Source of the DNA: Isoperla grammatica
Lineage: Eukaryota; Arthropoda; Insecta; Plecoptera; Perlodidae
Assembly: GCA_945910005.1 (NCBI GenBank)
Contig: OX246743.1
Coordinates: 7,112,897 to 7,176,896, forward strand
DNA length: 64,000 bases
Reading direction: 5' to 3'
Part shown: piece by piece, positions 1-64,000 of the stretch
Position numbering within the stretch: position 1 is the stretch's first letter
Layout: every line of letters starts with the position of its first letter
Notes under the pieces: model-generated
Database searches by the model: none
What the model saw: the letters and a program-made list of their open reading frames with translations, nothing else
What the model was told of the DNA's origin: nothing
Program-made: the position numbers and the translations under genes

Positions 1-2697
1 ATGAATACCAACTTTACAAGTTTTAATTGATTTATCAAAAATGTAGAGAAGTATTAAAATTTAAAAATTTAAATTAAATACAGTATATTTTATAATATTT
101 TCCTTATTTTAGTAGTAGTTTATTTTATAAATAAGACTTTTTTTATGAATATGAGCAATCTGTAAGGCTTGTATTTTATCTTTTTGAATTGTTCATCATT
201 CATGAACAAACTAATTTGAATTTACAGAGTATATAGGGCAAACCAGTTGGGGAAAGCAGCATCATAACTTAAAAAATTCATTACCTTTCACACTCAGTGA
301 ACAAAGGTTATAGTGTAGCATAAACGTAATTTATGGCTCCTATAGTGATCAATGTATTGTGTAGTGTTGTAACTGACAAAGAAGCAACAGTTCATCAAGA
401 ATTTTACGATTAGTAAAAAAAATCCAATGTAACGTCACTCAATAGAATTTAGACTCTTTCACGCAGGCAATAAAGCTGGTGCTTCGCCAAACCCCGGCAA
501 AGCAAGTTGGGGCGCCGCCGCCAATGTTGAAATTTATTTTCCCGCCCTCACATTTTAACGGAACGGATTTCCCAAAAAGGTTTTCAGGTGTGTAGCTTAT
601 CTTATCCTTTAGTCCCCACTAAATTCTCCACCCATTGTTAAATATTTAATGGGAGAGGTGGGATAAATCTATGGATTACCTACCGGAGGAATGTCCACAC
701 CTGAGCTCTCTCCCTACTAGCTGGGGAGTTGGCTGTTGATATACGACGTGACTTAACCCTCCCGCAACGCTTGATTAATTCCAATTGAAGAATAATAGAC
801 TGGGATGTAGGCCTATGTAATTCTCTTTTAGAGTCTACTTGGATCTGCTCTGTTTGTGCACTCTGTAAGGGGGCATTTTGAACTGAATGTTCAAGACCCA
901 AGACTTTGTTATTTATTGATTCTCATTCTCTAGCTTAAAAGACACCTGTGGTTACTTTATTATATTTTTCGTATTATCCTCTTGTCTTAAACAATTCTAT
1001 ACACTTGGCTTAAAACTTCATGTGAATTTTATTTTAAATTGTGTATTTTGTGCTTTAGCTTCTCTACAATATGTCATATACCAATTGTATTAAGGTAAAA
1101 CGAGAATCTGTCTAACACATTGCCTTGTTATTTATTTTATCAATTAAACTAGTTTAGTGTCCCCAACACTCATACTACCAAGTGTGTTTCCTCCTAACGC
1201 AATTTCCTCTCATAAACAAGTTTCTATGGAGCTCTCTGGGCAAACATTACTGTATACAATATTTTTAAACAAAGTAAACTAGAATGTTTACTATAAGGGA
1301 TTACATAAATTAAATATAGTGGCCCCAGTTTTTGTATGGTGAGATATCTGTTAAAACAAGCTTTGAAACATATAGTCCACTCTCGTACCTAGTGGCCCAT
1401 GTTTCAGAACAGAGTAGTAGACCATCCCATAGTAGCTTAACTTCGGTGTTTTAATGGGTTACACAGCTTAAAACGAAAATTATTACTAACCATCTATTAC
1501 ATCTTAATATGGTGGGAGAATTCATATTTAACTAAAATTGTGGGCTCATCGGTGAACTAATTTTAAATTATGTGCACCTCGTGGTGTCCATATCATGAAT
1601 CTTCTTCCAATTCCAATTATAATTTGAACTAAATCAAGAATCTCAAACAGAATTCCTCAATCCATTGTAGTTGAAAACCATTAAAAAAAATTTCTTAAAA
1701 AAAAAATCCAGATGGCTTTAATATAAAAAATGATATTTCAGTCTTAAATTTGCAGAAACACTTTTCAAACTGAACCTTTTGCATGTACAGTATTCACAAT
1801 AATTCAAGAAAAAAATTTAAACTTGACATTGGCTCCAGCAAGAATGTTTTGGACATTCATTAATTCTCGTAAACCTTCACATTCCATTCCTCAGTTCAAC
1901 CGTGATGTTCAGAAGTGATGTAAACAAACAAAAAAATAAAAAAACAATCTTGGTTAGGAGGATTCTAGTCAGTAATCAATCACAAAGTCCAATTTTTATT
2001 GCTTTCAGGAAAGTTTGTAGCTTGTAAGCCTTTTTAACGCCTGCTTTCCCGCTAATGGCTCGGCTACATGCAATCACTCTTCCCGCAACCTGATTAGCTA
2101 GATGGATGGTGGGCCTATACAGAGGAAACTCACACCAGGGTTCACCAGTATACAAACACTTTAACGGTATTAAACGCGAGGCACATGCGACAGACCTGGC
2201 TGCCTAAATCGTAATTGTTATTGTAGAGTGTTAAAGTTTAAAGACGACGCGAGCACATTTGCATTTTTAATTTATGTGCATTATCAAGAGGTATTAAATT
2301 GTTAAAAAGATAATATTTTTAAATCTGCTTTGGTAAGTTGTTAACTAGGGTGTTCCATACATCACATAGCACAATCTTATCTTATCTAGAAGTTCTAATG
2401 TTATTGTTATTTGTGTGGCTTGTGGGCTGGTGAGTTTATCTTTGCTTCCAATGCAAAAGGCTCAGGGTTTAAAGCCCATTTTGGCTTCTGGGCTGAGATA
2501 TTAACTTCTGAATTTGAATTTATTTAATCTATTGACATGATACATCAAACGGTAACTTTGGTGCCATCATAGCAAGAGGTCCTGAGAGCTTGAAAGTCAA
2601 CAGATATAAAAAAACAAAAAAACAAAAACGAAAATGAACAGAAATTGTGAATTGTTTTCACGTATCTCTATGTGTTGGGTTTGGGTCATTGTTTCAG
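1..2697. other. Syntrophin intron, with a decayed tRNA-type SINE near 2400-2590
   Basis: AT-rich, with no exon I can recognise. Around 2400-2590 a diverged copy of the SINE seen intact at 59735-60137 is visible: a tRNA-like head with TTCCAATGC, then the CGGTAACTTTGGTGCC and AGCAA body motifs. Nothing else supportable. Confidence 0.5.
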
Positions 2698-9729
<7,032 letters not shown>

Positions 9730-11816
9730 TCTGCAGCTAACTCTCTGCCGCAAGGCTTGCCAAACTAACTCCTATAGCAGCATCGACAAAAAGAGCAGCT
9801 AACACGTCGTAATCGACGATTAGGCTACGAACAATGAAAATCTTTGCGTCTTTATCTGTTCTATCTGTTACCCGAAATGAATCGAGTAATATTCCACTAG
9901 TATTCTTCCTAAAAGCTTCCCGATCATTAGACTTCCGTGCCCCGGTATTTCCTAGGTAACCACTTCTATTTGTGCTACACGGGATTTTTAAATCGTCCGT
10001 GTAGGATTTTCGTGCCTTTGCCGTCTGTATTTTATACGTTTACAGGAAACGTAATTTTGTACTTTTTCAGGTATATCGTTAAGTAACGATATTTACTAGC
10101 TTATTATTTATATAACGTTTGTAAGTTAACGACCTTTACCTCCCTATGTCAGTCGCACAATTGATTGTTGACATACTACATAGTCGAATTAGTTGAGTTT
10201 AGAGATTTTTGTGTTTTTGCTTAGATCTGCCTAAGAATGGGAAGCATTTTGTGAAAATATGATTATGAAAGTGAAGTCACAATCAACGGAGGAAGATATC
10301 TCGTCACAACTTGGGAATTTAGAATCAAGAGACATATCATGATCTGGTTTGAGAAAATATAATTAGGGATTTCAAGTTTAGTATTGTATTTAAAACCATG
10401 CTGACTGTGTGTATTTTATTTTGGTTTGTTTATTTTACGATATCAACAAATTTCATGAATGGACATGCATTCTACATCATATCAGTTTTAAAATGATTTT
10501 AATCGCATTGGAACTTATGAGAAACTAAAGTGTTCTTGTATGTTATGATTGCAAATACTTATATGTATTATGTAGTGTTGGTGTTAAATGTTCCATTGTG
10601 GAATTCAACTTTATCTTCCCCAAGAAGTCTCAAGTTACCAGCTCAATAATATCATGCCAGGGCATCACAGGAAATATCATTATTGCTGTTAATGTATAAT
10701 GTACATAATGTAGAATCATAACTATTAGTGAATGATGCCATTGCCAATATCATTAATTCATAAATATAAATACTGTGTACACTGCAAGTGGTTGTTGCTT
10801 GCTTATAAATTTTATTTACAAGATGTTAGATGAGTCTTTTATAGAGCTGTATTATGCCCTATATTACACATCACAATTATTGTTAATTGTCACAGCAATA
10901 AGTATAAGTTTAAATAAATAATTCATAACAACTGGTAATTTCTTTCTCCTGTGGTACAAATAATATCCCAGTATTTGTACACGATGATCCAGTAACTCCC
11001 AAAACGTAGCTCGAAAGTGGAAGCACCGGCTAAAATAACTGGGTTGGTCAGTTATTGCAGCCAATCAGTGGCAATGCCAGAAGATACGTGTTTCACATGT
11101 TATAATTTGTCAATCTCTGGAATTTGTTGAAAAGTTGGGCTATACTTAATTTTGTAGTTTTTAGTTTGTTTTTTTCTGGTGCAAGAGCTAAACTGACTAA
11201 TAAATACTTACGTACTTACTTACTCGATGGGTTAAAAAGGATTTTGTTGCAAAATATTGAATTTATGTATAATATAGCCTAATAAGGCATCCCCCCCCCC
11301 CCCCACAAATCATTTATGTTGATAGTGTAAAATTAAATTAAATATAGTGAAGTTGTAGTGCTATAAACCTTCCCATAGAAAGTTGTAGGGTAAGTAATGA
11401 ATAATTTTAGATATACCTCCATCTGTTATTAAATGCCACTAAATATTGATTATTTATTTCAAACAGTTGAGTGCATCTTTTATCTACCTATTAGGTTAAA
11501 AGAATAATAAATGTAGTGTACACAATTAGGTAAATAATGTTGTAGCAAAATGTAGCCTTCAAAGGATTTCAGACATTATTGATTTTTTTGCTATATAGCA
11601 GCTAGCATGACTCATGCCATGGGGATACCTTATAGACTCTCAACTGACTCGAGTATTGAAAAGTAAACAAATGGTGGGAATGCACAGTAAACACAGTCAT
11701 ATTTTTACTCTCAAAATAGTTTGACGGTGTTAATATTATGCTTAATTGATAAGTGATTTATTATTTTATTCAGTTATTCAAAGAAAGGTACCTATTAAGT
11801 ATTTTGAAGATATAAG
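9730..11816. other. Intergenic: syntrophin 3' UTR region to DNAAF4 5' region
   Basis: No ORF resembling a gene. AATAAA-type motifs occur (for example near 10913 and 11198), but I cannot choose the functional poly(A) site. A C-homopolymer lies at about 11289-11304. The region up to 11816 presumably holds the DNAAF4 promoter; no diagnostic box is evident. Confidence 0.4.
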
Positions 11817-11939
11817 ATGCCAGTAATTGTAAAGGATTATACATGGAGACAATCAGAAGAAGTTGTCACAATTCAAGTTCCATTAAAAGGGATACATCAC
11901 AGCAAAGCAGATGTATTTACCCTAGATGACTACATAAAG
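11817..11939 (+). CDS. DNAAF4: DNAAF4 exon 1 (CS domain start)
   Basis: The ATG at 11817 is the only start that gives the family N-terminus [10 protein letters not shown]. It ends at DDYIK before GTTTGT, phase 0, 41 codons. Confidence 0.93.
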
Positions 11940-14900
11940 GTTTGTAAAAGTATACAAGATGAAACTACTGAGGTTTTACCTCGTCAGAAATGGCAAATAA
12001 ATAAAATAGGTATATTTTTATTTCTACAGTAAAATGGTAGGCCTACATTGAGCATGATTTTTCCAAGGTCTACTTGATTGCCACCTACCGGCTCAAGGTC
12101 CTCTTGATCTCCGCCTAGCGGAGGCTCGTCGAACTCCCAAGTTAGGTCGTCGCAGTCCGTTCCACAATGTTAAAAATCACATGTTATTCAAATGGGAGAA
12201 ATGTTTAAGAAAACAAATGAAGTGATCTGTCAAATGATACCTCCTAAAAAGGAAAAATCATCATATTTTATAATCTTCAATCATTATATTCTATCAACAT
12301 TTCTCTTTTAGGTGTTTTAGCCTAAGTATTGTCGTACATGATCTACAACGGATATTTAATTATTATAACAGTTTTTTTAGTGGGACCCAAAATGGCGATT
12401 TTGATTCCCTTGCGACGACCTAACTTGGGAGTTCGACGAGCCTCCGCTAGGCGGAGATCAAGAGGACTTTGTACCGGCTAGTCGTATAACATTCCAAGCT
12501 TGCACTCCATCTGAAGAGATTTGAGCACTGATTCACACTTCGCTGGTGCATGCATTCTTAATTTACAGTTTTACACATAATGTGGCTAAATAGTTGGTAC
12601 TTTTACAGGCAAGTTTCCCACCTTTCATATTTGAAGTCTTTCTGTTTTCTCCTGTGAAAGACACAGAAAGCAAATGTTTAAAATGTGACGGCGAACTTGT
12701 TTTCGAATTACAAAAAATTGTGACAGAGAATTGGGAGAAATTGGAAGCTGATTTGACAAAACAGGAAATGAAGGATCGTCGTGCGGAGAATATTAATAGA
12801 GCTCACGAAAAAGCTGAAGCAGAGAGAAAGGCTAATGCAGGTAGGTGAAGTTATATTGTTTTCAACTGAGGCTAATCTAGTCTAGTAAATCTTGTTACGG
12901 TATTTTAACATTTAAACCAGCCTTTATTATCTCAAGAATTTTGAGTAGCAACATCTTATGGTAACGAGTAGAAACCTATAGGCCCTACTATGGGGAGGCG
13001 ACAACAAATACCTACTCTGCAGTGCTGCGAGCGTTCCAGTCACTGAGCACTTCCTGCTAGAAGTCACCGAAATTCCCTCTAGGAGGCAGTGCACTATGTA
13101 TTATTGGAAAAATATCTATTGATTCTAAAGAAGTCAAATAGATTTACCAATGAATTAAAAATGTATTGATTTTAATGAAGTGAAATAGTTTTATCGACGA
13201 ATTAGAAAGTCTTTGTTGGAAGATGAAGTGTATTCAATATTCAGTGGCTGTTGGCTGGATCACTCCCAATGCTCTCTACGCTGATAGAAAATTACTACGC
13301 CACCCCATGAGTAGCGAAAACATAAAAGTGAAGCTATTGTTTTACATAAAAATAAATATTTGCTTCATCCGCCACACAATTCACCAGAGATCATGGACCC
13401 TAGTATTGCACTTCTTGATTATAACTCACGAAGCATATTGATATGTAGGCTGTGTTAAGTTTTTGGTGACACTAGTTTATTTTTTTTATTTAAAAGGACA
13501 TTACACTGCTGCAACAGTTTGTGTATTAAAAATAGATTATGTTACCTCATGCATCTCTTTATTTTGTAGATAAATATGCAGAACTGAATCGTCTGGCTGT
13601 TAGAAAGCAGATAGCATTGGATTCGTGTCGACTTCAGAAAATTAAGGACATGAAAGATCATGAAAAAAATACAGCCATGCAAGAGCTGGAGTTGTGGAAA
13701 ACAGAACAGTCGAACAAAGTAAAAGATGCGCCAACTATTCAGATGCTGAAATCTGAGACAGATTTATGTCAAGCTGGAAGTAGCAAAGATAAACCGAAAC
13801 AAAAGAAAAAGAAGAAAATAGTTCCAGTGCGAAAACCGTCGGAATTCATTACCAATCTAAAGAAGCTCGAAGAGAAACCGATGCCACCGACCAGGAGTTC
13901 TGGAAGTATAAACGTTACGTTCACGCCTAGGATATTTCCTACTCCAAGCCGCGAATCGCAACATTTGGAAGAGGAAGAGTGGCTTAAGAAGCAGGCGGAG
14001 GCTCGACGAAAGGTTGGTTTCGTTGCCGAGGATCTGACGCCAGAAGAACAGGACCCTGTGTGGCTCAAGGAGAAAGGAGAGTAAGTAAAAGAATACCTAG
14101 CCTATCTACCTAGTCTTGCAATTGTTTATATTTCTATTCTCTTTCTACATTGTTATTTTTATGTGAGATTTTATTTTCCACTTGCATATATTTCTGTTAT
14201 AATAATCATCATCATTATCCATCACCATTTCCTGCTTCCGGCAGGGTCAATATGGGTTTCACAACCAAATTTTTCCACCTCTTACTATCTTCCCACAATG
14301 GTACTTCCAATATAGCCTACCTAATATAACCAATATAATAATAAACTAGGAAAACGCTCTGTTTGACGCGTTGATAAGCGAGCGCGTCCATATCTACGAA
14401 CGTTCTGGCGAAAAGATCTCAAAGCTAATAAAAACAACAATTAACAACAATTCAAGAATGCACATTGCAAAAATTTGTCTAATTCCCATAGCTATTATAA
14501 TTCCCGATATTGTTGAATGCAGTGCCATGTGCGTTGCTAAGAATTTTCTTTGTCATGTTTTCGCCGCGGTCCGCCACCGTTACTAACAGTTATTGACAGC
14601 AATAGAAATGTAATTTCTGCCTCTAATACGTATCCGATCACGTCTAAATTAGTATATTCGTGACCGGATGAAAATGTACTACAAGATAGCCACCTCACAT
14701 TTTGCTGTTACTGTTTTTCAGAAAAATATTTTCGAGTAACTTTTTTGTAACTTTGCCAATATTGATCAGATAGCCATTAAATGAACATATTCGTGACCGG
14801 AAAAAGCTTTCAAAAAATATGGCTATCTCACATTTTGCCACTATTTTGTTTCAGAAAAATATTTTGCAGTAACTATGGTGTAACTTTGTAACTTTTCAAA

Positions 14901-15649
14901 CGATTTTGCCTCAAAACTATACACCTTCAATCCACATCGAGGCTTGTGGATGGTCCAAATTTCAAGTTGATCGGACTTTCCGTTCGACCGCTATCGACGG
15001 ACATAAAAACAAAAAAAAACAAAAAAAAACAGAATGAAGTGCCGTTAGAGTATAGTATGGTACAAAAAAAAAAAAAAAAAACAGAACGAAGTGCCATAAG
15101 AGTCTCGTGGAAACGCTCGCTTCGCTCGCTTAATTATTTTCTATGGTGGTTTGTTTTGCCATTATATATCTATAGTTGTAATTTATTTTGTTTTGTGTTT
15201 TTACTATTGTTTCAGTGTAAATTGTATAGTTTTGTTTATTGTCCTCCTTTGTAAAATCAGTTGTGTTGTCTTTCAGCTCTTTTTTCAAAGTAAACAACTA
15301 TCTTGGAGCAATCAGTGCCTACAGTCATGCCATTAAACTTGGAAGGAAAATGCCGGCCCTTTACTCGAATCGTTCTGCTGCTCACATGGCCCTCGGAAAC
15401 CTTCACAAGGCGATAGAAGATTGTTCGACAGCCCTGGAACTTTTGACACCATGCATCGACTTAAACGCCGATTCGAGAGCAAAATGTCACGTGCGAAGGG
15501 GTACAGCGCTGTGTCGAATTGGGATGGTCAAGCACGGAGTCGCGGACCTTGAAGCCGCTGTGAAGTTACAACCGAACAATCAAGAACTGAGAAAGGATTT
15601 AGAAATGGCGAGACAGATGGTTGATAAAGAAAATTCAGATTCAGAATAG
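11817..15649 (+). CDS. DNAAF4: Dynein axonemal assembly factor 4 (DYX1C1 family), complete
   Basis: A cytoplasmic co-chaperone that helps preassemble axonemal dynein arms with HSP90/HSP70. Four exons (11817-11939, 12609-12840, 13570-14080, 15277-15649) give about 412 aa, close to the ~420 aa of the vertebrate protein. The N-terminus ([17 protein letters not shown], then [32 protein letters not shown]) is the CS/p23-like domain. A charged middle with a KKKKK run leads to the diagnostic DYX region ([19 protein letters not shown], then [14 protein letters not shown]). The C-terminal ~125 residues are TPR repeats ([36 protein letters not shown]). Junctions are phase 0, 1 and 2 with canonical splice dinucleotides. 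AATAAA motifs at 15743 and 15758 precede an A run. Its presence implies motile cilia or flagella, at least sperm. Confidence 0.95.
12099..12467. mobile_element. Foldback MITE in DNAAF4 intron 1
   Basis: Arms at 12099-12155 and 12411-12467 are perfect or near-perfect inverted repeats of 57 bp (starting GTCCTCTTGATCTCCGCC). The interior has no ORF. No target duplication identified. Confidence 0.85.
12609..12840 (+). CDS. DNAAF4: DNAAF4 exon 2 (CS domain end)
   Basis: Acceptor TTTTACAG. Encodes [18 protein letters not shown], then a helical charged stretch ending RKANA. Donor GTAGGT, phase 1. Confidence 0.93.
12983..13300. mobile_element. Dispersed TIR element, copy in DNAAF4 intron 2
   Basis: Related in inverted orientation to 50405-50645. 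Shared motifs include a GCTGCGAGCGTTCC terminus, TTCTAAAGAAGTCAAATAG and CAATATTCAGTGGCTGTTGG. Internal AT-rich core, no coding capacity. Confidence 0.55.
13570..14080 (+). CDS. DNAAF4: DNAAF4 exon 3 (coiled/charged linker and DYX motif)
   Basis: Acceptor ATTTTGTAG. Encodes [18 protein letters not shown], a lysine-rich segment, and the conserved [20 protein letters not shown] then [15 protein letters not shown], ending WLKEKG. Donor GTAAGT, phase 2. Confidence 0.94.
14345..15132 (-). mobile_element. Helitron-like non-autonomous element in DNAAF4 intron 3
   Basis: Same family as the six copies at 53838-58276. On the minus strand it starts TAAGCGAGCG and ends in a short hairpin (AACGC paired with GCGTT) followed by CCTAG. 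Flanks show no target-site duplication. An A-rich tract (about 15005-15080) lies inside. The 71-codon ORF on the plus strand lacks an ATG at its start. Confidence 0.7.
15277..15649 (+). CDS. DNAAF4: DNAAF4 exon 4 (TPR domain, stop)
   Basis: Acceptor TTTCAG. The split codon gives [18 protein letters not shown], matching the first TPR, followed by two further TPR helical pairs and a TAG stop at 15647-15649. Confidence 0.94.
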
Positions 15650-16035
15650 TGGATGGTTTTAGTTTGAGAGGAGTCAGTAATATTATGTTACATTGTGGGA
15701 TTACTCTGATTTTTCTTTGTGGTATCTGTTTGTATGTTACTGTAATAAAATATAGCAAATAAAAAAAAAACTGTTTTACTTCTACCCCTTTGATATTTTC
15801 AGTATAAAACATGTTTTCCACTTGCATATATTTCTGTTTATTTTCTGTTGTTATATTTGCAAGGTGAGGTTATATTTTATTTGCATATATTAACAAAAGC
15901 AAGTAATCAGCCATATATGTTTTGAAATATTTGCATTACAAACCTTTTTTTATAGTCTCTAATAAATAATTTTGTCCCGAATAAACCACACGACGTAACT
16001 GCAAAATGCAGTGGATTATCGATCGCCTTTGAAGT

Positions 16036-16215
16036 ATGGCGGGCTCGCAGATCGGACTCGTGCTGCGCGAACGGTGCTTTCGCAGCAATGATATCATCGG
16101 CAGTATGATTCAAGCAGGCGGTGACGAACAGTGGGACTGTTTCGCAGCTGATCTAATGTCACTTTTCCAGAATGCAGATGCAAAGGTTTTATTTCTCTGT
16201 TATGCAAAGCTCTAA
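16036..16215 (+). other. Short unassigned ORF in a CpG-rich patch upstream of PLA2G6
   Basis: ATG to TAA, 59 codons (MAGSQIGLVLRERCFRSNDI at the start). Not recognised. The patch at 16010-16145 is more CpG-rich than its surroundings and lies between the DNAAF4 3' end and the PLA2G6 start, so it may be a promoter or 5' UTR exon rather than a gene. Confidence 0.25.
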
Positions 16216-16469
16216 TAATAGAAAAGTTGTCATTGAATATTGATCACGGCCGTGACATTTGCTAGAAATTTACGCATCATGTTATATTAATATAATAGTG
16301 CATTCACGACATATTACAACTGCACATAAATTGGTAGGTACCGAATTCGTGCGGTGACGTTTTAAATATGGTTGAAGTCTGGTTGACGAAATGAACTTAA
16401 CCTTGTAAATTTTTTTTAGGGTAGGCCTAGCTCTAGGTCTAGTCATTTGCATTCTTCATACACTTCAAG

Positions 16470-16696
16470 ATGTCTTGGCTACAGAATTTAACATCTGGAT
16501 TCGTGCTCAGAAATCTTCTTACTCCAGAGGCAAATCCTTTGAAAGTTATCGAGGTTAAGACAGAAAATTTCAGTGACCGAATAATCCACTGTCGTGAAGA
16601 TGCTATTGTACTCTATGGGCCTAGCCCTTCAAATAAAGAAAAGTATGAAATTATTTTGCACAGGCCATTCACAGAAACAATACATCAGGCTTATAG
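16470..16696 (+). CDS. PLA2G6: PLA2G6 exon 1
   Basis: Starts [17 protein letters not shown]; ends phase 2 before GTAAGT. AT-rich codon use. Confidence 0.88.
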
Positions 16697-19600
16697 GTAA
16701 GTAACAGTACATTTTTAGGCTAGGCCCTAGGGCCTAGACTGATCTCTATCAAAAGTTGTAGGTTGACGTTCACGTAGAGCCTCTCTAGGGCTGCAGTCCA
16801 ATATTGTTTCTAGATGGTCTGGTAGGCCTACATGATTTGACGATCCGTAAGTACATCGGAATCATTTTTATGCAGTACTAAACTTCCGGAGCTTGCTCAA
16901 AATCATGCTCAACACTCCTCATTTTTGTTCGAGTGAATGGAGCAAATATAAATAAATAAAATAAACACGCTTTTAAGGCAGAGATCTAAAATGATACTGA
17001 AGATCTTGACTTGGAGATCTTCATTTGAACTGGATGTGCCTTACATGAATGTACCTCACATTTTTGTTTGTATTTCAGCTTGTATCGATCAGCCAATCAT
17101 CGTGAGGCAGAAACAAAATTTCTTGTTCTCAAAGACAAAATACCCCATCTAGTGAATATTTGCCGTGAAATCAGCAGTCTAGCTGGAATCCAAAAGCTCT
17201 GTGATGCATTGGAAGAGCACCCTTCGTGGACGTTGGCTCATTTGTGTGCATCGTTTTCTCTCTGCGACTCTTTTTTGGATGTTACCGTTCAGAGGTAGGC
17301 CTAATGTGTTCATGGTTAGACTTATGTGTCTGCAGTAAGTATTTCAGTTAAATGGAAATTAATATGTCAACTTTATAAACCAATTTACTGCTTCCAGGGT
17401 AAAGGGGTTTGGTCACCATGATTTGGGCTTAAATAAAATTAGAAGCCGTCAATACCATTCTGATAATCTTAGTAGGCCCTGTATATCATCTTTGCAAATG
17501 TTGCTTTTGTGAATGTTGCTTTCCTATCTTCCAGCCAGCTCTTTCCATCTATCCCTGTCCCGGTGTTTCCATGTTTCCAACCTGGCTTGGACATGGACGT
17601 CATATGCGTTTTTTTTTTAAAGCTTTATGTATCATCCACTCACTTGATTAACATTGTTGCCAAAATATAAGCCGTAAAGCCCATAGGCCTATATCACCGT
17701 TGACCACCGGGTGCATTGTTCACCTTCTTTCTTCTCGTCATGTTTATGCGACTACACCAACTTCATACATAGCCTTCCTGTTTTTCGCACATGTCTTCTC
17801 AAATGTCCATTTCGATACCCTCTTTGTCTCCATTCTCTTCATGCGACCAAACAGTCTAACTAAAGTTCAGTCTTCTTGCAAATTCAAGATCAAGGAAACT
17901 CACGATGCCATCCATTTACTTATTTTATATCATTTTACCACTAACACTACAACAAGACAAGTTAAACTTACCTATAGGCCTACAATAATTGTCTTTAAAT
18001 GTGAATGTAGTAGGTCTATGTGCTTGCCCCCCCCCCCCCCTCCCCCCTCCCCTACAACATTGTATTTAATGCCAATTACTAGCTGAGCGGTGTCTATTAT
18101 TCTTTTTCCACAGTTTCCTGAACAATCCTGATACCGAAGGATTAGCACCTATTCACGTAGCGATTAAAGCAGCCAACCTACGGACCGTTCAGACATTAAT
18201 TATGGTCAAAGCATCACTAGAGCAGCTGGACAATGAAGCAAACACAGTCTTTCACTTTGCTGCCTACACCACGAAGGAAATAATCTCGGTAACTATTTCA
18301 TTTTCATGGACGTTTTATAATAATTGTTAATGTTCAATGTTCATTTCACGTAAACATATGTCTAAGTAAAATACCACCATGCAATCATAAGTTAAATCAA
18401 TTCCCCAGGTTAACATTTTCAGTAGGCCTAGCTACATATAAAATCTTAATTTTTTTTTTCCTCTTATGCAATGATGACTTTTCAGCCATTCATTTTTCTT
18501 GCTATCCAGTATAAATTAGCTTCTTGATTTATTCTCTCTCTCATTCTCATATCTTGTTGAACAGTGGACCTAGCTTTGACAGTTTGAGGTCAAAAGGGGA
18601 ACAAAGTGCATTAGGTAGGCTATATGCAATTAAATAATGTAGCCTAGACTCACATTATCTTAGGTCATCCTCATAGGCCTACTGTTACAGAACACAGCTT
18701 GTTGATAACTTTTTTTTAAATTTATACTGTGTGGGTTAATAAATGCGTTAAGCTATTTATTTTATTATTTTTATTTATTTTATCCAGCATGACGGCATAA
18801 TAGCTAAATGTGGGCATTTTATACAAAGATTTATTTTAGGCCTATATGAATTGTACCTACAGTAGGCCTATATATAATAAATTGTAAAATTGGTAATTTG
18901 TCATGTCACTGTTGACAATTTAAAACCCAACATGATATGATAAATGTATTCTCATTCCCATATAGTACACACTTGATCCTAGATGGGTTTCCTTTTTTTA
19001 GCATTTTTTTTTTTTTTTGGAAAATTCAAACTTAATTTTTTGTATCATATTGTGAATTGGAGGGTTGCTACATTTAAACGTGAGCATTTTAGAAAGATAA
19101 ACATTTTCTCCCACCCCCAAGTCTATTCTATACTCCGCCCAGCCTTGAGAAACGCAGTGGATGAATCAAGTCGAACCCTATTGTTCACGCTAGAAGCGGG
19201 CATAAAAAGAAGGTTTACAGAAATCATGAAAACATTGGCCTACGGAAGTCGGAAAACACCATCATCATTCTTTTTATGGCCGCTTCTAGCGTGAACAATA
19301 GGGTTCAACTTCATTCATCCACTGTGTTTCTCAAGGCTGGGCGGAGTATAATAAGGTGCATCTAAAGAGGTGGTTCTCATGGTTCTGAAGGCGCTGAGCG
19401 AGTCCAGCCCCAAGTGTCTCAACTACCGCAACGCCAACGGCCACACGCCGCTTCACGTCGCCTGCCTCGCCGACAAGCCCGAGTGCGTCAAGGCTCTCCT
19501 ATTGGCCGGCGCCGACGTCAACATCTCGGCCGCCACCCAGGTCAGCGTCGCCACGCCCCTCTCTGCCGCAACGTCGACCACGACGCCGCCCGGCTACGTC

Positions 19601-22600
19601 GGCAACTTCCTCCACGAGAATCCCAACAAGCTGCACGCGCAGGTGGGTCACGTTACGTTACGACTAGGGATGGGACGTTTAAACGTGGGAGTGGCTTTAA
19701 ACGTTTGTACTTTTTACGCCTCGTTTAAACGTGTGTATAGAAGTGTTTGTATATAAGATAAGAAACAAATATTTTACAACGGAGCGTACAGCAGTACTAG
19801 TCTACTATTATAGTTTTTTCTAGCTACAAATTGTAATTTTACCCAATGTTTCGGAACTTTTCGGTAATTTACTGCATAGGTGATTTTATTCATCTTGTGG
19901 CAGGGGATAGAGCGAATAAAACGGTTAAACGCAAGTTTTAAAAACGGTTAAACGTTTAGGCTATTAAACGTATATGCCCATCCCTAGTTATGACTCGTTT
20001 CAAGGAGGTTTTCTTAGTTTGACGCTCCCTTGCTGCTCCCCTCCATTGTTATGATGTGATGCCCTCTTATCCCCGTGACAACCCGACAATCATATCATGC
20101 ATTTCATATTAGGTAGGCCTACCTATATTATTTATAGGTGTGTAGAACTTAATGGCTGTTCTAGTATTTGCTTGAGGAAAGAGTGATAGGAACCGACAGC
20201 TTACCTGACATAGATAGGGTGGCCGTCTGAAGAGTGACGAGACACCCCTATCTACTTCAGGTAAGCTGTCAGTTCCTATCACTCTTCCTTTCCACAACTA
20301 AATATTAAATCAGTCATATTTGTTATGGGTGGTGGTCACATAACTAGGTGGTGGAGCTTCAAACGGTGTCAAGCTAAGAATATTCACACTCTATTGAAGA
20401 GCATAGACTCAAAGCCAGTATTGATACCCAGATGTATAGATAGATATCCCCTACGTTATGGAAGCACCTCTAAATTGTTAAGGAATTTGTTTTTCGTATG
20501 GAAAGAGCGTACAGTATATAAAACATTCTATAGCAACCAGAGGGTTTCCCTAAGTGGGGAACATCTCTGCATCCAGTGATGTCTAAGAATGCTCCACACA
20601 TAACATTGAAACTGGAAAATATAATGATTCTGTCCAAGTAATTAAGTAAGAATTCAAGACAGTAGGCATACAAAAAAAGATTGAATTTGTTTCATTCTGT
20701 CAATCTGTGGATTGGTTTGAAACGGTTTACCATTCTTTCCTCTTTCCAGTCCAGTCTTTTCATCTTTACATAAATTAGGCTACAATGCATATTAAAAAGT
20801 TAATTAAAAATTAAAAAAAAGTGTAGGCCTATGCCTAGGCTTATTGATTACATGTTGTGAAGGCATTGAAACTTTTACAGTCTTTAGTTATTACAAAACG
20901 CTCACTATACGATACGTATTAACTTTTTCATTGCTGTGTTGCTGTCTTGGGATGCTACAAAAAATGTTAGTTTTGTTTAGTTTTAGTGTTTGTTAATAGT
21001 AGGCCTTACCTTTAAATGGCATTTACATTTACTGCCAAATGTTTGCACGAGTCATAGCATAGGCCTACCTATTAAGTAAAATGCACGAAAGCATTTTGAT
21101 AATATCTGCAGTGACTTGCATCTAGAGCTAATTGTTTTTCTGGTATGCATTTCATTACTGTGCTGTTACTGGTCTAAGTCTAAAATAGAATAGACTACCC
21201 CTCTTTCGAGCATAAAAACCCTAACTTGAAGTCTGCAATCGTTATTACAGAATGAACCTACTCTGTCCAGTCGCTCTGTTAGACTCTGTGAATGGCAATC
21301 CAAACAAGTTACACCGTTGCCTAGTTTTGATATTTTCTTCCCGCATAACTGAATTGAGTAGGTTCGTTCTGTGATTGTACTCTTCAAGTTTTTTACACTC
21401 TGAAGGGTGACCATGAAATTGATCCAAAACATCAGAATTTTAATGTCAATTGATGCGGTAATACCCGACAGCCAGTGTAGGCCATATCTTGTGTTATTTT
21501 CTTTTGATCTTTAACTTATTTAGGTTAGTTTATAAAGAAACTTAGGTTTCATTAACTACTTGCAGTATCCAGTTTCAGGTATCTAGCTTTATTTGGATAT
21601 AGATCTGTGTTATTCAGTTTTGAAGGCCAAGTTAGCTGCCTTTCGACTAACTTTGACACTTGTATAAGTCTGGATAGGTATTATTGTTTTCTTATTTTTT
21701 CAGGGTTTTAGTTCTGTTTTGTCTGCACTCGGCTTAGCACAGGACGATGTAGGGGTCAGTGAGGAAAATGTTTTTAAGATCGAATCCACCCCAACCCGTT
21801 TAATGATAAGTCAAAGTGTTTTGTGTTCCCACTAAATCATAACTAGTCCTTCCGGAGCTTGGAACGTTGTAGTACCTGGCTCCAAAATCCATTACTGAAA
21901 TTTTGGATTAGTAACCCTAGTAATTATACTGAATGTGTTGGCTTTACAATTTTAAGTTCAACTATCAAACCCGATGAAGTCGTTGAAGTGCATGATTATT
22001 GATAACCAGTAGATGTTCCACAAGTACCTAATTGGGATTTACTAATTATAAACACTTATTGGCATTGACATAGCTCAGGGACACAAATTATTGTTGATTT
22101 CTGATAAACATTCTAATGTTACCAGTAGGTACACATTTGCCTCAACTTATAAACAAGGATGCTCAAAACTAAAAGGATTGCTCATCTATAGATAGATATA
22201 TTGTTAACATTTTACCTTGTATCAATATTTCAAATCAATGTCTCGGCCTATATCGATATTTTAGTGTTTACTATTTACTTAGTGTCCCGAGATAAATAAC
22301 GTACATTCTAGATGTTTTATTTCTATTACACTAATTTATTATGCGGAATGCGTAATGAGGTTTTGCTGTACCGGGTACTGTAAGGTCAACCTGTTTGTTA
22401 TGTGACTACCTCTAACAGGTTAAGTAAGGTTTTTTGTTGTTGTTTGTTACTGACTTACTGTATTACTAATTAATAATTAACCAATGGATGGATGACTGCT
22501 ACACAATTGGAATGCTTGTTTCTTTGATTTTTGTTTTTCTCAAGTAGCAGCCTTCTGTCTTTATGTGTGTCTATTTTTTATGTTGATTGGAATTCTTTCT

Positions 22601-25600
22601 TGCCTTCCTTGTCAGAAGAATGGAAGGGTATGTATGAGAGGCATGACTTAAGTGATCAAGGAGAGCATGTGGTTTTCTATTAATTAATTGCTATGCTGTT
22701 TGCTACTTTACTTACTTTACTTTTTATTACTGTTTGATCTCTTCACAAACATCCTCTGAGGGCCTTCTCTTTTACAACCTTTAAGGTGCGGTCCGAAACT
22801 GTCTATGGATGCTTCGGCTAGCAATATTTCACCATTTTGGATGATGCCGATGTTGAAGTGTAAAATGTGGGGTTGATCTATTTTTTCCACTGATTGGATT
22901 CCTTCTTTTTGTTACTTACGCATACTTGTTCGTGACATGAGTACTTACGGACCAGTCGGATCATGTATCGGCATTGAGTTTGTTAGTGTAGGGTAGAGAC
23001 CCAGCGGCCATTGGCGGCTCTCTACCAATAAATTTCCCGTGGACTCTAGTAGTGCGAGCGCGTACCGCTAGAAAGCGCTACATGTACTCACTGATGTCAG
23101 CGTTCCTGTGGAAAGAAAGGGATACTACGTAGTACGCGCAGATGCGAAGTCGGTAAGGTAGTAGTATCCAGATGGCGGTGGATATTGTTATTAAAGCATT
23201 ATCATTTGTTCTGATAAACATGTCAAACGGGCACGAAGTTAACAATAAGTAAGCTAATACTTTATTACAACACATTATATAAGGTTTTATACATTATATA
23301 GACTAGGCTGTAGTACTACGTTACTAATGTATGCCTATTAATGTAGGCCTAGGCTTATTGTAGCCTAGTAATGGCCTAGACTAAAAGAGTTGGGCCTAGA
23401 CCTAGGCTCGGACTACACCACGTGATCTTCTGACGTCGCATCTGCGCGTACTACGTAGTATCCCTTTCTTTCCACAGGAACGCTGACATCAGGTGGGTAC
23501 ATGTAGCGCTTTCTAGCGGTACGCGCTCGCACTACTAGAGTCCACGGGAAATTTATTGGTAGAGAGCCGCCAATGGCCGCTGGGTCTCTACCCTACACTA
23601 ACAAACTCAATGGTATCGGAGCATCTTAAGACAGTTTCGGACCGAACGCTTAACTAGAAGATACTACATAATTATGTATTTGGCTATGTATTATTTTTAT
23701 TGTAGTTTATTTTCGTTAAAATTACAGACATACCTATCTACTTGTAGGCCTAAGAAAACAAAAACATGTCTGTAGATAGTTTTTGTTTTCACTTTTTATA
23801 AATCTTGTCTGGTATAAGTTGAGAAACTGTAAAAATGACGGCCCCCTCCTTATCCCCACCACTGCTACCCGACCCCCCTCAACTCTGTGACAACCTAACA
23901 AAATGAAATGCGTAACTGAAAATCAGTTTGTTTCAGTTGTTCAGTTTGTTGTTTCATGGAGTTAAGGGGGGGTCGGGTAGCAGTGGTGGGGATAAGGGCG
24001 CTTTCATAGCAACACGGCAACACGTTTTTTCCGGACTGGCAGATCACGTGAACCAATCAGAAACTTGCCGTGCCTGCCCTGATTGGTTCACCTGACTTGC
24101 CGGTCCGGAAAAAACGTGTTGCCGTGTTGCTATGAAAGCGCCCTAAGGCGGGAGCCGTCATTCTTACAGTTTCTCAACTATAGGTAGGCCTACGTACCTA
24201 GGCCTATTTTTTAATTTTTTTTTGGCAACATTACGGTAGGTATCTGTAAAAACTGTTTTACACATTCCAATTTTCTCATCAACTATTTGAATTCAAGAAT
24301 TTGGATGAAACATTAAATACCCATTTATACGGGCAACCATCAATTATCAACTATCAATTTATTGGAGACTTCCTGAGACCAATCTTTGATGGTTATTATC
24401 ATAGAATACCACTTTCACATTGTACTTCAGTTGATAGACTCTTGTGATGGGGCTGTTTCCTTCAACTTAAAGAAAATTTATAACTTATCCTACACACACA
24501 AAGTTGAAGGAAAAGTTAAATTTGAGAAATCACATTGAACTTTTTCATCCAAAATTTCCATTGGGATGCTCCATTACCATGAATTCACTCTGTTCAGTAA
24601 GTTGAAGGGAAAACGCACAGACTCCTTTTTACATTTAGTCTTTTCTACTCATTTTTGCTGCACTGCATATTGCTATTGTATAGTAAATACCGGTAATTGA
24701 TTAAGAGTGGGTTATGCAACCTACCATACACAATCAATCATACATTCAATTATTAGGGTTGAGAATATTTATACATGAAATACTGTCCTATTAACAGACC
24801 CAATAGTACAGTTATGTTTTCCATATTCTTCATAATTTAATAAATAATAATTAAAGTCCGTTAACACATTTTTTAGTAAATATTTGATATAATCAACACA
24901 GATGTCTTCCTGTGGTAGCCCCATAGTTTAGAAGAGATTTAAGATCCAATTAAGCTAAGTCCATGTTTGTTTATTTCTGTTGATTGGTGCCATTATGAAA
25001 TAAGTTCACTGAAGATAAATAAATAATATAATACATTGAAATGCCAGTCCTTAAGCATACATGTAATGAGTTGTCAGATTATGCACAGCTATACTTGAAA
25101 CTTCTCTTGAAAGTCGTATGCAGTGATGTTTTTGACCTGGCAGCATTTTCTTGGTTATTTGTTTGTTAAGTAAGTCAAAATGGCATCCACAGCAAAGACA
25201 ATGCCAGCAATTAGTGATATGATAGCCACAATCAATAGTTCCGGCGATTCTGATGAGTTCTCGGACAGTGGTCGCTTCCCGAAATCACTTCCGTAGTCTC
25301 CCGTTAATAAGTTCCTGTAGTCCGAGTACCCAATGCTGCACAGGGTACCATTGGCTATGTTTAACATTGCGGCAATGCTCAAGAAGGTTAGCTCGTAGAG
25401 ATTGTTCGGGTGACCAATAACGTGCGCAATCAGCAACACTCCGGTTATAACAATGTGAGCAGGCGCAGAGATTACGCTTAAAGTAGAAGTTCCGTACGGA
25501 GATCCCGAATAGTTCGCGGCGGTGACAAAATATGTGTTTACACTGCACAGAATGAGCTCGACTATTTTGGCAATAAATCCAGTATTTGTGAACAAGTCTC

Positions 25601-27491
25601 TGATGTCGTCTGACATTTTTATTGCAGTCTGTTTTCAATATTGTTGTTCTACCTCGTATTCGCTCCGATCGATGGTTCAGCAGTGCACACAATACATTTA
25701 GTACCTCCAACTGACATAACTAGCTTTGTAACTTGTTGAGAAATATGTAACTGTTAGCTCACTCGAGTTCAACATATGACTAACACAAAAATTAAAATGA
25801 AATGCATGGCTGAACAAGTGACGAACGACTGTGTTTTGTATCTAAGCTGATATGATAAGGCACATGTACTAGATATGAGTAGCATTATGTATGAATACAG
25901 AAAATAGCCTGAAGTGAAAGTGTGTTAGCATATTTGGACTGAAAATTTTAAACTCAGAAAATTTTAAATACCTAATATAATATGTAAAACATTTCCAGTT
26001 CTATACATTGTATTGGCTTCTCATGACAAAGATCTGGTTCCAATTATTGAAGCTGCAAATCTGCTAACAACATCTCATTTAGAAATGTTTTATCATCCTA
26101 AACATGTTACTTTTTCTGCTAATCAACAATATTCTTCAATTTTTAGCCTTGACATTGAGTTTAATGATGTTTTATGGTTCAGATCTATTGTAGTTTAATA
26201 GCGGCCATGACATAATTGAGTCTTGTCTTTGCAAGAGTGACACGTCAAATATGCAGCGGAGTAGCATTGCTCACCAATGATTTTGAGCTCGGGAGAAGGG
26301 CATAATAATAGCAACAACAGAAATAAAAATCATGAAAATAACAAAAAATTAAAGAAACAAAGAAATACAGCACTCATTATTTTTATCATGTACATATTTG
26401 TTATTTGTACATGATTGATATTTCATAGACATTAATTTTACATTTCAAGAACTCTTTTAAGTTTTATTACAAAAAAAAACTTATACGTATGCTCAATTCA
26501 ATAAATCTACAACTCTATACTTTTGCTGAGAGTGTATAATTAAAATAAATGTTATTTAAATGTCAATAGATACATTAACTGTTAATAATGGTTTGTTTAA
26601 TGGGCAATGGGAGGAAATAAAAATTTGCATCTGGTTCCACTATAGAAAACATGCGATTATAAGAAGTAAAACAAACTACATTACGTATAACACAAAGTAA
26701 ATGGATAAATTAATTAAGTACCACAACATTATTTTTATTTTTATTTAGTTTTAGCTTTTATTTAGTGCAGTTAAAAGATAAAGGTCGACATTTTGATTAG
26801 ATAGAACAAGTGCTCATGCGTTGGCCTTACCTAACAGTAAACCACAAACATAGTTTTTTTTTTAACTTTGCAACTTGATTTTAATCTATCAATGGGATAC
26901 TGGTGTACTTTATTTATTTATTTATTTATTTCTTTAATGTCTATCCTATTCAGTTATAAAAACTGATTTACAAAGGAGGACCTTTTTTTTTTTTTAGAGT
27001 TTAGAGCCGTCATAGCAACGAAGCACATAATAAATGGTATAAATGTTCCCCACTGAAAATCAGTTCTTGTAACTGAATTGTTTAGACTATTAAATACAAA
27101 TGTATCTGTTAATTTTTTTTTCCTACATTTTATGTATTAAATTAAAAATGTAATGGAACGTTTTGCCCGCCAGGACATGAAGTTCGGCGGCACCCCCCTC
27201 CACTGGTCGTGTTCCCGTGAGGTGATCGAGACGCTGGTCGACATGGGCTGCGACATCAACTCTCTCAACTTCAACGGCCGCACCGCCCTCCACATCATGG
27301 TGTTGCGTAATCGCCTGGCCTGCGTGGTCGCCCTGCTCAGTCGCCAGGCCAAGGTGAACCTGGGCGACAGCGATGGCGATACCCCCCTGCATCTCGCCGT
27401 CAAACAGGGCAACGCTGCCGTCGTGCAGGTACGTTCATTGCACCACTCAGGGAATTATTATCATTATATATTATTATTATTATTATTATTA

Positions 27492-27535
<44 letters not shown>

Positions 27536-30500
27536 ATAGGCCTAGTTCAAGATGGGCAGGGATCGACTACGATGTATGTATGTATGTATGTATGTATGTA
27601 TGTATTGTATGTATTTATTAGCCTTCGTACAATTCACTTATGCATCCACACACTGTTGTGATGAACAAGTATTATGGACACATGAGAAGAATGGAGAAAC
27701 ATAGAATCCCAAGGCAAGCCTTTGAGTTAGTGAATAAGCAAAGAAGAGTGGAAAGACCTAGTAATAGAAGGCAGGACCAGGTACAAGTAGATGTGGAAGA
27801 GAGAGGAGAGGAGTGGCCAGTGGTAGAGGATAGAGAAAGATGGTGGGAGTACAGAAAAAGGTAGAGAGGCAGAGAGTTGGTGGAACGGCAAAAGAAATTC
27901 ATTCGCGAAGAGAATGAAGTTTAAGAAAATGATGTGTCGAGCTTGGCATGCCGATACTGATTCCTGGGATGCCCAAGATCAAGGGTGGAAACACCCCTTT
28001 ATCCAACTAAATGATGGAATAAAGAGTAGCGATATACATATTATATTTATAGTAAAAAACAGTTATTGCAGGAAAAGTGGTCGGAGAAGAGAACTTGTGG
28101 AAGAAGATATTGAAGTAGAGATGTCAGAGGAGCAAGTGCTAGAGCAAGACAAAGAAGAAAGAGGGGAAGCGTCAGGCATGGCATAGGTAGACCCGAGGCC
28201 CCAAGTGAATGGTGAAAATCTCCCACCCCCTACCCGACTTCATAGTTGGAAACGGGGAGAGATGTGGATTGATATAAAATAAAAATTAATTAGTAGGCCT
28301 AAAGGTTACTGACAAATTACAGGACAACTTAAGATTATGGATTTAAAAATGATTACTATTATTTATAGTTGTTCTACTATTAAAATCAAGATTCCAATTC
28401 CGATAATATAGTGTAATAGGGATAAGACTAGGCTGCAACAACTTCTGGAGGGCAGAATAAGAGAATTTCATTTTCAGCTCCGTGTCAGATTTTCAAATTC
28501 CTTCGTCCCAGTGGTTGGTTAATACACATTGCTTGCCCCCAGGCGCTGATAGTGTTTGGCACGGACCTGGCGTGCATCAACAATGCTGGCGCCTCCCCCC
28601 GCCACGTAGTACCAGCTGACCCCGCCGGCGATAAGATCCTCTACCTCCTGCACGCCGCAGTGGTTAATACACATTGCTTGCCCCCAGGCGCTGATAGTGT
28701 TTGGCGCGGACCTGGCGTGCATCAACAATGCTGGCGCCTCCCCCCGCCACATAGTACCGACTGACCCCGCCGGCGATAAGATCCTCTACCTCCTGCACGC
28801 CGCAGTGGTTAATACACATTGCTTGCCCCCAGGCGCTGATAGTGTTTGGCGCGGACCTGGCGTGCATCAACAATGCTGGCGCCTCCCCCCGCCACGTAGT
28901 ACCAGCTGACCCCGCCGGCGATAAGATCCTCTACCTCCTGCACGCCGCAGTGGTTAATACACATTGCTTGCCCCCAGGCGCTTATAGTGTTTGGCGCGGA
29001 CCTGGCGTGCATCAACAATGCTGGCGCCTCCCCCCGCCACGTAGTACCAGCTGACCCCGCCGGCGATAAGATCCTCTACCTCCTGCACGCCGCAGTGGTT
29101 AATACACATTGCTTGCCCCCAGGCGCTGATAGTGTTTGGCGCGGACCTGGCGTGCATCAACAATGCTGGCGCCTCCCCCCGCCACGTAGTACCAGCTGAC
29201 CCCGCCGGCGATAAGATACTCTACCTCCTGCACGCCGCAGTGGTTAATACACATTGCTTGCCCCCAGGCGCTGATAGTGTTTGGCGCGGACCTGGCGTGC
29301 ATCAACAATGCTGGCGCCTCCCCCCGCCACGTAGTACCAGCTGACCCCGCCGGCGATAAGATCCTCTACCTCCTGCACGCCGCAGTGGTTAATACACATT
29401 GCTTGCCCCCAGGCGCTGATAGTGTTTGGCGCGGACCTGGCGTGCATCAACAATGCTGGCGCCTCCCCCCGCCACGTAGTACCAGCTGACCCCGCCGGCG
29501 ATAAGATCCTCTACCTCCTGCACGCCGCAGTGGTTAATACACATTGCTTGCCCCCAGGCGCCGATAGTGTTTGGCGCGGACCTGGCGTGCATCAACAATG
29601 CTGGGCCTCCCCCCGCCACATAGTACCAGCTGACCCCGCCGGCGATAAGATCCTCTACCTGCTGCACGCCGCAGTGGTTAATACACAATGCTTGCCCCCA
29701 GGCGCTGATAGTGTTTGGCGCGGACCTGGCGTGCATCAACAATGCTGGCGCCTCCCCCCGCCACGTAGTACCAGCTGACCCCGCCGGCGATAAGATCCTC
29801 TACCTGCTGCACGCCGCAGTGGTTAATACACAATGCTTGCCCCCAGGCGCTGATAGTGTTTGGCGCGGACCTGGCGTGCATCAACAATGCTGGCGCCTCC
29901 CCCCGCCACGTAGTACCAGCTGACCCCGCCGGCGATAAGATCCTCTACCTGCTGCACGCCGCAGTGGTTAATACACATTGCTTGCCCCCAGGCGCTGATA
30001 GTGTTTGGCGCGGACCTGGCGTGCATCAACAATGCTGGCGCCTCCCCCCGCCACGTAGTACCGACTGACCCCGCCGGCGATAAGATCCTCTACCTCCTGC
30101 ACGCCGCAGTGGTTAATACACATTGCTTGCCCCCAGGCGCTGATAGTGTTTGGCGCGGACCTGGCGTGCATCAACAATGCTGGCACCTCCCCCCGCCACG
30201 TAGTACCAGCTGACCCCGCCGGCGATAAGATCCTCTACCTGCTGCACGCCGCAGTGGTTAATACACATTGCTTGCCCCCAGGCGCTGATAGTGTTTGGCG
30301 CGGACCTGGCGTGCATCAACAATGCTGGCACCTCCCCCCGCCACGTAGTACCAGCTGACCCCGCCGGCGATAAGATCCTCTACCTGCTGCACGCCGCAGT
30401 GGTTAATACACATTGCTTGCCCCCAGGCGCTGATAGTGTTTGGCGCGGACCTGGCGTGCATCAACAATGCTGGCGCCTCCCCCCGCCACGTAGTACCAGC

Positions 30501-33500
30501 TGACCCCGCCGGCGATAAGATCCTCTACCTCCTGCACGCCGCAGTGGTTAATACACATTGCTTGCCCCCAGGCGCCGATAGTGTTTGGCGCGGACCTGGC
30601 GTGCATCAACAATGCTGGCGCCTCCCCCCGCCACGTAGTACCAGCTGACCCCGCCGGCGATAAGATCCTCTACCTGCTGCACGCCGCAGTGGTTAATACA
30701 CATTGCTTGCCCCCAGGCGCTGATAGTGTTTGGCGCGGACCTGGCGTGCATCAACAATGCTGGCGCCTCCCCCCGCCACGTAGTACCAGCTGACCCCGCC
30801 GGCGATAAGATCCTCTACCTGCTCCACGCCGCAGTGGTTAATACACATTGCTTGCCCCCAGGCGCTGATAGTGTTTGGCGCGGACCTGGCGTGCATCAAC
30901 AATGCTGGCGCCTCCCCCCGCCACGTAGTACCAGCTGACCCCGCCGGCGATAAGATCCTCTACCTGCTGCACGCCGCAGTGGTTAATACACATTGCTTGC
31001 CCCCAGGCGCCGATAGTGTTTGGCGCGGACCTGGCGTGCATCAACAATGCTGGCGCCTCCCCCCGCCACGTAGTACCAGCTGACCCCGCCGGCGATAAGA
31101 TCCTCTACCTGCTGCACGCCGCAGTGGTTAATACACATTGCTTGCCCCCAGGCGCTGATAGTGTTTGGCGCGGACCTGGCGTGCATCAACAATGCTGGCG
31201 CCTCCCCCCGCCACGTAGTGCCAGCTGACCCCGCCGGCGATAAGATCCTCTACCTGCTGCACGCCGCAGTGGTTAATACACATTGCTTGCCCCCAGGCGC
31301 TGATAGTGTTTGGCGCGGACCTGGCGTGCATCAACAATGCTGGCGCCTCCCCCCGCCACGTAGTACCAGCTGACCCCGCCGGCGATAAGATCCTCTACCT
31401 GCTGCACGCCGCAGTGGTTAATACACATTGCTTGCCCCCAGGCGCTGATAGTGTTTGGCGCGGACCTGGCGTGCATCAACAATGCTGGCGCCTCCCCCCG
31501 CCACGTAGTGCCAGCTGACCCCGCCGGCGATAAGATCCTCTACCTGCTCCACGCCGCAGTGGTTAATACACATTGCTTGCCCCCAGGCGCTGATAGTGTT
31601 TGGCGCGGACCTGGCGTGCATCAACAATGCTGGCGCCTCCCCCCGCCACGTAGTACCAGCTGACCCCGCCGGCGATAAGATCCTCTACCTCCTGCACGCC
31701 GCAGTGGTTAATACACATTGCTTGCCCCCAGGCGCTGATAGTGTTTGGCGCGGACCTGGCGTGCATCAACAATGCTGGCGCCTCCCCCCGCCACGTAGTA
31801 CCAGCTGACCCCGCCGGCGATAAGATCCTCTACCTCCTGCACGCCGCAGTGGTTAATACACATTGCTTGCCCCCAGGCGCTGATAGTGTTTGGCGCGGAC
31901 CTGGCGTGCATCAACAATGCTGGCGCCTCCCCCCGCCACGTAGTACCAGCTGACCCCGCCGGCGATAAGATCCTCTACCTCCTGCACGCCGCAGTGGTTA
32001 ATACACATTGCTTGCCCCCAGGCGCTGATAGTGTTTGGCGCGGACCTGGCGTGCATCAACAATGCTGGCGCCTCCCCCCGCCACGTAGTACCAGCTGACC
32101 CCGCCGGCGATAAGATCCTCTACCTCCTGCACGCCGCAGTGGTTAATACACATTGCTTGCCCCCAGGCGCTGATAGTGTTTGGCGCGGACCTGGCGTGCA
32201 TCAACAATGCTGGCGCCTCCCCCCGCCACGTAGTACCAGCTGACCCCGCCGGCGATAAGATCCTCTACCTGCTGCACGCCGCAGTGGTTAATACACATTG
32301 CTTGCCCCCAGGCGCTGATAGTGTTTGGCGCGGACCTGGCGTGCATCAACAATGCTGGCGCCTCCCCCCGCCACGTAGTACCAGCTGACCCCGCCGGCGA
32401 TAAGATACTCTACCTGCTGCACGCCGCAGTGGTTAATACACATTGCTTGCCCCCAGGCGCTGATAGTGTTTGGCGCGGACCTGGCGTGCATCAACAATGC
32501 TGGCGCCTCCCCCCGCCACGTAGTACCAGCTGACCCCGCCGGCGATAAGATCCTCTACCTCCTGCACGCCGCAGTGGTTAATACACATTGCTTGCCCCCA
32601 GGCGCTGATAGTGTTTGGCGCGGACCTGGCGTGCATCAACAATGCTGGCGCCTCCCCCCGCCACATAGTACCAGCTGACCCCGCCGGCGATAAGATCCTC
32701 TACCTGCTGCACGCCGCAGTGGTTAATACACATTGCTTGCCCCCAGGCGCTGATAGTGTTTGGCGCGGACCTGGCGTGCATCAACAATGCTGGCGCCTCC
32801 CCCCGCCACGTAGTACCAGCTGACCCCGCCGGCGATAAGATCCTCTACCTCCTGCACGCCGCAGTGGTTAATACACATTGCTTGCCCCCAGGCGCTGATA
32901 GTGTTTGGCGCGGACCTGGCGTGCATCAACAATGCTGGCGCCTCCCCCCGCCACGTAGTACCAGCTGACCCCGCCGGCGATAAGATCCTCTACCTGCTGC
33001 ACGCCGCAGTGGTTAATACACATTGCTTGCCCCCAGGCGCTGATAGTGTTTGGCGCGGACCTGGCGTGCATCAACAATGCTGGCGCCTCCCCCCGCCACG
33101 TAGTACCAGCTGACCCCGCCGGCGATAAGATCCTCTACCTCCTGCACGCCGCAGTGGTTAATACACATTGCTTGCCCCCAGGCGCTGATAGTGTTTGGCG
33201 CGGACCTGGCGTGCATCAACAATGCTGGCGCCTCCCCCCGCCACGTAGTACCAGCTGACCCCGCCTGCGATAAGATCCTCTACCTCCTGCACGCCGCAGT
33301 GGTTAATACACATTGCTTGCCCCCAGGCGCTGATAGTGTTTGGCGCGGACCTGGCGTGCATCAACAATGCTGGCGCCTCCCCCCGCCACGTAGTACCAGC
33401 TGACCCCGCCGGCGATAAGATCCTCTACCTGCTCCACGCCGCAGTGGTTAATACACATTGCTTGCCCCCAGGCGCTGATAGTGTTTGGCGCGGACCTGGC

Positions 33501-36500
33501 GTGCATCAACAATGCTGGCGCCTCCCCCCGCCACGTAGTACCAGCTGACCCCGCCGGCGATAAGATCCTCTACCTGCTGCACGCCGCAGTGGTTAATACA
33601 CATTGCTTGCCCCCAGGCGCTGATAGTGTTTGGCGCGGACCTGGCGTGCATCAACAATGCTGGCGCCTCCCCCCGCCACGTAGTACCAGCTGACCCCGCC
33701 GGCGATAAGATCCTCTACCTGCTCCACGCCGCAGTGGTTAATACACATTGCTTGCCCCCAGGCGCTGATAGTGTTTGGCGCGGACCTGGCGTGCATCAAC
33801 AATGCTGGCGCCTCCCCCCGCCACGTAGTACCAGCTGACCCCGCCGGGGATAAGATCCTCTACCTCCTGCACGCCGCAGTGGTTAATACACATTGCTTGC
33901 CCCCAGGCGCTGATAGTGTTTGGCGCGGACCTGGCGTGCATCAACAATGCTGGCGCCTCCCCCCGCCACGTAGTACCAGCTGACCCCGCCGGCGATAAGA
34001 TCCTCTACCTCCTGCACGCCGCAGTGGTTAATACACATTGCTTGCCCCCAGGCGCTGATAGTGTTTGGCGCGGACCTGGCGTGCATCAACAATGCTGGCG
34101 CCTCCCCCCGCCACATAGTACCAGCTGACCCCGCCGGCGATAAGATCCTCTACCTCCTGCACGCCGCAGTGGTTAATACACATTGCTTGCCCCCAGGCGC
34201 TGATAGTGTTTGGCGCGGACCTGGCGTGCATCAACAATGCTGGCGCCTCCCCCCGCCACGTAGTACCAGCTGACCCCGCCGGCGATAAGATCCTCTACCT
34301 CCTGCACGCCGCAGTGGTTAATACACATTGCTTGCCCCCAGGCGCTTATAGTGTTTGGCGCGGACCTGGCGTGCATCAACAATGCTGGCGCCTCCCCCCG
34401 CCACGTAGTACCAGCTGACCCCGCCGGCGATAAGATCCTCTACCTGCTGCACGCCGCAGTGGTTAATACACATTGCTTGCCCCCAGGCGCTGATAGTGTT
34501 TGGCGCGGACCTGGCGTGCATCAACAATGCTGGCGCCTCCCCCCGCCACGTAGTACCAGCTGACCCCGCCGGCGATAAGATCCTCTACCTCCTGCACGCC
34601 GCAGTGGTTAATACACATTGCTTGCCCCCAGGCGCTGATAGTGTTACGCGCGGACCTGGCGTGCATCAACAATGCTGGCGCCTCCCCCCGCCACGTAGTA
34701 CCAGCTGACCCCGCCGGCGATAAGATCCTCTACCTGCTGCACGCCGCAGTGGTTAATACACATTGCTTGCCCCCAGGCGCTGATAGTGTTTGGCGCGGAC
34801 CTGGCGTGCATCAACAATGCTGGCGCCTCCCCCCGCCACGTAGTACCAGCTGACCCCGCCGGCGATAAGATCCTCTACCTGCTGCACGCCGCAGTGGTTA
34901 ATACACATTGCTTGCCCCCAGGCGCTGATAGTGTTTGGCGCGGACCTGGCGTGCATCAACAATGCTGGCGCCTCCCCCCGCCACGTAGTACCAGCTGACC
35001 CCGCCGGCGATAAGATACTCTACCTCCTGCACGCCGCAGTGGTTAATACACATTGCTTGCCCCCAGGCGCTGATAGTGTTTGGCGCGGACCTGGCGTGCA
35101 TCAACAATGCTGGCGCCTCCCCCCGCCACGTAGTACCAGCTGACCCCGCCGGCGATAAGATCCTCTACCTGCTGCACGCCGCAGTGGTTAATACACATTG
35201 CTTGCCCCCAGGCGCTGATAGTGTTTGGCGCGGACCTGGCGTGCATCAACAATGCTGGCGCCTCCCCCCGCCACGTAGTACCAGCTGACCCCGCCGGCGA
35301 TAAGATCCTCTACCTCCTCCACGCCGCAGTGGTTAATACACATTGCTTGCCCCCAGGCGCTGATAGTGTTTGGCGCGGACCTGGCGTGCATCAACAATGC
35401 TGGCGCCTCCCCCCGCCACGTAGTACCAGCTGACCCCGCCGGCGATAAGATCCTCTACCTCCTCCACGCCGCAGTGGTTAATACACATTGCTTGCCCCCA
35501 GGCGCTGATAGTGTTTGGCGCGGACCTGGCGTGCATCAACAATGCTGGCGCCTCCCCCCGCCACGTAGTACCAGCTGACCCCGCCGGCGATAAGATCCTC
35601 TACCTGCTGCACGCCGCAGTGGTTAATACACATTGCTTGCCCCCAGGCGCTGATAGTGTTTGGCGCGGACCTGGCGTGCATCAACAATGCTGGCGCCTCC
35701 CCCCGCCACGTAGTACCAGCTGACCCCGCCGGCGATAAGATACTCTACCTCCTGCACGCCGCAGTGGTTAATACACATTGCTTGCCCCCAGGCGCTGATA
35801 GTGTTTGGCGCGGACCTGGCGTGCATCAACAATGCTGGCGCCTCCCCCCGCCACGTAGTACCAGCTGACCCCGCCGGCGATAAGATCCTCTACCTGCTGC
35901 ACGCCGCAGTGGTTAATACACATTGCTTGCCCCCAGGCGCTGATAGTGTTTGGCGCGGACCTGGCGTGCATCAACAATGCTGGCGCCTCCCCCCGCCACG
36001 TAGTACCAGCTGACCCCGCCGGCGATAAGATCCTCTACCTCCTGCACGCCGCAGTGGTTAATACACATTGCTTGCCCCCAGGCGCTGATAGTGTTTGGCG
36101 CGGACCTGGCGTGCATCAACAATGCTGGCGCCTCCCCCCGCCACGTAGTACCAGCTGACCCCGCCGGCGATAAGATCCTCTACCTGCTGCACGCCGCAGT
36201 GGTTAATACACATTGCTTGCCCCCAGGCGCTGATAGTGTTTGGCGCGGACCTGGCGTGCATCAACAATGCTGGCGCCTCCCCCCGCCACGTAGTACCAGC
36301 TGACCCCGCCGGCGATAAGATCCTCTACCTGCTGCACGCCGCAGTGGTTAATACACATTGCTTGCCCCCAGGCGCTGATAGTGTTTGGCGCGGACCTGGC
36401 GTGCATCAACAATGCTGGCGCCTCCCCCCGCCACGTAGTACCAGCTGACCCCGCCGGCGATAAGATCCTCTACCTGCTGCACGCCGCAGTGGTTAATACA

Positions 36501-39322
36501 CATTGCTTGCCCCCAGGCGCTGATAGTGTTTGGCGCGGACCTGGCGTGCATCAACAATGCTGGCGCCTCCCCCCGCCACGTAGTACCAGCTGACCCCGCC
36601 GGCGATAAGATCCTCTACCTGCTGCACGCCGCAGTGGTTAATACACATTGCTTGCCCCCAGGCGCTGATAGTGTTTGGCGCGGACCTGGCGTGCATCAAC
36701 AATGCTGGCGCCTCCCCCCGCCACGTAGTACCAGCTGACCCCGCCGGCGATAAGATCCTCTACCTCCTGCACGCCGCAGTGGTTAATACACATTGCTTGC
36801 CCCCAGGCGCTGATAGTGTTTGGCGCGGACCTGGCGTGCATCAACAATGCTGGCGCCTCCCCCCGCCACGTAGTACCAGCTGACCCCGCCGGCGATAAGA
36901 TCCTCTACCTGCTGCACGCCGCAGTGGTTAATACACATTGCTTGCCCCCAGGCGCTGATAGTGTTTGGCGCGGACCTGGCGTGCATCAACAATGCTGGCG
37001 CCTCCCCCCGCCACGTAGTACCAGCTGACCCCGCCGGCGATAAGATCCTCTACCTCCTGCACGCCGCAGTGGTTAATACACATTGCTTGCCCCCAGGCGC
37101 TGATAGTGTTTGGCGCGGACCTGGCGTGCATCAACAATGCTGGCGCCTCCCCCCGCCACGTAGTACCAGCTGACCCCGCCGGCGATAAGATCCTCTACCT
37201 GCTGCACGCCGCAGTGGTTAATACACATTGCTTGCCCCCAGGCGCTGATAGTGTTTGGCACGGACCTGGCGTGCATCAACAATGCTGGCGCCTCCCCCCG
37301 CCACATAGTACCAGCTGACCCCGCCGGCGATAAGATCCTCTACCTGCTGCACGCCGCAGTGGTTAATACACATTGCTTGCCCCCAGGCGCTGATAGTGTT
37401 TGGCGCGGACCTGGCGTGCATCAACAATGCTGGCGCCTCCCCCCGCCACGTAGTACCAGCTGACCCCGCCGGGGATAAGATCCTCTACCTCCTCTACGCC
37501 GCAGTGGTTAATACACATTGCTTGCCCCCAGGCGCTGATAGTGTTTGGCGCGGACCTGGCGTGCATCAACAATGCTGGCGCCTCCCCCCGCCACGTAGTA
37601 CCAGCTGACCCCGCCGGCGATAAGATCCTCTACCTGCTGCACGCCGCAGTGGTTAATACACATTGCTTGCCCCCAGGCGCTGATAGTGTTTGGCGCGGAC
37701 CTGGCGTGCATCAACAATGCTGGCGCCTCCCCCCGCCACGTAGTACCAGCTGACCCCGCCGGCGATAAGATCCTCTACCTCCTGCACGCCGCAGTGGTTA
37801 ATACACATTGCTTGCCCCCAGGCGCTGATAGTGTTTGGCGCGGACCTGGCGTGCATCAACAATGCTGGCGCCTCCCCCCGCCACATAGTACCAGCTGACC
37901 CCGCCGGCGATAAGATCCTCTACCTCCTGCACGCCGCAGTGGTTAATACACATTGCTTGCCCCCAGGCGCTGATAGTGTTTGGCGCGGACCTGGCGTGCA
38001 TCAACAATGCTGGCGCCTCCCCCCGCCACGTAGTACCAGCTGACCCCGCCGGGGATAAGATCCTCTACCTCCTGCACGCCGCAGTGGTTAATACACATTG
38101 CTTGCCCCCAGGCGCTGATAGTGTTTGGCGCGGACCTGGCGTGCATCAACAATGCTGGCGCCTCCCCCCGCCACGTAGTACCAGCTGACCCCGCCGGGGA
38201 TAAGATCCTCTACCTCCTCCACGCCGTAGGGGCCCCAAGATGCTCCTCCGACATGCTGGAGTGCACCAGGGGATGTCAGAACAAGGACGAAGGTTGGTCC
38301 AGGCACTGTCTTAAATTACCGGTATTATCTATTAGTTTTTGTTAAATGACGTACTCGACAATTATGATCGTACGACATCGGGGGATGTTCTGAGGAAAGA
38401 GACAAGTAGGTGGTACAGGGAGAGGGGGGGTATGGATTGCCTTCCATCTGGCTTCTCCCCCTCGACATGTCGGGCTAGGGTAGCCCTACCAGAAGCATAC
38501 GCTTCCGCCCGCATAGCTCTCGGGATCAACATAGCACACAAACCTGCGCACCGTGTTTTTGGGCAGGCACTGCCTTTGAAGCTTCATTCACTGAACACAA
38601 CACCTAGATTTTAATGTATCTGTTTTAGGGGTTTTTTTTTTTTTTTTTTTTTTAAGAGTTAACAATTTCCAAATGATTTATTGAAAGCCAGAGAACATAT
38701 ACATATTATACAGTATATGTGTACTATTGTGAATGGTACAACTATTTCTACTATGTATTACTACACTAACATTTCATTATTAGCCTATATTATTGAACAT
38801 ATTAAAATGCAGGTATACATAGGAGTGGAGGATTGTAATGAATTTAAAATGCCTATTCACATAGGTACTCTTTAATAGAATTGAAGCTTTTCTTTGTTCG
38901 GAAAGGAAGAATTTCAGATTGTGTTTGAACAATAGCAGGGAGGGAGGGATTTTTATGTTGTTAGGAAGTTTATTGTAATGTATAGAATGGAGGATTATCA
39001 CTTGAGTCAACTTTGATGTAGATCTGTTATGAATTTTGTTAGCTAAAAAGCAACATTTTTTATACTCCACTATCCACTATTTGAAGCACCTTTTGTGGAT
39101 GGGTTTAAAGAGTGGCAGCCCTATGTGTGTATTTATCATGTGTCTGTTCACCAGGCTTCAACGGGGTACCCCCTCCAGACCCCCCGTCTGCAGAGTCACG
39201 CGAGATCTTGGACCAGATGCTGTTGGTAGCGGGGATGAATGTGGCGGCCACTTCGGGAGAGAGGACTAAGACTAAGGGTGGGCGCGTGCTCTGCCTGGAT
39301 GGAGGAGGTATGTCTACCGTAT

Positions 39323-39413
<91 letters not shown>

Positions 39414-39418
39414 TTCAT

Positions 39419-39505
<87 letters not shown>

Positions 39506-42500
39506 TTGATGTTATAAAATGATACCTATTTTGTTTTCTTTTTTTGCTCAGGTATTCGAGGGCTGGTGTTGGTAGGCATGTTGCTCGAACTGGAATCTGT
39601 GGTCGGCCGACCGGTCATCCACTGCTTCGACTGGGTTGCTGGGACGAGCACTGGAGGCATACTGGCACTCACGCTGGCGTCGGGTCAGTACCATCATCTC
39701 ATCAACGGTGGCCTATTTACTTGTGCTGTGATGTTATGCCTATCTTATTCAGCTGCAAAAAAAACTACTTTACTCGATCACTCTGAAAAAACACTGAAGC
39801 AAACAGGCGATGTTCGACTATAGTACTTTTGTCACTAAAAGTTAATTTTCACCGCTAGATCGCAGCCGCAGCAGCATGCATGTATTTTAGATACCGGTAG
39901 GCTTTTTAGCTTATAAGAATCACAACAATCAAAATAAAGAGTGAAAAATTAAAAATTAGATTCTAAGTTTTATGGGTTGTGGGAAAGTCTTCAACAATAA
40001 TAACAATATTTTAAGACCAAAGAAAATTATTTCATTTTTGGGATGTTTTTGAGCAATTATCCAGAAATAGAGAAGTTTTTAATGATGCAGCAAAAGGGTT
40101 GAGGGATTTGGGTTTGCATCCTATAAAACTTGTAAGAGCATTGATTTTGTAACTTTTATCCAAGACAAGTCAAAGGCAATTTTACATTTTCCAAGATGTT
40201 TAGGATTATATGCTAATCAAAATATTGATACATAATGTTTTTCTTCAGGTAAAACCCTTAAAGAGTGCCTGTGCCTGTACTTCCGGATGAAGGAGTACGC
40301 GTTCGTTGGCGGGCGGCCGTATCCCAGCGAACCACTGGAAGGCATCTTAAAGGACGCGCTGGGGACCGACACTGTCATGGCGGACATCAGAAGTCCTAAG
40401 TTAGTAGCACTGTCTTACCGTGTGTGTGTACTGTACAACTTCATACTTAGACCTGGGTAGTAGACCTGAGAGATTCCGCTGCTGCTCCCCTCCATTGCTA
40501 TGTGACCACCCCTTACCCTTGTGACAACCCGACAATCATATCATATTTATTCATTTCATATTAGCCTGTATTATTTATAATCAGTTGTACTTGTTATGCT
40601 GGATAGTGATCACATAACTAAGGGGTGGAGCATCAAACTGTCTCAAACTTAACTAAAAATATCGGCACTCTTAACATAAAATATTTGCATATTTTTTAGT
40701 TAGGAATAGGGATGTCAACGATTACGATTAAATCGATTCGATTAATCGATTATTAATTGAAAACGATTAATCGATTATTAAAAAAAAAAAAACGATTTTA
40801 AATTTTCGCGCTTTTTTAAATTTAGTTCTCAAGATCTGCCGCCTATTCGAGCGCGAGCGCTAGCGCTAGCATCGCTATTGCTCAGTTTCATTTACAGTAG
40901 GCCTAGGCCTAGGCCTAAAAACAGCAACAGCATAACTTTGCGTCATAATTTGAGCCGAATTTCCAGTCAATTTTGAATAGCTGTGTCTAGTCGCCTACCC
41001 TAGACCCAGCATTCGACGCCTAGGATCTATAAAAATAAGAGTTGTTATGTTTGTTCACAAATAACAAGAGAAGTAAGGTTAGAAAAGTCGCTACGATTTT
41101 TAGTTCACATCACGTAAATTTTAATTATGCTGCACATGAAAATAATAATATTACGACGCATATTCAGCATACTTAATTACTTATTGGTTAAAAAAAAACG
41201 GGAAGTGAATAACTATAGCCCTTCAGGCCTAGCTAGGACCGAAATTATCGTCGAAATCTTGGACAGAACATAACAAAAATACTCCGTGACGTAAAATATA
41301 TCGATAGTCGAAAAGAAGTCGAATTGCGAACTCGTGGCTTGCGCGGGCAATTCAAACTAACCGAAACCAGACCGAAGTTTGGAAGAAACTTGCTACTATA
41401 CCGACATTTAACAAAACGATTAAAATCGATTAATAATCGATTATGGAGGTGAAAGTGAATTCGATTATCGATTATAATAATTTAATCGTTTGACATCCCT
41501 AGTTAGGAATGTGTGGCCAAACTGGTGTTGAAAAACTGTAAGGACAAAAATCTTTTCATTTTCGTACTCACTTTTAAAACAACAAGGCCCTAGATAAGTA
41601 ATATTAGTTTAATTAAAAAAAAAATAAGTATTGATTGACTGATTGTAGACCTATTCCATGTTCTGAACTAAAAAATCTCGCCAAATTTATCAATACATAC
41701 TCTGTCCGCTCGTCATCACAGCTGTCTGTGTGTTCCCAGGATAATCATCACGGGCGTGCTGGCCGACCGCAAGCCCGTCGACCTCCATCTGTTCCGCAAC
41801 TACGAGTCTCCCAAGGAGCTGCTTGGCGTACCGTCTAGCGGCATGTTCAAGCCCCCCCTCCCCCCCGCCGAGACGCTGCTATGGCGCGCTGCCAGGGCAT
41901 CAGGGGCCGCGCCCTCCTACTTTAGGTAACAACTAACAACACACTCTCGTCCCGGGTAAATGTGAAAACGTGCGGAAAATCGCCCATTTTTTGCTAAGGT
42001 TTGCCATTTCTTTTTTCTTTAAAGCACTCATTTTTTCAATCGCATTTTATTTTTCATCATAACGCTGCATGAAAAGCAGTACTGGTAAATTAAAAAGTGC
42101 TTTAAATAACACCCCCCACCAAAAATCTGTGTTTGTAACCAAGTGGGTAGATACTAGATAAATAATCAATCAGAATCACACATTTATTTCATTTTTGATG
42201 ATATTTATGTATATTTTTTTATTGTTTCATTTATTTGTTTGTTTGTTTATTTATCTATTTATTTAGATATTTATTTAATTATATAATTTTTTATTTATTT
42301 AGTTACTTATGGAGAGTAGCCTCCAAATTTATAATTAATTCAACTGTCCATTCTTACAATCTCTAAAACCTGTTTCTCCTAGAGTGAATGAGTGAACAAA
42401 CCAAAACTCAACCTGACACAATAACATTCATTTAATCTTATTGAATCCTACGTCAACCAACCTGTTTGCAGGGCGTTTGGGCGCTTCCTCGACGGTGGAC

Positions 42501-45500
42501 TGGTGGCCAATAATCCGACACTAGACGCGCTGACTGAGATACATGAGTATAACCTGGCCCTGCAAGCCATGGGGAGGATTGCCGAGGTCTGTCCTCCTAG
42601 GGTGGTGGTTTCTCTTGGCACTGGCCTCGTCCCTCTCACACAGGTAAGACACAACCTAGACACCTGTCAGGTCAGTATAACCTGGCCCTGCAAGCCATGG
42701 GGAGGATTGCCGAGGTCTGTCCTCCTAGGGTGGTGGTTTCTCTTGGCACTGGCCTCGTCCCTCTCACACAGGTAAGACACAACCTCTACATCTGTCAGGG
42801 CAGTATAACCTGGCTCTGCAAGCCATGGGGAGGATTGCCGAGGTCTGTCCTCCTAGAGTGGTGGTTTCTCTTGGCACTGGCCTCGTCCCTCTCACACAGG
42901 TAAGACACAACCTCTACATCTGTCAGGGCAGTATAACCTGGCCCTGCAAGCCATGGGGAGGATTGCCGAGGTCTGTCCTCCTAGGGTGGTGGTTTCTCTT
43001 GGCACGGGCCTCGTCCCTCTCACACAGGTAAGACACAACCTCTACATCTGTCAGGGCAGTATAACCTGGCCCTGCAAGCCATGGGGAGGATTGCCGAGGT
43101 CTGTCCTCCTAGGGTGGTGGTTTCTCTTGGCACTGGCCTCGTCCCTCTCACACAGGTAAGACACAACCTCTACATCTGTCAGGGCAGTATAACCTGGCCC
43201 TGCAAGCCATGGGGAGGATTGCCGAGGTCTGTCCTCCTAGGGTGGTGGTTTCTCTTGGCACGGGCCTCGTCCCTCTCACACAGGTAAGACACAACCTCTA
43301 CATCTGTCAGGGCAGTATAACCTGGCCCTGCAAGCCATGGGGAGGATTGCCGAGGTCTGTCCTCCTAGGGTGGTGGTTTCTCTTAGCACTGGCCTCGTCC
43401 CTCTCACACAGGTAAGACACAACCTCTACATCTGTCAGGGCAGTATAACCTGGCTCTGCAAGCCATGGGGAGGATTGCCGAGGTCTGTCCTCCTAGGGTG
43501 GTGGTTTCTCTTGGCACGGGCCTCGTCCCTCTCACACAGGTAAGACACAACCTAGACACCTGTCAGGTCAGTATAACCTGGCCCTGCAAGCCATGGGGAG
43601 GATTGCCGAGGTCTGTCCTCCTAGAGTGGTAGTTTCTCTTGGCACTGGCCTTGTCCCTCTCACACAGGTAAGACACAACCTCGACATCTGTCAGGTCAGT
43701 ATAACCTGGCCCTGCAAGCCATGGGGAGGATTGCCGAGGTCTGTCCTCCTAGGGTGGTGGTTTCTCTTGGCACTGGCCTTGTCCCTCTCACACAGGTAAG
43801 ACACAACCTAGACACCTGTCAGGTCAGTATAACCTGGCCCTGCAAGCCATGGGGAGGATTGCCGAGGTCTGTCCTCCTAGGGTGGTGGTTTCTCTTGGCA
43901 CTGGCCTCGTCCCTCTCACACAGGTAAGACACAACCTCTACATAGCTGTCAGGGCAGTATAACCTGGCCCTGCAAGCCATGGGGAGGATTGCCGAGGTCT
44001 GTCCTCCTAGGGTGGTGGTTTCTCTTGGCACTGGCCTTGTCCCTCTCACACAGGTAAGACACAACCTCTACATCTGTCAGGGCAGTATAACCTGGCCCTG
44101 CAAGCCATGGGGAGGATTGCCGAGGTCTGTCCTCCTAGGGTGGTGGTTTCTCTTGGCACGGGCCTCGTCCCTCTCACACAGGTAAGACACAACCTAGACA
44201 CCTGTCAGGTCAGTATAACCTGGCCCTGCAAGCCATGGGGAGGATTGCCGAGGTCTGTCCTCCTAGGGTGGTGGTTTCTCTTGGCACTGGCCTCGTCCCT
44301 CTCACACAGGTAAGACACAACCTCTACATCTGTCAGGGCAGTATAACCTGGCCCTGCAAGCCATGGGGAGGATTGCCGAGGTCTGTCCTCCTAGGGTGGT
44401 GGTTTCTCTTGGCACTGGCCTCGTCCCTCTCACACAGGTAAGACACAACCTCTACATCTGTCAGGGCAGTATAACCAGGCCCTGCAAGCCATGGGGAGGA
44501 TTGCCGAGGTCTGTCCTCCTAGGGTGGTGGTTTCTCTTGGCACGGGCCTCGTCCCTCTCACACAGGTAAGACACAACCTAGACACCTGTCAGGTCAGTAT
44601 AACCTGGCCCTGCAAGCCATGGGGAGGATTGCCGAGGTCTGTCCTCCTAGAGTGGTGGTTTCTCTTGGCACTGGCCTCGTCCCTCTCACACAGGTAAGAC
44701 ACAACCTCTACATCTGTCAGGGCAGTATAACCTGGCCCTGCAAGCCATGGGGAGGATTGCCGAGGTCTGTCCTCCTAGGGTGGTGGTTTCTCTTGGCACG
44801 GGCCTCGTCCCTCTCACACAGGTAAGACACCTGTCAGGTCAGTATAACCTGGCCCTGCAAGCCATGGGGAGGATTCAGTTCCATTATTTCTTGTCTTAGG
44901 AATAAGTAAACGGTGACTTTGGAGCCGTCCTAGCAACGAAGCACTCAATAAATTCAAAGTTGTTCTGAATCGGCCTTGTTGATTCTGACATTTGTCCGCG
45001 GGTGTTCGCACTGTCCAATCACTGATTCGTATGTTTCGTATTTGAAATATCGATCTTTGATTGGTTATCGCTCACTCGCCGATGGTGTTTGGAGCCTACA
45101 GGGTTGGTTTAGTCGCTTTAAATTAAAGTCCCCCACTGCAAATCAGTTTAGTTACTGAGTGGGTAGACTCTAAATGTGAATTTATTTATTTTATTTATTT
45201 ATTGCCGAGGTCTGTTCTCCTAGGGTGGTGGTTTCTCTTGGCACTGGCCTCGTCCCTCTCACACAGGTAAGACACAACCTAGACACCTGTCAGGTCAGTA
45301 TAACCTGGCTCTGCAAGCCATGGGGAGGATTGCCGAGGTCTGTTCTCCTAGGGTGGTGGTTTCTCTTGGCACTGGCCTCGTCCCTCTCACACAGGTAAGA
45401 CACAACCTAGACACCTGTTAGGTCAGTGCTTCTCACGAGTATATAAGCTGGCCCTGCAAGCCATAGAATGGATGAGACACTTCAAGGTGTAGAAAACAAC

Positions 45501-46310
45501 CATTTTGCTAATTAATTCTAATTTCGATGTTACGATTAGAAATAAACGTGGGGAATTTCGGTGATTTTGAGGTGCGAATCGACTGTTTACATCGTCTTTC
45601 ATTATCAGCGCTTTTCGCGGCCCGTGAAAAACAAACATCTCATTGTGATCAGTCATCATCTCTTGCCACGTCCAACTCTGCGTTGGGTCGGCATTGAAGA
45701 TAAGTCTCTCCATCTTGTTCTATCCTGCCACCACTCTTCCTCCTCAACTACATTCCAGTCCCCTCCTCACATTTCCACATCCTTCCTCTCTTTTGTCGTG
45801 CCATCTTTGTCGTGGTCTTCCTCTCGTTCTTCTACCTGAAATCTCCAGTTCTAGCATTCTCCTCGGCAATCTTTCCACCCTCTTGACATGTCCGAACCAT
45901 TTCAGTCTTCTCTCTCCAATACGCTCCAATAAATCTAATCTAAAAAAAAATGGGAATCTTCTTAACGCTCGTTTGGTTTCCGTGTTGTCCAGCTGAAGGC
46001 CATCGACGTGTTCCGCCCGGAGAGCATCTGGGACACGGCCCGCCTCTACATGGGCGTGACGGCGTTGGGAACGCTCCTTGTTGACCAGGCGACGGCGAGC
46101 GACGGTCGTGTGGTGGACCGAGCGCGGGCGTGGTGCTCCATGATAGGCGTGCCGTACTATCGCTTCTCACCGCAGATGTCCGAGGACATAGTCATGGACG
46201 AGAAGAGCGACGAGAAGCTCGTCAACATGCTGTGGGAGGCCAAGTCGTACATGCACTCCAACACCGTTCAGCTCACCGAACTGGCCATGTTTTTGAACGA
46301 CGACTGTTGA
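16470..46310 (+). CDS. PLA2G6: Calcium-independent phospholipase A2 (iPLA2-beta / iPLA2-VIA), complete
   Basis: Hydrolyses phospholipid sn-2 ester bonds without calcium; acts in membrane remodelling and mitochondrial lipid maintenance. Twelve exons join in frame to 812 aa, close to the 806 aa human long form: 16470-16696, 17079-17294, 18114-18288, 19370-19642, 27174-27428, 38112-38292, 39155-39307, 39552-39683, 40249-40399, 41740-41925, 42472-42643, 45993-46310. The N-terminal third aligns with the family; ankyrin repeats span about residues 150-430 ([50 protein letters not shown]). The patatin domain has the glycine-rich LCLDGGGIRGL (about 488-498), the lipase motif GTSTG with nucleophile Ser about 526, and the DGG motif with catalytic Asp about 657. 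Exons 6 and 11 are partly amplified in tandem arrays. Exons 1-3 are AT-rich, later exons GC-rich. Confidence 0.96.
17079..17294 (+). CDS. PLA2G6: PLA2G6 exon 2
   Basis: Acceptor TATTTCAG; encodes [18 protein letters not shown] and [15 protein letters not shown], matching the family's HPSWSVAHLA segment. Donor GTAGGC, phase 2. Confidence 0.92.
18114..18288 (+). CDS. PLA2G6: PLA2G6 exon 3 (first ankyrin repeats)
   Basis: Acceptor TTTTTCCACAG; encodes [20 protein letters not shown] and [16 protein letters not shown]. Donor GTAACT, phase 0. Confidence 0.9.
19129..19350. mobile_element. Foldback MITE 19 bp upstream of the PLA2G6 exon 4 acceptor
   Basis: About 80-bp inverted arms (TATACTCCGCCC ... 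GGGCGGAGTATA) around a short loop, possibly flanked by TA. A pyrimidine-rich stretch (TTTTCTCCCACCCCC, about 19104-19118) lies on its far side; between its end and the exon there is only an A/G-rich 19 nt ending AAAGAG. Confidence 0.85.
19370..19642 (+). CDS. PLA2G6: PLA2G6 exon 4 (ankyrin repeats)
   Basis: Acceptor AAAGAG, without an adjacent pyrimidine tract, because a foldback element lies directly upstream. Encodes [20 protein letters not shown] and [10 protein letters not shown] extended it through [17 protein letters not shown] to GTGGGT because this joins in phase 0 to [11 protein letters not shown], as in the family. A possible earlier donor (GTCAGC at 19541) also keeps phase 0 and would drop 34 codons. 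Confidence 0.88.
19665..19986. mobile_element. hAT-type MITE in PLA2G6 intron 4
   Basis: Termini TAGGGATGGG and CCATCCCTA with 8-bp flanks GTTACGAC (19657-19664) and GTTATGAC (19987-19994), one mismatch apart, as expected for a hAT target duplication. The interior is rich in GTTTAAACG-type repeats. Starts 22 bp after exon 4. Confidence 0.8.
20018..20364. mobile_element. MITE with a second foldback nested inside
   Basis: Outer ends TTTGACGCTC and GAGCTTCAAA; body motifs CTCCCCTCCATTG and GTGACAACCCGACAATCATA recur at 40480-40645. A separate foldback (20176-20293, GGAAAGAGTGATAGG with its inverse) sits within. Confidence 0.65.
20176..20293. mobile_element. Nested small foldback element
   Basis: Arms of about 45 bp beginning GGAAAGAGTGATAGGAAC and ending in its inverse; loop of about 25 bp. 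Interrupts the element at 20018-20364. Confidence 0.7.
20365..22780. other. PLA2G6 intron 4, no gene seen
   Basis: AT-rich. Short ORFs on both strands have no recognisable domain. AGGCCTA motifs are frequent, as elsewhere in the window. Confidence 0.4.
22785..23649. mobile_element. Composite foldback, outer element with TTAA flanks
   Basis: GCGGTCCGAAACTGTC (22788) is inverted at 23630-23644, with TTAA on both outer sides (22781-22784 and 23650-23653), suggestive of piggyBac-type target choice. It surrounds a second, larger-armed foldback. Confidence 0.5.
22972..23612. mobile_element. 641-bp foldback with ~175-bp arms
   Basis: Arms 22972-23146 and 23437-23612 are near-identical inverted repeats (starting CATTGAGTTTGTTAGTG). 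The interior is unique and non-coding. Confidence 0.85.
23817..24180. mobile_element. Foldback element interrupted by a Harbinger-type MITE
   Basis: Outer arms start AGTTGAGAAACTGTAAAAA and end in the inverse; they share CTTATCCCCACCACTGC and TACCCGACCCCCC. The right arm is split by the element at 23996-24143. Confidence 0.8.
23996..24143. mobile_element. 148-bp PIF/Harbinger-type MITE
   Basis: Termini GGGCGCTTTCATAGC and its exact inverse, flanked on both sides by TAA (23993-23995, 24144-24146). A 3-bp TWA duplication with GG-starting TIRs is typical of PIF/Harbinger. Removing it and one TAA restores the host arm. Confidence 0.8.
25155..25616 (-). CDS. Four-transmembrane protein, snakeskin/MARVEL-like, nested antisense
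   Basis: Intronless ORF of 153 aa inside PLA2G6 intron 4, opposite strand. Hydrophobic segments lie at about residues 13-33, 47-68, 74-95 and 126-149, with short hydrophilic ends (MSDDIRDL ... LTYLTNK) and a Ser/Glu-rich stretch before the last segment. The topology, length (~150-160 aa) and last helix pattern ([19 protein letters not shown]) resemble insect snakeskin, a smooth septate junction protein, and MARVEL-type proteins. This is inference from pattern, not a confirmed orthologue. An AATAAA on the minus strand lies at 24970-24975, about 180 nt past the stop. It could be an independent gene or a retrocopy; the frame is intact. Confidence 0.7.
   Translation of the reverse strand: MSDDIRDLFTNTGFIAKIVELILCSVNTYFVTAANYSGSPYGTSTLSVISAPAHIVITGVLLIAHVIGHPNNLYELTFLSIAAMLNIANGTLCSIGYSDYRNLLTGDYGSDFGKRPLSENSSESPELLIVAIISLIAGIVFAVDAILTYLTNK
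25617..27173. other. Rest of PLA2G6 intron 4
   Basis: AT-rich. Contains short ATTT tracts (about 26908-26930) and a diverged SINE tail (26993-27100: AGCCGTCATAGCAACGAAGC, CCCCACTGAAAATCAG), which ends about 70 bp before exon 5. No gene seen. Confidence 0.45.
27174..27428 (+). CDS. PLA2G6: PLA2G6 exon 5 (ankyrin repeats)
   Basis: Acceptor CGCCAG; encodes [40 protein letters not shown] and [19 protein letters not shown]. Donor GTACGT, phase 0. Very GC-rich. Confidence 0.95.
27451..27606. repeat. (TTA)n and (GTAT)n microsatellites
   Basis: A TTA/ATT tract follows exon 5 by about 25 bp (to ~27537); a GTAT tract lies at about 27572-27606. Confidence 0.9.
27640..28045 (+). mobile_element. LINE 3'-end remnant
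   Basis: Encodes [17 protein letters not shown] and a Glu/Arg-rich tail resembling the post-RT C-terminus of non-LTR retrotransposons (the H-x-R-R-M motif). It ends in the sequence also seen at 5228-5305. Frame broken; no RT motif in the window. Confidence 0.5.
28515..38228 (+). repeat. 145-bp tandem array, 67 copies, of PLA2G6 exon 6 acceptor plus 117 nt
   Basis: The exon-like part starts at 28543 and recurs every 145 bp (one unit, starting near 29568, lacks 1 bp) up to 38112, where it continues into the real exon 6. Each unit is 28 nt that starts GT (GTGGTT), contains TTGCTTGCCCCC and ends AG, followed by 117 nt (39 codons, [20 protein letters not shown] onward to LLHAA). GC-rich compared with flanks. 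Copies differ by a few substitutions; some rare variants recur in distant units. Opposite-strand and shifted ORFs of ~70 codons throughout are shadows. Confidence 0.98.
38112..38292 (+). CDS. PLA2G6: PLA2G6 exon 6 (last ankyrin repeat and linker; final unit of array)
   Basis: Only the last of 67 acceptors (CTTGCCCCCAG) opens into sequence that continues past LLHAV as [20 protein letters not shown] and ends at GTTGGT in phase 1, joining [11 protein letters not shown] of exon 7. ALIVFGAD matches the family's ALIVFGAE segment. Confidence 0.92.
38293..39154. other. PLA2G6 intron 6
   Basis: Contains a T homopolymer at about 38632-38653 and no recognisable gene; ORF at 38339-38614 shows no known domain. 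Confidence 0.4.
39155..39307 (+). CDS. PLA2G6: PLA2G6 exon 7 (linker and start of patatin domain)
   Basis: Encodes [17 protein letters not shown] and GRVLCLDGG; the glycine-rich motif is split across the intron. Donor GTATGT, phase 1. Confidence 0.94.
39320..39507. repeat. (ATTT)n microsatellite filling PLA2G6 intron 7
   Basis: 188 bp of ATTT with one ATTC interruption, starting 12 bp after the exon 7 donor. It makes up most of the 244-bp intron. Confidence 0.98.
39552..39683 (+). CDS. PLA2G6: PLA2G6 exon 8 (lipase motif GTSTG)
   Basis: Acceptor TTGCTCAG; encodes [19 protein letters not shown] and [19 protein letters not shown] with the catalytic serine. Donor GTCAGT, phase 1. Confidence 0.96.
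40249..40399 (+). CDS. PLA2G6: PLA2G6 exon 9
   Basis: Acceptor TTCTTCAG; encodes [19 protein letters not shown] and [19 protein letters not shown]. Donor GTTAGT, phase 2. Confidence 0.95.
40480..40645. mobile_element. MITE related to 20018-20364
   Basis: Shares GCTGCTCCCCTCCATTG, GTGACAACCCGACAATCATA and an inverted 3' end (GATCACATAACTAAGGGGTG) with the intron 4 copy, without the nested insertion. Confidence 0.65.
40707..41501. mobile_element. 795-bp hAT-type element in PLA2G6 intron 9
   Basis: Termini TAGGGATGTCAA and TTGACATCCCTA-like end, with perfect 8-bp flanking duplication GTTAGGAA (40699-40706 and 41502-41509). Subterminal CGATTAATCGATT repeats on both sides. No transposase ORF, so non-autonomous. 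Confidence 0.85.
41740..41925 (+). CDS. PLA2G6: PLA2G6 exon 10
   Basis: Acceptor TTCCCAG; encodes [20 protein letters not shown] and [14 protein letters not shown]. Donor GTAACA, phase 2. Confidence 0.96.
42472..42643 (+). CDS. PLA2G6: PLA2G6 exon 11 (catalytic Asp; first unit of the 128-bp array)
   Basis: Acceptor TTTGCAG; encodes [35 protein letters not shown] and [14 protein letters not shown]. Donor GTAAGA, phase 0. Its last 96 nt are the source of the downstream array. Confidence 0.95.
42548..45427 (+). repeat. 128-bp tandem array, 20 copies, of PLA2G6 exon 11 end plus donor
   Basis: Units start at 42548 and every 128 bp (130 bp for the unit starting 43828; the spacer before 44843 is shortened to 21 nt), to 45299. 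Each is 96 nt (32 codons, [15 protein letters not shown] to LVPLTQ) followed by a 32-nt spacer that starts GTAAGACACA and ends TCAG or GCAG. The nineteenth unit is split by a SINE (44876-45203). A decayed remnant follows near 45440-45463. Confidence 0.97.
44876..45203 (+). mobile_element. SINE inserted in the 128-bp array
   Basis: Body of the family seen at 59735-60137 (GGTGACTTTGGAGCCGTCC, AGTCCCCCACTGCAAATCAG, ATTTATT tail), lacking the tRNA-like head, so 5'-truncated. The array unit resumes directly after it, with at most a 3-bp ATT duplication. Confidence 0.85.
45744..45929 (-). mobile_element. LINE reverse-transcriptase tail remnant, antisense
   Basis: Encodes [20 protein letters not shown] and [15 protein letters not shown], the typical C-terminal tail after the RT domain of non-LTR retrotransposons. 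Lies in PLA2G6 intron 11, opposite strand. Confidence 0.75.
45993..46310 (+). CDS. PLA2G6: PLA2G6 exon 12 (C-terminus)
   Basis: Acceptor TTGTCCAG, phase 0; encodes [40 protein letters not shown] and LNDDC followed by [11 protein letters not shown] is invariant in the family. Confidence 0.96.
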
Positions 46311-46452
46311 AGAATGAATCGAGTCGAAACGGCCTTTGAGAAAATTGATCTAGGACCGTCAGCACAGCGTATAAGAATCTATACAGTACCGAAACTTGAG
46401 CTATTTTATTGCTGCAAGCTCATGCGCACACAAGTCCTATGCTATGTCTTAA

Positions 46453-46607
46453 GGGCGTATCTGAAATCTTTATTTTGGCCTGCTTTGCCTACTTTCTCCG
46501 ACTAACACAACAATTAGTAAGAATTTATTAAAACAACCAGTAGATAACTGTTGTGTTAGTTGGCGAACTAGGCAAAGCAGGCGGAAATAAAGATTTCAGA
46601 TATACCC
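46453..46607. mobile_element. 155-bp PIF/Harbinger-type MITE in the PLA2G6 3' region
   Basis: Termini GGGCGTATCTGAAATC and GATTTCAGATATACCC, flanked by TAA on both sides (46450-46452, 46608-46610). Probably within the 3' UTR. Confidence 0.8.
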
Positions 46608-46610
46608 TAA

Positions 46611-48364
46611 ACAAAGCCGATCAAGTATGTAGTACTAAGACTACAACTTGAGGTGTTTTTACTTTTTATAACGGTAAAAAACGTACGTCTGTTAACCCAT
46701 TCACCGCTACACCACGCTAGTTTTGCCATGCGGTTTGTTGTTTCATGGAGTCGCTTGCTAAAGAAGTTTTTATTCTGTATGGTTTCTTATGATGTGTCGT
46801 TAGATAGAGTTCATCACGGTACTCTAAATTTTTTTGACAACAATTTTCACAACATCAAAAAATGAATCTTCACCTTGCTGTGCATAGTTGTTATTGAAGA
46901 TGTAGAGGACAGATTTTGACTGTCTAAAGGTCCTAGATTAATTTAGAAAATAGTCTATTGAAACGGCAACATTGTGATTATTTATTATTATAAATGTCGG
47001 TATTTTATGTCTGTTGCAAGGGAATATCGTTTCTCCGTACTTGCTGCACAGTCGTAACGTACCGGTATCTCGTAGATGAACATCCATAAAGCTGAATACA
47101 ATTACAAATGTTTTTATACTGTAGAAGAGATGCAGTCAACGAAATAAGTACAAAAATAAGTTTTAATCAATTCTACCTGATACTCTATATATTTGAAGGT
47201 GTGTGTTGTGTTGTGTGGAATCGTGATTCGTTATGCATCTTCCTCTTAGTGTAGGCATATTGTATACTGAATAAACTGGCCATTCATTAGGGCTTGAAAC
47301 ATTAATACATAAATATGTGTCGCACACAAATGTAGGCCACATCTGAGTTTGCTGCTTTCTTTATGGTAACCACAGCTGTGCATGTGTATAAATAATAAAT
47401 ACATATGTATTCATTTTTCACTTTGTTATTTATTTTATGATATTTAGGCCCTAACTTAGTACTATAATAAAAATTAAATTATTATATGCCCCTACTTAAT
47501 CAACATACATTAAATTTTTTAATTGACATGTGATCATTGTGTAAATACTATGGTTCATATTTAATATTTAATAGTTGCCAACAATTACATAATTGCTGCT
47601 CCTAACTAGTTAACACATTATTTTTGCAACATTCTTTATAATTTAGGGATATATTTAGAATAAGTATTTCATTTTAAGTGGATGATGCCAATGCGTTACA
47701 ATTGCTTGGGCTGTGCAAGACTAAAAATTTCTTGAAAACTTCAAGCAAAGATTTCCTCTCAACAAGACTAGAAAATTGTGGCAACGGTCAGGGAATTTCC
47801 TCGCCAATTATTAATTATAAGTGAAGTTCTTTAAGATTTGGGTAGGAATTTAATGCATAATAGATGCCAGGTTTAGACAATTTTATTTAATTTTTATCTT
47901 ATACCTAATTTATTTATCGTAAAAAGTAGGAAGAATTTTGAGAAAGATCTGTTATTGTGCTCTCTATCTTGAATCTTGTGAAAGAATAATTTTAAAATCT
48001 AACTACATATTCACAATGTGACTGTTTTATCAGCAGCTTTAATAATGTTACCCTACATACAATGAAATATTTAAGTGCTGAAATAAAATGAAATGCTGTT
48101 ACACATTAAATATAACATGACAAATAGAAAAAATGTTGTATATACATACTTAAATGAATTACTGTGTATCTAAGGTCAATGCAAACATCTACTTACTATG
48201 GTAGAAAGTAGAATCCTTTGTTGAGATTACTGTTTCGTCATGTGTAGAGTACCAAACCTGATAGTCAGGGTTGCCGACCAACGTAGTAAACTTAGATTAA
48301 AATATGTACAGTAATGGTAAAACAAACACATTAGGTCCCCATCTACATGTGAGTATAGCCAAAG
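46611..48364. other. PLA2G6 3' region, no further gene
   Basis: AT-rich. An AATAAA near 47269 is a candidate poly(A) signal about 1 kb after the stop; others are present. No coding pattern recognised. Confidence 0.4.
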
Positions 48365-48748
48365 ATTACTTAGTGAGGGAAGATGTTTCATCATCCCCGT
48401 GTTAAAATATCTGTGCGAGTTTTGTCAAAAATTTCTAAGTCTCACCACTAGTTCGAATTCTCACCGCAAGGAGCGCTATAGCTCAGCCCGTTTGAACTTC
48501 GTTGCCATCTGGCGGGATATATTTGAACTTGGTTCTGGCATCGGAAGAATTCGGCCCGGACACTTCCTCCCCCCGGCTCTGAGTAGGCACTGAGTCGAAC
48601 GACCGAGGTTCCCGCTCAGTTTTAAACTTTTGGAAGAGCGAACTCTTGCGGTGAGAATTCGAACTACATGTCGGACTTAGAAAATTTCGCTCAGACATGC
48701 GCAGACGATTTCCCATAAGAGTGAATTATCTTCCCTCACTCAGTAATC
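48365..48748. mobile_element. 384-bp foldback element
   Basis: Ends ATTACTTAGTGAGGGAAGA and its near-inverse; inner inverted motif TTCGAATTCTCACCGCAAG. No ORF of note. Confidence 0.75.
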
Positions 48749-50404
48749 GTTGGTATAGCCCTCCGGCTACATGTCTGAATGTCTATAACGCAGCCATTTG
48801 GGTGTATTGTACCTACCTACCTAGTTCAACCAAAGAAGTTATGTATATGAAAGATTGAGGATAATTGCTGTGTTTACTAGACTATTGGATGTTTTGTTTT
48901 AGGTGGTGCAACACAAAATACATGTACTGTATGTCAATGTTATGGCGTCTGGCTGCTTTCTAAATCAGTGGAGATAAAATACATTAACTAAACACTAAGT
49001 CAACACATAATCTATCTTACATTAATACCAAACAGGTTGTTTGTACTAAATATAAATATTTCTTATGTAGGGATGTGAAGGAAACGCCTTCAAATTCCAA
49101 TTCTAATTAATTTTCATTTATCATATTCATCATTTATCATTCACTATATAAATGAATTGTATTATGTAAATCATTCATATTCAGTTGATGAAACATATTT
49201 TAGTTTTTCTAATTCATTAGAATTCTTGGCGACCGCGATGATGGCGACATTAATTCAACATTTTTCTGCATCTCTACTCATCACTTTTGATAAACAATGC
49301 AGATCTAGCACTAGGCCTATAATGGTCTACCACTCATAACTGATTCACAAGACCCACCTTACTTATTCTCCATTCCATTGTAGCTATACCAGCTTATACT
49401 TGTGCTTTGTGTCAAACATGTTGAAGATTGCTTGGACCATCCACATTATTTTTCTTTGAAAACACACCTTTATCGACAATAAAATGATTCTATCACTATT
49501 TCTGCCTTTGTGGTAATTAATTATACATGAGGTAGTTTTACTACTGACCATAATAAACTAGTTTAAATGGTTTATGAATCAAGAAACTCTTACATAAAAT
49601 CTCTCTCATTGAAAATAGTGTATATGTACCATTTTGTTTAAAAATTTAAGTGATGTTCAATAATACTGGTTAGTGACTGATTACTGATTGATAATGTGAC
49701 AGAATAATGGTTATTTTTTTATCGCCATGTCCATTTCATGTGTTGGATATGTCGCGATATCGCTATAATAATTAATGTAATAATTGGGTAAATGTTAAGT
49801 AATTATATTCTGAGAAGCCTATTATTATCTTGGCCTGATGCATTTTATGATTGCATACAGTTTTAGTTACAGCACAACAGTTTCAAGTATCTTGGATATG
49901 CCTTTTAAATCTAGTCACAAATACCAATTACGTACTTGTCATTGTTGTGATCGATTTTGATCGTAATTTCGTTCAATTTTTCGAAAAACTTTGGACAAGT
50001 CTGGTAGTAGACCTACAAGGCTAAATCACAAGTTCCATGGTTGTGGTTCTTGGGCATTTTTGATCAGAAGATTGGATATTGCAATGTCGCAACTTGAAAT
50101 TGAATGATCTTGGCAAAATCGCTATTCTGAATTTTTTCATTGATCGTCACTTTTTTTAATATCATGTTGTGTTGCAACATCTCAGTCGATGCAGAAAGTG
50201 GCTGTTCTGACAGTTTATAAGATACTTATGTTTGAATGCATTGCATAAAAAAATAATTCCTGGGCCTATACTGATGTTAAGGCAAAATGAATTATGTATT
50301 CTAGGATTTCCTGGTTGTTGTTTTAGCATATACATGGCCATTGATGTGATAAGTGTCAATACTTAACGTACTCAAGTGCTTCAATGTTGACTGTTGAATT
50401 ATGG
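48749..50404. other. No gene or element recognised
   Basis: AT-rich intergenic sequence with short ORFs only and no domain. Confidence 0.35.
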
Positions 50405-50645
50405 GCAGGTGTAACAAGTGCACAGAGAGCGTTGCGAGCGATCCGGCCAACAGTCACTGAATATTGGATACACACAATTTTCAACAATAAGAATTTCTAA
50501 GTCATTGGAAAGACTACTTGACTTCTTTGGAATCGATGGATATTTTCCCAATAATAATTAGTGCACTGGCTTCTAGAGCTCAGTGGCCGGAACGCTCGCA
50601 GCGCTGCAGTGTAGTCGTTTGTTTTACGCGTCCCCATAGTCTACC
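50405..50645. mobile_element. Dispersed TIR element, second copy
   Basis: Inverted relative of 12983-13300; ends GAGCGTTGCGAGCGATCC and GGAACGCTCGCAGCGCT are inverted repeats. Confidence 0.55.
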
Positions 50646-50970
50646 ATGTATGTTGGTTTTTGTTTTGAGGTTGAGTTGTACCTAACGTACATTCGGCTAT
50701 GATTTTGCAGGCAAATAAAGTTTATAATTGTTAATGAGGAAAGTTGGTGTAAAATTATTACTAAACCCATCACTCAAGTCTCCCACATCCCCCCACTATT
50801 ACTGTCTTTGCATTGAGATGGACGATACCAGTCGCACTCACAGCTAATCCGAATGGAATGTTTTTTGTTCAATCAATTATATTGTTGTGTTTTTCACGGG
50901 AAAAAAAAACAAAAAAAGCTCCAAAGCCAAATAATCAATGTTGAAAATCAACACTGACATCGATTAATCG

Positions 50971-51798
50971 ATGTCGATTCCCATCGAACCTTACATAAGC
51001 TACTCCCTAGCATTGAGAGGCCAACGTATCTGCTCAGATGGTAATGATGTTGCCAAGTATTGCGAACGCATTACCAACGCCTTTGTGGCTCGAGGCTACG
51101 ACAAGACCACCGTCCAACAACGCATCAATAGACCAGCGAGGCAGGCCATCCCGCCGCCCAATGATGTTATACCTCTAGTCACACAGTGGCACCCAGGACT
51201 ACAGGCACTCAATGGTATCATGAAAAGTGGCCTTCACATTTTGACATCCTCCACTAAGACCCAAGATCTTGTCAAATCCTTGCCAAGAGTAGTCTTCAGA
51301 CGCCCCCCGAACATTGTGAACCTAGTGGTCAGGAGAGACTGCCCCATCAGGGACGCTCCTGAAAATGAACCAGCAGGTTCCTACCCATGCCAAGGCGGTA
51401 ACGGTTGCTTGACGTGCCAAATTCATCAACCTTCCACCTCGTTCAGTGCCCAGGCCACCGGCAAGACATACCCAATCAGGCAACACAACACCTGCCAAAC
51501 TACCAATGTAGTTTACCAACTGAAGTGCAACCACTGCCCTGCCGAATATGTTGGCCTTACTAAGAACTCCCTTAGGTCACGGATGAACGGGCACAGGCAA
51601 GACACTAAACCCCTGACCATGGACAAACCGGTGGCTCAACATACAGCATCCTACAACCTGGCATTCAATGGATGTTACAACACCAGAGTGATAAAATCAC
51701 TCCCAGCCAGCTGCAACCCAGGCGAACTAAGACTGTGGGAGTTGGCCCACCAGTGGATCACTAAATCTAGGTTGGCTCCCAACCTAAACATCCGTTAG
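50971..51798 (+). pseudogene. Penelope-like element C-terminus (GIY-YIG endonuclease region), 5'-truncated
   Basis: A 275-codon open frame. An in-frame stop precedes the ATG, and the reverse transcriptase that should come first is missing. The C-terminal half has the cysteine motif CQGGNGCLTCQIH, then VVYQLKCNHCPAEYVGLTK and SLRSRMNGHRQD, matching the GIY-YIG nuclease region of Penelope-like retroelements. The end (ELRLWELAHQWITKSRL and LNIR) is the usual PLE C-terminus. The remaining frame is intact, suggesting a fairly recent insertion. The 3' UTR runs to about 52080. Confidence 0.85.
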
Positions 51799-51934
51799 TG
51801 ACAGCCCTCTCCCCCTCTCACCTCCCTGCCACCACACCCCCCAACAGCGCCTTGTAAATATTGTACATATATATATATTTTAGTCTAGTTTATTTTAGTT
51901 GTTTCGTTGACTAGAATAGTTGCTGTAGCCATTC

Positions 51935-51972
51935 TTCTCTCGAGTGAGCAAGACCTCGGTCGAAACGTCTTG
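51935..51972 (+). other. Degenerate hammerhead-ribozyme-like motif in the Penelope 3' region
   Basis: GACCTCGGTC can form a short stem and is followed directly by GAAAC, as in the stem II/GAAA part of hammerhead ribozymes known in Penelope-like elements. The CTGATGA box expected before it reads GTGAGCA here, so it is probably inactive. Confidence 0.35.
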
Positions 51973-52194
51973 TTATATTAATTTAATTTGTATTATGTTT
52001 TTTATGTGTACTTCAAACTAGCAAATCCGTCATCTTACACGAAGGTAAGCTGTTGGATCCTTTCCTCACATTATATACCATTCCAGCCGATTGGCACCTA
52101 CTTTCATAGCCTTACATACATAAATAGAAATCATTGTTGTAGTAGACACATTTAAATGGTGTCATTCATCAGCATTGGGCAACTTGACGCTCCA

Positions 52195-52605
52195 GGGGGG
52201 GGGGGGGGGGTAGAATAAAAGTAGATTCTGCGGCTGCGACCGAGTCACTAATATGTTCTTGTATTATTACGGTAGACAATAATTATGTGTCATTTTGCGT
52301 GCGATAGAGCTGCTATTGAAATGTCTATTGCTGTCCCCCCCCCCCCCCCCCTTGGTAAAATACAGTGGGCGCCGTTGTGTGCAAACGATATGCAGGGTTG
52401 TCTGTATGGTCTCAACCCCCTACGAACAATGTCCCCCCCCCCCTCATCATCTGTTCACGACACAACAAGAGGACCCGAAGCAGCGAACTCGAAGGCTAAG
52501 TGTTGTATTAAGCCGCAGATAAGCGGGAATACGTCTAATTAACGTGAAGATAAGCTCATGTCGCGTCAAGGTGCGGCTGGAGGGGGGGGGGGGGGGGGGG
52601 GGGGG
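52195..52605. repeat. Cluster of G and C homopolymers
   Basis: G16 at 52195-52210, C17 at 52335-52351, C11 at 52433-52443 and G24 at 52582-52605. Confidence 0.95.
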
Positions 52606-52799
52606 TTGACGTTAACCTCGTCATCAGCGCTCGAGGGGACGTTGACGACACAGCAAACTACTCGAATAATATCTTGAATTGTTGTCTACCGCGCACCGCA
52701 CAGTAATCGTGATCGTCATTAGTCGTGTAGAGGTATCCAGGTGACGTCAGAACGGCCACAATGGCGGCCAAAATGTAAAAAATACCTACGGTTGGATAG

Positions 52800-52960
52800 T
52801 TGTGAGGGCTGTTAGTATGACTCACTCAATCCCGGCATTTGCCTTTATGACTGAGGAAAACCTCGGAAGAACCCTTCAGTCAAGAAATTGCCTGTGGCCG
52901 GAATTTAATTGGCAACCCAACCTTCCGAAGTAAAACAGAGTATCGCGTCTTAGCGCTGAG
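52800..52960 (-). mobile_element. Probable SINE-like dispersed repeat, antisense
   Basis: Contains CCCGGCATTTGCCTTTATGA and ACTGAGGAAAACCTCGGAAG, a motif set I associate with abundant interspersed repeats in arthropod genomes. Recognition from memory, not from a second copy in this window. Confidence 0.35.
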
Positions 52961-53837
52961 ACACGTCTATCGGTAGCCGTCCGTGTTGTTACACGGGGTG
53001 ATCGCGATCTCGTTACACCCTTCGTATTATCGTCGAAACTTCTTTCCATTCCGAACAAACACATCGGGAGAACAAAAGATGTTCCGAGAAGAGATCTCCT
53101 CTGGTAATCACCAATTTGAGCGGTTCTTTTATTTGCGCGAAAGTTCGGGCGTGTTTTAGAACGTTCATTTTCACACCAAGTTTTCGGTGTCTAGCGCTTC
53201 TATTGTGTTCGGATTCCTCGCTACCACGCGATTCTACCATTTGGGCATTTGGGCTGCGCTGCATCATGGGAGAGAAGCGGCTACAGAGAGGGAAATGGTT
53301 TCATCTTGGAGCGGCCACCTCGACGCAAAGTTTACCGCGTGAAATTTGCAATTCGTGATAGAAAAAAATAACCTAGGCAATGATTGGGTAGCTCGCAATG
53401 TTAACCACGCACAATTTCAACATTTCAAGATTTCAAGATTTATTTATTATTATTTGTTCACTTTTTTACATTGGTACATGACATTCATTTTTTTGTTAGA
53501 TCTATACATATGAGAATGATTTGAACAAATAATATACTGTGCCACGAAGATAGCTCTTGAGTTACGGTGTTTTATTGATTGACACCTTGCTTAACGGGGC
53601 CGTTAGATGATGGTCCGTTATCTACATAGGGTTAGGTACCACCGTTCATCCACAATCGGTACCGAAATTGAAACTGGACCAAAATATCTTTGAAATTCCG
53701 GCGATGCCTGACGTTGCTCACAACAAACATTGGGAGGCGATGATTTTTTTTTAAAGTAGAAAATTTTCAGATGTACCTAGGGAGTTAACTTTAAGATCCC
53801 CCAAGTAAACAATATAGCCGTACAAATATAATTGTAA
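52961..53837. other. No gene recognised
   Basis: Moderately CpG-rich around 52960-53340, then AT-rich. The overlapping ORFs of 60-85 codons have no recognisable domain. Confidence 0.35.
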
Positions 53838-54580
53838 ACTAGGAAAACGCTCTGTTTGACGCGTTGATAAGCGAGCGCGTCCATATCTACGAACGTTCCG
53901 GCGAAAAGATCTCAAATATAATAAAAACAACAATTAACAACAATTCAAGGATGCGCATTGCAAATTTTTTTCCAATTTCCATAGCTATTATACTTCCCGA
54001 CATTGTTGGACGTCGTGCAGTGTGCGTTGCTAAGAATTTTTGGTGTCTTGTTTTCGCCGCGGTCCGCCACCGTTACTAACAGTTATTGACAGCAATAGAA
54101 ATGTAATTTCTACCTCGAATACGTATCTGATCGCGTTTAAATTAGTATATTCGTGACCGGACAAAAATTTACTATAAGATAGCCACCTCACATTTTTCTG
54201 CTACTGTGTTTCAGAAAAATATTTTCGAGTAACTTTTGTGTAACTTTGCCAATATTTATCGTATCGCCATAACATGAACATATTCGTGACCGGAAAAAAG
54301 TTTAAAAAAATATGTCTATCTCACATTTTGCCGACATTTTGTTTCAGAAAAATATATTGCAGTAACTATGGTGTAACTTTGTAACTTTTTGAACGATTTT
54401 GCCTCAAAACTATACACCTTCAATCCACATCGAGGCTTGTGGATGGTCCAAATTTCAAGTTGATCGGACTTTCCGTTCGACCGCTATCGACAGACATAAA
54501 AAAAAAAAAAATAAATAAATAAATAAAAACAGAATGAAGTGCCATAAGAGTCAAGTGGAGACGCTCGCTTCGCTCGCTTA
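53838..54580 (-). mobile_element. Helitron-like element, copy 1 of the cluster
   Basis: Minus-strand ends TAAGCGAGCG ... hairpin ... CCTAG. About 743 bp, including the ACATAAAAAA A-rich stretch. Confidence 0.7.
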
Positions 54581-54642
54581 AAAACAGAGTGTATTTGAGC
54601 ACGTCTTTGACGACGCGTAGCGTCTTTAATTAAAGGGTTTAG

Positions 54643-55855
54643 ACTAGAAAAACGCTCTGTTTGACGCGTTGATAAGCGAGCGCGTCCATATCTAAGAACG
54701 TTCTGGCGAAAAGATCTCAAAGCTAATAAAAACAACAATTAACTAGGAAAACGCTCTGTTTGACGCGTTGATAAGCGAGCGCGTCAATATCTACGAACTT
54801 TCTGGCGAAAAGATTTCAATGCTAATACAAACAACAATTAACAACAATTCAAGAATGCGCATTGCAAAAATGTTTATAATTTCCATAGCTATTATACTTC
54901 CCGACATTGTTGGATGCAGTGCAATGTGCGTTGCTAAGAATTTTCGCTGTCATGTTTTCGCCGCGGTCCGCCACCGTTACTAACAGTTATTGACAGCAAT
55001 AGAAATGTAATTTCTGCCTCTTATACGTATCGGATCGCGTTTACGTTAGTATATTCGTAACCGGTCAAAAATTTACTATAACATAGCCACCTCACATTTT
55101 GCCGTAACTGTGTTTCAAAAATATATTTTCGAGTAACTTTTGTGTAACTTTGCCAATATTTATCAGATCGCCATTACATTAACATATTCGTAACCGGAAA
55201 AATCTGTAAAAAAATCTGGCTATCTCACATTTTGCCACCATTTTGTTTCAGAAAAATATTTTGCAGTAACTATGGTGTAACTTTGTAACTTTTCGAACGA
55301 TTTTGCCTCAAAACTATACACCTTCAATCCACATCGAGGCTTGTGGATGGTCCAAATTTCAAGTTGATCGGACTTTCCGTTCGACCGCTATCGACGGACA
55401 TAAAAACAAAAAAAAAAAAAAACAAACAAACAAACAAACAAACAAAAAAACAGAACGAAGTGCCATAAGAGTCAAGTGGAAACGCTCGCTTCGCTCGCTT
55501 AACAACAATTCAAGAATGTGCATTTCAAAATTTTTTCTAATTTTTCTAATTTCCATAGTACTTCCCGATATTGTTGAATGCAGTGCAATTTGCGTTGCTA
55601 AGAATTTCCGTTGTCATTCTGTCTAGTGTTTTCGCGGCGGTCCGCCACCGTTACTAACAGTTATTGAGTGTAACTTTGTAACTTTTCGAACGAGTTTGCC
55701 TCAAAACTATACACCTTCAATCCACATCGAGGCTTGTGTATAGTCCAAATTTCAAGTTGATCGGACTTTCCGTTCGACCGCTATCGACAGACATAAAAAC
55801 AAAACAAAAAACAAACATAATGAAGTGCCATAAGAGTCTAGTACGAAAAAAAAAT
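54643..55855 (-). mobile_element. Helitron-like element, copy 2, split by copy 3
   Basis: Pieces 54643-54741 and 55502-55855 join at AATTAACAACAATTC, the sequence seen uninterrupted in sister copies. The second piece is also internally deleted (most of the middle is missing) and lacks the usual CGCTCGCTTA end. Confidence 0.7.
54742..55501 (-). mobile_element. Helitron-like element, copy 3, nested in copy 2
   Basis: Complete copy, 760 bp. Its host site is known from sister copies and shows simple insertion with at most one duplicated base. Confidence 0.75.
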
Positions 55856-56629
55856 ACTAGGAAAACGCTCTGTTTGACGCGTTGATAAGCGAGCGCGTCA
55901 ATATCTACGAACTTTCTGGCGAAAAGTTTTCAATGCTAATACGAACAACAATTAACAACAATTCAAGAATGCGCAAAGCAAAAATTGTTCTTATTTCCAT
56001 GGCTATTATACTTTCCGACATTGTTGTATGCAGTGCAATGTGCGTTGCTAAGAATTTTCGTGGTCATGTTTTCAACACGGTCCGCCACCGTTACTAACAC
56101 TTATTGACAGCAATAGAAATGTAATTTCTGCCTCTAATATGTATTGGATCGCGTTTATATTAGTATATTCGTGACCGGACAAAAGTTTACTATAAGATAG
56201 CCACCTCACATTTTGCCGTTACTGCGTTTTAGAAAAATATTTTCGAGTAACTTTCGTGTAACTTTGCCAATATTTATCAGATCGCCATTACATTAACATA
56301 TTCGTGACCGGAAAAAACTGTAGAAAAATCTGGCTATCTCACATTTTGCCGCCATTTTGTTTCAGAAAAATATTTTGCAGTAACTATGGTGTAACTTTGT
56401 AACTTTTCGAACGATTTTGCCTCAAAACTATACACCTTCAATCCCCATCGAGGCTTGTGGATGGTCCAAATTTCAAGTTGATCGGACTTTCCGTTCGACC
56501 GCTATCGACGGACATAAAAACAAAAAAAAAAAAAAAAAAAAAAAAAACAAACAAACAAACAAACAAAAAAAAAAAAAACAGAACGAAGTGCCATAAGAGT
56601 CAAGTGGAAACGCTCGCTTCGCTCGCTTA
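55856..56629 (-). mobile_element. Helitron-like element, copy 4
   Basis: Complete, 774 bp; followed by an extra ~55-bp copy of the family's terminal piece (56631-56686). Confidence 0.7.
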
Positions 56630-56691
56630 AAAACAGAACGAAGTGCCATAAGAGTCTCGTGGAGACGCTCGCTTCGCTCGCTTAATTAAAA

Positions 56692-57468
56692 ACTAGGAAA
56701 ACGCTCTGTTTGACGCGTTGATAAGCGAGCGCGTCAATATCTACGAACTTTCTGGCGAAAAGACTTCAATGCTAATACAAACAACAATTAACAACAATTC
56801 AAGAATGCGCATTGCAAAATTTTTTCTAATTTCCATAGCTATTATACTTCCCGACATTGTTGTATGCAGTGCAATGTGCGTTGCTAAGAATTTTCGTGGT
56901 CATGTTTTCAATACGGTCCGCCACCGTTACTAACACTTATTGACAGCAATAGAAATGTAATTTCTGCCTCTAATACGTATTGGATCGCGTTTACATTAGT
57001 ATATTCGTGACCGGACAAAAATTTACTATAAGATAGCCACCTCACATTTTGCCGTTACTGCGTTTTAGAAAAATATTTTCGAGTAACTTTCGTGTAACTT
57101 TGCCAATACTTATCAGATCGCCATTACATTAACATATTCGTGATCGGAAAAATCTGTAGAAAAATCTGGCTATCTCACATTTTGCCGCCATTTTGTTTCA
57201 GAAAAATATTTTGCAGTAACTATGGTGTAACTTTGTAACTGTTCAAACGATTTTGCCTCAAAACTATACACCTTCAATCCACATCGAGGCTTGCGGATGG
57301 TCCAAATTTCAAGTTGATCGGACTTTCCGTTCGACCGCTATCGACGGACATAAAAAAAAAAAAAAAAAAAAAAAAAACAAACAAACAAACAAACAAACAA
57401 ACAAACAAACAAAAAAACAGAACGAAGTGCCATAAGAGTCAAGTGGAAACGCTCGCTTCGCTCGCTTA
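56692..57468 (-). mobile_element. Helitron-like element, copy 5
   Basis: Complete, 777 bp; AAAC repeats expanded inside (about 57377-57412). Confidence 0.7.
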
Positions 57469-57510
57469 ATAAATGATTTACAGTTTCTCCATTGGACACT
57501 CCTAGTGTAT

Positions 57511-58276
57511 ACTAGGAAAACGCTCTGTTTGACGCGTTGATAAGCGAGCGCGTCAATATCTACGAACTTTCTGGCGAAAAGTTTTCAATGCTAATACGAA
57601 CAACAATTAACAACAATTCAAGAATGCGCATTGCAAAAATTGTTCTTATTTCCATGGCTATTATACTTTCCGACATTGTTGTATGCAGTGCAATGTGCGT
57701 TGCTAAGAATTATTTTCGTGGTCATGTTTTCAACACGGTCCGCCACCGTTACTAACACTTATTGACAGCAATAGAAATGTAATTTCTGCCTCTAATACGT
57801 ATTGGATCGCGTTAACATTAGTATATTTGTCACCGGACAAAAATTTACTATAAGATAGCCACCTCACATTTTGCCGTTACTGCGTTTTAGAAAAATATTT
57901 TCGAGTAACTTTCGTGTAACTTTGCCAATATTTATCAGATCGCCATTACATTAACATATTCGTGACCGGAAAAAAACTGTAGAAAAATCTGGCTATCTCA
58001 CATTTTGCCGCCATTTTGTTTCAGAAAAATATTTTGCAGTAACTATGGTGTAACTTTGTAACTTTTCGAACGATTTTGCCTCAAAACTATACACCTTCAA
58101 TCCACATCGAGGCTTGTGGATGGTCCAAATTTCAAGTTGATCGGACTTTCCGTTCGACCGCTATCGATGGACATAAAAAAAAAAAAAAAAAAAAAAAAAC
58201 AAACAAACAAACAAAAAAACAAACAAACAAAAAAACAGAACGAAGTGCCATAAGAGTCAAGTGGAAACGCTCGCTT
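57511..58276 (-). mobile_element. Helitron-like element, copy 6
   Basis: About 766 bp; the terminal GCTCGCTTCGCTCGC duplication is reduced to a single unit here. Carries a 3-bp insertion inside the 71-codon frame. Confidence 0.7.
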
Positions 58277-58475
58277 AACAAGAAACATGTTTTGGTTTGT
58301 TAGCTGAGAAAGCATGTTTAACTTTAATGTTGTCTATTTTAGTGGTGTTCACAACGTGAGCTAGTTCCATCTTCACAGGCAAAGCGTACTTGTGCTGCAG
58401 AGGTTTGTATCAGGAGTTCAGACATCTGTAGAAGTTATTATATGAGCTATCTGAAAACAACAAGCTATGCCGTAC

Positions 58476-58620
58476 ATTGAGAGCAGTGTGTTATGTACCA
58501 GTGTAAGCAATGCAGGTTCCATCGGGTGGTATGGCGTACGCAATAACGTCGTCGCTTTAAAGCTGGAGGTCTAGGGTTCGAGACCAACTACCCCCTCTCT
58601 TTTTCCCCACAATATTCACA
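58476..58620 (+). mobile_element. tRNA-derived SINE (family C), copy 1
   Basis: Starts CATTGAGAGCAGTGTG. The tRNA-like part (58524-58594) has paired acceptor ends GGGTGGT/ACTACCC and a B-box-like GGTTCGAGACC. Confidence 0.6.
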
Positions 58621-58963
58621 CATTAATATCAATACAACAATGTGAATGGGGCCGCTTTAGACACGGTTTATTTTTTAACGGTCAAATTGTTCGTTGTTGC
58701 CGAAAACGCTTGTGGTTTTGCATTCACGTGGTCAACATCTATCGAATGCGATTTTAAACAGACAAGGTATGGAAACTGGATTTTTGGACTTCGAAAAAAA
58801 CGGCTTCATTTTTTTTTAATTTTCAGAGTTTCTATCGTCAGATCGTATTCTTGGCAATTTTGTGAATCCAGAGAGACCATCAGTTCGTAAATCCATCCAT
58901 ATTTGGAGTTACAATAATTACAAAAAGAATGAATCGAGATACAATGAGATTCATACATGCATC

Positions 58964-59100
58964 CATTGAGAGCAGTGTGTTATGTACCGGTGTAACCAAC
59001 GGAATTTCCATCGTGTGGTATGGCGTACGCAGTAGCGTCGTCGCTTTGTGTTTTAGAGGTCTGGGTTCGAGACCCATTACCACCACTCTTTTTTTCTTCC
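58964..59100 (+). mobile_element. tRNA-derived SINE (family C), copy 2
   Basis: Shares CATTGAGAGCAGTGTG and the tRNA-like part (about 59013-59085, GTGGTA/TACCAC ends, GGTTCGAGACC box) with 58476-58620. Confidence 0.6.
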
Positions 59101-59734
59101 ATATTCAGAGCAGCATAGTTGAGAAGAGAGCATATTTTCAGCATTTTGTCTCATTCATAATGATCTTGCTCAATTTCCCCCCTTTTTCGCCTCCCGTCTC
59201 ATTCTCAATTTTGCGACCAGACCCCCCCTTCTCCCCGTAACTGGACACCCTTATGACGTGCCTGGCGAATCCCCATTTTAATCATAACACTTTTGCAGCA
59301 TTCTTGCTCTCTAAATTGAGAACCACGTGTTGTACATCTGTGTAGCCCTAGCCTTCGGATCTGATGATTTAATTTACAACAGTGAATAACATAAGAGATT
59401 TAATGTACACGAAGTCTTGTTCGTCAGTAATATTAATAACAGCTGCCGTGCAAGAATGTCAGCGAGATTTAGGGGTGGGTTTTCAAAGGGATTCGTCTTC
59501 GGCGAATACGAGTTGAAGATTATAATTTGCAGTCATCGCTATCTGCTAATGACAATTTCCTTGAATCTTGCATTTAATCATCTCGCTGATTGCATCAATG
59601 ACGATTAAACTTAATCATCTCGTTGATTGCACCAATGACGATTAAACCAACTGAAATGTCGATTAAGCTGCGGTTACTCCAAGAGTTGTTCTATACATTG
59701 GCCTCCGTGGTTTCCGTAAGATTACTATTACTTA

Positions 59735-60137
59735 GGTGGCTCGTTGGTCCAGTGGTTAGCATCCCTGCTTCCAATGCAGAAGGTCCCGGGTTCAAATCCC
59801 GCTTCAGGCAGAAGTTTTTTAACTTTTAATGTGAATTCAATTCCATTACTTCTTGGTTTAGGAATAAATAAACGGTGACTTTGGAGCCGTCCTAGCAACG
59901 AAGCACTCAATAAATTCAAAGTTGGCCTTGTTGATTCTGGCATTTGTCCGCACTGTCCTAACACTGATTCATATGTTTCGTATTTGATATATCGATCTCG
60001 CTCACTCGTCGATGGTGTTCGAAGCCGACAGGGTTGGTTTAGTCACTTTAAATTAAAGTCCCCCACTGCAAATCAGTTTAATTACTGAGTGGGTAGACAC
60101 TAAATGTGAATTTATTTTATTTTATTTATTTACTAAG
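59735..60137 (+). mobile_element. tRNA-derived SINE, near full length
   Basis: The tRNA-like head (59735-59809) has A-box TGGTCCAGTGG and B-box GGTTCAAATCC, with a TTCCAAT loop whose central triplet CCA suggests tRNA-Trp or a related source. The body matches 44876-45203 and ends in an ATTT-rich tail. Diverged pieces occur near 2400, 26993 and 42112. Confidence 0.85.
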
Positions 60138-63100
60138 GCTCATGTTTATGTAACAGAGGCTCACAATGCATGCTATACTAATACCAACGTAACAAGTCTC
60201 ATGCCGGCCTCTAATCCTTGTCTACCTCCCCTCTCATGCACGCTGGTTCAATGTAACAGAGGCTCACATGCATGCTATACTAATACCAACGTAACAAGTC
60301 TCATGCCGGCCTCTAATCCTTGTCTACCTCCCCTCTCATGCACGCTGGTTCAATGTAACAGAGGCTCACATGCATGCTATACTATACTAATACCAACGTA
60401 ACAAGTCTCATGCCGGCCTCTAATCCTTGTCTACCTCCCCTCTCATGCACGCTGGTTCAATGTAACAGAGGCTCACATGCATGCTATACTAATACCAACG
60501 TAACAAGTCTCATGCCGGCCTCTAATCCTTGTCTACTGGCCCCTTCATGCACGCTGGTTCAATGTAACAGAGGCTCACATGCATGCTATACTAATACCAA
60601 CGTAACAAGTCTCATGCCGGCCTCAAATCCTTGTCTACTGACCCCTTCATGCACGCTGGTTCAATGTAACAGAGGCTCACATGCATGCTATACTAATACC
60701 AACGTAACAAGTCTCATGCCGGCCTCAAACCCTTGTCTACTGACCCCTTCATGCACGCTGGTTCAATGTAACAGAGGCTCACATGCATGCTATACTAATA
60801 CCAACGTAACAAGTCTCATGCCGGCCTCTAATCCTTGTCTACTGACCCCTTCATGCACGCTGGTTCAATGTAACAGAGGCTCACATGCATGCTATACTAA
60901 TACCAACGTAACAAGTCTCATGCCGGCCTCTAATCCTTGTCTACTGGCCCCTTCATGCACGCTGGTTCAATGTAACAGAGGCTCACATGCATGCTATACT
61001 AATACCAACGTAACAAGTCTCATGCCGGCCTCTAATCCTTGTCTACTGGCCCCTTCATGCACGCTGGTTCAATGTAACAGAGGCTCACATGCATGCTATA
61101 CTAATACCAACGTAACAAGTCTCATGCCGGCCTCTAATCCTTGTCTACTGGCCCCTTCATGCACGCTGGTTCAATGTAACAGAGGCTCACATGCATGCTA
61201 TACTAATACCAACGTAACAAGTCTCATGCCGGCCTCTAATCCTTGTCTACTGACCCCTTCATGCACGCTGGTTCAATGTAACAGAGGCTCACATGCATGC
61301 TATACTAATACCAACGTAACAAGTCTCATGCCGGCCTCTAATCCCTGTCTACTGGCCCCTTCATGCACGCTGGTTCAATGTAACAGAGGCTCACATGCAT
61401 GCTATACTAATACCAACGTAACAAGTCTCATGCCGGCCTCTAATCCTTGTCTACTGACCCCTTCATGCACGCTGGTTCAATGTAACAGAGGCTCACATGC
61501 ATGCTATACTAATACCAACGTAACAAGTCTCATGCCGGCCTCTAATCCTTGGCTACTGGCCCCTTCATGCACGCTGGTTCAATGTAACAGAGGCTCACAT
61601 GCATGCTATACTAATACCAACGTAACAAGTCTCATGCCGGCCTCAAATCCTTGTCTACTGACCCCTTCATGCACGCTGGTTCAATGTAACAGAGGCTCAC
61701 ATGCATGCTATACTAATACCAACGTAACAAGTCTCATGCCGGCCTCTAATCCTTGTCTACTGGCCCCTTCATGCACGCTGGTTCAATGTAACAGAGGCTC
61801 ACATGCATGCTATACTAATACCAACGTAACAAGTCTCATGCCGGCCTCAAATCCTTGTCTACTGGCCCCTTCATGCACGCTGGTTCAATGTAACAGAGGC
61901 TCACATGCATGCTATACTAATACCAACGTAACAAGTCTCATGCCGGCCTCTAATCCTTGTCTACTGGCCCCTTCATGCACGCTGGTTCAATGTAACAGAG
62001 GCTCACATGCATGCTATACTAATACCAACGTAACAAGTCTCATGCCGGCCTCTAATCCTTGTCTACTGACCCCTTCATGCACGCTGGTTCAATGTAACAG
62101 AGGCTCACATGCATGCTATACTAATACCAACGTAACAAGTCTCATGCCGGCCTCTAATCCTTGTCTACTGGCCCCTTCATGCACGCTGGTTCAATGTAAC
62201 AGAGGCTCACATGCATGCTATACTAATACCAACGTAACAAGTCTCATGCCGGCCTCTAATCCTTGTCTACTGGCCCCTTCATGCACGCTGGTTCAATGTA
62301 ACAGAGGCTCACATGCATGCTATACTAATACCAACGTAACAAGTCTCATGCCGGCCTCTAATCCTTGTCTACTGGCCCCTTCATGCACGCTGGTTCAATG
62401 TAACAGAGGCTCACATGCATGCTATACTAATACCAACGTAACAAGTCTCATGCCGGCCTCAAATCCTTGTCTACTGACCCCTTCATGCACGCTGGTTCAA
62501 TGTAACAGAGGCTCACATGCATGCTATACTAATACCAACGTAACAAGTCTCATGCCGGCCTCTAATCCTTGTCTACTGGCCCCTTCATGCACGCTGGTTC
62601 AATGTAACAGAGGCTCACATGCATGCTATACTAATACCAACGTAACAAGTCTCATGCCGGCCTCAAATCCTTGTCTACTGACCCCTTCATGCACGCTGGT
62701 TCAATGTAACAGAGGCTCACATGCATGCTATACTAATACCAACGTAACAAGTCTCATGCCGGCCTCTAATCCTTGTCTACTGACCCCTTCATGCACGCTG
62801 GTTCAATGTAACAGAGGCTCACATGCATGCTATACTAATACCAACGTAACAAGTCTCATGCCGGCCTCAAATCCTTGTCTACTGGCCCCTTCATGCACGC
62901 TGGTTCAATGTAACAGAGGCTCACATGCATGCTATACTAATACCAACGTAACAAGTCTCATGCCGGCCTCTAATCCTTGTCTACTGGCCCCTTCATGCAC
63001 GCTGGTTCAATGTAACAGAGGCTCACATGCATGCTATACTAATACCAACGTAACAAGTCTCATGCCGGCCTCAAATCCTTGTCTACTGACCCCTTCATGC

Positions 63101-64000
63101 ACGCTGGTTCAATGTAACAGAGGCTCACATGCATGCTATACTAATACCAACGTAACAAGTCTCATGCCGGCCTCTAATCCTTGTCTACTGGCCCCTTCAT
63201 GCACGCTGGTTCAATGTAACAGAGGCTCACATGCATGCTATACTAATACCAACGTAACAAGTCTCATGCCGGCCTCTAATCCTTGTCTACTGGCCCCTTC
63301 ATGCACGCTGGTTCAATGTAACAGAGGCTCACATGCATGCTATACTAATACCAACGTAACAAGTCTCATGCCGGCCTCTAATCCTTGTCTACTGGCCCCT
63401 TCATGCACGCTGGTTCAATGTAACAGAGGCTCACATGCATGCTATACTAATACCAACGTAACAAGTCTCATGCCGGCCTCTAATCCTTGTCTACTGGCCC
63501 CTTCATGCACGCTGGTTCAATGTAACAGAGGCTCACATGCATGCTATACTAATACCAACGTAACAAGTCTCATGCCGGCCTCTAATCCTTGTCTACTGGC
63601 CCCTTCATGCACGCTGGTTCAATGTAACAGAGGCTCACATGCATGCTATACTAATACCAACGTAACAAGTCTCATGCCGGCCTCTAATCCTTGTCTACTG
63701 GCCCCTTCATGCACGCTGGTTCAATGTAACAGAGGCTCACATGCATGCTATACTAATACCAACGTAACAAGTCTCATGCCGGCCTCTAATCCTTGTCTAC
63801 TGGCCCCTTCATGCACGCTGGTTCAATGTAACAGAGGCTCACATGCATGCTATACTAATACCAACGTAACAAGTCTCATGCCGGCCTCTAATCCTTGTCT
63901 ACTGACCCCTTCATGCACGCTGGTTCAATGTAACAGAGGCTCACATGCATGCTATACTAATACCAACGTAACAAGTCTCATGCCGGCCTCTAATCCTTGT
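60138..64000. repeat. 102-bp satellite array, about 38 copies, runs off the window
   Basis: Core ACATGCATGCTATACTAATA recurs every 102 bp from about 60267 to 63944 (one early unit is 107 bp). The first few units carry CTACCTCCCCTCTCATGC where later ones have CTACTGGCCCCTTCATGC, so the edge is diverged and the interior homogenised. The array abuts the SINE tail. Confidence 0.97.

Follow-up and report, generated by a model that had tools for sequence, protein, structure and literature searches.

The PLA2G6-like calcium-independent phospholipase gene on the + strand of the window (the whole 64,000-nucleotide stretch of Isoperla grammatica DNA analysed here) contains 67 tandem copies of a 145 bp unit that crosses the splice acceptor of its sixth exon. 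This repeat, designated array B, is a mirage, as minisatellites straddling exon-intron boundaries are called in two reports on amphioxus (PMC3087553, PMC3902484); the class is known, and the novelty lies in the scale of the array and its presence in an insect. We consider it highly probable that the whole account holds, namely that this is a mirage-type minisatellite whose extra copies are intronic, that splicing proceeds to the last acceptor, and that such arrays recur in the genome.

Anatomy of array B and its host gene

The relevant parts of the gene are as follows.

27174..27428, + strand: PLA2G6 exon 5, ending in phase 0 at donor CAG/GTACGT
28515..38226, + strand: array B, 67 tandem copies (145 bp) of the 3′ end of intron 5 with the first ~115 nt of exon 6, from TRF, motif count and unit alignment
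28543..38111, + strand: 66 decoy copies of the 5′ part of exon 6, each preceded by GCTTGCCCCCAG, from motif count and unit alignment
38112..38292, + strand: authentic exon 6, the last unit running into unique exon sequence; donor AAG/GTTGGT
42472..42643, + strand: authentic exon 11, for which the gene model uses the first donor of array C
42546..44875, + strand: array C, 128 bp unit of exon 11 end and donor CAG/GTAAGA; 18 donors, then an inserted element
45205..45470, + strand: remainder of array C past the inserted element, which has a TTTA-type tail; donors 45267 and 45395
45993..46310, + strand: last PLA2G6 exon (12), ending in the stop codon

Joining the 12 exons by script gives a single open frame of 805 residues plus a stop. 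All 11 donors are GT and all 11 acceptors AG, and they include array B's last acceptor and array C's first donor. The frame is intact when exon 5 is joined to the last unit of array B and exon 11 ends at the first array C donor. (The start of exon 4 was set at 19391 from the alignment of relatives; an 815-residue version, which served as query for the PDB and protein searches, started it at 19361, a position lacking an AG.) The 815-residue model matches PLA2G6 in the PDB (6aun, 1e-157), and PLA2G6 of Periplaneta americana is 78% identical over the searched residues 200–780; none of the 120 listed of 1688 protein matches exceeds 78%, and the protein of Isoperla itself therefore seems to be absent from those listed. 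Seventeen insect proteins taken from the same 120 form the alignment of relatives, and in all 17 the exon 6 segment is single-copy. Unique exon 7, with which a second haplotype copy was looked for, has only one match in the assembly. A genome search with the patatin domain (PF01734) gave six matches with none in the window's PLA2G6 gene, so that single-exon domain searches can overlook it.

Array B has several features. First, it is regular, and the 67 copies of 145 bp reported in the initial annotation are recovered by TRF (28516–38226, period 145, 67.0 copies, 98% matches) and by the 12-nt acceptor motif GCTTGCCCCCAG, which occurs 67 times, identical in all copies and before every exonic part, from 28543 to 38112. 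Spacings are 145 bp in 65 of 66 cases and 144 bp in one, that of unit 8 (29558), where a 1-nt deletion is the sole length change in the 67 units. Second, the 65 full-length units comprise 23 distinct sequences, with the consensus form present 18 times. Third, 66 of the 67 copies of the exon edge lie in intron 5.

The unit alignment also bears out a division of each unit into 117 nt and a 28-nt spacer of the form GT...AG, and the gene model agrees that the exon 5/exon 6 boundary is in phase 0 on both sides; reading through the spacer shifts the frame (145 mod 3 = 1) and stops. The further description of the 117 nt as 39 exon codons is right as to phase 0 at both ends and wrong as to the last codon, which is GCA in the other units and GTA (Val) in true exon 6, a position occupied by Val in 17 of 17 aligned relatives. 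The unit matches exon 6 only as far as ...CACGCCG, and since the CA of GCA is foreign to the exon, the unit comprises about 115 nt of exon and 30 nt of intron. The intron part starts CAGTGGTT, which is also present once upstream of the array. Similarly, the unit donor GCA/GTGGTT had been ascribed wholly to the duplication junction, and this holds for the exon-side GCA context, which is new, although GTGGTT already exists as intron sequence at 28511–28516. The multiple of three is thus formally valid, but arises from the junction and counts 2 nt of intron.

Exon-edge arrays in the window and the genome

Array B is not the only repeat of this kind in the window, and the initial annotation was silent on array C in the same gene, on array A in a neighbouring gene, and on the class having been described already. 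Array C has 20 donors, 18 before and 2 after the inserted element; these are strong (11.0 by the scoring described below) with acceptors of 0.8 to 6.6, whereas the donor of array B seems too weak for a new intron. Parsed as GT...AG, the array C unit has 96 nt of exon (32 codons), divisible by three, and two of the three window arrays (B and C) thus fit the earlier phase observation. In the alignment of relatives, the two Timema proteins among the 17 carry an insertion, unrelated to array C, just past the exon 11 end. The third array is in a different gene:

2815..3337, + strand: array A, 58 bp unit in 9 copies, syntrophin-like exon end (44 nt) with donor AAG/GTAAAC (14 nt)

We take this exon to be syntrophin-like because a syntrophin C-terminal domain (1.2e-22) lies downstream in the same orientation, and partly by its sequence; the 54-residue piece encoded by the exon matched no syntrophin model, its sole Pfam match (0.0038) being under the cut-off. 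The chance that the three window arrays would cross splice sites is 0.0003 to 0.002, assuming 30 to 60 splice sites and bearing in mind that the window was picked for array B. The adjoining 200 kb holds 29 arrays of period at least 30, 15 of them with at least 3 copies, so that the surroundings are generally rich in minisatellites. A 102-bp array at 60148 has no convincing exon, with one Pfam match below cut-off, and an exon-like 71-bp array lying some 92 kb beyond the end of the window was set aside as mobile-element sequence; one flanking frame has a zinc-knuckle-like motif (by eye) and the second has no Pfam match.

The wider genome was sampled at kinase exons. A PF00069 search of the assembly (874,298,753 bases) gave 139 matches, from which 66 loci, mostly partial-domain matches, were picked by eye. 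Both flanks were fetched with them, at 700 bases per side for 40 loci and 300 bases per side for 26, giving 94,487 bases in all. TRF arrays were counted at a period of at least 30. Eight were found. Seven of these coincide at least partly with the exon hit, the eighth (L030, 38 bp x 2.1) lies outside it, and tandem copies of an exon edge are thus present at 7 of 66 loci (exact interval 4 to 21%). All seven carry the donor edge, in about 1.8 to 10 copies:

L032: 58 bp x 7.2, donor edge
L046: 115 bp x 10 (extended with L061), donor edge
L057: 162 bp x 2.0, donor edge
L068: 81 bp x at least 4.5, reaching the end of the fetched stretch, donor edge
L072: 111 bp x 1.8, donor edge
L085: 84 bp x 1.9, donor edge
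L086: 121 bp x at least 3.2, reaching the end of the fetched stretch, donor edge

Four or more copies are present at no fewer than 3 of the 66 loci. Kinase names (GSK3, CDKL) are presumptive, given from motifs, and L046 is taken to be GSK3-like. The first unit crosses a splice site in seven of the eight sampled arrays (P ~1e-5 for uniform placement in the fetched loci, a null that takes no account of selection against arrays inside exons). At L028, a 16-bp x 4.4 repeat starts at the donor and is outside the count through the period cut.

Taken over ten arrays (A, B, C and the seven at kinase loci), nine are donor-side and one acceptor-side (P 0.02, two-sided; the kinase sample alone is 7:0, P 0.016), and the 67-copy array B is the odd one out. 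The intron share of the unit ranges from 0.11 to 0.62 and is skewed to the exon (KS 0.006, n = 10, with the value for B entered by hand). Exonic lengths in the nine donor arrays, from the TRF start, are 44, 98, 47, 102, 99, 67, 68, 32 and 80, two of nine being divisible by three, and there is no multiple-of-three rule over the ten arrays. The simplest account is that duplications are frequent at GC-rich exon edges and are tolerated where the unit carries a splice site that puts the surplus in the intron, with acceptor-side copies less tolerated because the first AG past a branch point tends to be used. A bolder reading is that, in this insect lineage, some process coupled to transcription or splicing makes the regions around 5′ splice sites hot spots of tandem amplification, beyond mere tolerance, with thousands of arrays continually exchanging with functional exons and B a rare acceptor case; we offer this tentatively and think it rather unlikely.

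Splicing, exchange between units and alternative explanations

Splice sites were scored, donors with a hand-entered weight matrix. Scores range from 3.6 to 11.0 over the gene's 11 real donors, against -0.7 for the unit donor of array B. Of the 3,699 GTs on the + strand of the window, 45% do as well as the unit donor or better, in keeping with the weakness originally ascribed to it. At 6.9, the unit acceptor falls inside the range of the gene's acceptors (3.9 to 14.6). By score, then, the unit donor is predicted to be of near-random strength, a functional donor is not found in each unit, and every unit is a plausible acceptor that seems to lack a good donor. Each unit also contains TTAATAC, which we take to resemble a branch point, and with an ordinary acceptor beside it some mis-splicing to the decoys is to be expected.

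Under exon definition the last unit would be selected, since it alone continues into the full exon 6 with its own donor. The proposal that 66 acceptors are ignored and the last is used agrees with a gene model that is intact, a protein that is conserved and a unit donor that is weak, with the choice itself put forward as probable. With 67 identical acceptors, one of them adjoining an intact exon, array B is a natural test of acceptor choice.

We propose that a segment from ~30 nt before the exon 6 acceptor to ~115 nt inside the exon was duplicated in tandem and then expanded to 67 units, which patchy exchange would keep homogeneous. The 66 surplus copies would be placed in intron 5 and removed whole with it, exon 5 being spliced to the acceptor at 38112 by exon definition because only the last copy adjoins the remainder of exon 6 and a real donor. 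More generally, the genome would repeatedly amplify exon edges, mostly donor edges, and retain those arrays with surplus copies in the intron, survivorship presumably acting as the filter.

The variation among units is as expected under patchy exchange. No higher-order repeats were seen in array B, where adjacent units resemble each other no more than they do after shuffling (fraction 0.18). All four combinations occur at ten pairs of sites, one pair having its sites only 3 nt apart. The last unit has variants 87G and 108C in common with other units, which suggests that the functional exon takes part in the exchange. In variant counts, unit 8 of array B was excluded, and array C was set to consensus at its truncated unit (45267) and at three spacers of irregular form. 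Synonymous to non-synonymous counts are 7:9 in B (P 0.16), 5:3 in C (not significant) and 4:0 in A (P 0.007), or 16:12 pooled (P 0.002). Variants in at least 3 units of B and C are 8:1 compared with 4:11 for rarer ones (Fisher 0.009, or 0.039 with A), the three-unit threshold being chosen after the data were seen. This post hoc contrast gives a weak hint that common variants are filtered through exchange with the functional exon. The GSK3-like array (5:6, each in one or two units) adds nothing to the pattern.

Three other explanations can be considered. First, the identical acceptors could be regulatory decoys that delay or adjust the removal of intron 5 and in this way set the level of PLA2G6. 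All 66 decoy acceptors are intact and the 12-nt motif is the same in 67 of 67, but homogenisation alone accounts for this, and the spacer, with one variant against 3.3 expected (P 0.13, without unit 8), is not significantly low in variation; this explanation is very improbable. Second, copy number could be inflated or the array mis-assembled, as might be suspected where units are ~98% identical and an exact count across 10 kb is hard to assemble. We judge this still less probable given the 23 distinct sequences in 65 full-length units, the placement of the array within a 48-Mb contig, and the same anatomy at independent loci with only ~2 to 10 copies. Finally, the in-frame repeat-protein cassette of the initial annotation, in which a variable number of units would be joined with at least one skipped each time, lengthening the ankyrin region, is the least probable of the three: notwithstanding 39 codons with phase 0 at both ends, feasible 173-nt introns, a length change in only 1 of 67 units, the 32-codon parse of array C, and the pooled synonymous excess (which would also suit selection on coding units), we judge it unlikely mainly for the near-random unit donor and the absent phase rule (two of nine donor arrays), as well as for the short 28-nt spacer, the 2 nt of intron within B's multiple of three, the mostly non-synonymous rare variants of B and C (11 of 15), and the lack of extra units in all 17 aligned relatives.

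Relation to known systems

The assignment of array B to the mirages follows from three features. The unit contains an exon-intron boundary, as it does in arrays A and C and the seven kinase loci; the last unit of B and the first of C run into an intact conserved exon; and there is concerted evolution (98% matches and the ten four-combination site pairs) from which the terminal unit, with its own GTA, is partly excluded. In the amphioxus reports (PMC3087553, PMC3902484), mirages are described in the globin genes BflGb6 and BflGb9 and in Adh3, TnC and PGBD5, either exon edge can be hit, terminal units are outside homogenisation, and regular splicing is undisturbed according to the authors. BflGb6 is the most direct parallel to array B, its 150–160 bp units repeating an intron 3′ end with the 5′ part of exon 2, but its haplotypes have 6 or 3 units rather than 67. 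Amphioxus is moreover a cephalochordate, whereas the present arrays are in an insect and affect 7 of 66 sampled kinase-exon loci, all on the donor side. Among the matches listed from the open-access literature, as judged by titles and the starts of abstracts, no insect case of an exon-edge minisatellite was found.

If the sampled rate extends beyond kinase exons, tandem duplication of exon edges commonly alters gene structure in an insect and is no curiosity of amphioxus. Exon-edge arrays would then supply duplicated splice sites as raw material for the proposed gain of introns, and they leave functional exons open to exchange with dozens of decoy copies. The model of intron gain by tandem duplication (PMC4974935, and the Rogers model as given in the amphioxus literature) similarly holds that a duplication crossing a boundary can supply splice sites, as here, although the Isoperla arrays are high-copy rather than single duplications and any new introns in them are hypothetical. 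Internal tandem repeats in human segmental duplications (PMC2812944) may also cause novel introns where they include an exon-intron boundary, but these have shorter units (~30 bp x 4 on average), are found in recent paralogues, and in half of the cases lie in coding sequence.

The exon-4 boundary and base composition of the phospholipase gene

A MITE-like palindromic element, judged by eye, occupies positions 19125–19360, immediately 5′ of the exon-4 acceptor of the PLA2G6-like gene. The GC content of this gene rises from 0.38–0.44 in exons 1–3 to 0.56–0.66 in exons 4–12, with the shift lying within 16470–19642.

Open frames with weak domain matches

Intron 4 of the same gene holds a nested single open frame on the minus strand (25155–25634), with a weak, below cut-off match to MARVEL. 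A frame of 276 aa at 50968–51798 has a weak GIY-YIG match, also below cut-off; it possibly originated from a Penelope-like element.

Interspersed and satellite repeats

Array C, composed of 128-bp units, is interrupted at 44876–45204 by the insertion of an interspersed element whose tail is of the TTTA type, and apparently related copies, judged by eye, are located near 27000 and near 59900. A 102-bp satellite (77 copies in total) begins at 60148 and continues past the window end at 64000 to 68014, within the flanking contig stretch L011. Two arrays of a 49-bp satellite, sharing the same unit, both lie beyond the window end.

Arrays of the 49-bp satellite (window-based coordinates)
73907–78355, flanking stretches L011–L012, 91 copies
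92957–103607, flanking stretches L013–L014, 217 copies
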